64,000 bases of DNA from Chloranthus sessilifolius (taxonomy: Eukaryota > Streptophyta > Magnoliopsida > Chloranthales > Chloranthaceae), in NCBI GenBank assembly GCA_021018995.1, contig CM037593.1:35539810-35603809 (forward strand). Direction: 5' to 3'. Position 1 is the first letter of the stretch. Each line of letters begins with the position of its first letter. The position numbers and the translations under genes are program-made. Under the pieces are notes generated by a model. The model saw only the letters and a program-made list of their open reading frames with translations. It had not been told where the DNA came from and did not search any database. Shown here in pieces: positions 1 through 64,000 of the stretch.

Positions 1-2148
1 CTAATCCAAAGGAGTGGACTGATCTTAAGGCTATAATCTATCCACTTTAATGGTCACAGGCTATCCAATAGATTTCCTTCAACCAATGAATTATATCATG
101 CCATGAATACCATTACAGACACTATATTTTCTAGGCTATAAGCACCCCAGATCTGTTACAAATCTGGCAGACATTTATAGGAGCAAATAGACCTTGAAAA
201 CTTGGTGGGAACCACAAGGTATCTCAGGCTGAATGAGGATTTAGATTCAGCTGATCCTTGCTACAAAAGGTCTACAATGACTCAGCTCACAAGTCTGCAA
301 TCACTACAGAGAAGCCAGATCTAACATCTGATAGTGGTTAAGTAAAATAGAAGGGAGGCTGTTCGTACAGAACCTCTCACTAGGCTATAAGCTCAAGTGC
401 AGAGGAGAAGAATCCTTCTCAGATCTGTGACCAAGACCTACCCTAGGGCTATAGTCTGTCCATTCAAATGGTCACTGGCTATCCACAGAGGCTGCCTTAC
501 CAACAGATGATGAGATAAAACATGTAAACTGCTGCTACCACCATGGTCCCATGACTACAAGATCAAGCTTCCATGGGCCTTTCAATAAGCTCAAATCCTA
601 AATGCATGTTATAGCCCGAATAAAACTACGGGAAAATAGGAAAATAACAGATTAAATGAATATTTAAAGCACAAATTCCATTGATCTAAATTGCCTATAA
701 TGAAATTTCTCAAGGCATCAGCCTTATGCACAATAGCTCTTCACAAAATCCCAATGTTTAAATGACCTATTATAAAACTACATGAAACTACACCTAATTG
801 CTTACTAAATATTTAGCCAGTAAGTGTTGGGCTAAAAGTGAAGAAAAAATGGAAAAGGAAGTGATCAAACCCTAACCTTAACCCTAATCTGCTTGAGCTC
901 TTAGCCGACAAAGGTTGAAGGAGAGATTGATAAATTCTAAGTTATAAGCATAGCTTGTATACTCAGTCCTACTACCTTGGCTAAGAGAAGAGTAAACCCT
1001 AATTTTTCTAGCAGATGTGACACTATTATAGCTCTTAGATGTCTTAAGATGTGTGCCTCAGGATTCAGGCCTCGAGATGTGTGCCCTAGACATGGGAAAA
1101 TTCCCAAAAGGTCCTTGAGTTAAGAGAATTGGAGAGCCCGAGCTTCACGAGGCTGCCTTCTACAAATTATTTCTGTCGCACAGATGATTTATGCTCTTTA
1201 GTTCCTTCGTGCAGCTTGCAGAGTCCTCGCGAGGTAGGAATTAGCTTAGAAGGTTTGTTCACTCACGCAGGTGGACTTTGGATGATCGCGCAACTGATCT
1301 GGCTTTGAATGCACTCGTGCGAAAGAGTTTACAGCACTTGGCTTGCTTGTACAGTAGAGCATCAAAATCTCCTGTCGCGAGGTGCTTGCACAGATGCCTT
1401 TACATCTCGCTTGGTACAGGGTTAAACTTTTAGGCGCGCGAGAGTTGCGCAAGAGAACTTTTGGGCGTCTCTCTCCTCCATAGCCACGCGAGAGATTCCC
1501 GGGGTTGTCACTGCTATTCGCGCAAATTGGTCTCCCGAGGTGGTGCGCGTGGTTGCTTTAAGGCTTGATCCTCATGAGAACTTCACGAGCTATATTTATG
1601 AAGGCTTAGTGCGTGATTACTTTGCAAGTTTCTTTACATGTGGATTGCAGCTGAAGTACCCGACTACTGCACGAGAGGCTGCTTTGTGATATCCTCTTCA
1701 CTAAGCTGCTCGACTGCTTTACGAGCTCTAGTATGCTGCATGTCTTAGCTATGCGAGGAAGCTTTGCTAGTGAATTTGACCAGCGCGAGGCAGTATCTCA
1801 ATTGTGCGAGATAGGTCATTTGTTCCTCTGCCGCTATGGACATACTTCTGTTGCAACTTCCTCCACTCTCATCTATGCTTGGTTCATCTGCTAAACTTTT
1901 GTGGTCCATAATGACATGCAAAAGTGTCACCATGGTGTGTATTACCATGGTGTTCCATCAATCTCTGGCTCAACTGTCATTCTTGGCTTAAATTCTCTCT
2001 TCTTGGTATCAAAAGTAAGGACTTTGTGTTAAGCTGAATAAGTTATTACTAATCTAAAAAATAGGCTAAGCAAGAGTCATTAGCTGGCTTCCAGGTCCAA
2101 CAAAGGCTAGGTTAAGAGGTGAAAAGTGATACTTTTCAGTGAATAACA
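1..2148 (-). repeat. 3' LTR of element A (cut by window start)
   Basis: Position 1 corresponds to about 13525 in the other LTR, and the two copies run in parallel to their ends at 2148 and 15675. On the minus strand the LTR starts TGTTATTCACTGAAAAG directly after a GGTTTGGGGGTG polypurine tract. About 600 bp (R/U5 side) are outside the window. Positions 1100-1850 form a U3 block rich in TCGCGA-like palindromes, including CTCGCGAG at 1226-1233. The TATA position near 950 is degenerate here (TATACAAG) compared with the other copy. Confidence 0.88.
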
Positions 2149-2160
2149 CACCCCCAAACC
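2149..2160 (-). other. Polypurine tract of element A
   Basis: The minus strand reads GGTTTGGGGGTG immediately before the LTR start TGTTATTC. This is the plus-strand priming site for reverse transcription. Element D has the same tract and B a close variant, which fixes the 3' LTR boundary at 2148. Confidence 0.85.
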
Positions 2161-2229
2161 TAATCTTTGTTAGTCCCTGAGTAAAGCAAAATTTAAATAG
2201 CTACTCTAAGAATGTAAATGCCACTTTCA

Positions 2230-2290
2230 TAGGGAGCACGGATGCATTTAGCTTATGCATCAAGCCTTTTAAACTTCTAGGTGATCCCTA
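2230..2290 (-). other. Conserved 61-nt structured block, element A copy
   Basis: An outer inverted repeat (TAGGGAGCAC at 2230-2239 against GTGATCCCTA at 2281-2290, one mismatch) encloses a hairpin, GATGCAT-7 nt-ATGCATC, at 2241-2261. B and D hold a block of exactly the same length and design at nearly the same distance from the PPT, with paired base changes in the inner stem. It is probably a cis-acting RNA structure of the genomic transcript; its function is unknown. Confidence 0.65.
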
Positions 2291-3061
2291 GTGGAGGAGT
2301 AAAGTCTCCTGAGGGTTTTTAGTGAAGGTACCCACAAACTTCTCAATGAAAAAATTAATAAAAGTGCAACACAGTGGTTAATCAGTTTGAAAAAAATATA
2401 GTTCATTCCACCCTTGCTCTGTCAAAATTAAAGGAGTTTTAAAGTAGTGTATGCAAATAATTTAACACCTCAATCATGCATGCATGCTTATCACTTCCAA
2501 TCAGCTGACACCAAGAAAAACAATATGTACAAAATAGTACTAAGCTTACTAGTACATCAAAATTCAGGTTCAAATAATGCACCAATGATTTTAATCTCAG
2601 ACCCAATGCTTATTAGGGCTGTCTGTCACAAATGAATTTAAGGGTGTACCATTTCATAGAAGCTCAATAGCAGTTACATACCCCAAATGGGTTTTCAAGC
2701 ATGAGCATAGGCAGTGCTTCTAATTTCTGACATCATAAAGTACTCTCGCCATATATTAGATATTCCCTCATCTTCACATAACAGTTCATTTGACTTTGGA
2801 TCAACAAGGGCTTTTCATGGGTTGTAATGTGGCTTATTGGTGTGGGTTATAAAGAATAAAAGGGGTAAAGAGGGATTCAAAATTGAGAAATCAACACAGG
2901 TAAGAGATGATTCATGACTTCACCTTCTTCATTTCAGCACAACTCCATCTTCTTTTAAAATTTCAGAACTAAAGTGGACAACTTCTTTTCTTCTTTTCAA
3001 CTTTTCCAATGAAATTATTCTTTTGACTTCTCTTTCTTTTCTCTTCCGTTTTTGTTTCTTG

Positions 3062-3108
<47 letters not shown>

Positions 3109-4080
3109 AGTTGCCACCCATCTACAACTGCTACACTATTATTTACAGATCTCCTCTTTTCTTCTCCTTTTACCAAATGTTAAACTTTACTCACCTATCT
3201 TCAACATTCTCTCTTTTACCTTCTGAATAATCAGAGTGAGGGTAGGGCTGAATCAGGTTAAGAGGTTCAGGTTGAAGTACTTTGTTATTTGTTGAAGAAA
3301 AATGGGGCTTTAAGGCTCAAAAGTGTATGTACAAGGGTAGTTTCACAGGTTTGATCTTTTAGGTTCAAACTGTCCAAATGAAGGCCTTGATCCTTTCCTT
3401 AGTGCCATGATTACTGTCAAACAACTTCAACTTGGGGTGTCTAACTTCTAGTGAAAAGGGCTTGACTCAGTCAGTCCTTAGAACAAAAAAAAGTTGCCAA
3501 AGACACTCCAAAAAAAAAAATTTATAGGCTTAAAGCTCACTAGGTATGGTCTTCAATTGAGCTCAAAGGTGTATGCTTTCACTTGTTTCTCTCCTTACTG
3601 GTTCACTAACTACTGTTTATATAAAAATTTCTTGATGTTCCCCTCATAGAAGTATTGATTTTCAAATGATTTTAGTATTACAAAGGTCTACACAGTGTTT
3701 AAATTTCCTCACTTTCAACATTGCTTAGGTGAAGTTCATTCTATTTATTCCTTAGTTAAGACTGTTGTACTTAGGTTAACTATATCATTGGCAATCCTTG
3801 CCATACCCCCAAACCAATGAGGAGCAGTGTCCTCACTACTTCAAAGATGAAAGGGCATGTGGAGTAGGGATCATACACAAAAGCGCACAAAAAATAAAGT
3901 AAGTGAAAGCATTAAAGAAAGCACACACAAACAACTAAAATAAACTAAGCAGATATGAAGACAGAAAGTGAAACATAACAAAAAGAAATTTCATTGATAC
4001 AGCAAAATTTGTATAATATAAGGGAAAAGAACTACAGAAAAAATAATGCAAAGATATCCTAACTAATGACAAGTGCAAAT
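2291..4080 (-). other. 3' non-coding tail of element A
   Basis: No credible gene. The stretch runs parallel to 33683-35340 of element D, with shared phrases such as the one around 'ctcaaactgtccaaatga', and partly to 16144-17640 of B. It is the region between the ORF3 stop and the PPT. It contains a TA microsatellite and ends in an A-rich zone (3880-4080). Short open frames here are low-complexity. Confidence 0.7.
3066..3102. repeat. (TA)n microsatellite
   Basis: About 36 bp of uninterrupted alternating T and A in the 3' tail of element A. The corresponding parts of B and D are T-rich but lack the dinucleotide run, so it expanded in this copy. The short tyrosine/isoleucine-rich frames over it are artefacts. 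Confidence 0.9.
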
Positions 4081-6612
4081 CTAATCATCTGAATCCTCTC
4101 CTATAGCAGGTGGTTCTTGAATTCCTTTGTTCTTTACTTTCTTCAAAGCAGCAGCAGTAGACTGCGACCTTTTGGAAGTAGTGTTTCATGGCTTGGAGGT
4201 GTTTTTCCTTTTGGGAGTGGGCTTTGTCTTTAAAGTAGGTTCCTGAATTTTGATTCTAGGCTTGACTTTGCTAGGCTCCTTGGTTTTAGGGGTTGTTTCC
4301 TTTTGAGGTACATCAGGGTTTAATTATCTGGAAACAGCTTCTGCTAATTCCCGATCACTATTTTCAGTTAAGGTTTTCTGCAATGCCGCAATAGTCACAC
4401 CATAGTCATAAGCTTTGTCCTCCGCTAATCTCAAGTCTGTTTGGAATTTCTTGATGACATCCTCCATCCCCTCAGCTCTACTCTTTTCTTGATTGTATTG
4501 TATCATTGTCTCCCTCTAACCCTCCTTGATTCTCTTCTTCTCTAACTTGTGGGCTAGCAGCATTGATTTGAGTTTATCAAGGAGGGGTTGCCTCACTGAT
4601 GCTCGGAGGTCAGCCATTCCTCTAACCACATCCCTCTTGATGTAAGTATTTTTCTTCATGGCTTGAAGGAGGGTGTAGTATGGAGGTCTAGGGTTGAAAG
4701 AGGCTGGTGATATTAGCTGCTCAACACTGAAGGAAGGGCCAGCCAGTAATGATGGAGGGATGGGTGGTGGCATGGGTGGGGTGGTAGTAGAGGGTATTGT
4801 GAGTTCTATCACCTCTAGGTCAGTTTGGGTGGAGGCATTGGTAAGGGTAATTGGGGGGATAATGGAAACGGGGTTAATGGGTGCAGCAACACAGGTGTTG
4901 CTACTATGGTTAAAGGAGGGATAGAATGGGGTGGGATAGGTAAAAGTAATAATGTGGCTTGGATGTCTTGTAAGCTGGTTTGAATGGAGACTTGGTTTTG
5001 TAGGGTGGAGTTCATGGATTGCAGATTGGCTGTAATTGATGATTGGGTTTGGGTATCGACCAATACTTGGGATTGAATGGAGAGTAATAGGTGGAAGATT
5101 TGGGGTAGGAAATCAGGGGTGGTGGGTGAAATTGGTTGAAATGGGGAAGTGGGTGCATGAGTGAAGGTGGTGGCCTGTGGTGATGGAGGTGTAGGGGTAA
5201 ATTGATGGGGCTGTGGTGAACCTGGAGGAGGGGAGAAATGTGGAGGAGAGTCTGGGAGAGGGGTAAACTCATAGTTGATGTCCCCTATGATAGAGGACGT
5301 CATGGCTGAGTATCCCTCTTTTGAGAAAGGGATTTGGTCATGGGTAGGTGAAAATGGGCTTGATTGGTCTAAAGGTTCCCAGGTAACAACTTCAAACGGT
5401 ATGGAGGTTTCAATGGGCTAGGGGGTGTAGTGGGGAGCTGTGTGGGATTTTAAGGGTGTAAGGCTCAGGCTATAAGGCTTGGGCTGTTGAGTTTGGTGGT
5501 AGGCCAATGGTTGGGTCTTGTATAATGGAGGTTTAAGGAATTGGGATGGTTTGGGATATATAGGTAGGTTGGGGCTCTGTGTGGCTTTGGTTAATTTTTG
5601 CTTCTTTTGATAGGTGGTCTTCATAGGTGGGCTAGGGTGAGTTGGGTAAGTAGGCAAGGGTAAATGTATGGGTAAGGAGGTTAAGGTGGCTGTGGTAGTT
5701 GGTAGAATGGGCTAGGGTGAAGGTAATGGGACTGTGGGAGGTTGTGAGGCTTGGGTTGAGGGAGTAGTGGCTGGCATGGAAGGTGAAGGGGTGGCTGGTG
5801 AGGTAATGTCTGTAGATGTAAAGGTGGTGCTGGCTAGTACACATGAATGGGCTGTCTGAGAGAGGGCAGCAGAGCTTGCAGCCACAGAGGCAGCAACAGT
5901 AGCAGCTTCTTGACTTGTAGGGGCTGCTAGAGCTGATAGGTATGCCTTCTTCTTCATCTTCTTCTAAATTAAAGTGCCACTGATCCCCTATTGTTTTATT
6001 CCATAATTTCTAGGATTCAGGGTAATGGTTTTTTCATTCCTTTGAAATGGGTATCTTCCAAGCTTTAGCATGGTTGTAATAAGCCTGCAGTAGGGTAGGG
6101 AATGGGATTTCTTCTTGGTCTTCACCTTCTCAATAATGTTTGTCATCCCTTCAAAAATTAACTTGGCAGCATCCAAGTAGTGATTCATGGGGAATGAAAA
6201 GAGTGCAACAACAATAGGAAACCTCCTCTCCTACTTATGTCAAGAGCAATACACATTTTTCCTTATCACCCCATCCATAAATCTGAAGTTGGGGTGCATA
6301 TCTCTCTTCCTGATTAATACCCCTGATGCAGTGACCCCTCCAGTCATCTCCTTAGTAATTTCTGGGATTGTGGCTGTCAAAGGGGAACCCAAGCCACACT
6401 CAGGTTTATACTTGGTTGGTATCCTAACTATTTTAACAATGGCTGCCTGATTGAACAACATCTCAAACTTGTCTATTGGCACCACCAATGTTGGGTTCCC
6501 ATCATCCCCAGTCTTTGCTCTAATATTTTGATAGAACTATTGCACTAGTCTAGGGAAGACTAGCTGCATTGGGGGCCTCAGTAGGGGCAGCAATGTGGCT
6601 TTGGTGAGTTAC
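4081..6612 (-). pseudogene. Athila-type ORF3 ('env-like' position), C-terminal two thirds, broken
   Basis: Continuation of the ORF that starts at 9750, cut off by the solo LTR at 6613. Segment 6488-6240 (VVPIDKFEML through RKNVYC) and 6188-5988 align with the globular domain of the element D ORF3. That domain resembles the 'putative plant transposon protein' family found in Athila ORF3s; this is recognised by pattern, not by a search. Next come an Ala/Ser-rich part (about 5957-5712), a long Pro/Ser/Thr-rich part (5700-4815), a helical, possibly coiled-coil part (4700-4320) and a Lys-rich tail ending GEDSDD and stop at 4081. Several stops and frame changes break it. I see no signal peptide or membrane segment, so the name 'envelope' is not supported. 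Function unknown. Confidence 0.65.
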
Positions 6613-9251
6613 TGTTATTTACAGAAAAGTACCACTTTTCACCTCTTAACTTAGCCTTTTCTAGACCTTGAAGTAGACTAATAACTATTTATTAAGTGTG
6701 TTTTATAGTTAGTAATAAAATGTGCAGCTTAATACCAACTCCTTACTTTGTAGCCCAAAAGAGAGAGAGAATACACTCAAAGATGATAGCTAAGATAAAG
6801 CCTGATGGAACACCTTAGTAGTGCTCACCATGGTGACTCCTTGTTGTTGATCATCATTGACCAAAGTCTAGCAGATAAATGAAGTTAGCTGAGAAAGGAG
6901 GAGGCTATGACAGCAGCAAGTGCAATGCACCAGAGCAGCAAAAGATAGACCTCGTAGAGTTGAGGAGCTTCCTCGCGAAGCTAAAGATGCAGTGGAAGAG
7001 GCCCTCATGCAGATATGCCGCGCAGTCAGGAAGATAGCTGAAATGACCTCGCGAAGATCTCGCAGGTTAAAACTCTCAGAATTTTCCATCGTGAAGCTCT
7101 TGCGGAGATCAAGCTTAAAAGCAACCGCGCGAAGAACCCAGCGAGTCCATATGTACACTGAACAGAATGTCACCTCGCGTAGTTCTTGCATAGCCCTGGA
7201 TGAGAGAGACGCCCAAAATTCTCTTCGGATAGATCTAGGGCACTTTGAAGCCTTACCATTGACTACACGAGCACAGGAGCATAACTGCGCGAGTACTTAC
7301 CGAGAGAGAACTTCTGAAGCTCTATTGCGCGAGAAGTCTAGGCACTCCAAATAATCTCCGCGACATCATTGCAGCGTAAAGGAACTGCACGATGAACTGG
7401 AGATTCACTACGCGAGCAAGCACTTCCCACCAGCCAAAGGTAACTCCGCAAAGGCAAAGCAGCTGCCCGAATGAGCTAAAAGCAGATAGCAGCCTCACGA
7501 AGCACGGGCTCTCCACTTCTCAGTTTTAATTGAAGGACTTTTTGGAAATTTCCCAAGGCTAGGGCACACTTTTTAAGGTGCAGATTTTGAGGCGCATATC
7601 TCCAGGCATCCAAGGGTTGAAACAGTGCCATGTCTGCTGGAAAAATTACGGTTGATCTCTTTAGAGCTAAGGCTATTTTGACAGAGTATATAAGCTGTAC
7701 TTAGAGTTTATTATTTTCATCTTTCCTTCATCCTCTATCGGCTGAGAGCTCTAGCAGGCTAGGGTTAGGGTTTGATCACCTCTTTTTCCTATTTTTCTTC
7801 TCTTAGCCCAGCACTTGCTGGCTAATCCCCCTGTAAGCAGTTAGGTTTAGTTTTGTTTTAGTCTTGTAATAAATTTTGTATACATTGGGATTATGGATGA
7901 GCAATTGCGTATAGGCTGCAGCCAGGAGACAGTTCATTGTAAGTTTTGCTATTATCAATGAACTGTTGTTTTAATGCTTAATCAAATCTAAAGATCTTAT
8001 GGTTTTTTTAGATGTCTATAGGATCCATGTATTTGGGACTAGCCCATTCAGTTTTTAGTAAATCCGTTGCTTACCATCTGATTTCCCTTGGTTTGATAGC
8101 CCCATGAAAAGTAATGATGGATCTGTAGTGAGATCCAGGGAGCTCGAAAGCCTATGAACCATGGTGGCTGTAGCAATTTTCATGTTCTTTCTCAGGCTTC
8201 TGTGGGATGGACAGACCAATGGGATACCCTGTGACCATTCAAGTGGACCGTGTATAGCCCTAAGGTTGTGTCCATTCACATGTTTGAGAAGGATTCTTCT
8301 CCTCTGTACATGAGCTTCTAAAGCCTTGTGAGGAGGTTTGTACTGGAACTGGCTCCCCTCTATTTTACCTAGTCGACATCAGATGTTAGATCTGATCTCT
8401 TTGTAGTAATTACAACTTGAGGCTGAGTCATTGCAGACCGTCTGTAGCAATGACCAGCTGAATCTAAAGCCTTATTCAACCTATTGCATGGTCCTTTTTA
8501 TCGGCACTAGTGAGCAGTTAGCCTTAGCAAAGCACTTTAGATCTTATGGGTTGGAATACCTATAGATGTCAGCTAGGTCTATGTGCAGATCTGGGGAGCT
8601 TGTAGCACTGGCATTACATAGTGCTGCAATAGTATTCATGTCTAGAGCTGGTCCAGTGGCTATGGAAATGATCAGTCCACTCTTCTGGAATAGACTAGCA
8701 AATTTTTGGTCTAACTAATGGGATTTGACAGACTCTATCGGATACCCTGTGACCATTGGAGTGGACAGGGTATAACCCTAAGAACGCCCCAAATGGCATG
8801 GGTTAAACTGGGAGCTTATACCTTGTTGAGGCTTTTAATAGCGTCTCAGCAAGGAGCACTGCAGAGACAGGCTAAATCTGAGTTACATTACTGTATCATT
8901 AACTCTAGCTCAAGCTGCTTACTTCTCATAATTTTTATATTTTATTTTGGCACACACTACCACCATCCTCCTCTTAACCCTTTCTTTAGCTATAGTTTAT
9001 TCTTGTCTGTTCCTAGTTCTTAATATAGCTTAGTGACACTTAAACACCCCTCTCTTTAGAGTTGCCAGATCTGTAGCTAGATCTGGAGACTACTATACGT
9101 CCCTCGAGGTTTCAGATCAATACTCTCTGTGGGACAAACTCTTACTTATCAAAACTTGCTATAATAGGCCCTGTATCTTGCAGAACTGTGTATATTTTTA
9201 GACTTGCTGCTTTGTGTTTTTTAATCCACCTTTGATTTATTTTTACTAACA
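6613..9251 (+). mobile_element. Solo LTR of the element A family, plus orientation
   Basis: Starts TGTTATTTACAGAAAAG and ends TTTACTAACA, matching both ends of the element A LTR in reverse orientation and close to its length (2.64 against 2.76 kb). ORF3 sequence continues on both sides (6530-6600 and 9300-9750 align with 38990-39190 of D), so the LTR interrupts ORF3. No PBS follows 9251 and no PPT precedes 6613. The five flanking bases (gttac and cattc) do not form a target duplication. U3 (6900-7500) carries many CGCG palindromes. The TATA box is at 7687, and a gggttagggttt telo-box-like stretch lies at 7764-7775. Confidence 0.8.
7687..7694 (+). promoter_or_regulatory. TATA box of the solo LTR
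   Basis: TATATAAG lies downstream of the CGCG-rich U3 block and upstream of a pyrimidine-rich stretch and a telo-box, the same order as in the LTRs of A and D. Transcription would start about 30 bp downstream and run toward 9251, with no element attached. Confidence 0.65.
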
Positions 9252-9750
9252 CATTCTTATCATTGTTTTCAAATAAAGTTAGTAGCAAGCATCTAAAATA
9301 CCCTATCAATTACTCCATAGAGGCAGTTGTCTCAGGTAGCTCCTCAAAGAAAGCTTTATCAAAAATTGTTTCTGCCTCCAGCTTAATTGTTGTAACAAAT
9401 TCAGAGGGGACTTTGAGGTATTCATTATCTTATTCCTCTTCATCCTCAGGGACCTCAGGGGCTACTTCCTTCCCCTTTTTCTGTTTCTTCTTTGATTTCT
9501 CAGGACTTTTGGTAGGTGGGTGCTCTCTTGCCCTCTTTTTAGGAGCAGCTTTCTTTTTGGTACTCGGACATCAGAGGGCACACCCTTTCCCTTCTTCACA
9601 GTTAACTCAATTAGGGGCTCCTCGGTGGGTGCAGCTAACACAGGGGGGCCTCTGTGGCCTTACAAATTTTTGAGTGGCCACAGGGCTCCCAGTAGGTGGT
9701 GGGTTGAGCATGGCAGGCAATGCATCATAAAATTTTGAACCTGTGGCCAT
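9252..9750 (-). pseudogene. Athila-type ORF3, N-terminal part, broken
   Basis: Begins at the ATG complementary to 9748-9750 (MATGSKFYDALPA). A Pro-rich start is followed by a Lys-rich stretch (KKKQKKGKE) resembling a nuclear-localisation signal. The element D ORF3 has the same layout (start 39320, then KRKGKDK). Stop codons occur around residue 50 and beyond, and the frame is lost before the solo LTR at 9251. The start lies about 330 bp downstream of the TATA-like box at 10084, which fits a separate transcript for this ORF. Basic residues near the N-terminus suggest nuclear or nucleic-acid contact, by inference only. Confidence 0.55.
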
Positions 9751-10079
9751 GGCTACTCAGAATAGGCAATGCCCACTTCACAAATGATATTGCACCCAAA
9801 GTTTCTCTTCTTAACTCTAATCAATCAAAGCACAGAGAGAGAGTGAGAGATCCTACCGACTTGCAGCTAGGGTTCACTTCAAATGTTGCACAGCGGTTTG
9901 AATCCCCTAAAACCTAGCTCAAAGTGACCAGGAGGTGATGGGGAGTAAAATGGTAGGAGGAAACTAGCTGAGGTGGAGTGGGGTAGGTGGTAGAGAAGAA
10001 AGAAGAAAGTAAGGAGGTCGGTTTTGCACAGTGGAGACTAGGGCAAAGAGAAACAAAATGACGAGAATGGAGAAATCGC

Positions 10080-10693
10080 TGGGTTTATAAGGCTAAACCT
10101 GTGGTTCGCACAGCTATCGTCAGGTTCTCGCGAGGAAGATTTCTCACGTAGTACACAACCAATCTCGCGAGAGGTTTGTCGCAGAGAAGAACAGAGCCTC
10201 GCAAGAACAGATTTAGAAGCTTTATATGCCTCGTGAGGTTCTTTGCAGAGTTGAATTTGGGCCTAAGCGCGCAAATCAGTTTCTCATCTCTCACGCAACT
10301 TAACTTGAGGTCTTTGCGAGGAACATTCATTTGGAGTATCAGAGACTTCGCAAGGCAAGTAATGGTGTGGTCTTCAAAATGTTAGCTCGCGAGGCTCTCG
10401 CGCAGTATAAAAAATATGAATTCCGTTCTTCGTGCAGTTCCCTGTTGTTGATAAGATAGAGCCTCGTGAGGCTCAATGTCAGGCTTCAGCAGGTGTCTTT
10501 TTCTCATGAGGCTCTCGTGAGGAATAAAACTTCTCTCAGAACTCTGCAAGAAAGCCAACAAGTGGCTCGCGAGCTTAAAATTTAGGCCATTTAGCCTCGC
10601 GAGAAAGCAACAGTTAACCTCTCTCTCAGCTTGTGCCCTGGTCTGTGCATGTACAATATCATGCACCAATTCAGTGTGCATCAGCACTAACTC
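10080..10693 (-). promoter_or_regulatory. Candidate internal promoter upstream of ORF3 (element A)
   Basis: The 8-bp palindrome CTCGCGAG occurs five times: 10127-10134, 10164-10171 (within TCTCGCGAGA), 10386-10393, 10566-10573 and 10596-10603. Many near-matches lie between them. The block ends at a TATA-like box (TATAAA on the minus strand, complement of 10084-10089), then about 330 bp lead to the ORF3 ATG. The layout (CGCG-palindrome block, then TATA, then transcript) copies the U3 of the LTRs, although this block is internal. A related block occupies the same place in D. Promoter activity is inferred. Confidence 0.5.
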
Positions 10694-11059
10694 CATGACA
10701 TGTACTCCATTTCATCATTATCATTGGGTGCTCATTATCAACATTTAAAAATCAAAAATTCAGAATTCTAAAGATAATCTTTCAGATCAAATTTATGATA
10801 TTATAATGAGAGCATCTCAACCATCAGTAATAGGCATGGACATCAAATTCAGATGACAAATATGCACTTGTACTCAAAACAGGGCAGAACAAAACAAAAT
10901 CAAACACAAGCAAATCATTATCACCCTAAAAGCAGTAATTGAAAATTTTCTAAGCAACACAAAACAAGAAGACACATTTAATACATATAGTACACACATT
11001 CTTTGGTTCTTCACCACTCACTTTCTTTTCATTTTCACTCTCTATGACCTCCTCAGTTG
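10694..11059 (-). other. AT-rich spacer between gag and internal promoter; site of missing pol
   Basis: No gene. The A-rich stretch 10740-10990 resembles 40160-40450 of element D, which lies just after its integrase. In A it follows the gag C-terminus directly, so everything from protease to integrase is absent at this junction. Confidence 0.6.
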
Positions 11060-12576
11060 CCTTGCCCTACTAAATTATCAACCACTCTATCATTCCTTAG
11101 GGTAGTGATTGCATTAGTCTCTTCACGGGTAGAGGATGCTTCTCCAATCATGTACTACCCATTGGGGTTGGCTAAGGGTTGACTAGGCAGTCTACCCTTT
11201 TCTCTTTTGTTTGAAGCATTTCAGATTTGACCTAGCTGGTCCTCTATTTTTTTAATGTTTTGCCCATGAGAGTTCACAGTTTGGACTAAGTTCTCCAAAT
11301 TCGGCATAGATGCCAGCATTTACTCTTCAAAGGAAGAGGCTCTGGGCAGTTGTGGGGGCAAGGCCAACTGGTTGGGCTGTGGGGCAGGCAATTGAAAATT
11401 TTGTCTTGGTGGGTATCCTTGGTTAAACTGGTGCTGGGGTCTGTATGGAGCTACCAACTGTTGCTGCTGGGGTTGAGGGTATGTATCTTGTCTCCACCTC
11501 AAATTTGGGTGGTTTCTCCATGAGTACCTAGCAGGTTCTTGCCGATATGCTTGGGCAGCATCAGTATGCTCCATCACAAAATCAGAGAATTGGTTGGCTG
11601 ATGGACAATCTTGGAGTAAATGTGTGGGAGATTGGCATATCAGACATGCCTCCACCTGTGCAACCATTCTAGGCTGCATCACATTCATCAATTTGTCAAA
11701 CTTTAAACTCAGGTTGTCCACCTTCCTCTCCAACTCACCTTGCACCTTTACTTCATACATTCCACCTCTAGCGGTGGACTCTTTCACCAATTTAGCTGGG
11801 GTCGGGCTGTCATTGCGAGACAGTAACTCCTGCTGCATGAAATTTTCCCCTATGATGTCAAATAGCTCCCAAGCCTCATCAGCTGTCTTGTGGAGATAAC
11901 TACCACCACATGAGGCATCCATCATATCCCTACTTTTGAAATTAATTCCTTGGTAAAATACTTGCACTAGTTCCCACTGTGGAATTTGATGGTGGGGGTA
12001 TTATTTTAGCATATCCTGAAATCTCTCCCATGCTTCATAAAAATCCTCAGTTGAGGATTGAGTAAATGACAAAATGCATGTCCTCATCTGGCTGGTTTTG
12101 TTCATGGAAAAGAATTTAGCCAGAAATTGGCTTTGGAGGTCACTCCATGTTTGAATGCTACTGGCTGGGAGCTTAGAGAGCCAGGTGCTGGCTTTGTCCT
12201 TTAGAGAAAAAGGAAAAAGCCTCAGTTTGGTGGCTTCAGGTCCCAAGCCAGCAATATTGAAAGTGGTGTAAAGTACCAAAAATTGGTCAATGTGCTTGTA
12301 AGGATCTTCCTTACTGAGCCCATGGAAAGATGGCAACATGTTGATGGTGGAGAACTTGATTTCATAGTTTCCTCCAACTGAAGGGAATTGTATGCAAAAG
12401 GGAGATGTGTAATCCCAAGGTGCATTATATTCCTTCAGGGTTCTTTGCCTCTCAATCATGACAGCTGGCTCAGTTTTAATAGGAGGGCCTTGTGTAGTGT
12501 TTCTTGATCTAAGGACCATTTCAACCTCAAGATTTGGAGGTTCCAACTCAGGGTTAAGGGACCTTCTTCCAAGCAT
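11060..12576 (-). pseudogene. gag: gag of element A (Athila), one early stop
   Basis: Start chosen at MLGRRS (12576), the same start as in D. Residues 60-190 hold the retrotransposon gag core (LPSFHGLSKEDPYKHIDQF, then LFPFSLKDKASTWL). A TAA interrupts after about 191 codons, near 12000, and the frame then resumes (11967-11320) with a zinc knuckle C-x2-C-x4-H-x4-C (CLICQSPTHLLQDC) and a Gln/Pro-rich C-terminus. From 11320 to about 11060 a further stretch aligns with the gag tail of D (QLGQI, then GRLPSQP) but carries stops. Gag packages the RNA and forms the virus-like particle. It is better preserved than ORF3, although this element has no pol. A defective copy or a trans-complemented gag-only element are both possible. 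Confidence 0.8.
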
Positions 12577-12892
12577 ACACACACAAACTCAGCAAGTAAG
12601 GAAAATGCTTACAGCACATAAACAAATTTCAAACTAAATTAACAAATAAAAAGATTTATACTAAATTAATTACAGGGAATTCAACATCTAGGGACTAAGT
12701 TTTAGGGTAGAAGAAGTGCAAACAGAGCTAGCTAAATTCCAGCTGTAGCTCTAGCTTTTCCCTTTTTCTGTTGTCTAATTTTGTAAAATTCTAAAAAAAT
12801 TAGTAGTACTTTTTATTCTATTTATGGCACAGCTATAAAGAATTTTTTAAACTAAACTATAATATAACTCAGGTCTACTAAAAAGAATAATG
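12577..12892 (-). other. 5' leader of element A
   Basis: Between the PBS and the gag start, about 310 bp of AT-rich non-coding sequence that corresponds to 46085-46385 of D. A packaging signal might lie here, but none is recognisable. Confidence 0.5.
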
Positions 12893-12910
12893 TCCTTGAT
12901 AGCGGCGCCA
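12893..12910 (-). other. Primer binding site of element A
   Basis: The minus strand reads TGGCGCCGCTATCAAGGA, six bases inside the LTR end. Its first eight bases match the tRNA-Asp primer site typical of Athila (TGGCGCCG). The second half has drifted. Confidence 0.7.
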
Positions 12911-12916
12911 AAAACT

Positions 12917-15675
12917 TGTTGGTTTACCTCAAGTGTCTAAGTGCTGATGTTTATTAAGTGATGAGATGGTAAAATCAAAATACAAAGGTAGAGTAAAATG
13001 ACTATGAAATCAGTAACTTAAAGTACACACAGCCAGCAAGATACAAGGCTATTGTAGCAAGTTTTGATAAGTAAGAGTTTGTCCCATAGAGAAATTGATC
13101 TAAAACCCAAAATGGGCTATAATAGTAGGCCTCAAGATCTGGCTACAGATCTGGCAATCCTAAGGAAAGGGAGTTGGGTGTCACAACTATACTAAATTAC
13201 CTACTAAAAAGAAAATAAATAAAGTGTAGTCCTATCCTAAGAAAGGGTTATGGAGAAGGTGGTGATGGTGTGTTAAAATAAAGATAAAAGGATGGGAAGT
13301 AAGCAGTTTAAGCTAAGATTAATTCGGTTATATAACCCAGATTTAGGACTGTCTCTGCAGCAAATCCTTACTAAAGTGCTATAAAAAACCTCAGCAAGGA
13401 AGAAGAATCCAACTTAACCCATGCCATTTAGACTGCTCTTAAGGCTATAATCTATCCACTTAAATTGTCACAGACTATCCAATAGAGTTTGTCAAATCTC
13501 ATTGATTAAATCAGAAAAACTAACCAAATCCAAAGGAGTGGACTGATCTTAAGGCTATAATCTGTCCACTTAAATGGTCATAAACTATCCAATAGAATTC
13601 CTCCAACCAATGAATTAAATCAGGCCATGAATACCATTACAGACACTGTTTACCAGGCTATAAACACTCCAGATCTGCTACAGATCTGGCAAACATTAAT
13701 AGGAGCAAACAGACCCTGAAAACCTGGTGGGAACCACAAGGTATCTCAGGCTGAATGAGGATTTAGATTCAACTGATCATTGCTACAAAAGGTCTACAAT
13801 GACTCAGCTCACAAGTCTACAATCACTACAGAGAAGCCAAATCTAACATCTAATAGTGGTCAAGTAAAACAGAAGGAGCCTGTTCCTACACAACCTCTCA
13901 CTAGGCTACAAGCTCAAGTGCAGAGGAGAAGAATCCTTCTCAGATCTGTGACCAAGGCCTACCCTAAGGCTATAGTCTGTCCACTCAAATGGTCATAGGC
14001 TATCCACAGAGGCTGCCTTACCCACAGATGATGAGATGGAACATATAAACTGCTGCTGCCACCATAGTCCCGGGGCTACAAGCTCAAGCTTCCATGGGCC
14101 GTTCAATAAGCTCAAATCTTAAATGCATGCTATAGCCTGAATAAAACTACAGGTAAATAGAAAAATAACATATTAAATGAGCATTTAAAGCACAAATTCC
14201 ATTGATCTAAATTGCCTATAATGAAATTTCTCAAGGCAGCAGCCTTGTGCACAACAGCACTTCACAAAATCCCAATGTTTAAATGACCTATTACAAAACT
14301 AAATGAAACTACACCTAATTGCTTACCAAAGATTTAGCCAGCAAGTGTTGGGCTAAGAGAGAAGAAAAAATGGAAAAAGAAGTGATCAAACCCTAAGCCT
14401 AACCCTAATCTTCTTGAGCTCTCAGCCGACAAAGGTTGAAGGAGAGATTGATAAATTCTAAGTTACAAGCACAACTTATATATTCAGTCCTACTGCCTTG
14501 GCTTAGAGAAGAGTAAACCCTAATTTTTTTAGCAAATGTGGCACTATTACAGTCCTTGGATGTCTTGAGATGTGTGCCTCAGGATCCGGGCCTCGGGATG
14601 TGTGCCCTAGACCTAGGAAAATCCCTAAAAGGTCCTTGAGTTAAGATTGAGAAGAGGAGAGCCCAAGCTTCGCAAGGCTGCCTTCTACATATTACTTCTG
14701 TCGCGTAGATGATTTGTGCTCTTTAGTTCCTTCACACAGCTTGCAGAGTCCTCGCGAGGTAGGAATTAGCTTGGAAGGTTTGTTCACTCGCACAGGTAAA
14801 CTTTGGATGATCGCACAGCTGATCTGGCTTTGAATGCACTCGCGCAGAAGAGTTTGCAACACTTGGCTTGCTCGAGCAATAGAGTATCAGAATCTCCTGT
14901 TGCGAGGTACTCGCATAGATGCCTTTACATCTTGCTTGGTACAAGGTTAAACTTTTAGGCGCGTGAGAGCTGTGCGAGAGAACTTCTGGGCGTCTCTCTC
15001 CTCTAGAGCCACGCGAGAGCTTCGCGGGGTTGTCACTGCTATTTGCATAAATTGGTCTCGTGAGGTGGTGTGCGCGACTGCTTTAAGGTTTGATCCTCTC
15101 GAGAACTTTGCGAGATGTATTTCTGAAGGCTTAGTGCTCAACTACTTTGGGTGTTTCTTTACATGTTGATTGCAGCTAAAGTGCGTGACTACTGTGCGAG
15201 AGGCTACTTTGTGATATCCCCTTCACTGAGCTGCACTACTGCTTCTCGAGCTCTAGCATGCTGCATGTCTTAGCTGCTCGAGGAAGCTTTGCTAGTGAAT
15301 TTGAACAGTGCGAGGCAGTATCTCAACTGTGCAAGATAGGTCATTTGTTCCTCTGCTGCTATGCACATGCTTCTGTTACAGCTTCCTCCACTCTCATCTA
15401 TGCTTGGTTCATCTGCTGTTATTTTGTGGTCCATTATGACATGCAAAAGATTCACCATGGTGTGTACCATCATGGTGTTTCATCAATCTCGGGCTCAGCT
15501 GTCATTCTTGGCTTGAATTCTCTCTCTTCTTGGCATCAAAAGTAAGGACTTTGTCTTAAGCTGCACAAGTTATTACTAATCTACAAAATAGGCTAAGCAA
15601 GAGTTATTAGTCGACTTCAAGGTCCAGCAAAGGCTAGATTAAGAGGTGAAAAGTGGTACTTTTCAGTGAATAACA
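12917..15675 (-). repeat. 5' LTR of element A (complete)
   Basis: 2,759 bp, from TGTTATTC at 15675 (minus strand) to the terminal AACCAACA at 12917. U3 holds a CGCG-palindrome block (about 14640-15350, CTCGCGAG at 14751-14758). A TATA box, TATATAAG, is complementary to 14475-14482. Telo-box sequences AAACCCTAA flank it at 14515-14523 (upstream) and 14388-14396 (downstream), with AACCCTAA at 14401-14408. The five bases after the LTR (15676-15680, accat) would be one target duplication; its partner is outside the window. Open frames on the plus strand of U3 are spurious. Confidence 0.88.
14475..14482 (-). promoter_or_regulatory. LTR TATA box, element A
   Basis: TATATAAG on the minus strand between two telo-boxes. 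It would drive the genomic RNA of element A. Confidence 0.65.
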
Positions 15676-16000
15676 ACCATATGGTCGTATTAAGGTGTAG
15701 AGCTGAAGTTTATACTGAGTTGCCCACAGTGGAAGCTTTTAACCTTTCTACATCTGCCTAACATATTTAGCATTGAGGCTCTTTGAATCCTCTTGATAGC
15801 TGCTTGCTTGAACCATGCATCTGCTGATGTGGATTGAAGCACTTGGTTGCTCTAATCACCTCTTCTTAGCACATGAACATGGGTAGATGCATATTTATTC
15901 CTAAACAGCGAAAAAATATTAAAAATAGTTATTACGCACTCTAAGGCTTAGCAAAAGCCAAGTTAAAGGGGTAAAATGTGGTAAAAATAAGTGCTCGGCA
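15676..16000 (-). repeat. 3' LTR of element B, U3 end fragment
   Basis: On the minus strand it begins TGCCGAGCACTTATTTTTACC directly after the PPT GGTTTTGGGGTA. Only 325 bp remain on this side of element A; the rest lies left of the window. The matching end of the 5' LTR is not found, so the two LTRs cannot be compared here. Confidence 0.65.
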
Positions 16001-16012
16001 TACCCCAAAACC
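16001..16012 (-). other. Polypurine tract of element B
   Basis: The minus strand reads GGTTTTGGGGTA next to the LTR start TGCCGAG. It is one base different in pattern from the GGTTTGGGGG tract of A and D. Confidence 0.75.
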
Positions 16013-16082
16013 TAACCTTTGCTAGTCCTCAGGCAAAGTGAAATCTAAAACAATTATCCTACAAAACTAAATGCCACTTTCG

Positions 16083-16143
16083 TAGGGAACACGGGTGCAT
16101 TTCGCACATGCACCAAGCCTTTTAAACCCCTAGGTGATCCCTA
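16083..16143 (-). other. Conserved 61-nt structured block, element B copy
   Basis: Outer stem TAGGGAACAC (16083-16092) against GTGATCCCTA (16134-16143), one mismatch. Inner hairpin GGTGCAT-7 nt-ATGCACC at 16094-16114. It starts 82 bp inside the PPT boundary. Compared with A and D, the inner-stem differences are paired changes. Confidence 0.65.
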
Positions 16144-19063
16144 GTCGAGGAGTGGAGTATCCTGAGAGTTTTTAGTGAAGGTACCCACAAACATCTCCAA
16201 TAAAATCAGTTAATACTTATGCAATATGCTAAAACAGAGTTTAAGTCAAATAAAATAAATTCCACACCATGTTCATTCAATTTTTAGAGGATTCTCAACA
16301 GAGAAAAAAAAACATCAATTTAAACTTAGAATTCTGTTGTAATTCCTTCACTATCAATCAGCTCATGTGAAGGCATTGGTTGTGGAAATTAATGCAGAGT
16401 TTACCATTAGTTCAAGAATTCTATTTTGATAATGCCCCAAATAAATTGGATTTCAGACCGAAGTCTTATCAGGGCTGTTTACTCACAACAAAAGTAGAAG
16501 GGTGTATCAATTCACACAGCTCAAGAGCAGTTACAACCTTCAAATAGGATTGCAAGCATGAGCATAGGCATTGCTCTAATTTCTGAAATTTTCTAAACTC
16601 TTTTCACCATAGATTACATAAATCCTCATCTCCACATGACAGCTCCATCCATTTCAGATCAGTAAGGACTTTTTATTGGGTTGTAATGTGGCTTATGGGT
16701 GAGGTTTATAAAGAATAAAAGGGGACAAAAGGACTCAAATTTGAGAAATCAACAAGGTAAAGAGGTGACATGTACACCTTATTCATTTCAGCATAAATCC
16801 ATCTTCTTTTGAATTTTCAGAGCCAAAGTGGCCAGCTTTTTCTTTTCTCTTTCAAAATATCCAATGAAGTGACTTCTCTTTCTCATTCTTTTATTTTTCT
16901 TTTCTTTTTGTATGCTTTTTTTATTTTTCTCCAATTTTCTTTTTATGGGTTGGCATGCCACAGCTACCACAAAATGTGCTTTCTTCTCTTTCAACCAAAT
17001 GTCAAACCTTACTCCTCTAACCTCACATCTCCTTCCATTTCCTGAATTCTCAGATTGAGGGTGAACTGAAATACGTCAAGAGGGTTTTGGGTTCAAATTT
17101 TCTAATTTTTATCAAATAAAAGCTTGGATTTTCAAGGCTCAACAGGTGAGAGTTTTTAGGCTCAAACTGTCCAAGGGATGGCCCTACATCATGTCCTTAA
17201 TGTCATGAGTGTTGTCAAGTTGTTTCAACTTAGATTTGCCTAACTTTTAGTGAGCATGAGTAGGTTTAGTCAGTCCTTAGAGAAGAAAAATTGCCAAGAC
17301 ACTCTTCAAATAAAATTTTTCAGGCCCACATCTCACTGGGTATGGCCTCCCATCAAATTTCTGGGGTGTATCCTCACAGTTTTCTCTCTTTTCTGGTTCA
17401 CTAAGTATCAATTTTTGAAAATTCTTCACATTTGCTTCATGAAAATGTTAGAACTACAACAATATTTAGTTTCAAAAAGTTTTTAATTTCCCCTTTTTCA
17501 AAATAAAATCAGGTGGAAAATAATTTTATTTTCAAAAAAAAATAAAAAATTTCAACATAGCTGCACTAGCATTAACTTATTTCATTGGCACACTTGCCAT
17601 ACCCCCAAACCTATGATGAACATTCTCCTCAATGTTTACACACTGAGTAACCAGGGGTAACAGGGTAAAAGAAGAAAGAAAAATAAGCAGAAAAATCAAA
17701 GCTATTGTAATAAAAATACAAAACTGAATATTGAAAAATAGAAAAAATGGTATACAAATGCAAGAAAATTACTGTTAAAAAAGAAAAAATAGCAAAACAA
17801 AGCTAGAACTGCTATAAAATAAAAGCTAAAAACTGAATACATGAACAGAAAAATAAAAGAACTGTTATACAAATGAAAGGAAACTACTGCTAATAACAGG
17901 AAAAACAGCAAAACAAAAGTAAGGAACTGAATACAAAACTACAAAAATGCAGAAAATTAATAAAACTAGGACACATAATAAACTAAGAAAAAGAAAATCA
18001 GCAAACTAAAATAGTATTTAAACTAAATTCCTAAAACAGAAAAATCCTAAGACAAAATCATGAATCATTAATGTTAAGGTAAGGTCCCCAATGTAAAAGA
18101 AAAATCCTCTGTCTGTGGAAAGTTCCCCTATGTGTTTTGAACTGAGAAATTGCTGAGAATGTGTATGAATCAATATGAATTGTAGAATGATGACGCATGG
18201 ATGTACACAGATAAAAATAGGATTCATACACAGTTGAGATCTATTTATGGTGAAGAAATCTTGAAGGAAAATACAATCAGTGGCTCCATTGAATTTGCAT
18301 AACAATAAATGATCCACTGCTCATTATCCTTCATGATTTCTCAAAATGAAGGGCCATGATCTCAGCAGGGTAGATGGGGGTTCATGAACGAAAGCAAAGA
18401 AAAACAGCCCATCTGAAAAAAAAAATTATGTGCTTTATAATTTTTTACTTTTTTGTGTTTTTGATCAACTGGGGCTCAACAAGAGCCCTTATTTACTACT
18501 ACTGAAAAATAGTAAGAAACAAATTAGAAATTTTCTATTTGTGTTTATATTTTCTTTTATTTTTATTTGGCTTTGTTAATTTACACAAAAATTAGAATGA
18601 CAGTAGAAATTAAAATCAAGACAAACATCAAGCACATCAAAACTACTGCTTTTTAAAAATTAAAAAATAAATGTAAAGGAGAAAGGGATGCAAACTCTTG
18701 CTGCATTCCATTTGCTCCTCTTATGGCTGCTGCTCCAAATCTGTAAAAAATCAAAAACTGCAGTAGTACCTTATTCAAGAAAAGTGAATAAGCAAATCAA
18801 AAGAGAAAAACTCAGGCCACTGTCTCATTTTTGCAAAAAAGGCAAAAAAGGTGACAGCAGCATTTATTCAAACAGCTAGAAGGCAAAGAATAAAAACTCA
18901 AAAAATTCAACATTATTATAGTTTAAAGCAGGTTTTCTATACAAAAAACTGCAGTAGGCATTAAATCAAATAGTTGGAATGCACTAAACAAATCAAACTA
19001 AAAACTAAAAAAAAATCATATCTACAAAAATGAAAAACTTAGATCTACTATCTAGATCAAAAC
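16144..19063 (-). other. Non-coding interior of element B
   Basis: No gene. 16144-17640 is collinear with the 3' tails of A and D (for example 'ggttgtaatgtggcttatgg' near 16679). 17640-19060 is A-rich with poly-A and poly-T runs and unrelated to the other elements. The open frames here are Lys- or Phe-rich products of that composition. Confidence 0.7.
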
Positions 19064-19081
19064 TCCTCGGCAGCGGCGTCA
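19064..19081 (-). other. Primer binding site of element B
   Basis: The minus strand reads TGACGCCGCTGCCGAGGA, six bases inside the LTR end. It is close to the tRNA-Asp site of Athila elements (TGGCGCCGTTGCCGGGGA), with four differences. Confidence 0.7.
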
Positions 19082-19087
19082 AAAACT

Positions 19088-20461
19088 TGTTTTGGGATTT
19101 TAGTGTGTTGATTATTTATTAATGATAAAAGTAAAATAAAAATAAAGTAAAACAAAGGGGATGGATTCAACACATCTAAAATATCCTAGACCGGCAAGAT
19201 ACAAGGTCAATTTGTAGCAAGTTTTAATAAGTAAGAGTTTGTCCCACAGGGAGTAGTGATCTAAACCTAGAAGGTGTATAGTAGACCTCCAGATCTGGCT
19301 ACAGATCTGACAATTCTAAGAAGAAAGAGAGCTTTTTGGGTGTCACTAGATCTAATTAATCTATAAAACTAAGTTTAAATGATGGAGGAAGATGGATGGT
19401 AAAATGAGAGATCAAATGGTGAGAAATAGGCAGCCAGGGACTGGTTCTAATTACAAATCAATTGGATTAAAGGCAAAGCATAGACTAATTTGCTATAATC
19501 CTTCATCTGGCTACAAGCTTAGATGCAAGGTATAAGAATCTAATCTCCGCCAATGAATCAAAGAAATCCTAAGGTTATGATCTGTCCCTTCAACTGAACA
19601 TAGATCATCCCAGAGATTGTCCCAATTCAATGATCTCGATTGGAACAGGTTAATCATTGCAGATGCTGTGGGTGCTATGCTACAAGCTCCCCATTTCTGG
19701 CTGGCATCCATAGGAATATCCAATCCAGGGAAATCAAATATGAAATAGTGAAATTTAGATCAGAATCACCTTTCAAATCCACAATTACTGTAATAACATC
19801 TTACAACTTATTGAGCTCACATCTGCAATCTTGTGCAACATCCAATCTATTCACAAAGCTTCAAAGCTCTTGATTTACAATTACAGAACAGATCTAGACT
19901 GCTTATCTAGATCTAATCCAACATGCTGGATTAGGGAGAGAAGGGGGAAGAGAAAAAGGAAAAATAAAAACTAAACTAAACCTAAATGAGCTAAGGAGAA
20001 CCAAAGTTATTCTATGGATTCCTTGCTGAGAAATTACAGTAGCAAGGAGTTTTATTTATACAAGGGCAATGATCCATGTGCTTTAGATTGCAGCCAACTA
20101 GAGGAGAGATTTTTATGCTTGAACCCTGTTTTAGCCTTTCAAACAATCAGAGAGCAGAGATGGATTTGGTTTTGTTGTGCTCAGCTGAAGTAGTTTGCAT
20201 TCCCGCCACAATTTAGTTTATGCCCATGTGCAGCCTTCTCTTGTATGCTTGGAGTTCCCAAGTTGCCCAATCAATAATATTTTACCCAAAAATATAACTC
20301 TAGATACAACCTTTATCTTGTGTTTTACATTTCCCAAAAGTGCCCCTGCTGTTATTGCTAAAACCCCAAACTATCTCTGCTGCAAATATTTCCAAAACAG
20401 TCCTCACAATTCACATTTGCTGAAATCCGGGCTGCTATAGACTTCCATTCGATAGGATAGT
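19088..20461 (-). repeat. 5' LTR of element B (truncated)
   Basis: Begins at the inner LTR end TGTTTTGGGATT (19088). It is distantly collinear with the R/U5 part of the A and D LTRs ('gcaagttttaataagtaagagtttgtcccacaggg' region near 19220). A TATA box, TATAAATA, is complementary to 20053-20060. The U3 end (GCTCGGCA) known from the other LTR is missing, so this LTR is cut by element C. Confidence 0.65.
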
Positions 20462-22049
20462 TGTAGACCTGATGCTAGTTTGAGAGGATAGATGGGAATG
20501 GGAGGTTAGGAACTGCTGAGATGAAGTTTTTGAAAGGTTGGGATTCGCTGGTTCGATGGGTGGAGTGTGGAAGGCTAGAGGATAGCAGCTTCAGGTGTGT
20601 TGTTGAGAGGTTGGGAGGATCAAATTGAGAGAATGTGGGCTGGTGTAATGGAGCTATCGACAGGTTCTGTTGGTGTAGGGAAGCTGCCATGATGATAGAA
20701 GGTGCATGCAAAGAAGTTCTCGAGAGGTTTTGGAGCTGGGCTGAAGATCTGCTCGATAGGTATATGAAGGCTGCTGCATGCAAGGTGTCGAGGGGATTGA
20801 GGAGCTGCATTTCGAGAGGTTTCATGGGAGGTTGCAAGCTGCTGTTGGTTGACAGTACAATGAAGATTTGTGAGCTGCACTTCGATAGGTTAGACACTAT
20901 TTCAAGTTGAGAGGATTGAATGGAGAGGATGGCTTGCGGTTGTCAACAGGTTCAAGGGGCTATAGCTTATAAGTCCACAGGTTTAAAGGTGAATGGGAAC
21001 TGCAACACCTCGAGTGGATGCATGGGAGGATGGAGGACATGGCCTCAACAGGTTTAAATCTTGGTAGTTGTTGGTCTTCGAGAGGTTGAAGACTCAGTTG
21101 TTCGACAGGTTTAGAAGCAGCACCTGCAAAGGTGTCAACAGGTAGGTTGTACGACACTAAAAATGTTGCTCGATAGGTTTGGTAGAGCTGCAAGTCGACA
21201 GGTTCTCACCCCAAATGGTTGACAGGTTGGCTGCAAAAATCCAAGGAAACCTTAGATGCTTGATTACCTAATTTCTAATCCAACTTAAGCCTCTAAGCAT
21301 CCTCCTAACCTCTCCTTTTCCTATCAATAGAGAGGTACCCCTCCCTTTGAAAGGGTTTGAAAAGTTTCCTAAGAAAGAAGATTAAGAAAGAAGCTCCCTC
21401 TCCCCTTTGGTGCCCCTTTTGCATAAAAAATCCAGAATTCCCAAGCTCCCTTTTAGACCTTACCTTTCATCAAAACCTCTTAGTTTAGGTGAGAGATACC
21501 CTCTAGCCTTCGCTCTCTACCTCTTAGCTATCACCCTCTAGGAGTTAGAACCCATCATCTAAGCATACAAGCCATCAGAAGCTCACCGAGGCACACCTAT
21601 GCAAAGGTCCACCGTGGTGCTACAAGGGCCCGAGAGCTCCGGCTCTCCCTTCTATTCCTCTACCATCTTAGTTTTCCCTTTATTCACTCATTTGTGCCAT
21701 TACGCCATCGAAATTTCAGCAAGAGCGGAGGGACACAAAGAGGATCATTAGTGCCTTAGGGCAAAGGGGAGTACTTTTTCCTTTTTATCTCTTATTTTAT
21801 CTTTGGCCATAAGTAGAGACCACATTAAGCGTGTTGATCGGGTGCCTAACACCTTCCCAATCGATAATCGAAGCCCTTGCCCAAGAGCCTTTGGAGTGAA
21901 TCGGTAAATCAGAGTCATATTTTAGGCACTTTGATGCTTATAAAATTGATTTGGATTTCTCGGGACACCAAAAGCTCTGGGTGGCGACTCTAAATTTTTC
22001 ACAAGAGCGCATTGTCGTGACGGGTTTGATAAAAATCCACGGTTGCACA
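20462..22049 (+). repeat. 5' LTR of element C (left boundary uncertain)
   Basis: The 3' half (about 21236-22049) aligns with the inverted LTR of E, including the ending 'gggtggcgactctaaat' to 'cggttgcaca' at 22049 directly before the PBS. TGTAGACC at 20462 resembles the E LTR start (TGTAGACACC) and gives a similar length (1,588 against 1,642 bp). However, 20450-21230 does not align with E. It is filled with about 20 copies of a TCGACAGGTT-like motif, and the first copy lies left of 20462. That block could instead be U3 of element B. The TATA region (near 21321, CTATCAATAG) is degraded relative to CTATAAATAG in E. Confidence 0.55.
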
Positions 22050-22051
22050 GA

Positions 22052-22069
22052 TGGCGACTCTATTGGGGA
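22052..22069 (+). other. Primer binding site of element C
   Basis: TGGCGACTCTATTGGGGA, two bases after the LTR end. Tat/Ogre elements commonly have a TGGCGACTC primer site, attributed to tRNA-Arg; I assign the tRNA by analogy only. Confidence 0.75.
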
Positions 22070-23415
22070 TTAGCTAGTAGAGCTTCCCCTTGAATTTTGG
22101 CCTTTTTATTTCATTTCATTAACTTTATTGCTATTTTTTATTGTTTTTTTACTCACCCCAATGATTTCATCAATTTTCTCACCCCTACTTTTATGCCATT
22201 TACGTGCCTTAGCTAATTGGTGGGCTTACTTGCTCATTGTCCTTAAAATTCTTACTTTTTCCATCATTTACATGCCTTAGCAGATTGGCAGGCCTACATG
22301 TGCATTTACTTTCTCGTGATCATATACTATTAGTGGAAGCCGGCCCGGAGAGGCGGCACGGGATCATCACCACCAATTTTTGGACTTTAAAGAAAACTCC
22401 TCTGAAATTTAAAATTAAAATTGAACCAACAAAGGGGACTTAATTTAATTTTGAGGGGTTAGATTTTCAAGGGTTGGGTTTTTCTAGGCAAAGATACAAA
22501 CACCTGATTCTTAGTACGGTGACGACCCCTAGTGGTGATGATCCGAAAAAGTACCAACCCACCTAGTATATGAGAAATCACTTGTGCTGGAGGTATATCA
22601 GGTGGGTAACCTATCTCGTTACAAAGCCTAAAACCCGTGGGAGAGAGCCTTAGGGGACCCGCATCGGCCTTGTATCCCTTAGATTCGGTGAGGAGAGACC
22701 CGATGCAATTAAGCAAGCTATCCTCGGAAGCATAACTTCCAGTAAAACCAAAAAAAAGTGACTAATTTTGGGTTGCTGTTCTACTGTCAAACCTGTTTGA
22801 CCCACTATTTTGCTTGACACAACTAATACATGCGCCAAGCAAAAATATTCAGTTTTGCTCTGGTGCAACTAATACATGCGCCAAGCTTAGAATCTGAGCA
22901 ATTTGGCCTGGCGCATCTAATATTTGCGCCAAGTCTGGGTTAAGCAGTGCAACCTGAATCTATGGCCTATCTCACCATCTCGGATCCCCCGATTAGTGGT
23001 TTAGCACCTCTGTTTAGGTTTTGCATTATTCGACACCCAATACGCCCCCGTCGGTCAAAGGAGGGTGACTTCTTTTTTACCCGCTCGGGGGGATCGGGTT
23101 GTTTGCGTTGATTTTCGTGTCTTCAATAGATTAAAGGGTTTCCCTTTTGACTCTTCTGAAGTGCGTCGGGGTCTCGCCGCGGGACTTATTTAAAGTACAA
23201 AAACCACTCGAGACGGGAATTCAAGGGCCCCGGAATTGTTCATCATAAAATCCACTTACAAAAATTTCAAAAAATTAAATAAACAAAAAATCGAAAAAGA
23301 TTAGATTTGTGGTGCCGGTACAACGCCATCGCCTTATCCTCCGTCATCCCGAAAAGGGAGGAGAAAACTTTACGGGCCCCATCTGAGGCACCCGTACCCT
23401 ACCCATCACCGAGCC
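22070..23415 (+). other. Long 5' leader of element C
   Basis: 1.3 kb without a credible gene. It contains a two-copy tandem repeat of about 66 bp (from 22197 and from 22263, 'catttacgtgccttagct' type), three 23-bp dyads (22815-22931) and a GC-rich stretch near 23040-23240. Long leaders are usual in Tat elements. Confidence 0.6.
22815..22931 (+). promoter_or_regulatory. Three 23-bp dyad sites (TGGCGCA-N9-TGCGCCA type)
   Basis: Sites at 22815-22837 (left arm degraded, TGACACA), 22861-22883 (left arm TGGTGCA) and 22909-22931 (both arms exact). All have a 9-bp centre of ACTAATACA or TCTAATATT. The same 23-bp design appears twice at 52603-52672. Fixed length and symmetric arms point to a dimeric DNA-binding protein, as an inference. 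Confidence 0.6.
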
Positions 23416-24906
23416 ATGTCGTGGGCAGTGGATCCGGCATGCACCGATCCCGACTCATCCCCGCTACATTCCCCAACTCACTCCCATGCGGAGGAGATGT
23501 TCACGTCCATTCCCCTCACCAAATCCTCTTTTACCGTCACCAGCCCATTCGGTGCTCCCATTTTCCCATCCATCACCTCTCAAATTATCCAAAGTCCGAT
23601 CCCCCATTCCCCATCATTTTCCCAAACCATGCCCATTCCCCCATCCATGGCCATCCCTAATCCATCTCATCTTCCATCCACTCCCATTCAAAACCCGACC
23701 CAATTTCCCGCCTTCACTTCCATGCCCCATTTCCCATTTTCCCAACACGTACCCGATCCACTCGCATCTACCCATGCTGCATTTGATTTTACCAATCCCC
23801 CATACATCCCTCCATCTTCCCAGGTCATGCCCATTTTTATTGGGGCTATGACCAACTTTTCTCTCTCATCCCCCACATCCATGCCCCATTATTCATCCCA
23901 ATATAGCCTGATCCACCCACATTCACCAATGCCCCACCTAATTTCTCCAACCCACCCCATGTCCCACCATTTACCGAAGTCATGCCCAATTTTACTGGGG
24001 CAATGTCCAATTTCCCTACCACTTCCATCCCATCCATACCCCATCATCCCTTAGATGCACCATCTCCATCCAATCCCTCTCCAATGGCCATGATGGAGGA
24101 GATGGTCCAAGCCTACACTAGTTGGAAAGCCTCCCAAGACAACCCCTCTCAACCACACCACACATCCTTAAATCCATCCTATACACTATCAATCCTCCTT
24201 GCCTCATTCCCCCATGACCCCCATCATCCATACCATCCAAGGCCCCATGGCCCAGACCCACCATTTTCCCATGGCCCAGAGCCTCCATTCCCCCATGACC
24301 CATATACCACAAGGCCCAATGGGCCAGACCCACCAAGGCCTCATGACCCAAATTCCCCAAGGCTTTATGGCCCAAACCCATCAAAGCTCTTTACCCTACA
24401 CCCAAGCCCAGCAAGGCCCAAACCCTGGAGCCTCACACCCATACCCTTCACAAGTCCTCCAAAATTTCACTCACCCACAACCCTCATACACAGTTTAAAC
24501 TTATGCCCTGCATCAACCCCAATTTACCCATGCCCCTACACCCCAAAACCATCTTCAAGCCTTTCCCCATACCTAATGGCCCCATCACGCCCCACCCTAA
24601 AATCTAACTTCCACTCATCCCATCACTTTGTAAAATTTCCCTCACATTTAATGGTCTTATCCGACCTCCATTCAGTCCATGCAACAACAATAGGATAATC
24701 TCGCCCTCACTACACCCTATGCAGACCAACAGTATGAAGAGGATGATATCAGGATCAGTGGGGCTTATGCCGGGGCATTGGCCAACATTAATCCTCCTCC
24801 CATAACAACCAACCCCCTGGTAGCACAGAGTGAATCCTGATCGATTGCTGAAAGGGTAACCCCCCTATCTAAGGAGTCAGAGCAGTTAGAAAAAATCTAG
24901 AAATAG
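23416..24906 (+). pseudogene. gag: Pro-rich N-terminal extension of element C gag
   Basis: Open for 212 codons from 23416 (MSWAVDPACTDPDS), then open in other frames to about 24700. Composition is Pro/His/Ser-rich with repeated units such as GPMAQTHH and GPMGQTHQG (24240-24420). 24720-24906 in the gag frame (EEDDIRISGAYAGALAN, then stops) leads into the gag core. Pro-rich N-terminal extensions are known in large plant gypsy gags, but I cannot prove that this was translated as one protein. Frame changes and stops make it a pseudogene. A pure low-complexity tract is the alternative reading. Confidence 0.45.
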
Positions 24907-26642
24907 TTGTTAAAGATGGGTGGAGCTGAAATCCATGCCACAGACTTCTCAGACTTGAGTTTATTTGTTGAAGTCCCCCTACCCCCAAAATTTAAAATGC
25001 CAATTTTTGATAAATACGACGGCACTGGAAATCCCATTGCACACCTCAAGTCTTATTGTAGGGACATGTGCCAGTATGGGGGAGATGAAAGACTACTGAT
25101 AAAGACCTTTCAGAAAAGTTTAACTGGTCTGGCCTTGAGGTGGTTCACGTCCCTAGAACCGTCTATGATAAAGATGTGGAAAGATCCGACTCACTTATTC
25201 CAAGAGCAATATGTCTACAATATAGACATTGAACCTCGCAAGTCATACTGACAGCTCATGTGAGAAATAGAATACATGATGACGAACAAATTAAGATGAT
25301 TTCAAAGAATACTTTACTGATAATCTCAGACTTCGTCATTTATCAACAGCAGTCTAGCTTTACTGATTTGGTGAGAAACGCTAATCGTTGTGAGGATGCT
25401 ATAAGGGAAGGTCGTCTAAAAAAGAACATACCTGGTAGAGCCAGCGGGGTCAGAAGGTTTTCTGAGCAGAGAAATGAGAAAAGAGTAGGAGCCGATGTTC
25501 AGAATATTACCAACATCCAGCCCAACACTTATATAATCTTGTTCCAATTCAAAGCTGCCCGGCCAGCTCTAGTCAGAAGCGAGCCAATGTAAAGAACCGG
25601 GAATGGGCAAGGAGCACAGATGACTCTAAAGCAGAGAAGGTCCTCAATCACTGAATGTACTTTTGCCTTTATTAATAGAAAATGGATTAGTCACAGCCCT
25701 CCAACCACAACCTCCTCCAAATCCCATCCCAAGAAACTATGACCCCAACACTCATTGCAACTTTCACCAGGGCCCAGGTCACCCGACCGATCACTGCTTC
25801 CCATTAAAGCACACGATACAAGATTTAATTGAGGCTGAGAGAATCATTCCACTAGCACCTTCCCAAGTGAACCAGCACACAAACATACATCAAGCACTGT
25901 TGCCCCCATACCCTACCGGAGGAGTAGGCCCAAAACCCATTATTGGGATGACAGAAGAGGGCGATAATGAGTTTGAATTTGACCCGTCAAATTACATCAG
26001 TGACCGAGAAAGTTTTGTAGCACCAAGGCAAAGAGATCAAGAAGAAAGAGGTATTGGGGTGATTGAACCCTTGAAATTGTTAGATTATTTCTCCAACCCT
26101 GCACCCCAAATTGAACCCTTAGATCTTAGGGCTTATTTCCCATTACCCACTCCCATCAACTATGTACAAATTATTACTTATCAACCATATTCCACCACCC
26201 CCACCAATTACCCAATAGCCTATCATGTCCCCCACCCCCTGTCATCACCAGTTAGTCATCAATGGTCCACCCCTACCCCATTACCCCTGCACAACCACCC
26301 ACAAACCTCATCACCCCCACTTGGCCTACTTTTTCCACCTACCCATCCATCTCTGAGGTAAACCAGGCATTACCCACCCTTCTTGAGCCACCGGTACAAG
26401 CACATCAAGTACCGACAGCCACTCCATTTCAGATTCTGGGACTAACCTACAATCCTCGTCAAGTCCCACTCAGTTATGAACAAACAGATGCTAACGCCGG
26501 CAGTAGCAGGGAAGCGGCAGTTGACTTTGTCATTAGATCTAAAAAAATATCCAAGCAACCAGAAGCACCAGCAATAGCACCAGCCCAACCAGAGGGGAAG
26601 AAAGATAGTGTAATAAACTCGTTCGAAAAAATGAGCCAATAA
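24907..26642 (+). pseudogene. gag: gag core and zinc knuckle of element C (Tat)
   Basis: 24907-25251 encodes the Tat gag core (LPPKFKMPIFDKYDGTGNP, then KTFQKSLTGLALRWF), ending at a stop. It continues with frame changes through 25260-25592 (DLVRNANRCEDAIREG). 25663-26361 carries a C-x2-H-x4-H-x4-C knuckle (CNFHQGPGHPTDHC) followed by LKHTIQDLIEAE, the usual Tat arrangement, then an acidic and Pro-rich linker. 26262-26642 is a further frame leading into protease. At least three stops and two frameshifts are present. The same order appears in E at 62289-64000. Gag would form particles and bind the RNA. Confidence 0.8.
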
Positions 26643-26669
26643 CATATACTTGAAACTCAGTTAAGAAGA

Positions 26670-27434
26670 ATGCCGGCTCATATCACAGTCTGGGATCTGT
26701 TGATGACATCCTCACTTCACTTTCAAGCTCTAATGAGGGCGTTAAAAAGTACGTATGTGTCTCTACAGGTAAACCTAGATGAAGTTGGGCATATAATAGG
26801 GCAGGTAATGGCTCCCAATGCCATCTCATTTTCTAATGCTGATTTGTCGGAAGAGGGAAATGGCCATTCTAAATCCCTCAACATCATAGTAGAATCCGGA
26901 AATATGATAATCCCCTTGGTATTAATTGATAATGGGTCTGCTTTGAATGTATGCCCTCTGAGAACCACTACCAAGATTGGGGTAGATCCGTATATGTTGA
27001 GACCAACAAGAACTAGTGCCAGAGGTTTTGATAACACGAGAAGGGAGATAATGGGAGAAGTTGACCTTGAGCTAGTGATTGGACAAATGACCTTCTCAAT
27101 ACTATTTCAAGTAATGGATATCAAGTCCTCGTTTAATTTGTTATTAGGGCGCCCATGGTTACATGAAGTCAAAGCGATACAATCGACGCTGCATCAGAAG
27201 CTTAAGTTCATATTCGGGCATAAAATTATCACCATCATAGGTGAAGGACACGATGAGAAGGAAAAGGTCACCCATAGTATTGAGAACCCAAAAGTGCTGG
27301 ATGTGCCACACACGACTGAAGATACTGACCTCCTTAGTTTCGAATATGAGGTATCGGCTGCAGTCCCAGATCCCCCGAAAAGTATCACTTTAAGAATCGA
27401 AGGTGGAATGGTAGCAGCAGTGGCCATGCTCTAG
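26670..27434 (+). pseudogene. Aspartic protease of element C
   Basis: 254-codon open segment. The active-site motif is IDNGSALNV (Asp at residue 87), where retropepsins usually have D-S/T-G-A/S. E has the same DNGS, so this is a family trait and not decay. The second conserved motif LLGRPW lies at residues 158-163. The segment ends at a TAG just before a G-patch-like stretch that is intact in E. It would cleave the gag-pol polyprotein. The N-terminal 45 residues (MPAHITVWDLLMTS) are conserved with E and lie between gag and the protease fold. Confidence 0.75.
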
Positions 27435-28229
27435 AAATGGGGCTATCAAAAGGGTTAAGGAGTAAGGCCTCGATTGCAATATAGGAGAGAACTGGTTAAG
27501 GCCAATGGAGGCCAGCAGGTCAGATTTGGGCGAGGTTAAAAGCCCAATAAAGAAGAAGTCTGAGAGTATAAGGAGAGAGCTCGAACCATGACAGCCATAA
27601 GAGCCAGGGGGATTAACCTAGAGGAGAAATCCTGTCCTAGGCCTCACATCAGAGATTCATTTGTGAGCGTCGGGGTTGTGAAAATGGATCAGAATGGGGT
27701 AACCCAATTAACCGCACGTAAACCTGCAGCACTTGTTCACCCCTCCAATCCTCAGATTATCCCTCCCAGCCTGGAAATAGACCTAGCCGCATTGTCTCTC
27801 TTTGATGAACGGCGTTCCATACCTGCACAATCTCCCCCTGTGGTAAACCATCATAGGACTATGCTAACGTTTGAGGATAGAATCTCAGACAAACTTGGGA
27901 TCAACATGATGGAGGCTAACTCCAAAGAGCCATATCAGTCAGCACCCTCCATCCAAATCTAAATAGGTAAAGGAGTGGCATCTTAGGTACGCAATTGGGT
28001 GTCTATGCCCCAAACTCTGGAAGCGACAGGTGGCCTAAAATTTAGCATCGACTTCCTAAAAAAATACGACCTATAAAAAGTGAGATGAGCCCTTGGTAGG
28101 CAATACCGTGTATATATAGGGACTTGCTTTGCCAAGAGCCCATTTTTGAAGAAAACAAAAATCCCAAAAACATAGAAAAAATATAAAATCCAAAAATATT
28201 ATCTTTTAAAATTTTGAATAAAATCAAAG
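27435..28229 (+). pseudogene. G-patch-like stretch and protease-RT linker of element C
   Basis: 27430-27560 reads KWGYQKG, then stops and a Gly/Arg-rich remainder. In E the same place reads WGYQKGRGLEPRLQGRREP, which resembles a G-patch. 27588-27962 is an open segment (GVVKMDQNGVTQLTARKP) aligning with E. 27963-28229 is a weak linker with stops. G-patch motifs after the protease are known in some retroelements and bind nucleic acid. Confidence 0.55.
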
Positions 28230-29330
28230 AAAATGATGCCTTAACTGAAAATTCCGTCCCACGTGAAACCAACCCCTTCCCTGTAGAAATACAAGAAGAT
28301 GTAGGAGTCACGAGTCTGGACGAGGAGATCCTTACTGAGGAGCTTCCCAATGAACTCCTAGAATGGTTTGCTGACTTTGAGTAGGGTCCTACCCCTATTG
28401 TTGACAAAATAGAGGTCATCAATTTAGGGACTGAGGAGGCTCCAAGAATAACCAAGATCAGAACATCACTGTCTCCCAGAGAAAGGAAAAGCATGATCGA
28501 TTTCCTTCGGCCATATCAAGACGTCTTCTCATGGTCGTACGAGGACATGCCTAGTTTAGACACCGATTTGGTCGAGCATGAGTTGCCACTCTACCCTGAT
28601 ATCAAGCCCATCAAGTAAAAGTTGAGATGACTCTGACTCGAGTGGATGCTGAAGGTGAAAGACGAGGTCATCAAGTAATATGATGCAGGATTCCTCATGG
28701 TCTCCAAGTACCCCTAATGGCTAGCCAATATCGTTCCAGTGCCAAAGAAGGATGGAAAAGTCCACATGTTCATTGATTTCAGACACTTGAACAAAGAAAG
28801 CTCGAAGGATGACTTCCCGTTACCACACATCGACATCTTGGTCGATAACACTGTTAAGCACGGGATGCTTTCATTCATGGATGGAATCTCCGGATATAAT
28901 CAGATCAAACTGGCAGAGGCAGACCAAGAGAAGACAACATTCATCACTCCCTGGGAAACTTTCTGCCACCATGTCATGCCATTCAGGTTGGAGAACGCCA
29001 GCACAACATATCAAAGGGCCATGACAGCATTGTTTCATGACATGATGCATCGAGAAATCGAGGTATACGTCAATGATGTGATTGCCAAGTCACCGGAGAG
29101 AAGTGATCATCTGATAAATCTCCAAAAGCTGTTTGAGAGGTTGAGAAAATATAGGCTGTGGCTAAATCCTCATAAATGCGCATTCGGCGCTATGTCAGGG
29201 AAACTATTGGGCTTCATTGTCAGCAGAAGAGGCATCGAGGTCGACCTAGTCAAAGTAAAAGCTATCACAGAAATGCCACCACCATCTACTGAGAAAGTGG
29301 TCAGAGGGTTCTTGGGCAGGATATAGTATA
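28230..29330 (+). pseudogene. Reverse transcriptase of element C, catalytic Asp lost
   Basis: 28380-28738 holds the N-terminal RT region with four or five in-frame stops. 28739-29326 is open (196 codons): VPVPKKDGKV leads in, motif A is SFMDGISGYNQIK (Asp 48) and the YVDD box has become YVND (residues 110-113, VYVNDVIAKS). E retains YVDD, so the Asp-to-Asn change is a lesion; this RT would not be active. GFIVSRRGIEVD and the connection follow, ending at a TAG in GRI. The product copied the element RNA into DNA. Confidence 0.8.
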
Positions 29331-29890
29331 TCAGTCAGTTCATCCTGCAACTCACTCCTATCTGCACGCCGATCTTCAAGATACTAAGATATGACTCTCC
29401 CATTGAATGGAATGACGATTGTCAGGCCGCTTTCGATAAAATTAAGGGATATCTTCTCAACCTGCCAGTTTTAGTACCCCCCCTGAGCCGGGGAGACCAC
29501 TCTTAATGTATCTCTCCACAATGGAAGTCTCGATGGGATGTGTCCTAGGGCAGCATGATGAGACAGGAAGAAGGGAACGAGCCATCTACTATCTGAGCAA
29601 GAAATTTACTAACTAGGAGATGTGCTATTCTCATCGGGAGAAAGCATGCCTGGATCTTGTATGGGCCACATAGAGGCTTCACTACTACTTACTATCTCAG
29701 GCCGTTCTCTTTTAGCACGCATGGATCCGTTGAAGTACCTGTTTGAAAAGCTAGCTCTCACTGGGTGGACTACGTGCTGGCAGCTTCTCTTATAAGAATT
29801 TTACATCACCTATGTCACTCAGAAGTCAATCAAGGGGCATGCACTCGCTAATCATCTTGCCGGGAATCCTCTACCTGACTATGAGCCCTT
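29331..29890 (+). pseudogene. RNase H (RT-linked) of element C
   Basis: Recognisable by comparison with E: FILQLTPICTPIFKIL, then EWNDDCQAAFDKIKGYLLN, then fragments in shifted frames to about 29870 (GHALANHLAGNP equivalent). Several stops and at least two frameshifts. It degraded the RNA strand during reverse transcription. Confidence 0.6.
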
Positions 29891-30378
29891 AAGAATCGAG
29901 TTCCCAGATGAAGACATCTTGTTTATGACATAGGACGACTCAGTAGAGATGGAGTAATCCTGGGTAATGCATTTTGACGGGGCAGCAAATGCCGAAGGTA
30001 AGGAGTTTGCTCTATCCTAATCTCTCCAAAGGGATCACACGTACCAGTTTCCATCAAGCTCAACTTCCCATGCACAAATAACATGGCTGATTATGAAGCC
30101 TGTGTAGCAGGACTGCAGGCAACATTGGACTTGAAAGTAACTCACCTCAGAGTATTTGGCAATTCACAGTTGATCTTATGCCATACAAATGGAGATTGGA
30201 AGATGAAGGATGAGAAGCTGATTCCCTACCATGAGCACCTTGAGAACCTAATAGCTTGCTTCAAAGATGTCACCTTCTCATATGTCCCGCGAATAAGGAA
30301 TCACTTCACCGACGCGTTAGCAACTTTGGCGATAGAGATCCCCTATGGTGTCGAGATGAAGCCAGCCATCATCGAATA
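29891..30378 (+). pseudogene. Second, archaeal-type RNase H of element C
   Basis: 29960-30000 carries MHFDGAANAEG and 30083-30378 is open (MADYEACVAGLQATLDLKVTHLRVFGNSQLILC, broken here only by my line). The DGA...YEA...(S/N)DSQL pattern of RNase HI is visible, with GNSQL replacing the usual DSQL, so one catalytic Asp is lost (E keeps SDSQL). A second RNase H between RT and integrase is the hallmark of the Tat lineage. Confidence 0.7.
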
Positions 30379-31014
30379 GAGGAACGAGCCGGCCTTCTGC
30401 TTCCGGATTGAGGAACCTACAAAGTTAGATGATGAGCCAACTTGGTTCTCAAATATCAAGAACTTCCTTGAGATGTGAACTTTCCCTGAAGATATGTCCA
30501 AGACGGATAAACAGGCCATCTAGCATTTGGCAACGAACTGCATCATCTGTGGCGAGTGCCTTTACAAGCGATCCTATAACAACATCTTGCTCAGATGCCT
30601 TACCGAGAGCGAGGCAGCCAACATTATGGAGGAGATCCATGAGGGGGTATGCGGTGCTCATGTCAGCAGGCACATGCTTGCTAAGAAGATCCTATGACAA
30701 GGATACTACTGGACCACTATGAAAACTGACTACTGCAAGCACGTTTAGAGGTGCTACATATGCCAAGAACACTCCAGTCTGATACATGCTCCGGCTATAG
30801 ATCTACACGACATGGCCACTCCATGGCCCTTCGCCACCTGGGGCCTCAACGTCATCGAAATGAATAATTTGAAGGCCTCAAACGAACATCATTTCATCCT
30901 CGTTGCCATCAAATACTTCACCAAATGGGTAGAGGCAGCATCCTACGCCAACACCACGGCCCATCACGTCGAGAAATTTATCAAGAATAACATTATTTAC
31001 CGATTTAGCAATAC
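30379..31014 (+). pseudogene. Integrase of element C, N-terminal half, split by element D
   Basis: 30630-30770 holds the H-H-C-C zinc domain (HEGVCGAHVSRHMLAKK, then CYICQEH) with in-frame stops. 30812-31014 begins the catalytic core: the first catalytic position reads WGLNVIE where E has WGLDVV, an Asp-to-Asn loss. FTKWVEAASYANTTAHHVEKF follows, and the sequence breaks off after YRFSNT at the element D junction. Coding continues at 48865. Integrase joined the cDNA to the host chromosome. Confidence 0.75.
31010..31014. repeat. Target-site duplication of element D (left)
   Basis: aatac at 31010-31014 precedes LTR base 31015. The right copy at 48860-48864 is catac, one mismatch. Joining the flanks restores the reading through the integrase of C, which confirms the insertion point. 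Confidence 0.7.
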
Positions 31015-32504
31015 TGTTATATATATTTTTGTGCTTGCTACTGACTTTATTGGAGACAGTGATAAGAATGGCGTGAATGAAAACTAATGAAAGGTGGATT
31101 GAAAATTACGGAGCAGCAAGCCTAAAATATGCATAGTCCTGCAAGATACAGGGCCTGTTGTAGCAAATTTTGATAAGTAAAAGTTTGTCCCACAGGGAAG
31201 TTGATCTAAAGCTCCAAGGGAGCTATCTATAGTAGGCTCTCCAGATCTGACTACAAATCTGGCAATCCTAAATGGAAGGGGGTTAAAGGTCACTATAATC
31301 TAAATCCTAAGGTAACTTAATATCTAAATTACAGAAAGGGTTAAGAGGAATGGTGGAGTGAGAAAATAAGTATAAAAGGGTGAGAAGTATGTTATTAGGT
31401 ACAGATCTGATGGGTCTTGTAACTCAGACTCAGATTTGTTGCTATAGAAATCCTGTCCAATGGCTACATTATCACCAAAGAGGAGAAAGAATCCAACTCA
31501 CTCCTATGCCATGATCCAATCCCTTAAGGCTATAACCTGTCCACTTAAATGGTCACAGACTATCCAATAGGGGAACCACAATCCAGAGATGGGTCAGAAC
31601 AAGTTTATCATTGTAGGCACTACTTCATCCAGGCTACAAGCTCAAGAATCCATAGTAACCTCATCCTCTAAAGTTCTATGTGTGGGGCTAGGCCTACAAA
31701 GTGCACGAGCCTGGACACACAGGACCAGCAAGAGTTTGAGTACTAGCTTTTAGCATGGCTGTTCACTGCTTTAGAAAGACTGCAGTGATCCAGTTACAAG
31801 CCTATAATCTCTACAGCCAAATCAGATCTGTAATCCGATGGTGGGTCTATACAAATATAGGGGAGTCTGTCAGTGCACAATCTCTCACAAGGCTACAAGC
31901 ACAAGTGCAGAGAAGAAAAATTTGTCTTAGTTATGTGAATTGGCCTCACCCTAGGGCTATAATCTATCCACTTGAATGGTCACAGACTATCCACAGAGGC
32001 CATCCACCTCACAAAGGTCTAAGACAGAACAAGAACATTGCTGCTGCCACCATGTTCACAAGGCTACCAGTGCAAGCTCCAATGGGAATTCAGATTTAGT
32101 GGATCCTGTAATGGGGGAAGGCCTGCAATGTGCCTAACCTGGACACACAGGTCACTTGGATCTAAATAAAATCTTAAAAATAATCCTCCATTGCTTACAA
32201 AACAACTTAGCAATGGAGGATCTCATGGCAGCAGCTTTGTACAGCACAACTCACAACAAAAACAACATCCCATACATGTAATAGATCTTATTACAAAAAC
32301 TCTATTAAAATCTATACCAAATAATCATACAAAAGGCATAGCCAGAAAGTGCTGGACTATAGAGAGAAAAAGGAAAAAGAGACTACCTAGAACCTAACCT
32401 TAGCCTACTAAAATTTTCAGCTTAATCGAGAAGACGAAGTCTGAAAAAGTCTAAGTCTGAAGTTCATCCAAAAAAAAGGTCCTTAAACCTAAGCTAGGCT
32501 TAGG

Positions 32505-32512
32505 CTTATATA
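32505..32512 (-). promoter_or_regulatory. LTR TATA box, element D 3' LTR
   Basis: TATATAAG followed by CC on the minus strand, identical in the 5' LTR at 47880-47887. Confidence 0.65.
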
Positions 32513-33354
32513 GCAGTCGACTGTGTGTGAATTAGGGTTAGGAAAACTCTAATTTCATCTTTTCAATTTCGGCCCATTCTTTTCCCTTGGATGCCTCAGG
32601 GCGTGTGCATGGAGATTAAAGCATTGGAGTGCGTGCCCTAGTTACTGGAAGTTCCCAGATTACCCCTACAGAAGTGGGGAGAAGTTAAGAATCCGATCCT
32701 CACTGAGTAGAGAAGATTTGTAGATCTTTCCGCATGGTAGAATTGGCGTCGCAGGATTGAATTAACTTGAAGCTCATGTAGTCGAGGGATTGCCATTTTA
32801 GTCATCGTGGGATATTAATGGCTGTCGCGAGATTGTTCTTTCAGCTTTGAATGGCTCGGGAATTGCTCGTGCGGTTCGCCCCTTGGTGAATCTCGTGATG
32901 AATCCTGGTGAAGAAGTGTTCATGAGCCTATGGATCACGCGAGCATTTCCTTAGAGGTTTGTATCCCGTGGCCACTGTGCGACTACTGCGCGCGGGAGTG
33001 CCTGGAGCTCTCTCACTTCAGTGAATCGCGCGATAATTGAAGACTCCTTTCTTGAGCTGCACGAGACTGTGTGAGCGCTTCAGACTGAGCCTCGCGAGGA
33101 CCTTGCGAAATCTACTTTTCAATTCTTTCTGGCACCAAACGACATGAAAATGGTGCGAAGACTGCGCAACCAGTTTGTGTGCTGTCTTCAAAAGCCCGCG
33201 ACAATTGCGCGAAGGCATTATCTCTGGTTCAATTGAACCCTGCGACATTTGCACGAGGCATTATCTCTTAGTTTGTTTATGCTTTGATGTGCCTGTGCAG
33301 CAGCCAACTCTCTGTCCGGGTTCATCCTTCTGCTGAGGTAGTTCTGGGGCAACA

Positions 33355-33462
33355 GTGAGCTTCTTGGCATGGTTAGAGGGTTATTTGTAGCTGCTACTTA
33401 AGTTAAGGGGTAAAAAGTGAGCTTCTTGGCATGGTTAGAGGGTTATTTGTAGCTGCTACTTA
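33355..33462 (-). repeat. Imperfect tandem duplication in the element D 3' LTR
   Basis: A 46-bp unit (gtgagcttcttggcat start) occurs at 33355-33400 and 33417-33462. The joining bases 33401-33420 (agttaaggggtaaaaagtga) repeat the sequence found at 33524-33542. This mosaic suggests a jump forward and back during copying. The 5' LTR has one unit only. Confidence 0.8.
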
Positions 33463-33561
33463 TTACCTACAGAATAGACTCAAAACACATTTATTAAATG
33501 ATTAAGGGTCTAACAGAGATTAAGTTAAGGGGTAAAAAGTGGTACTTTTCAGGTCTTAACA

Positions 33562-33573
33562 CACCCCCAAACC
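33562..33573 (-). other. Polypurine tract of element D
   Basis: The minus strand reads GGTTTGGGGGTG, identical to that of element A, directly next to the LTR start TGTTAAGACC. Confidence 0.85.
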
Positions 33574-33621
33574 TAATCTTTGCTAGTCCCTTAGCAAAGC
33601 TGTAATTAAATGCCACTTTCG

Positions 33622-33682
33622 TAGGGATCACGGGTACATTTAGCATATGTACCAAGCCTTTTAAACCCCTAGGTGATCCCTA
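33622..33682 (-). other. Conserved 61-nt structured block, element D copy
   Basis: Outer stem TAGGGATCAC (33622-33631) with GTGATCCCTA (33673-33682), ten of ten pairs. Inner hairpin GGTACAT-7 nt-ATGTACC (33633-33653), seven of seven. It is the best-preserved copy of the design shared with A and B. Confidence 0.7.
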
Positions 33683-35344
33683 GTGGAGGAGTGAAGTCTC
33701 CTGAGTGCTTTCAGTGAAGACACCCACAAACTTCACCATTAGAATCAGTTAAGTATAGTGCAGATAATGACAACACAAATTCTTATGTTTAAAGCTTCAT
33801 TCCACACCCAATTTTTTTTAACACTTAGAGGAAACTGGAGCAATGTTGCAGGCCATTTAAAACTTAAAAGTTAACATGTGTTTGTCTGACCATCATTCAT
33901 TTAACATTAGAATTTCAATATATAAAAATCAGTACCGGTTTGCCTTTAATTCAAAATTCAGGTTGGATACAACCCCAATGAGGTTTAAATTTAGAGCCAA
34001 TTCTTACTAGGGATATCTCTCAACATTATCAATCTGAGGGTGTTCACATTCACATCAGCTCAAGAGCAATTACAGACCCCAAATGGGCCTGCAAGCATGA
34101 GCATAGGCAAAGCTTCTAATTTCTGACATCTTCAAGAATTTTTATGATAGGTTGGACAACTCCTCATCTCCACATGACAGCTCATTTAACTTTGGATCCA
34201 CAAGGTCTTTTTGAATGGGTTGTAATGTGGCTTATGGCTGAGTGGTGTAAAGAATAAAGGGGTAAAAAGAGAGACCAAATTAAGAAATCAGCAAGGTAAG
34301 GAGTGGTTCATGACTTCACAACCTTCATTTCAGCAAAAACTTCATCTTTCTTTTTATGTTTCATACTCAAAGTGGCCAGCTTCTCCTCTTCTTTTCTATT
34401 TTTAGATGATGTCTTCTCTAGACTTCTCTTCCTTTTTCTCTTTTTATTTCTTTATTCATTCTTTTGATGAAATGCCACACAACTGCCATTGTTACACCGC
34501 TGTTCTCAAGTTGCTTTTCTACACCTTCCACAGAATATTGGACCATTCTCAGTATCCTTCTCCTTTACCTTCTGAATTCTTAGAGTGAGGGTAAGGTTGA
34601 CTTAGGTCATGAGGTTAAGGTGCCAGTGTTCTGGTGTGTGTGAAAGAAAAATATGATTTTAAGGCTCAACTAGTGTATGCAAAAGGGTAGATTTTAAAAG
34701 GTTGGATTTTCAGGCTCAAACTGTCCAAATGAGGGCCTTGGATCATTTCCTTAGTCTCATGAGTGCTGTCAATTAGTTTTGATTTGGAGTTGCACAACTT
34801 CTAGTGAAAAAGTCTTGATTCAATCAGTCCTTAGAGCAGAAATAATGCCAAAAAAAACTTCAAAAGAAAATGTTGGGCCCAAATCTCACTGGGTATGGTC
34901 ATCAAATATAACCCATGGGGTGTATTTTCATCTGTTTCTCTCATCTTAGGCTCACTGAGTACTTAATTCAAAAAATTTTCTAATATTAGCTTCATGGTGG
35001 TGTTAAGATTTATTTTTAACTTTTTCTGTTTCGAAAAGTCTATAAAAGTATTTTAATTTTTTACAAGTTTCCTCATTATATCAAGTTAAGTGAGAATTGA
35101 GTTTATTCATCCCAGTTTTACTACTATCACTGCACTAAAATTAATTATTCTATTGGCAGACCTATCCTGCCACACCCCCAAACCATAAGGAGCAGTGTCC
35201 TCACTGGTTCGAAGGTGAGAAAATGTAGTAGATTCCAGGCAGAGAAACAAAAATAAACACATAAGAAAGCAGAGAAACAAAAAATGCTAACTGAATAGTA
35301 TGGAACTAAAAGAGACTTTCATTAAAATAAAAAGAAAAAAAACA
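33683..35344 (-). other. 3' non-coding tail of element D
   Basis: No gene. Collinear with 2291-3950 of A and partly with B. Ends in an A-rich stretch (35230-35344) beside the captured ORF-like insert. Confidence 0.65.
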
Positions 35345-35362
35345 AAATGGGGGGGAAAGGGA

Positions 35363-35983
35363 TCAAGGGAGAGTCGAGGAGGGAGGGTTTGAGGAAGATG
35401 GTGGGGGAGATGCAGGTGGACCCAGTTTTCTCTTCTTCTTCTCTCTCTTCTCCTTTGTCCTTTTTTTCTTTTCCTCCTTGGCTAGGATCCGCTGGACCTC
35501 AGCAAACTCATCCCAGAGAAATTGCAAGGGGTCCGACTCCTTTGGCGGTGGAGGATCCTCCCAGATGGGGTAGAATTTGATGGAGAACCCGAAGGGTTTG
35601 TCATCCGCCATGGGTGTGAGGAGGTATGGACCACTAGGGTTAGAATAGGAGGGATGAAATGAAGAGGAACTAAGGGCCGATTTAAAAGAGTTGGACTGTG
35701 GAACATGAATCGGCGGATTTAAAATTGTGCCCCTTTCCAAGCTTGACAATAAATGATGATTGTGTGGGGAATGAAGAAACACAACTGATTCTGGGAAAAG
35801 AGGATGAGCAGTAAATGAGTGGCTAAATTTAACCTGTGCAATAAAGGGGATCCAGTTGGTCACGTAGCTGCATAGAGGTAGGTGTGGAGGTTTGTTTGGC
35901 GTGTTGTAAGGACTCCGCGAGGAGTTTAGACAGGGTCCACAAGTAGGAAAAAGAAACCACTTGAATCGTATGAATGAAGTCAA
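35363..35983 (-). CDS. Unidentified ORF on a segment absent from element A
   Basis: A 206-codon open frame in the 3' tail of D. An internal ATG at 35611 starts a more protein-like part: MADDKPFGFSIKFYPIWED, then a Leu/Glu-rich helix (LQFLWDEFAEVQRILAKEE), a Lys/Arg run and a Pro/Ser tail ending at 35363. The longer N-terminal part looks like translated 5' sequence. Element A lacks this 0.65-0.7 kb segment between two otherwise matching A-rich flanks, so it is an insertion or captured fragment. I do not recognise the protein. A host gene first exon caught by the element is possible. Spurious coding in a GC-richer insert is the alternative. Confidence 0.35.
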   Translation of the reverse strand: MTSFIRFKWFLFPTCGPCLNSSRSPYNTPNKPPHLPLCSYVTNWIPFIAQVKFSHSFTAHPLFPESVVFLHSPHNHHLLSSLERGTILNPPIHVPQSNSFKSALSSSSFHPSYSNPSGPYLLTPMADDKPFGFSIKFYPIWEDPPPPKESDPLQFLWDEFAEVQRILAKEEKKKRTKEKREKKKRKLGPPASPPPSSSNPPSSTLP

Positions 35984-36168
35984 CCGTCACATTAATTTCC
36001 ATATGAAATGATCATAAACACCCAAAAGACATCTCCCATGACAAAATGGCACAAAAAGAAAAAGTAGGAAAGAGATAGACAAAAATTTGAAACTTATATT
36101 AAATATAAAAAACATGTACAATGGCAATTATTGTTACTAAAAAAACAAACTAATCTAAAATTGATGGT
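35984..36168 (-). other. A-rich stretch after the ORF3 stop, element D
   Basis: No gene; it corresponds to 3880-4080 of element A. Confidence 0.5.
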
Positions 36169-39100
36169 CTAATCTGAACCCGAATCTGTGTAGAAATCCC
36201 AGCCCATCTTTTTAGCATGTGCCCTAAGGGCAGCTTTGTCCTGTTTCTTCTTTTCCTCCATTTCTTTTTTCTTTTCGGCTGGTGTTTTCTTTGCAGTTGG
36301 AGCTTTAGGTGCCCTCACCCTTACTTTTGGTTGCTTGGGTGCTTTTGGTTCCGTGGGTTCTTGAGGAGCTTTTCCTTTGCGCTTAACAGGGGGGTGGCAG
36401 GGGATTTTCCTTGTCCTTTGGCTTTGGCTTCCTCAGTGGGGATCACTGGGGATTTCCCTCTTTCTTAGGACTCAGGCTGGCCAGGGGAATGTGCCTCCTC
36501 AGACTGGGCAGCTAGCTCTTTGCCAATTATTAAAGGGGCAACTTTGGGAGCAGTCCTCTTAGCAGTGACTTTTCTCTGCATAGGATAAGTTTGCTCACGT
36601 GGAGGTGTAGCAGAGGCCTTGGGAGGTGGAGGCTGCTCTAGAGGAGGTGATGGAGGAGGGGCAGCTGGGGCCTTTCCTTTTTCTTGTTGAGTCTTTGGTT
36701 GTGTCTCCTCAGACTAGGCAGTTATAGATGGAGTAGCTTTAGGCTCTGAGTCGGGCATTTGAACAGAGATTGGGGTGGGATGCAGAGGAACATTTCTGGC
36801 AGCAGCCAATGCAGATTCCAATGAGGCAATCTGAATTTGGTGTTTGAGGAGGTCAGTCTCATGGATATCTTTTTGGATGCTAACGATCTCCTGGGCATTT
36901 TTGAGCCTCTTTTCAAACATTCTGGCCCGCACCTTCTCTCCAGCAGCATTGGCTTTCGCCAACTCCAAATTCAGTGCATTGTACTCAGCTGTAGCCTTGG
37001 TCTTCTGATAGTCCTCTAGGATATTTTTCTACCCCAAGGAGATGCCCAGAAGTTACTTTCTGTGGGCCTCCTTAATTTCATCGATTTGCTCCAGTAGGGG
37101 GGTCTCCATGGATTGGCGAAGCTTGGCCATGCCCCTCAGGACATCCTTCCTAAGGTAAGTATTATCCCTCATGTGATGGAGGATGGTGAGGTAGGGAGGG
37201 CTGTAAAAATGATGTTTTGGTGCGATGGCCAGATAGGAAGTGGAAGGAGCAAACTGTGATTGGTCCTGGGGGGGAGAAGGGAGGGTAGCATGGGGTAAGT
37301 CTATTTGTGAGGGAAGGGGGATAAGTTCGGGGTCAGTCTATGTCTTTTTGTTAGTGTAAGTTGGAGGTGGTAGGATAAGAAGTGGGAAGGAGGGTATAGG
37401 GGGAAATGAGAATGGGGTAGGCTCAGTAGGAGTAGGGGGTGATGGGGGAGGAAAAATGAGAATGGTGAAAGGTATGAAAGGGAATGGGGGGTAAAAGGTA
37501 ATGTTGATAGTAGGGGGGGGGTTGTGAGTCAGGAGGGAAGTCGGTTTGGGTTTCTTTGTCAGTGGACAGGACCAGGGGGGTTGTAGTGGGTGGTTGAGGG
37601 ATGGGTGGGTTGGTTAAGGTGTGTAGGGTAGATTGGAAGGAGGTGAGTTCAGTCTGCATCTGGTCCTATTTTTGGGTATTGGTGGATAAATGGGCTTGGA
37701 TGTCTTGGATAAAGGATAGGATGAGGGTTAGTGTGTTAGGGCTAGGAGGTTGGGTCAGTGAAGAAGAGGGTATTGGTTGGAAAGGTGAGGAAGGCGCATG
37801 GTGGAAAGTGGAAGGAGGGAAAGAGTGGGGCTCTGGGGAGTGATGCTGTGAGGTAGTTGGGGAGTCTAGGAGAGGGGTGTAGTAGGTAGGCATTGTTTCA
37901 AGGAAGGTAGACAGAAAGGCTTGGAAGCCTAGGGATGTGTTAAGGGTTAAGTCAATGTCTGTGAGGGGGGATGTAGGAGGTATGGCTGGGGTGGTGGTTT
38001 CTTCAAGGTGTGGTGTGTCAATGGGGATAGAAAGGATTGAGGGTGGTGTCTAGGAGATGGTTAGAATTGTCTCAATGGTCTTTCATTTTTTGTAGGAAAT
38101 GAGTGAGGGCTTGCAGGTTTATGTGTAGCTGATGGGGGAATTGTGGTTGTGTACTGAAGTAAGGTAGGGGATGGGGAGTCCTCCCAGGTACCAAGCACAG
38201 GTGAAGGGGGAGTGGGCATGGAGAATGGAAACAGAGGGGGGTGAGAGAAGGATGTCAGAGGGGAAGTGAATGTAGGAGTAAAAGGTGGAGGTGGAATGGG
38301 TGCTGCTGCAGCGATGGTACTGATAGGCTCTGGGGGCACCTCCTTGGTAGCTGGGTTAGACCCTGATCCGGCTGCCACTTCTGCATGCTTGGGCAGGGCC
38401 TGAGCCTCAGCTTTCTTCTTCTTCTGGGCCTCCATCAAGCTCCTACTGATTCTCCATTGCCTCTTAGCAAAGGTAGTAGGGGCAAGGGTGGTGGTCTGCT
38501 CAGTCTTTCCTATCTTGTATCCCCCCTTGAGTAGCAGTAAAGTAATGGTCCTGTCATAAGGGAGTGTGTGAGGCTTCTTGTTTGTCCCTATCTTCTCCAC
38601 TATGTCTTTCATTGCCTCAAAAATTAATCAGGCTGCATGGAAGCCATGGCCCATGTGGAAGGAGTAGACAACATCTGTAATGGGGGTTCTCCTCTCCTGC
38701 TGATGTCCTGAGCAACATATGTTCTTTCGCAGGACTTGGTCAATGAACAGGAGCTCAGGTTCCAATTCTCTCCTTCTGATCGAGTCCCCTGTGGCTTTTA
38801 ATCCTCTAATTAATGCCCGTGCAATTGTATCAATCGATGCACTCAGAGGGGGGCCGTATCCACAGCTAGGGTCAAATGCTGCTGGGATGCCCAAAACTTC
38901 AGCAATCACCTTGGGGCTTACTAACATATCAAAGTCGTCAATCAGCACCAGCAAGCACACTTGTCCATCTTTGTCCTTCTTGATCCTGATGTGCTGATAG
39001 AACAGTTGCACTAGCCTAGGGTAGGCTAGCGCTGGAATTCCTCTCATCAATGGCATCAGGCCCGCTTTGCTCATAAACTATACTGCAGGGGCAGAGAGAG

Positions 39101-39320
39101 GTTCCTTCTCAAAAAATGGTACATCAAAGGCTGTCTCAGGCTCCAACGGAATTGACACCATGAGCTCAGAAGGAGCAGAGAACTTGGAGGTTGGTTCCGC
39201 CGCCTCCTCAACCACTTTCTTTCCTTTTTTGGGTGACTTTGAAGTCTTGGCCTTTTTAGGGGTGGTCTCAGCAAGTTCCTTGTCCTTCCCCTTTCTCTTC
39301 TATGCAATTTTTGGAGCCAT
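36169..39320 (-). pseudogene. Athila-type ORF3 of element D
   Basis: Starts at the ATG complementary to 39318-39320 (MAPKIA, stop, KRKGKDKELAETTPKKAK), a Lys-rich, nuclear-signal-like N-terminus. A second stop precedes the globular part 39074-38628 (MSKAGLMPLMRGIPALAYP, then LLVLIDDFDMLVSPKVIAEVLG), followed by 38612-38061 (KDIVEKIGTNKKPHTLPYD). Next come a Pro/Thr-rich region (to 37400), a helical or coiled-coil part (37150-36720) and a Lys/Pro-rich tail ending FYTDSGSD and stop at 36169. Length is about 1,050 codons including stops. There is no signal peptide or membrane helix. The domain resembles the 'putative plant transposon protein' family by pattern. Role unknown; a nucleic-acid-binding or host-interaction protein fits better than an envelope. 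Confidence 0.65.
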
Positions 39321-39329
39321 TTCTAATTC

Positions 39330-40110
39330 TGTCTTCTAGTATGAGAAATGGAGACTGAGATCTAGGGTTAGGTTTGATTTGACGCACAGGGCACCTCGAG
39401 ATCTCTGAGCAGAGGGCAATAGATGGGGGTGATGCTAGGAACAACTTTGTAGATTTGTGGAGTGAATGGTGAGCTGTAGGATTGATGCTGGAGGAGAGAG
39501 GGGGAGAGCGTCAGAAGCTAGGGTTTCGCAGAGGGAAGAAGGAAGAAAATAATGGAAAAGGAACCAAGCGCGGGGTTTAAATACTTATCGTGAAGCTCGG
39601 CGCGCTTTGGAACATCTGGTGGCGGGGTTGGAAATGAACCTAGCGAAGGTGTTGATTCAATCTGGATTGTGCAACAATCTCCCAGGTTGACATTGGAGCG
39701 CGCGACAGTGTGAGATTAATTCATGTGAATTGCGCAAGCGGCTCCTCGGTCTCTATTTGGATTGTGCGAAAAACTCTGAGGTTCATTTTCAATCTCGCGA
39801 TAGACTTAGAATCTCGCGACAGCAAATGAAGTATTTTTGTTGAATTACGTGAGAGTCTCCCAGTTTACCTTATGAATCTCGCGATAGTCTTGAAATCTCG
39901 CAATAATTAATGAATAGCTCGATGTGGATCGTGTGAGAGGTTGTCAGGTACACATGAATCTCATGATAGCTATTGAATGTTTCCATGTGAACTGCGCAAA
40001 ATTCTCCCAGACTCCCTCTTTAACCTCATGACTTTAGAATCTCAAGCTATGAAGTATGATTGTTATGCATAGTCTTGTGAGAGTCTCTCGGGGCTTCTAT
40101 TGGACCCAAT
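39330..40110 (-). promoter_or_regulatory. Candidate internal promoter upstream of ORF3 (element D)
   Basis: A TATA-like box (TATTTAAA, complement of 39576-39583) lies about 255 bp before the ORF3 ATG. Upstream of it on the minus strand (39590-40100) is a block with repeated ATCTCGCGA-type palindromes (for example 39793-39800, 39812-39819, 39886-39893). The same order is seen in A at 10080-10693, while coding sequence ends at 40454. The two blocks are not alignable base by base but share motif and position. Confidence 0.5.
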
Positions 40111-40453
40111 GACAATGAGTATAAAACAAAGAGCATGTGCTCTACATTACGCCCTTGCATGTTTGCTGTGGTTGGATCCTAGGCATGACCCTCACCATGG
40201 CTACCTCTAGACACATGAAAACTCAATCATACAATCAAGGACAACAAAAATCGACCTCTCACATTAGGCATTCAACAGAACTATCAATTGAAGAGCAGTA
40301 AGAATCAAACCAAGCATCAAAAGTTTAAAACAGATAGGTCCAGATTCAGATGGGACCACTAACAAATTCTAGAGAATATAAACAAAAGAAAGCAAGATAA
40401 ATCAACCAAAAAATAACTAAGTACATATGATATAGTAATGACACGCCTGTGGA
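40111..40453 (-). other. AT-rich spacer after integrase, element D
   Basis: No gene. It matches the A-rich character and position of 10740-10990 in A. Confidence 0.5.
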
Positions 40454-41557
40454 TCAGTTTGAAGAAGGATCCCCTTGAAAGTGAATGGTGTCCATGAGTT
40501 CGGCAGGTTTTTCAAAATAAAGCTTAAGCCTCTGACCATTCACCTTCAAGGTTCTCCCAGACTTGGGATGCTTGATTTCCACAGCACCAGATGGGGAAAC
40601 ATGCATGACGATGTAGGGACCTTCCCATCTGGATTTCAATTTGCCAGGAAAAAATTTAAGTTTGGAGTTAAACAGCCAAACCTTATCACCAGCTCTGAAA
40701 CTCTTTCTCAACAGCCCTTTGTCAACGAAAGCTTTAAACCTTTCCTTGTAGATCCTGGCATTAGCATATACATCCATCCTTAGCTCTTCCAATTCGGACA
40801 GCTGTAGCAACCTGTGATGACGAGCAGAAGTTAGGTCTAAATTTAAATGTTTAATGGCCCAATAGGCCCTGTGTTCTAACTCCACTGGGAGATGAGAGGC
40901 CTTGCCATAGACCAGTCTGAAAGGGGACATACCGATGGGAGTCTTATAGGCAGTCCTATAAGCCCACAGTGCATCATTAAGCTTGTCAGCCCAATCTTTC
41001 CTATCAATCCTCACAGTCTTCTCAAGGATATGCTTGATCTCCCTATTTGAAATTTCAACTTGCCCACTGGTTTGTGGGTGGTAGGGAGTAGCAATCCCAT
41101 GGGTGACAGAATATTTCTTGAGCAAGCTCTCGAAATTTCTGTTGCAGAAATGGCTCCCCCCATCACTGATAATGGCTCTAGGGGTGCCAAATCTGGACAA
41201 GATATTCTGCTTTATAAATTTGAGGACAACCTGATTATCATTACTTCTTATGCCAATGGCTTCTACCCATTTGGAAACATAGTCCACTGCCACTAAGATG
41301 AAATGAAAACCATTTGAAGGAAGAAAGGGGCCCATAAAGTCAATACCCCATATATCAGGCAGTTTAACAACAAGGATGGGCTGTAAAGGCATTGAATTTT
41401 GTTTGGACAACCCTCCTAATTTCTGACATCTTGCACAGGTCTTGCAGTGTGTATTGGCATCTTTGAAAAGAGAAGGCCAATAGAACCCACACTGTAATAT
41501 TTTGTCAGCTATTTTTCTCCCACTAAAATGACCCCCATAGGCATTTTCATGGCACAT
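40454..41557 (-). CDS. Integrase of element D, open segment of pol
   Basis: 367 codons without a stop. The zinc domain has H3, H10, C41 and C44. The catalytic triad is D73 (WGID), D132 (ISDGG) and E168 ([10 protein letters not shown]), with 35 residues between the second Asp and the Glu, so the DDE core is intact. The C-terminus carries the RWEGPY module typical of gypsy integrases (about residue 315) and ends DPSSN and stop at 40454. The given ATG is internal: the natural protein is the C-terminal part of a pol polyprotein and starts further upstream, beyond a TAG near 41608. It inserts the cDNA into the genome. It is the best-preserved enzyme in the window. Confidence 0.88.
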
Positions 41558-43620
41558 GGCCAGAATACTGGGGACATCACTTTCGGGAACACATTTCCGA
41601 ATGATTTAGTCTACACAATACTTATACAGGCAAGGTTCCTCCCAGAAAAAGAATTTGACCTGTGAGAAAAATAGGTCCTTGTCCATTTTTGTCCAATGGG
41701 CAGGAATCTTGCCTATAACTAGATAATTGACAATATGTGCATACCAAGGAACTAAAGATTGAATGGAAAACAGTTGCTCATCCGGGAAGACATCATTTGT
41801 AGGAAGGTCATCAACACCTTTCTCCAACATAATTCTGGACAAGGGTCAGCCACCACATTTTCTACACCCTTCTTATCCTTGATTTCGATGTCAAACTCCT
41901 GTAACAGGAGTATCCATCTAATCAATCTGGGCTTTGCATCCTTCTTGGAAAATAGGTACTTTAATGCTGAGTGGTCAGTGAAGATGACAGTTTTAGACCC
42001 AAGTAGGTAAGGTCTAAATTTGTTCACAGTAAAAACCACTGTCAGAAGCTCTTTCTCAGTGGTTCTGTAGTTCAGCTGAGCTTCAGCAAGTGATTTGCTG
42101 AGATATGCAATGACCACATGCAGTTTATCTTTTCTCTGGCCCAAGACAACATCTATTGCCAAGTCAGATGCATCACACATCAACTCAAAGGGCAGGGTAT
42201 AGTCAGGTGTTTGGAGTACAGGGGCAGAGGTGAGGCAAATTTTCAAAGTTTTAAAAGCTTTAAGACATTCAGCAGAGAAGTCAAAGGGCACATCCTGGCA
42301 GAGCAGGTGGCACATTGGTTTAGCAATTTTGCTGAAGTCTTTGATAAACCTCCTGTAGAATCCAGCATGTCCAAGGAAAGATTTGATTTGCTTGACTGTT
42401 CTTGGAGGGGGCAAATTTGCAATGAGGTCAACTTTGGCCTTGTCTACCTCAATTCCATCTTTAGAGACCACATGGCCCAACACAATTCCTTGTGTTACCA
42501 TGAAGTGACTCTTTTCCCAACTTAAGACCAAATTGGTCTCTTCACATCTTTGTAAGACCTGATGGAGGTGTTGTAGACATTGGTCAAAGGTATTCCCATT
42601 AACTGAAAAATCATCCATAAAAATTTCCAAAAAATTGTCAATCATATCAGAAAATATGGCATACATACACCTCTGAAAGGTGGCTGGGGCATTACATAGT
42701 CCAAATGGCATCCTTCTATAAGTAAAGGTGCCAAAAGGACAAGTAAAAGTAGTTTTCTCTTAATTAAGAGGATGCACAGGGATCTGATTGTACCCTGAGT
42801 ACCCATCAAGAAAATAGTAAAAAGCTTTCCCCGCCAACTTGTCCAAAATTTGATCAATAAAGGGGAGAGGGAAGTGGTCTTTTCTGGTCTTGGAGTTGAG
42901 TTTTTAATAATCGATGCAAACTCTCCAGCCAGTGGTCTCCCTGGCTGGTCTCAACTCTCCAGGCTCGGTTGTGATCACTGTTATGCTAGATTTCTTGGAT
43001 ACCACCTAGTTTGGTGCCACCCATTTAGAGTCAGAGATGGGGTAAATTACCCCAGCATCCAGTAATTTAATGATTTCTTTCAGGACCACTTCCTGCATGT
43101 GAGGATTCAGTTTCCTCTGCATTTCCCTGGAGGGTGTTGAGCCCTCCTCTAGATGAATCCTATGCATACAGATCGATGCATCAATCCCTCCTAAATCAGC
43201 AATGGTCCAGCCAATTGCTTTCTTGTGCTTCCTCAAAACGGTTAGCAATTCCTCCTTTTGCTCACTGGTAAGAGAAGAGGAGATAATTACAGGAAGTTTC
43301 TCGTCTTTCTCGAGGAAAATATATTTCAATGTCTCTGGAACCTTTTTGAGCTCCAGATCAGGGGCTTGTTGGATGGATGGCAGGGTTGGTGTATTTTTGG
43401 TTGGAGGAAGGGGCAACAATGCAGGTTTCCAATTAGAATGTTGCACTAAGCCCACAGAAGACCTCACTAGGGATATGTTTTCTGGCATTAAAGCTAGGCT
43501 TCCTTCCTCCACCATATTCCAAACTTCAATTAAATCAGTGACAATGTTGCCCCACTCCAGCAGAGTGGGCAGTTCTTCTTCAACAATTTCTTCTAGTATA
43601 TCCACTGCAAAGCATTCCTC
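41558..43620 (-). pseudogene. Reverse transcriptase and RNase H of element D
   Basis: 43605-43006 is the N-terminal RT part, ending at a TAG in the VAPN...VVSKK region. Two further TAA codons follow (after CIDY near 42906 and before EKTTF near 42760). 42711-41752 is open, with the FMDD box intact (residues 31-34, EIFMDDFSV), then [13 protein letters not shown] and the RNase H with CDASD, TEKELL and TDHSAL. A one-base frameshift near 41845 moves the last RNase H motif (VADPLSR equivalent) into the frame 41842-41606, which stops at a TAG where related elements have Gln. All visible catalytic residues are kept, so few lesions separate it from an open pol. Confidence 0.85.
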
Positions 43621-43650
43621 ATTGTCCAGCTGAGGGTACTTTGCACTGTT

Positions 43651-44286
43651 TTACACATTAAGCTCAACTTTCATATGCCCGAAAGTGACCTCCATGATCC
43701 CAGACCTGTATTGAATGCATGCATTGGCAGTGGCCAAAAATGGTCTGCCTAGAATAACAGGTATTGGGGATGTACTCTTGTTGCAGCCCATGTCCAAGAC
43801 AAGGAAGTCTGCAGGGTAGACGAACTTGTCTACCCCCACTAGGACATCCTCGACCACTCCCATGGGTTTCCTCTTAGACCTATCAGCCATCAATAAAACA
43901 ATGGGGGTGGGCTTCAGCTCCCCCAGGCCTAGTTGTTGATACACACTGTATGGCAGCAGGTTAACACTGGCTCCAAAGTCCAAAAGGGCCCTTCCAATCA
44001 TATGGTCTCTAATAATACAGGGAATAGTGGGTATCCCTGGGTCTTGTAACTTCTCAGGCATTGTCATGGTTAATACAAAATTAACTGTATCAGTCGCAAA
44101 AACCTTTTTGGACAAATGGCCTCTGGCTTTCCTTTTCTGAGTACAAAGGTTTTTCAGAAACTTTGCATAGGCTGGGACTTGTCGGATTGCATCAGGCAGG
44201 GGTAAATTTATCTTGACCTGCTTAAAGGTCTCAATCATTTCCTCGATCTTTGCCTGCCCCTTATCAAAAGGGGCAGGGCCACTCAA
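43651..44286 (-). CDS. Aspartic protease of element D
   Basis: Open for 211 codons. The active site LLDFGASVNLLP has Asp 103; Phe after Asp in place of the usual Leu/Thr/Ser is close to the Athila form LLDLGASVNLLP. ILGRPF lies at residues 178-183, and the segment ends FGHMKVELNV. The N-terminal 70 residues (LPLPDAIRQVPAYAKFLKN) are the conserved stretch between gag and protease in Athila. It is a processing enzyme of the gag-pol polyprotein. The ATG is internal to the polyprotein. Confidence 0.85.
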   Translation of the reverse strand: MSGPAPFDKGQAKIEEMIETFKQVKINLPLPDAIRQVPAYAKFLKNLCTQKRKARGHLSKKVFATDTVNFVLTMTMPEKLQDPGIPTIPCIIRDHMIGRALLDFGASVNLLPYSVYQQLGLGELKPTPIVLLMADRSKRKPMGVVEDVLVGVDKFVYPADFLVLDMGCNKSTSPIPVILGRPFLATANACIQYRSGIMEVTFGHMKVELNV

Positions 44287-44299
44287 AGCTTGAGGAAAT

Positions 44300-46084
44300 A
44301 GCAGTTGAGGTACTGCTGGTTCCTCAGCTGCAAGCCTATGACTGAACTTTTGTTTTTTCTCTTTTCTATTTTTATCTCCTGCTAAGGCTCAACTACAACC
44401 TCTTTATTTTTCCCTTGTTGAAGGGTAGCAAGCAGTTCTTTACTCTGTGCTCTAACAAAGTCCTTATCACTTTCACTTGACATTTCCTTAGGAATGACCT
44501 CTCCTTGTTCCTTTCCCACCTGGTTGTCTACCAGCTTGCCAGACCTTAGGGCTGTGATGGCAATGGCCCCCTCAAAATTTGAGGAGCCTTCTCCAATCGA
44601 ATACTGGCCCCTAGGGTTGGCTATTGGCTGGCTTGGCAACCTGCCCTCTTCTCTTTTAGCCAAGGCATTAGCTATTTGGCCAAGCTGCTCTTCTATTTCC
44701 TTAATGCTTTGACTGTGAGAAGTCACAGTCTGATTCAAGGGTCCAAGGCTTTGCAATTGGGCCAAAACTTAGTCCTCAAAAGAAGCACTTCAGGGCTGAG
44801 GTGGGGGAACTACCAATTGATTTTATTGCTGGGGCTGTTGTTGCTGCTGAAAATTTGACCTTGGGGCATAACCTTGGTTGAACTGCGCTGTGACCTTTGA
44901 GGTAAGGCCAACATCTGTTGTGGCTGCATATAATTGTCTTGCCTCCACCTAAAATTTGGGTGGTCTCTCCATTGGTAACCAGCATTTTGGTGCTGGCATC
45001 CATATGGTTATTTATTGTAGCCACCAGATTGTTGTTATCCAAAAGATTGGGCAGCAGCAGCCTATTCCATTACGTACTCAGGGTATTACCCCGCAGATGG
45101 GCACTCTTCTACTATGTGTTATGGAGATTGGCATATCAGACATGCCTCCATCACTTGTGCAGCCATTCTGGGCTGCACCACAGTCATAAGTTTATCAAAC
45201 CTTTCAGTAACATTGGCTATCTGCATTCTCAGGTCATCATTTCCCCTAACTTCATACATCTTTCCTTTAGAAGTCTCAGCAACCCCCAACTTAAGAGAAG
45301 GCTCTTGAACAGTTCTAAATGAGGACATCTTCTGGAAAGCATTTTCGCTTATGACCTCGAACAAGTCCCATGCCTCATCAGTTATTTTATACATGTACAT
45401 TCCACCACAAGAGGCATCTACCATGTCTCTGCTCTTCTAATCAATCCCATTGTAGAAGCTCTGGACAAGCTGCTAGTCAAGGATCTTGTGGTGGGGACAT
45501 TATTTGAGCATTTCCTTAAATCTGTCTCAGGCTTGGTTAAAATCTTCAGTTGGGGATTGGGCAAAAGCAAGTATGCCTTTCCTCAACTAGCTGGTTTTGG
45601 TCTCGGAGAAAAATTTAGACAGAAATCTTGTTTGGAGGTCTTTCCAGGAAGTGATGTTGTTTGGAAGAGTAGATAATCAGGTCATGGCCCTGTCCTTTAA
45701 AGAAAAAGGAAAGAGCCTTAACCTAGTGGCTTCTTGTCCCAAACCAGTAATAGAGAATGTCGTACACAGGGCCAAGAACTGGTCAGTGTGCTTGTAAGGG
45801 TCTTCCTTACTAAGCCCATGGAAAGAGGGAAGCATTTGGATGATGGAAGTTTTGATCTCATAATTACCCTGAACATCTGGGAATTGAATGCTGAATGGAG
45901 AATTGTAATTATCCGGAGCATTCAGTTCCTTCAATATTCTAGGTTGTTCTTCACCCATAACTGTTGTCTCAATTTCAATAGGGGGCTCGACTGTGGTGTG
46001 TCTGTGCCTTCTCGGTCCTCTACCCCTTTCTATCTCAGGGTTAGCAGGCTCTAATGTAGGACTGAGGGATCTCCTTCCTAACAT
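44300..46084 (-). pseudogene. gag: gag of element D (Athila), several stops
   Basis: Start chosen at MLGRRSLSPTLEP (46084), equal to the start in A. The core (LPSFHGLSKEDPYKHTDQF, then LFPFSLKDRAMT) ends at a TAG near 45677 where A has Trp. The rest is readable through further stops: 45424-45119 (VDASCGGMYMYKITDEAWDL) with a zinc knuckle CLICQSP-stop-HIVEEC, and 44765-44382 (IKEIEEQLGQIANALAKREE), the helical tail. At least seven stops, mostly at Trp/Gln codons, which fits cytosine deamination. Gag is thus more damaged than integrase. Confidence 0.82.
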
Positions 46085-46385
46085 GCACACACACCAACAG
46101 CAGGGAAGACTATTCGTAGGCACATTGCACTTAACAAAAAAAATTGCAACTATCCTGATCAACTGCTATAGAATCTTCAAAGGAGAGATAAACTGAGGTT
46201 TTGAAGGTTAGAGAAGTGCAAACAGAGGTAGCTAGACTGCCAGTGCATTTCTACTCTCCTTATCTGCTACGGTCCAGATCTGCAAGAAAAATTCAAACTG
46301 TAAATCAACAGTATCAATTATTCACAAGTACAGCTACCAAAGAATTAAGAATACCAAAATCTAGAGTCTACTATTAGATCAATCT
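46085..46385 (-). other. 5' leader of element D
   Basis: About 300 bp of non-coding sequence between PBS and gag, collinear with 12577-12892 of A. Confidence 0.55.
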
Positions 46386-46403
46386 TCCCCGACAGCGGCA
46401 CCA
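46386..46403 (-). other. Primer binding site of element D
   Basis: The minus strand reads TGGTGCCGCTGTCGGGGA, six bases inside the LTR end. It matches 15 of 18 positions of the plant tRNA-Asp primer site used by Athila. Confidence 0.82.
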
Positions 46404-46409
46404 AAAATT

Positions 46410-48859
46410 TGTTATATATATTTTTGTGCTTGCTACTGACTTTATTGGAGACAGTGATAAGAATGGTGTGAATGAAAATTAATGAAAGGTGGATTAAAAA
46501 TTACGGAGCAGCAAGTCTAAAATATGCATAGTCCTGCAAGATACAGGGCCTGTTGTAGCAAGTTTTGATAAGTAAAAGTTTATCCCACAGGGAAGTTGAC
46601 CTAAAGCTCCAAGGGAGCTATCTATAGTAGGCTCTCCAAATCTGACTACTGATCTGGCAATCCTAAATGGAAGGGGGTTAAAGGTCACTATAATCTAAAT
46701 CCTAAGGTAACTTAATATCTAAATTATAGAAAGGGTTAAGAGGAATGGTGGAGTGAGAAAATAAGTATAAAAGGGTGAGAAGTATGTTATTAGGTATAGA
46801 TCTGATGGGTCTTGTAACTCAGACTCAGATATTATGCTATAGAAATCCTGCCCAATGGCTACATTATCACCAAAGAGGAGAAAGAATCCAACTCACCCCT
46901 ATGCCATGATCCAATCCCTTAAGGCTATAACATGTCCACTTAAATGGTCACAGACTATGCAATAGGGGAACCACAATCCAGAGATGGGTCAGAACAAGTT
47001 TATCATTGTAGGCACTACTTCATCCAGGCTACAGGCTCAAGAATCCATAGTAACCTCATCCTCTAAAGTTCTGTGTGTGGGGCTAGGCCTAGAAAGTGCA
47101 CGAGCCTGGACACACAGGACCAGGAAGAGTTTGAGTACTAGCCTTTAGCATGGCTGTTCACTGCTTTAGAAAGACTGCAGTGATCCAGTCACAAGCCTAC
47201 AATCTCTACAGTGAAATCAGATCTGCAATTTGATGGTGGGTCTGTACAAATATAGGGGAGTCTGTCACTGCACAATCTCTTACAAGGCTACAAGCACAAG
47301 TGCAGAGAAGAAAAATATGTCTTAGTTCTGTGGATTGGCCTTACCCTAAGGCTATAATCTGTCCACTTGAATGGTCACAGACTATCCACAGAGGCCATCC
47401 TCCTCACAAAGGTCTAAGACGGAACAAGAACATTGCTGCCGCCACCATGTTCACAAGGCTACTAGCGCAAGCTCCCATGGGAATTCAGATTTAGTGGATG
47501 CATGGTGGGGAAGGCACAATGTGCCTAACACAACAATCTAAATAAAATCTTAAAAATAATCCTCCATTGCTTACAAAATAACTTAGCAATGGAGGATCTC
47601 ATGGCAGCAGCTTTGTACAGCACAACTCACAACCAAAACAACATCACATACATGTAACAGATCCTATTACAAAAACTCTATTAAAATCTATACTAAATAA
47701 TCATACAAAAGGCATAGCCAGCAAGTGCTAGACTATGGAGAGAAAAAGGAAAAAGAGACTACCTAGAACCTAACCTTAGCCTACTGAAATTTTCAGCTTA
47801 ATCGAGAAGACGAAGTTTGAAAAAGTCTAAGTCTGAAGTTCGTCCAAAAAAAGGTCCTTAAACCTATGCTAGGCTTAGGCTTATATAGCAGTCGACTGTG
47901 TGTGAATTAGGGTTAGGAAAACCCTAATTTCATCTTTTCAATTATGGCCCATTCTTGTCCCTTGGATGCCTCAGGGCATGTGCACGGAGATTAGAGCATT
48001 GGAGTGCGTGCCCTAGTTACTGAAAGTTCCCAGATTACCCATACAGAAGTGGGGAGAAGTTACGAATCTGTTCCTCACTGAGTAGAGAAGATTTGCAGAT
48101 CTTTCTGTGTGGTAGAATTGGCGTCGCGGGGTTGAATTGACTTGTAGCTCATGCAGTCGCGGGATTGACATTTTGGTCATCACGGGATACTAATGGCTGT
48201 TGCGAGATGGTTCTTTCAGCTTTGAATGGCACGGGAATTGCTCGCGCGGTTATTCCCTTGGTGAATCTCGTGACAAATCCTCACGAAGAAGCAGTGTCCA
48301 TGAGCCTATGGATCGCGCGAGCATTTCCTTGGAGGTTTGTATCCCACTGCCACTGCGCGACTACTGCGCGTGGGAGTGCCTGGAGCTCTCTCACTTCAGT
48401 GAATCGCGTGATGATTGAAGACTAGTTTCTTGAGCTGCGCGAGTGCTTAAGACTGAGCCTCACGAGGACCTCACGAAGTCTGCTTTTCAATTCTTTCTAG
48501 CACCAAACCGCGTGAAAACGGTGCAAAGACTGCGCAACTAGTTTTTGTGCTGTCTTACAACTGCGCGAAGGCATTTTCTCTGGTTCAATTGAACCCTGCG
48601 ACATCTGTGCGAGGCATTATCTCTTGGTTTGTTTCTGCTTTGATGTGCCTGTGTAGCAGCCAACTCTCTATCCGGGTTCATCCTTCATTCTGCTAAGGTA
48701 GTTCTGGGGCAACAGTGAGCTTCTTGGCATGGTTAGGGGGTTATTTGCAGCTGCTACTTATTACCTACAGAATAGACTCAAAACACATTTATTAAATGAT
48801 TAAGGGTCTAACAGAGATTTAGTTAAGGGGTTTAAAGTGATACTTTTTAGGTCTTAACA
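46410..48859 (-). repeat. 5' LTR of element D
   Basis: 2,450 bp, same ends as the 3' copy (TGTTATATA to CTTAACA in plus orientation). TATA box TATATAAG complementary to 47880-47887, with TTAGGGTTAGG (47908-47918) and AAACCCTAA (47919-47927) just upstream of it on the minus strand. CGCG-rich U3 block at about 48120-48620. It lacks the 62-bp duplication of the 3' LTR. Confidence 0.92.
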
Positions 48860-48864
48860 CATAC
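48860..48864. repeat. Target-site duplication of element D (right)
   Basis: catac, against aatac at 31010-31014. It is followed directly by CCAAGGAC, which continues the integrase of C (PKDIIT). Confidence 0.65.
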
Positions 48865-49556
48865 CCAAGGACATCATCACCAATAATGGCACAAACTTCG
48901 TGAACAAGCGCATCAAGGCCTTCTGTGAGCAGTATAAAATTAGGCACTACCGCTTATCGCCTTATCGACCACAAACCAATGGGGCTGTAGAAGCTGCTAA
49001 CGAAACTGTCATCCGTATCCTCGAGAAAATGGTCATCACCTATCGAGATTGGAGCAATATATTGTCATTTACATTATGGGCCTACAGAACATCGATCCAT
49101 ACCGCTATAGGGGCAACACCATTCTCCCTTGTGTATGGAACTGAGGCCGTCTTATCGGTAGAAGTGGAGGTGCCCTCACTTCGCATCCTCATGGAATCAC
49201 ACCTATCTAAAGCAGAAAGAGAGAGATCTCGCTTTGAGCAGCTAAACCTGCTGGATGAGGAAAGGCTACTAGCCTTGTGTCTTACCCAAGTCTATCAAAG
49301 GTGAATCGCACGCGCTTACAACAAGCGTGTTCGCGGTCGAGATCTGAAGGCAGGAGACACGGTACTCAAGAGGATCTTCCCATCCCTCTACGTCAATCCG
49401 AGAGGAAAATTCAAGCCTAACTGGGAAGGACCTTATGCCATTCGAGAAGTGCTCCTGAGATATGCCATCTACTTGGGCACCATGACGGAGATCACTTTCC
49501 TGAGCCAATCAATGCTGGGTACGTCCAACGGTTCTACTCATAGTCTCCGCGGCAAG
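48865..49556 (+). pseudogene. Integrase of element C, C-terminal half
   Basis: Continues the core from 31014: PKDIITNNGTNF, where the second catalytic Asp is Asn (E has ITDN), then YRPQTNGAVEAANE with the catalytic Glu kept. 48900-49304 is open; a TGA follows, then the C-terminal region (YNKRVRGRDLKAGDTVLKR, NWEGPYAIREVL) to about 49556. With WGLN in the other half, two of three catalytic acids are lost, so this integrase is dead even apart from the split. Confidence 0.8.
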
Positions 49557-50152
49557 GTAAGTACTGATAAAATGGATATGTGACTGCTCAAGGACCCCAC
49601 CAAAGAGGCCATCATTTCAAAGCCTAGTAACCAAAAAAAATATCCTTAAATGCTCATACCCTTTGCTACACCTGTTGAGCTGTTGGCCTTTCTTTCAATA
49701 AGCTCCTCCCAGGAAAAGAAAATGTGTGTACATACACCAACAAAAAAAAAAAAAAAAAGAGTTACCATTAAAAACAAAAAAATCGGAAAAGCAAAACCTC
49801 AAAAAGAGATTATCTAAAAAAGCAAAAAATATATATAGAAAAAAGGTGAGGCATATACAGTCATGGTCCCCTAAGGAAGAAGCGTATTATGGCAACTGGA
49901 ACCCAGTCAAGGATATCCTTTTAACCAAGAATACCATCAAAATCCTTACCTTACCCATGGCCACAATGCATCCCAAAGAAAAGCTCTCTTTAAGGTTTGC
50001 GAACAGTTAAAGTATCCGTCGAGTTAGCGCAAGCCAGGCTGGGAGATGATGAGAACCCCATCCGAGCGGCTATGACGGAATCGACATCCATGTCATGGCT
50101 TTTGAAAAATAAAAAGAAAAAAAATATAATAATATAATAAATAAAAGTAAGA
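49557..50152 (+). other. Non-coding 3' region of element C, first part
   Basis: No gene. It has poly-A (49741-49758) and A-rich runs. 49855-50090 is collinear with the inverted 56680-56920 of E (for example 'gatgagaaccccatccgagcggctatgac'). Confidence 0.6.
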
Positions 50153-50156
50153 TGGA

Positions 50157-50287
50157 CATAGTGAAAACCCGAAAGGGAGCTACAGGTAAAAATAACAAGT
50201 TTGTGTGGACCAAGTGAAAACTCGAAAGGGCGCAGGGGGTAAAAATGCAAACCCATGGACGTAGTGAAAACCCGAGAGGGCGCTACA
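50157..50287 (+). other. Triplet of GNRA hairpins, element C
   Basis: Three 28-nt units at 50157-50184, 50210-50237 and 50260-50287. Each has a 5-nt arm, TGAAAA, a CCC or CTC arm, a GAAA or GAGA tetraloop, GGG, two bases, and a 5-nt arm. Lower arms are CATAG/CTACA, CCAAG/CAGGG and CGTAG/CTACA. E has three units of the same size and spacing at 56474-56605, with different but better-paired arms. It is probably an RNA structure in the sense transcript. Confidence 0.7.
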
Positions 50288-50917
50288 GGTAAAAAGAGGG
50301 CAACAACGGGCATGACAAACCCACTTTGGGTGTCGTGAGTAAGAAAGTTTAAAAGAAAATGAAAGAAGAAAAGAGAAAAAGAAAAAATCCTTCGGTCACC
50401 TACCCATGTTATCTTTTCTCCCGACCGGGCTGCTCATGTTAGCTCCAATCGGGTCCCGACCAAGTGTGTCTTCTAGATTGCATCGTCAAACGTATGACCC
50501 AGGGTAAGGAGAAAGGTTGATTCCATCCGAAGGGATAGGTGTTCCAGCCTGACAAAACTGCTGAGCCTTATCCAGATCCAACCCTGTGAAGGGGCTCGAC
50601 TATGCTCAAATTTGGACCCGCTTTATGTTTAAGGCACAAAAAAAAACCATCAATTAAATAAAGGAGAAATAATGCTCTTTTTTAAGATAATAGATTTTCC
50701 TTTTCTATTTACAAACTCGTATCTCACTTACACCACATCTCAGAAAAATAATCTATGTGATGTCTAGCCCCTTTCTTCCTTTTCTTTTTATAAAAAATAG
50801 AAAAACAACAAAAATATAAAGAAAATATGTATACCAAAAAATGTGTATCTGCATAGGGGTTTCTTATGCCCCTTTCTCTAAGTTTGATCTGTGCAAAAAG
50901 ATATGTGCAGGAAGGAA
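50288..50917 (+). other. Non-coding 3' region of element C, second part
   Basis: No gene. A further hairpin (CATGAC, AA, ACCCA, loop, TGGGT, GTCGTG) lies at 50311-50337. 50390-50620 is collinear with 56130-56360 of E in inverted orientation ('ggtcccgacca', 'catgctca'). The remainder is A/T-rich. Confidence 0.55.
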
Positions 50918-52521
50918 TCAACGGCCCAGGTCGCGCTTCAAGGCATGAATCTCCGCACGAAAAACATCCTCTCGGACATTCTGCTCAGTCATCCAGCGGT
51001 CATGAAGACTCCTATACCACTTCCAGGAAGCATCGGTCCCCCCGAGAGCATCATTCAAGGTTCCTTCCAGATGAAGGACCTCGGTTGTACCAGCTCTCAC
51101 CTCTGCCACCTCTGCTCTAACATTCTTTTTTGTCAAGAGCTCTTGTAGGATCCTCTTCTCGTCTGTTAGTAGCTCAATACAGGCTCGAAGCGCCGACTCC
51201 TTCTTCAGCCAAGGCCCTCCCACATCATCGCTCTCTACCTGATCTAGATGATCAGCAGTAGGCTACTCGGACAATAGCCAGGCCTCATACTCTAAGGAGG
51301 ACAGAACCGAATCTCCCTACTCCAAATCACACATAAGTGTTGACTGACGCATCTTCCAAAGAGTAGCAATTTGATCCATGTCTCCAGAAGACCCCCGAGA
51401 AAAGATCAAATCACATAAAGGGGGTTTTATCCCACAAGGCACCTGCTGAGAGCAACCAAACTGACGCATCACTCAAAATGGGAAGTAGAAGGTACTGCCA
51501 GTCAATCTAAGGAGGGTGATGTCCTCATGGTCTCTAAAGTGAACCACTGGGAAGGTCCAATCTAACAAAGGAAGTCTCCATACTAGCTCTGCATCGGTCA
51601 GCCAAAGCTTCAACTCTGGCATATCTCCCTGTGGAAGCATGTGGCACCTGCCCAAAAACATCGAACCACTTCACCACGAACGATATAGAAGCAAGGTACT
51701 AGTTCCAAAATGGCAAGATGCTCTCCTAGCTAGACCTGGAGCAGAAGCAGACATCCCTTGAGGCACCCCACCTTGCTTAGAGCAAAAGCATCAAGACAAC
51801 GGTAGAGTTCGACCCAGACTAGATGCATCACTGACCGACCCCCCTCTAACTCTGTCAAAATGTCACATAGAGGAAGAGAAAAGCTCTCTCCCCCAGTAAA
51901 GAAAAGGACTTTAGAGATGAGATCGAGAGCAAAGGGCTTCACATTGAAAATGTTCTGAATCGGTAATTTTCGAAGGCTTTTATCACCGAAAAATTCTCTA
52001 AGGACTTTTATCGAACACCTGGTGGGCCCTCCAATGAGACTTTTCTCATATTTGAATTTCTTCAAGCCTAGAGTGACGTGGAAGGCTTTAGCGTAGCCCG
52101 GCTTCGTCATGACTCTTGCAAGGCCTCTATGGAGCTTCAAGCCTGACAGATTGGAGAGCTCTTCAAGTGTGGGAGATAGTTCCCGCTTCCCAAAATGGAT
52201 CACATGGACATTTACATCCCAAAAGGAGGTCGCAGCATGAAGTAGGTCCCACCGTGGAGGAATCTCAAGGAGGGACAAGAGGCATGACAATCTGACCCAA
52301 TCTAAATCAATGAGCTCACTCTCATTCAAACTCCCAAGCCAACTTTTGAGAAAATTGGGCCCTAGGCCAAAAGAAGGGAGTAAATTGGTTCCAGACCCTC
52401 TGTGTAAGGGAGGGTTGAAAAGTGGGTCCATTGACACACAAAGATTTTTTGAAGATGTAAAAATTCGATGTAGGATGATGGACCCACCCTTGGGAAAGCA
52501 AGGAGAGAAAAAAGGCAGCAA
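50918..52521 (-). pseudogene. Antisense ORF with plant-mobile-domain-like sequence
   Basis: Runs against the transcription of C. 52521-51730 is open for 263 codons: residues 60-130 (SELIDLDWVRLSCLLSLLE, PPRWDLLHAATSFWD, LSPTLEELSNLSGL) and 225-263 (VWVELYRCLDAFALSKVG, LKGCLLLLQV) follow the pattern of the plant mobile domain/DUF7745 family: Trp-rich start, 'PTLEEL', then 'LL.LW'. It stops at a TAG where the family has Trp, continues in pieces (51661-51473), and ends in a charged helical part (51223-50918, coiled-coil-like). Extra ORFs in sense or antisense are known in Tat elements. E lacks it at the same place. Function unknown; captured from a host gene family or shared with it. Family assignment is by eye. 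Confidence 0.6.
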
Positions 52522-52602
52522 AAAATGTCAAGCCAAAATAAAAAGAGAAGGAAAAAGGGCCATTCTTGGGCTTAAAAAGGCCCACTGCCCCCAGGAGGCA
52601 CC

Positions 52603-52672
52603 TGGCGTATGTATTACATGTGCCAGTGCATTTTTTCTACGAATTGGCTTGGCGCATGTAATACATGCGCCA
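52603..52672 (-). promoter_or_regulatory. Two 23-bp dyads upstream of the antisense ORF
   Basis: 52603-52625 (arms TGGCGTA and TGTGCCA around 9 bp) and 52650-52672 (arms TGGCGCA and TGCGCCA, centre TGTAATACA, where 11 bases on each side pair perfectly). They lie 82-151 bp upstream of the ATG at 52521, a promoter position for that ORF. Matching sites are in the 5' leader at 22815-22931. Confidence 0.6.
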
Positions 52673-52809
52673 GATCAATCTGGTCCCCTACAGCAAATGT
52701 GGAGTTTTGAGGGGGAACTTATGGTCTTTGCTAGACCCCTAGCCAGCTCACATGTGCTTCATGCTGTGATCACATAACAGAGTCAAAAGAAAAGAAAGTC
52801 TATTGCACT
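52673..52809 (+). other. Right end of element C remnant
   Basis: No gene, no PPT and no 3' LTR. The sequence ends abruptly at the LTR of E. The five bases before it (52805-52809, gcact) may be the target site of E; the partner is outside the window. Confidence 0.5.
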
Positions 52810-54451
52810 TGTGTAACCGTGGGATTTGTGACGATCCTGTCGCGGCGATGCGCTCGCTTGCAAAAATATAGAGTCGCCACCTAGAGCTTTTGGTATCCCA
52901 GGAAACCAAGTTCATTTTTATGAGCACCGAAGTGCTAAAAATATGACTCTTAATCCGGTCCGCACCAAAGGTTCTTGGGTAGGGGCTTCGGTTATCAATT
53001 GGGAAGGTGTTAGGAACCCAATCAACCCGCAAAATGTTGTCTCTACTTAAGGCCAAAATAAGAAATAATAAAGAAGAAAGAAAAAGGCCTCCTCATGCCC
53101 AAATGGGTCTTAGAATCCTATTTGTGCCCCTCTATTCCTACCAAAAATTCGGTGGCATAACAACACAAATGGGAGGATTGAGGAGAAGCCAATAAGGTAG
53201 GAGAAGAGAGGGGAGAGCTAGAGCTCTCGGGCCCTTGTTGCACCGTTGGGGAGCCTTGCATTGCCTTGCTTCAGTGAGCTTTTGAAGGCTTGTATGGTAT
53301 GGAATGGGGTTCTAACTCCTAAGGCTTGAAGCTAAGAGGTAGAGAGGGAAGGCTAAGGGATTACACACACCTAACCTAAAGGCATTTAGTGAAATACTAA
53401 GGTCTAAGAGAGCTTTTTGAAATCTAAAATTTGCATGGGAAGTGTGCACCAAAGGGAGAAAGATCTCACTTTAACCTCTTTCTCTCTTAGGCCAAAATTC
53501 TCAACCTTTAATCCAAGGGGAGGGGGGCCCTATTTATAGGAAAAGGGTGGGTTAGGAGGCTACTTAGAAGCTAACTAGGGTTAGCAATTAGGTAATGGGC
53601 AATCTAAGGTTTTTGGGATTTTCTAGAGTTTGGAGAAGAGAGATTTTTGTTTAATGGTAGATGATAGGGTGGTGACTTGAGTGGTAAAAGGGAGATAACC
53701 TAAGCTAATAGGGTCACTAGGGTCCTAAAGAAACACACCCCAGACTTTGGGATGACCCACAAGTCAAACCCCCAATGTCAATTTTGGCCATTTTTTATAG
53801 GAAAACCAAGCCCAAACTGTTGAAAGTTGAAGACCCGCAGGGGCCCAGCCCGGTTTTGCAATTTCCTGCATAAATCTGTGATTTTCATTTCGCCATAACT
53901 TTTGATGTATAACTCTGATTGAGACGATTTTTAGCTTGTTGGAAAGCTGGGGAAGTCCTCTTTCTAATGATATATAACTCAGCTTTAGAAAAGTTTTATA
54001 TAAATTTTAGAAATGCTCTCTTTAACCACTGCTCAAGTGGTTCGAAACTAGCTCTATGGGTTCAATTTTGCAATTTCCTACATAAATCTGCGATCTTCAT
54101 TTTGCCATAACTTTTGATGTACAACTCCAAATTAGGAAATTATTAGTTTATTGGAAAGATGGGAAGCTCTACTTTCCAATGTTATATGCCTTAGATTGGG
54201 CAACTATCTATAAAAACTTTGGCACTCGTCTTTCTAACTGCTATTCGCGGGGGTTTAAATTGTGCCTGAGAAGGGTTCTAATAGGTCTGGAAAGGTTATG
54301 GCTGATTCCTAAGGGTTCGGGATGATTCTTAGGGTTTTGGGATGATTCTTAGGGTTTTAGAAGGGTTTCATGCATGCCATTAAAAGCTCAAAGGCACACC
54401 TCTCTTGAAATGTGTTTCAATTGGGCCTTGGGCTAAATTTGGGTGTCTACA
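52810..54451 (-). repeat. 3' LTR of element E
   Basis: 1,642 bp. The minus strand begins TGTAGACACCCAAATTTAGC and ends CCCACGGTTACACA. TATA box CCTATAAATAGGG, core complementary to 53531-53538. U3 contains a two-copy tandem of about 212 bp (from 53854 and from 54066, 'ttttgcaatttcct' start) and a short gggttttgggatgattctta tandem at 54316-54366. The R/U5 half aligns with 21236-22049 of C. Confidence 0.85.
53531..53538 (-). promoter_or_regulatory. LTR TATA box, element E
   Basis: TATAAATA on the minus strand within CCTATAAATAGGG; the C counterpart at 21321 is mutated. Confidence 0.65.
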
Positions 54452-54464
54452 GATGCCCCTCTTT
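54452..54464 (-). other. Polypurine tract of element E
   Basis: The minus strand reads AAAGAGGGGCATC directly before TGTAGACACC. It marks the 3' LTR boundary. Confidence 0.75.
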
Positions 54465-56473
54465 GGTATCCGATCACTAATGATCGAATGCCAAAGAAAA
54501 GAGATATCTGAAGAGGCCCAAGGCATTACTGACGGGCATGCTGCATTCAGAACGAACTTCAAACATCAGACGGGTAACATGGTGAGAAAACGAAAGCCCT
54601 AGATGCCAGGCTAAACATTCGTTTCTTAAAGTAATCGGTCCCCAACCGCTTAGCGACATTACTGGGCATAACTGAGGTGGAACGAGTTACAAAAGCCCTA
54701 TATGTCAGGCTAAACATTCGCTTCTCGATATGATTTGAAGGTATTTGATATTTAAGATTCATTCTGAATACAATAGCTTCACAAGTAAGAGGGGTGATCG
54801 ACCCACACTTATAGATAGGCTCTAAGCAAAACTACGCAAGGCTCTATAGTTTGCGTCCAATCCTTGGAGGCATTTGACTGCCCCATCTGACTATTCACGG
54901 GTGCCCCTACTAAAAGTAGGGTTTGAGGTCTTTGGGCGAACCCATCGATCTTGAAGTTTATTTAGCATGACTACCCGAGTGGAGCGAATAGAGGTCGCAA
55001 TGCTTTTTGGGAGGACATGCCAATTTCGAAGATGTGCCTCGGATCAACATGACCTAGAGCATCTAGCTTCAACTACCTTGATTAGGTTCAGCCAAACATT
55101 GGGTATCCCCCTAAAGGGACATCCAATCCTGGTCTCTGCCAACAATGATCATAAGCCTTATTCAACTATGTATAATCATGCACCCATCAGGGGCAATAAG
55201 CAACAACAAAGGCGATGGAAGCGCCAACCCAGACCTGCCTGGGTACAATTTACAAGAACAAACGACCATCATACGGATACTCAGATGCATGGCGTACACT
55301 TTACAGGGATACCACTGCTAATATAGGTTTTAAGCTTGCAAAAAATAAAAGAGAAATGAACCCTTTCGGATGCATGGTTGCACATAGTCTGATTGATATG
55401 TGATCTCATTCTCAACAGGTTGGTCTCTACCAACGATTGACCTTTTCCAACGAATTTGAAGCTAAAGACACTAGAGTTCACATGAATCTGAAACAAAGCA
55501 CTCATCGCAAAGATTTAGCAGTGGAGTCGACTCGATCGAAACATTGACTGTTTGATCGGGACTGACACTGTTGCTCCTTCCTTGAAGTAGGATCCAGAAT
55601 CCAAAGTGTGCCTTAGACTTAGGACGTTACTATAGCATAGTGGTGTTGCTAATAAAATATCGACATTTTGTTGCATCAGAACACGCATGTGCGTAGCTCT
55701 ATGGGGAAGCACAGATTTATTCTTCTTTTTCAAAATGATTTTCTCTCTTTTTTTTAATAGACCTGACGTCAGTGGTGAGATGCTTCATCTAATTTGTCCA
55801 TCACTGAGAAGTTGCTTGCTTCAAGGCTTTGGACCGTGTGATATTCCTGCATATTCTTGAGAAAAGGTCAGTCCCTTTTTTGTTTATACATATAAAGAAA
55901 ATGCATCCTAAAAAACAAAAGGAAAAGTAGATTTCTACCTACATTTTTTTCATTTTCAAGATATTTTTTTAGATTTTTATTTTCGGAGATTTTTTGTTAT
56001 TTTTTTTCATTTTGGAGATTGAAATATGATGCTAGAAATATCAGTAGAAATACATGCACATTTTTTGGTATTTGGATTTTTCTTGATTTTTTATTTTTGG
56101 CTTTCTCTTTTTTTTTTTTGATGCCTTGACAGTAAGACGGAGTAACGGGTCCCATTTTGAGCATAGTCAAACTCTTTCATGCAGTCGGACCTAAGTGAGT
56201 TTTCAGATTTTAACAAGGTCAGAACGTTGATCCCTTTGGATTGAGTCAAACCTTTCTTCTTGCCTCAGGTCATACGTTTGACGGTGCGGTTTCACAAAGA
56301 CAATTCTGGTCGGGACCCGATTCGAACTAGCATGAGCGGCCCAGTCGGACAAGAGGGTACAAGCAAAGTAACAAAAGGGTTCCTCAAACATCAATCTTCT
56401 CAATCAGTCTAAACCTTTCTTTTTCAATTTTTTCTCTTTTCTTTTCTTTTTTTATTTATCTCCTTTTTCTACC
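54465..56473 (-). other. 3' non-coding region of element E
   Basis: No credible gene. A two-copy repeat lies 98 bp apart (54593-54630 and 54691-54728, 'aaagccctagatgccagg' type). 56130-56360 matches C at 50390-50620 inverted. 55870-56120 is T-rich. The 119-codon plus-strand frame at 54967 has no recognisable protein features. The place corresponds to where C carries its antisense ORF. Confidence 0.55.
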
Positions 56474-56605
56474 CGTGGCGCCCTTTCGGGTTTTCACCAC
56501 GTCCATGGGTTTAGCTCTCTTATCCCAAGCGCCCTTTCGAGTTTTCACCTGGTCCGCACAAGCTCATTATTTTCACCCATAATGCCCTTTCGAGTTTTCA
56601 CCATG
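56474..56605 (-). other. Triplet of GNRA hairpins, element E
   Basis: Three 28-nt units at 56578-56605, 56525-56552 and 56474-56501 (sense order). Lower arms CATGG/TTATG, CCAGG/CTTGG and CGTGG/CCACG each give five pairs (with G-U wobble). The upper arm is CYC-GAAA-GGG, and TGAAAA opposes a dinucleotide. Spacing is 53 and 51 nt, as in C (53 and 50). Confidence 0.75.
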
Positions 56606-57239
56606 TCCATCTTGCTTTGAACTTATATTTATATTTTATTTTTTTATTCTTTTTATTTCTTTCATCATTATTTTTTCAGCAGCCACGACATAGACGTTGA
56701 TTCGGTCATAGCCGGCTGGATGGGGTTCTAGTGTCATCTCACAACTCGACTTGTGTTGACTTAACAGATATTATGACTGCTTGTTAACCTAAAAGAGGGC
56801 TTTCTTCAGGGTGTAGCTTGGCCATGGGTTAGGTTAAGATTTGAAGGTATGATGGGCTAAAAGGGTTTCCTTGATACGGCTTTAGTTTTCTCAACATACT
56901 TTCTTCCTTGGGGGTTTTTACTGTACATGCCCCGTGATTCTTCTACACATTTTTTGTTCTTTTTGCTCCATTTCAAGCAATCTCTTTTTGAGGTTTTACT
57001 TTTTTTATTTTTTTTAGATTTTGCTAGTAACTTTACTTCCTCTTTTTTGTATATGTACACACATTTTTTTTTAAGGAGGGGTTTTTTTTTTTTTTTTTTT
57101 TTGAAAGAAAGGCCTAGGCTCAATTGGGGTAGCAAGGGATATCATCATTTTTAGGGATGCTTTCTGGCTACTGTGTTTGGAATGATGGCCTCTTTTGGGT
57201 GGTTCTTAAGCAGTCACGTATCCATTTCAACAATACTCA
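56606..57239 (-). other. Spacer between hairpins and integrase, element E
   Basis: No gene. Poly-T at 57081-57104 (poly-A in sense), matching the poly-A run at 49741 in C. Lys-rich frames over it are artefacts. Confidence 0.55.
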
Positions 57240-58400
57240 CCTTGTCATGATAGACTAAGAGTAGAACCGTCAGACGTATCCAGCATTGATGGGCTCAGGA
57301 AGATGATCTCCGTCCATGGTGGCGAGGCGAATGGCGTATCCCGGTAGCACTTCTCGGACGACGTAAGGTCCTTCCCAGTTTGGCTCAAACTTTCCTCTCA
57401 GATCGGCGTGGAGGGATGGGAAGATCTTCTTCAGTATAGTGTCTCCTACCTTTAGATCTCGACCTCTGACAAATTTATTATAAGCGCGTGCAATTCACCC
57501 CTGATAAACTTAAGTATGACACAAGGCTAGGAGTCTTTTCTCATCTAGTAAGTTCAGCTGATCAAAGGGTGATCTTTCTCTCTTTGCTTCGGGTAAGCCT
57601 GATTCCATGAGAATTCGGAGCGAGGGTACTTCAACCTCAACTAGTAGGACGGCCTCGGTTCCATATATAAGGGAGAACGGTGTTGCCCCTGTAGCAGTAC
57701 AGATTGACGTTCTGTAGGCCCACAAAGCAAACGGTAGCATTTTGCTCTAATCTCAATAGGTGACGACCATTTTCTCTAGGATGTGGATTACCGTCTTATT
57801 TGCAGCTTCCACGGCTCCACTAGTTTGAGGCCGATAAGGTGACGAGCAATGGTTCTTGATTTTGTATTGCTCGCAGAAGGCTCGGATGCGCTTATTCACA
57901 AAATTGGTGACATTGTCTGTGATGATATCTTTGGGTATTCCAAATCGACACACAATATTACTCTTGAGGAACTTCTCGACGTGACTGGCCGTGATGTTGG
58001 CATATGATGCTGTTTCTACCGATTTGGTAAAGTATTCAATGGTGACGAGGATGAACCGATGTCCGTTTGATGCTTTTGGATTAATCATTCTGACGACGTC
58101 AAGGCCCCAGGTAGCAAATGGCCAAGGAGTGGTCATGCAGTGTAGATCGATGGCAGGGGCGTGTATCAAACTGGAGTGTTCCTGACACTTATAGCATTTC
58201 TAAACATATTTGCAGCAATCTGATTCCATAGTGGTCCAAAAGTATCCCTGCCGTAGAATTTTCTTAGCGAGCATGTGACCGCTAACGTGGGCTCTGCATA
58301 CTCCCTCGTGGATCTCCTTCATAATATTGGTCGCTTCACTTTCAGTAAGGCACCTGAGCAAGATGTTATCGTAGGATCACTTGTAAAGGCATTCCCCACA
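57240..58400 (-). pseudogene. Integrase of element E
   Basis: Zinc domain around 58320-58190 (HEGVCRAHVSGHML, then CYKCQEH). Core 58169-57753 open: WGLDVV, IITDNVTNF and YRPQTSGAVEAANK, so the DDE residues are present, although Gly after ITDN is Val. After two stops the sequence continues at 57740-57510 (LPFALWAYRTS) and ends with the NWEGPYVVREVL module near 57390-57330. The total is a full-length Tat integrase with about six stops. Confidence 0.82.
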
Positions 58401-59085
58401 AATGATGTATCCTACCGCTAGACGTTGAATGGTTCATCAGTCCGTCTTGAACGTACCCTCAAGAAAAGTTAGGGTCTCAAGGAAATTCTTAATATCTCAA
58501 AACCACGGTGGCTCATCATCAGGATTTGTAGGTTCCTCAATCTGTAGGCAGAAGGCCGGCTCACTTCTCTGCTCGATCATGATCGGCTTCATCTCATAAC
58601 CATATGAGATTTCTATCATTGATGCCAACGTGGCTAGTGTGTCGGCGAAGCAATTCCTCATTCGGGAGACATATGAGAATGTCACGTCTTGGAAGTAAGC
58701 TATCAGATCCTCGAGGTGTTCATGATAGGGGATCAGTTTCTCATCTTTTGCATTCCAGTCCCCATTCGTCTAGCATATGATTAACTGTGAATCGCTGAAC
58801 ACTCGAAGGTGAGTTACGTTCAGATCGAGAGCCACCTGCAGACCAGCAGCATAAGCCTTGTACTCAACCATGTTGTTAGTGCAAGGAAAGTTGAGCTTGA
58901 TAGAGACTGGTACATGGGATCCCTTTGGTGAGATTAGAATGGCACCAACTCCCTGACCTTCGGCAATGGCCGCCCCGTCAAAGTGCATTACCCATGATTC
59001 TTCTGCTTCTTCTGTATCGTCCTCCGTCATGAACATAATGTCTTCATCCGGGAACTCCGTTCTCAAAGGTTCATAATCTGGCAAA
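58401..59085 (-). pseudogene. Archaeal-type RNase H of element E
   Basis: 59084-58770 is open: SWVMHFDGAAIAEGQGVGA, NNMVEYKAYAAGLQVALDL and VFSDSQLIIC give the Asp, Glu/Lys and Asp positions of RNase HI (the usual YEA is YKA here). After a stop at 58769 the C-terminus continues (58685-58497, FSYVSRMRNCFADTLATLAS). This second RNase H defines the Tat lineage. Confidence 0.75.
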
Positions 59086-59630
59086 GGATTATCAGTAAGA
59101 TGATCGGCGAGTGCCTACCCCTTGATTGACTTCTGAGTGACATATGTGATGTCAAATTCAGACAATAAAAGTTGCCATTGTGCAGTCCACCCAGTGAGAG
59201 CTGGCTTCTCGAACATGTATTTCAACGAATCCATGCAAGCTAGGAGCAGCACGGCTTGGGATAGCAAGTAATGGCGGAGCCTTTGAGTAGCCCATACAAG
59301 AGCCAGGCATGCTTTCTTCAGATGAGAATAGTGTGTTTCATAATCAGTAAATTTCTTGCTCATATAGTAAATGGCCTGCTCTCTTCTTCCTGTCTCGTCA
59401 TGCGGACCTAAGACGCATCCTATCAAAACTTTCGTCGTGGAGAGATACATCAAGAGTGGTCTCCCTGGCTCGGGTGGTTCCAACATAGGTGGGTTAAGGA
59501 AGTAGCTTTTGATTTTATCGAATGTTGCCTGATAATCGTCATTCCATTCAGCGGGCAAGCTCTTCCTTAGTAGCTTGAAGATCGACATGTAGATTGGAGT
59601 TAGTTGTGCAATGAACCGATTGATATACTA
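59086..59630 (-). pseudogene. RT-linked RNase H of element E
   Basis: 59588-59115 open for 157 codons (SIFKLLRKSLPAEWNDDYQA, then GRREQAIYYMSKKF, then TQRLRHYLLSQAVLL). A TAG precedes ALADHLTDNP. Of the usual catalytic motifs, the first (DAS-like) is weak, as is usual for the degenerate first RNase H in Tat elements. Confidence 0.7.
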
Positions 59631-60480
59631 TATTCTACCTTAGAACCCTCTAACTTCTTTCTCAGTAGATGGTGGTGGTATCTCTGTGATAGCTTTGACT
59701 TTGATTGGGTCAACCTCGATCCCTCTCCTGCTGACGATGAATCCTAACAATTTTCTGAACATAACACCAAAAGCACACTTCTATTGATTCAGATGTAACC
59801 TGTACTTTCTCAACCTCTCAAACAACTTTTGAAGGTTTACTAAGTGATCGCTTCACTCTAGTGACTTGGCTATCATATCATCGACATATACTTTAATTTC
59901 TCGGTGCATCATGTCTTGAAATAGAGCAGTCATAGCTCTTTGGTATGTTGCACTGGCATTCTTTAGCCTAAACGGCATGACTTTGTAGCAGAAGGTTTCT
60001 CAAGGAGTGATAAACACCGTCTTCTCTCGATCCACCTCTGCCATCTTAATCTGATTGTATCCTAAGAATCCGTCCATAAAAAAAAGTATCCCGTGCTTAG
60101 CAGTGTTATCGACCAAGATGTTGATGTCCGGTAATGGAAAATCGTCTTTCGGGCTCACTTTGTTCAAAATTTTGAAATCGATGCACATACGGACCTTTCC
60201 ATCTTTCTTTGGGACAGGCACAATATCGGCTAGCCACTGTGGGTATTTAGATACTATGAGAAACCCTGCATCATACTGCTTGATGACCTCATCCTTGACC
60301 TTCAACATCCACTCGGGTCGGAGACGTCTCAGCTTTTGCTTAACCAGCTTCATATCAGGGTAGAGAGGTAACTCATGCTTGACCAAATCGGTGTCTAGAC
60401 CAAGCATGACCTCATATGACCAGGCAAAAATGTCTTGATATGACCAAAGGAAGTCTATCATGCTTTTTCTTTCTTCGAGA
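59631..60480 (-). pseudogene. Reverse transcriptase of element E
   Basis: 60461-60000 open: DTDLVKHELPLYPD, VPVPKKDGKVRMCIDF, LFFMDGFLGYNQIK (motif A). A TGA where Trp is expected (ITP-stop-ETFCY) ends it. It continues in the same frame with VMPFRLKNASATYQRAM, EIKVYVDDMIAKS (YVDD intact, about 59905), further stops, and LLGFIVSRRGIEVDPIKVK. Confidence 0.8.
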
Positions 60481-60982
60481 GATCGCGACGTTTCGATCTT
60501 GGTAATGTGGGGAATCTCCTCAATCCCTAGATTAACGCCCTCAGTTTCCTCGATAATAGGGGTAGGGCCATGCTCAAAGTCGGCAAACTAGTCAAGGAGC
60601 TCATTCTGGAGCTCCTCAAAAGGGCCATCCTTGTCCAGACTCGTGATTCCAACCTCTTCTTGTATTTTTATAGGAAAGGGGTCGATTTCATGTGGGACGG
60701 GTTTTTCAATTAAGGCATATTTTTGTGTGATTTTATCTGGAATCTTAAAAGATAATATTTTTGGGTTTTGTATATTTTTTATATTTTTGGGATTTTGTAT
60801 TTTTTCAATGTTTTTGAGGTTTTATATTTCTTTAGAGACGGACCCTTGGTAGCACGAGTCTGTGTATATACAAGGTATTGCCTGCCAAGGGCTTATCTCA
60901 CTTTTTATAGGTTTTTTTTTTTTGGGAAATAGGTGCCAAATTGTAGGCCACTCCCTGCTTTCAGAGTTTGGGAAAAAGATGC
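60481..60982 (-). other. Protease-RT linker of element E
   Basis: Stop-rich linker, T-rich in plus orientation (60760-60920). It is collinear with 27963-28480 of C. No separate gene. Confidence 0.5.
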
Positions 60983-62288
60983 TCAATTGCATACCTGACT
61001 TGCTGCCCCTTTACCTTTTTGGATGTAGGAGGCTGGCGAATGTGACTCTTCTAGACCGGCCTCCATCATATAGACCATAGGTTCGTCTAAGATTTCATCC
61101 TCAAACGTCTGTAGAGTCCTGTGGTGGTTTACCACAGCTAGATCTATTTCAAGGTAAGGAAGGGAGATGTGGGGATTGGTGGGATGGACAGGGGCTGTAG
61201 GTTTGTGTGGGGTCAAATGGGTTACCGCATTCCTATCAATCTTTATGACCCCAGCACTGACAAAGGATTCCTTGATGTGTGGCCTAGGACGAGGTTTCTC
61301 TTCTATGTTGATTCCTTGAGCTCTTGCAGCTGCAGCGACCCTAGTTTTCTCCTTGGCCTCTCGGACCTCTTCCTCTGTGGACTTGTAACCTAACCCGAAT
61401 CGGACTTTCTGCCCCTTGGCAACAATTGGCTCTCTTCTGCCTTGCAGTCTAGGCTCGAGCCCTCTGCCTTTCTGATAGCCCCATTTATGAAGCATGGCCA
61501 CCGCTGCTTCCGTTTCGCCGCCGGTTATTGACGTGATGTTTTTCAGGGGTTTTGGGCCTACTGTCGACACCTCATACTCGAAACTGTGGAGGTCGGTGTC
61601 TTCCTCAGTATATGGAACATCCACTACCATAGGATTTTCAATGCTATGGGTGGCCTTGTCTTTCTCATTATGCCCTTCACCAATGATGGTGATCACTTTC
61701 TGTCGGGATATAAATTTTAGCTTTTGATGGAGGGTAGAAGGTATCGCGCCGACTTCATGTAACCACGGGCATCCTATCAGTAAATTAAAAGAAGATTTGA
61801 TATCCATCACTTGAAAAGGTATAGAGAAGGTCATGGGCCCAATTACTAATTCCAGATCGACCTCTCCCATTATTTCTCTTCTTGTATTATCAAATCCCCG
61901 CGCTAGTCCTTGTCGGCCTTAGCATATAGGGGTCCACGTCGATCTTGGTGGCAGTCCTCAACGGGCACACATTCAGAGCCGACCCGTTATCAATCAGAAT
62001 TAAGGGAATTATCATGTTCCCTGATTCGATAGTAATATTGAGGGATTTAGCATGAATGTTTCCCTCCTCAGGTAGATCTACGTTCGAAAATGAAAGGACA
62101 TTGGGTGCCATCACCTGTCCGATTATTTGCCCAATCTCGTCTGGGCTCACTTGTTGGGACACATGGGCATTCTTTAACGCCCCCATTAGAGCTTGGAAAT
62201 GGAGTGGGGACGTCATCAAAAGATCCCAAACAGTGATATGGGCTAGCATCCTTCTTAATTGAGTCTCGAGAATGTGCTCCCGACTCAT
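60983..62288 (-). pseudogene. Protease and G-patch region of element E
   Basis: 62288-61890 carries SREHILETQLRRMLAHITVWD and the active site LILIDNGSALNV. A one-base frameshift near 61900 (in TRTSA, then GFDN) leads to 61870-60983, open for 295 codons: VMDIKSSFNLLIGCPWLHE (ILGRPW changed to IGCPW), then WGYQKGRGLEPRLQGRREP, a G-patch-like motif, then a basic linker ending QVCN. The protein processes the polyprotein, and the G-patch probably binds nucleic acid. Confidence 0.75.
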
Positions 62289-64000
62289 CTTCTCAAACGG
62301 GTGGACTGCACTGTCCTTCTTCCCCTCTAACCATATTGGTGCTGGTGTTGTTGCTGTTGCTATTAAAGTTGTTGTTGTTGTTGCCTTAGGTTATTTCGAG
62401 ATTCTTCTCGATCTGATAATGAAGTCTATTATCCCTCCTTGCTGCTGCTGTCGGCGTTAGCATTGGTTTGCTCATAGCTCAGCGGGACCTGATGTGGATC
62501 ATAGGTTGGTCCTGAGAGCTAGAATGGTATGGATGCTGGCACTTGAAGTGCATGTACTGATGGCTTTGGGAGGGTAGGTAAGACCTGGCTTACCTCAGTG
62601 ATGGATGGGTGGGTGGCAAAATTGGGTCAGGTAGGGGTGGTGAAGTTTACCGGTTGTTGCATAGGGGGTAGTAGGGTGGGCGGAGGCCATTGGTAGTTGA
62701 TGGGTGGGGGCAGAGGATTGGGGGTTTGATGGGCCACTAGGGAATTGACAGGGGTGGTAGAGTTTGTGGGTGGTTGAAATGGGGATAATGGGGTGGGTGT
62801 AGGCCACTGGTAATTGATGGGTGCAGGTGGAGAATTGGGGGTTGGATGGCTTATTGGGTAATTCAAGGGGTTGGTGGAGTATGGTTGATACGCATTTATT
62901 TGTACGTAATTTATGGGAGTGGATGGTGGAAAATAGGCCCTAAGATCTAGGGGTTCGGCTTGTGGTGTAAGAGTGGGAAAGTAATCCGCCAGATTCAGGG
63001 TTTCAATCACCCCAATGGTTCTTTCTTCTCAGTCTTGCTGCCTTGGGATCATAAAATTTTCTCTGTTACTGATATAATCAGAGGGGTCAAATTCATACTC
63101 TTCCTCAATTTCCTTTACCATCCCTATGGTGGGTCTAGGACCTGCTATTCTAGTAGGGTGTGGTGGTAAAGGCACCTGATGGATATTCGCATACTGGTTA
63201 CTTGGGTGGGTGCAAGGAGAATGATTTTCCTAGCATCGATTAAGTCTTGGATCGCGTGCTTCAATGGGAAGCAGCGATCAGTTAGGTGACCCAGACCCTG
63301 ATGGAAATTGCAATGAGTATTGGGGTTTAAATTATATGAAATCGGATTGGGAGGAGGTCGTGGTTGGAGAACAGTTATTAAACCCTTTTCAATTAATAAT
63401 GGCAAAAGTACACTCAAGGATTGCCCCAAGGGCGTAAAGACTCAATCATAACGGGCTGTCCTCTCTGGGATCATTTGCATTCCCTGCCCATTCCCAGCTC
63501 TCTGTACTGGCCCTGTCTTGATGGGAGCTGGTTGCGCTGCTTTAAATTGGAAGGGGGCTACATTGTTATTATTGGGCCAGGTGTTTGCAATTCTATACCT
63601 CTGCCCCTGTTATTCTATCATTTCTCTGCTCGGCCAACCTCCTAAACCCTCTCGCTCCCCCAGATGTATTCTTGTTCAATTGCCCTTCTCTGATGGCATC
63701 CTCACAGCGGTTGGAGTTCCTTACCAAGTTAGCAAAACTGGACTGCTACTAGTATACAAGAAAATCCTAGATCACTGGTAGGATATTTTTTGAGATCATT
63801 TCTATCTGCTCATCGTCAGGTATCCTGTTTCTGACTTGAGTTGCCAGTGCCCTCCAACGCCCTAAGTAATCACTGAAGGTTTCATTAGAGTTCTGCTTCA
63901 ATCAGGCTAGATCTGACTTGCGAGGCTCAATGTCTATGTTATAGACATATTACTCTTGGAATAGGTGGGTCAGATCCTTCCACGTTTTAATCATTGATGG
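62289..64000 (-). pseudogene. gag: gag of element E, N-terminus outside window
   Basis: Sense order from the right edge: end of the gag core (SMIKTWKDLTHLFQE near 63990-63950, NRCEDAIREGQ near 63700), then 63429-63145 with the C-x2-H-x4-H-x4-C knuckle (CNFHQGLGHLTDRC) and LKHAIQDLIDA. A Pro-rich linker follows (63010-62627), with a two-copy repeat containing PINYQWPTPTPL and PINYQWPPPTLL, about 117 bp apart. 62460-62290 is a Gln-rich stretch. Stops and frame changes throughout. It is collinear with 24907-26642 of C. Confidence 0.75.

Follow-up and report, generated by a model that had tools for sequence, protein, structure and literature searches.

The window, the whole 64,000-nt stretch of Chloranthus sessilifolius DNA analysed here, carries two related retrotransposons, referred to as C (plus strand) and E (minus strand). 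Pfam searches identified in E, in minus-strand order, reverse transcriptase (RT), RNase H, an additional RNase H (aRH) and integrase (rve), and in C they identified RT, a second RNase H (PF13456 at 30002-30376) and integrase pieces. The integrase region of C was 78% identical to that of E in an ungapped alignment. Passages of PMC6317226 describe two RNase H domains (RH and aRH) as unique to Tat and an aRH between RH and integrase as a trait of Ogre/Retand. The domains of E include both RNases H, with the aRH placed between RH and integrase. Downstream of the integrase, both elements carry an array of hairpin units (U1 to U3) preceded by a hairpin of another design (H0), and C carries in addition a divergent fourth unit (U4). 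The features were located as follows:

48858..49301, plus strand: C integrase core fragment (rve), upstream of the array (PF00665, E 5.3e-05, under the curated cut-off)
50068..50100, plus strand: C H0, stem 50071-50077 with 50091-50097 and two outer pairs, 13-nt loop, design unlike the units (RNAalifold, 32 copies)
50157..50184, plus strand: C U1, decayed, CATAGTG-AAAA-CCC-GAAA-GGG-AGCTACA (pattern, fold, covariance model 49.5 bits)
50210..50237, plus strand: C U2, decayed (pattern, fold, covariance model 48.6 bits)
50260..50287, plus strand: C U3, GAGA loop (pattern, fold, covariance model 57.1 bits)
50311..50337, plus strand: C U4, divergent and decayed, CATGAC, AAA bulge, CCC, ACTTT loop, GGG, TGTCGTG, then AGTAAG (weak in the window; recognised through better-kept copies at other loci)
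56684..56710, minus strand: E H0, stem 56704-56710 with 56684-56690, 6/7 pairs (sequence; structure from the RNAalifold consensus)
56578..56605, minus strand: E U1 (pattern, fold, covariance model 52.0 bits)
56525..56552, minus strand: E U2, followed by GATAAG (pattern, fold, covariance model 57.8 bits)
56474..56501, minus strand: E U3, fully paired, CGTGGTG/CGCCACG (pattern, fold, covariance model 61.5 bits)
57756..58199, minus strand: E integrase core (rve) (PF00665, E 1.7e-13)
58500..59114, minus strand: E aRH, two pieces split by a stop and each scanned alone (PF13456 RVT_3)
59118..59627, minus strand: E first RNase H (PF17919/PF17917)

Other features of the two elements were also recorded. 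C is split by a nested LTR element (31015-48868) with LTR-like ends 91.9% identical, a single RNase H in the scanned pieces and unit matches of at most 9.7 bits in the window scan. An ORF of E upstream of RT (60986-61918, minus strand) contains a G-patch domain (PF01585, E 2.6e-06), which to our knowledge is unusual in an LTR retrotransposon. In the 3' region of E, a sequence of about 194 nt occurs twice in tandem (53854-54047 and 54066-54259, 73%) and resembles known Tat 3'UTR repeats. C and E also share another conserved non-coding block, at 50420-50510 (plus strand) and 56260-56350 (minus strand), which reads CCGACYGGGC..CGGGTCCCGACC, GTCAAACGTATGACC; RNAalifold gave no clear consensus structure for the block at 50420-50510.

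All six 28-nt units, three per element, were recovered where an earlier note on this DNA had placed them and with the core it had described. The pattern TGAAAA-N{0,3}-CYCGARAGGG matched six times in the window compared to 0.00 in 100 shuffles, and a window search with a covariance model of 45 units scored the six at 48.6-61.5 bits, with the next match at 11.4 bits. The spacing, given in the note as 50-53 nt, measured 53+50 in C and 53+51 in E. The lower arm, described there as 5 nt, proved to be a stem of 7 bp: the dinucleotide 3' of GGG is paired to the first two bases (TG) of TGAAAA, so that the bulge is AAAA, 4 nt. In the refined unit, the 7-bp lower stem is separated by this 5'-side bulge from a 3-bp CCC/GGG stem closed by a GNRA loop; GTAA usually follows. 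Folded alone, the decayed U1 and U2 of C showed no advantage over shuffles (z -0.30 and +0.49), and the remaining four units (C U3, E U1-U3) gave z values of -1.48 to -2.04. For the whole E triplet the fold z was -2.84 (sense) and -0.92 (antisense), and for the whole C triplet -0.67. An outer stem joining the linkers around U2 appeared in single folds only and differed between C and E; we found it unconvincing.

In both C and E the array follows the integrase core on its 3' side. We rejected coding sequence as an explanation: the spacings of 53, 51 and 50 nt keep no frame, and an antisense ORF across the C array (49990-50433) gave no Pfam match and no homologue at E<=0.001 among 55 candidates.

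We searched the source genome (2.17 Gb) for the array. A two-unit pattern with free arms gave 5086+4977 matches, of which one three-unit array can yield two, and with the loop left free it gave 2642+2536; the reversed-pattern control gave 0 in both cases. A second sampling ignored the hairpins and used an integrase-motif pattern, which matched at 1203+1243 = 2446 places, 100 of them listed. Twenty of these 100 were chosen for divergent codons and their downstream DNA was searched with the covariance model. The array was found at 19/20 of these loci; the exception was L172, and L165 was weak, with one of three units at E 0.087. By hand count, at least 26 of the first 31 integrase places listed were followed on their own strand, at a distance of 1.0-1.7 kb, by a unit match; as the listings require exact patterns, this is a minimum. 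At one of the five others the nearest listed unit match was about 4 kb away. The spacing was 53+51 or 53+50 in 115/136 triplets. The two-unit pattern had 0 matches in GTDB genomes, and 12 IMG/VR contigs held one core match apiece, which we read as chance.

The consensus structure was computed with RNAalifold in windows across 32 copies (1,581 columns). Strong consensus structure was confined to about 50060 to 50290, that is, the array and H0, with z values of -4.5 to -14 where defined. RNAalifold recovered U1-U3 unprompted and added H0, and the few isolated windows elsewhere (near 49949 and at 50489-50538) reached only -0.5 to -1.3 kcal/mol. The window starting at 50191 gave an alternative fold across U2-U3. 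In 92 copies the fold z was -2.08 in sense versus -0.99 in antisense, sense being lower in 81/92; the mean lower-stem probability was 0.26 for U1, 0.57 for U2 and 0.39 for U3, and in individual decayed copies the hairpins were often not ensemble-dominant.

The earlier note had counted three units per array. Number and spacing were indeed near-constant, but many copies contained the divergent U4, and L076 carried five units. With the unit covariance model, a weaker fourth match lay about 51 nt past U3 in 11/25 loci; in the window itself C U4 scored 9.5 bits (E 3.8, match 50308-50346). Searching 93 copies with the bulge and CCC/GGG anchor alone yielded 28 U4 candidates, including a false one within L076 and a few that were off register. 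U4 preserves the bulge, CCC/GGG and the stem length while its stem letters differ, and its loop is about 5 nt and not GNRA. In L058 it reads CATGGCG-AAAA-CCC-GTCTT-GGG-CGCCATG and is paired throughout, with stem letters unlike those of U1-U3. Across the 28 candidates the third lower pair was T·G in 14, T-A in 6, C-G in 5 and unpaired in 3, and the fifth was G-C in 11, A-T in 6, G·T in 4, A·C in 4 and other in 3. U4 showed no covariation beyond shuffled 3' arms (pairing 0.776 observed vs 0.762 shuffled, sd 0.016); since re-dealt 3' arms pair almost equally, the case for U4 is one of complementarity and architecture, not covariation. U4 was missing from E and its near copies, and L053, L073 and L074, with E-like linkers, had a U4 form with a shorter bulge. 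L076 contains repeated U3-like units among its five, so the array is able to expand. H0 likewise showed no covariation beyond shuffled arms (pairing 0.929 vs 0.932, 88 copies). The domain therefore consists of H0 followed by three or four like-built hairpins about 50-53 nt apart.

We assessed selection on pairing in several sets of copies. Among 44 distinct units, 95.9% of cells were paired compared to 86.7% after shuffling, and both sides had changed in 32 cells compared to 11.2 (0/500 shuffles as high), in a control that ignores relatedness. A branch test on trees built from non-stem columns compared internal branches, along which the lineage was active, with terminal branches, which mostly reflect post-insertion decay; this test and the null models were our own scripts, not R-scape. 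The 136-triplet set was drawn from 146 loci, with L096 and L113 left out and identical arrays removed, and the 92-copy set from 106 loci reduced to 98 distinct arrays and then to 92 by a spacing filter; neither set includes L001 and L009, which are the window itself, or L039-L050, which are viral contigs. In the 136 triplets, pairing was kept in 91/102 internal substitutions compared to 341/526 terminal ones (P = 3e-7), and in the lower stems alone in 60/69 compared to 232/374 (P = 3e-5), values to be read with the facts that the sets overlap, that branches are not fully independent and that the strongest P values include best-hit copies of the C and E families (L002-L038). The 92 copies gave P = 2.6e-5 and 8.5e-5 and a set of 60 copies P = 0.01, while the newest 40 copies alone showed no significant difference (26/33 internal vs 122/176 terminal, P = 0.31). 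A random transition from the observed pairs retained pairing 61% of the time (92 copies). When the arms were slid as decoys in the 136 triplets, a slide of +1 gave P = 5e-4, probably because the slid C and G runs still pair, and the other five slides were not significant; in the newest 40 copies a slide of -1 gave P = 0.009 in the opposite direction.

The fourth lower-stem pair was tallied genome-wide in patterned units that were otherwise intact. The counts were 780+782 = 1562 for G-C, 427+468 = 895 for G·U, 425+369 = 794 for A-T and 25+23 = 48 for A·C, compared to about 411 A·C expected if the sides were independent, an imbalance to which shared ancestry contributes. The A-T/G-C switch at this pair was seen in U1 and in U3, each in a different family background. 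G·U and A·C are equally reachable by mutation of double-stranded DNA, context effects aside, so their 19-fold difference points to pairing in the sense RNA.

These strand data bear on a further explanation, that the array acts at the DNA level or on the antisense strand, for instance by serving the Retand antisense ORF system (TRP28) as a transcript end or binding site. Retand elements typically carry antisense TRP28/Transposase_28 ORFs between pol and the 3' LTR (PMC11963269, PMC6317226), and a 265-aa antisense ORF downstream of the C array (51730-52527, minus strand) fits this position; the antisense reading also reached P = 0.045 in the newest 40 copies (11/23 vs 38/148). Against this, the ORF had no Pfam match, the antisense reading showed no internal/terminal difference on 92 copies or on 136 triplets (17/70 internal vs 144/447 terminal, P = 0.21 in the latter), antisense folds were weaker, and the rarity of sense A·C beside common G·U runs the wrong way, a fixed sense G·T being an A·C mismatch in antisense. 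We regard this explanation as the most improbable of those considered. Together with the near-constant spacing, the hairpin-blind sampling, the RNAalifold consensus and the branch test, these results indicate that the array is a sense-strand RNA structure kept by selection. To this extent they support the reading proposed in the earlier note.

Formal covariation bore out less of what had been proposed. The note had read the paired changes as covariation, and with the structure given, one of 30 pairs was significant under an R-scape-like null (U3 pair 4, E 0.033), followed by the U2 loop-closing pair (E 0.116); when all column pairs were tested, no pair was. Under the phylogenetic null for all pairs, the two best predicted pairs had E 12 and 43 in 136 copies and E 11 and 37 in 92 copies, and in the 92 copies the top-ranked pair overall (E 9) was non-structural. 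Covariation in the larger alignment was therefore marginal, and significant only with the structure given, which we attribute to the limited depth of a single genome.

We also compared column conservation in the 92 copies. Means were 0.993 (A4 bulge), 0.915 (core stem and loop), 0.888 (lower stem), 0.901 (linkers), 0.860 (upstream) and 0.740 (downstream); because the copies were picked by the core pattern, the core columns are inflated, and the arms and linkers are not. Over about 2.9 kb in 27 copies, 25-nt blocks of the array scored 0.84-0.91, compared to 0.73-0.85 for integrase blocks and 0.88 for the best block elsewhere. A passive tandem repeat, in which the units share ancestry and have inherited their pairing without selection, would fit the known tandem repeats of Tat/Ogre 3'UTRs, which are hypervariable and of unknown function (PMC7004042, PMC11963269); PMC11963269 also cites a 2022 paper in Genome on an 82-bp Tat repeat of Coffea. 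The expanded array of L076 and the marginal covariation are also compatible with it. However, the known repeats are hypervariable whereas the array is among the best-conserved stretches and keeps the 53+51/53+50 spacing in most triplets, and internal substitutions keep pairing, so that passive inheritance appears highly improbable. We are confident that, in this one genome, elements of the Tat clade (Ty3/gypsy, non-chromovirus) carry a conserved structured RNA domain past the integrase, in their 3' non-coding region, with the genomic RNA as the sense strand.

Loop variation had been described as staying within the GNRA class. This was true of U1-U3 in the main, but not of the approximately 5-nt loop of U4, nor of 19/100 listed matches to the pattern in which the loop was left free. 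By hand count, 81 of the 100 matches listed were GNRA (GAAA 67, GCAA 11, GTAA 3) and the other 19 were one base off GAAA or GCAA (AAAA 11, GAAG 3 and five singletons), a tally in which two row pairs look like one duplicated segment. The U3 loop was GAGA in 7/92 copies. Conservation extended past each hairpin into a GGTAA flank (e.g. 50185-50193 in C), in which each TAA column was conserved in 89-91/92 copies, a level close to that of the A4 bulge, and the preceding G in 89/92 (U1), 76/92 (U2) and 85/92 (U3). In many copies U2 reads GGGGTAAGAG, which is splice-donor-like. A strong donor-like CAAG|GTAAGT also lies just past the integrase region in C (49553-49562, plus strand) and could start an intron spanning the array; L010 has the same motif about 640 nt upstream of its U1, and the E counterpart is CAAG|GTGAGT.

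The flank raises the alternative of a processing element, in which each hairpin would present a 5'-splice-site-like GGTAA(A/G) to U1 snRNP and so control how the long 3' region is spliced or prematurely polyadenylated. Conservation of the flank TAA at about bulge level, and the strong donor-like motif past integrase in C and L010, are in its favour. But a U1 site needs no conserved hairpin, the +5 G is common in U2 only (69/92), and two flanks of E have decayed (GATAAG, GGTAGA). We consider a processing role improbable, though less so than passive inheritance.

As for function, an A4 bulge on a G-C rich stem, repeated at fixed spacing, may be bound multivalently by an RNA-binding protein that the element or the host supplies, and the several sites would probably act together. 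The bound protein would mark the full-length unspliced RNA after transcription, and the outcome could be its nuclear export or stabilisation, by analogy with the CTE, the IAP RTE and the MusD MTE, which are export elements of mammalian retroelements. We favour export-like elements because the array follows pol and lies outside coding sequence. A multivalent protein site that marks unspliced RNA, with export or stabilisation the likeliest outcome and packaging a close second, is what we infer by this analogy, at somewhat below even confidence.

The earlier note had instead favoured a signal of the genomic RNA for packaging, dimerisation or Gag/nucleocapsid binding. NC/Gag prefers exposed A bulges and purine loops, and a purine loop is reportedly critical for MMTV encapsidation, according to the title of PMC8096270. 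The array is a sense-strand structure of the genomic RNA with several alike hairpins that expose A bulges and purine loops. Its position speaks against such a signal, as the array sits downstream of integrase whereas packaging signals usually lie close to the 5' end. Dimerisation fits poorly with the GNRA loops of U1-U3, since such loops make poor kissing loops. A packaging, dimerisation or Gag-binding signal is thus possible but rather unlikely, and we return to a protein site marking unspliced RNA as the preferred reading.

More broadly, and tentatively, we propose an undescribed modular RNA element, an A4-bulge array ancestral to Tat across flowering plants and read by a dedicated RNA-binding protein of the element or host. 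If this is true, a cis-acting signal for sorting the genomic RNA of a very abundant plant retrotransposon group would be known for the first time; Tat/Ogre elements are widespread and reach high copy numbers in many plant taxa (PMC7004042). The array, conserved over about 300 nt, could serve as a defined bait for its binding protein and, being short and non-coding, as a module for reporter RNAs, and it questions the view of the region from pol to the 3' LTR as mere hypervariable repeats and antisense ORFs.

The view that no element of this kind had been described held for what was searched. Rfam (4227 families) gave 0 matches in the window at gathering score and, at E up to 10, nothing on U1-U3; only far sub-threshold matches occurred in the window, of which rli24 and RMST_4 overlapped C U4 and sR43 overlapped H0. 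In the open-licence literature, four exact sequence strings (one a guessed relative) had 0 hits among 5.39 million papers, and the matches listed included no description of a hairpin array of this kind and no cis-acting RNA structure in the Tat lineage. Passages of PMC3735527 refer to conserved dimerisation and packaging signals of BARE2 but give no detail of them. The main text of PMC11963269, which is dedicated to the region between pol and the 3' LTR, mentions no hairpin, stem-loop or secondary structure.

Among known systems, the array resembles three groups of elements in part. The CTE of simple retroviruses is an export element, and such elements are 3'-located; a position in the 3' non-coding part of the unspliced RNA is a trait of CTE, RTE and MTE that the array shares. 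It also resembles the IAP RTE and MusD MTE, as presented in passages of PMC12786077, in being a structured cis-acting RNA of unspliced retroelement RNA, and according to the same review the export of plant LTR-retrotransposon RNA has never been studied directly. Unlike CTE, RTE and MTE, the array is built of modular A4-bulge hairpins and has no Rfam similarity at gathering score. With the hypervariable Tat/Ogre 3'UTR repeats it shares the lineage and the region between pol and the 3' LTR (PMC7004042, PMC11963269), but whereas the sequence and unit length of those repeats vary by family, the array is short and conserved with near-fixed number and spacing. In unit sequence, length and copy number it was not hypervariable, L076 being the one clear expansion and U4 occurring in some copies only. 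The conserved motifs of Sirevirus (Ty1/copia) described in PMC2829016 are likewise non-coding and found in plant retrotransposons, some with dyad symmetry. Those motifs, however, belong to another superfamily and lie in LTRs, near ENV or at the PPT, and the passages of PMC2829016 that treat them describe no bulged hairpin array downstream of integrase, the arrangement that distinguishes the Tat array.
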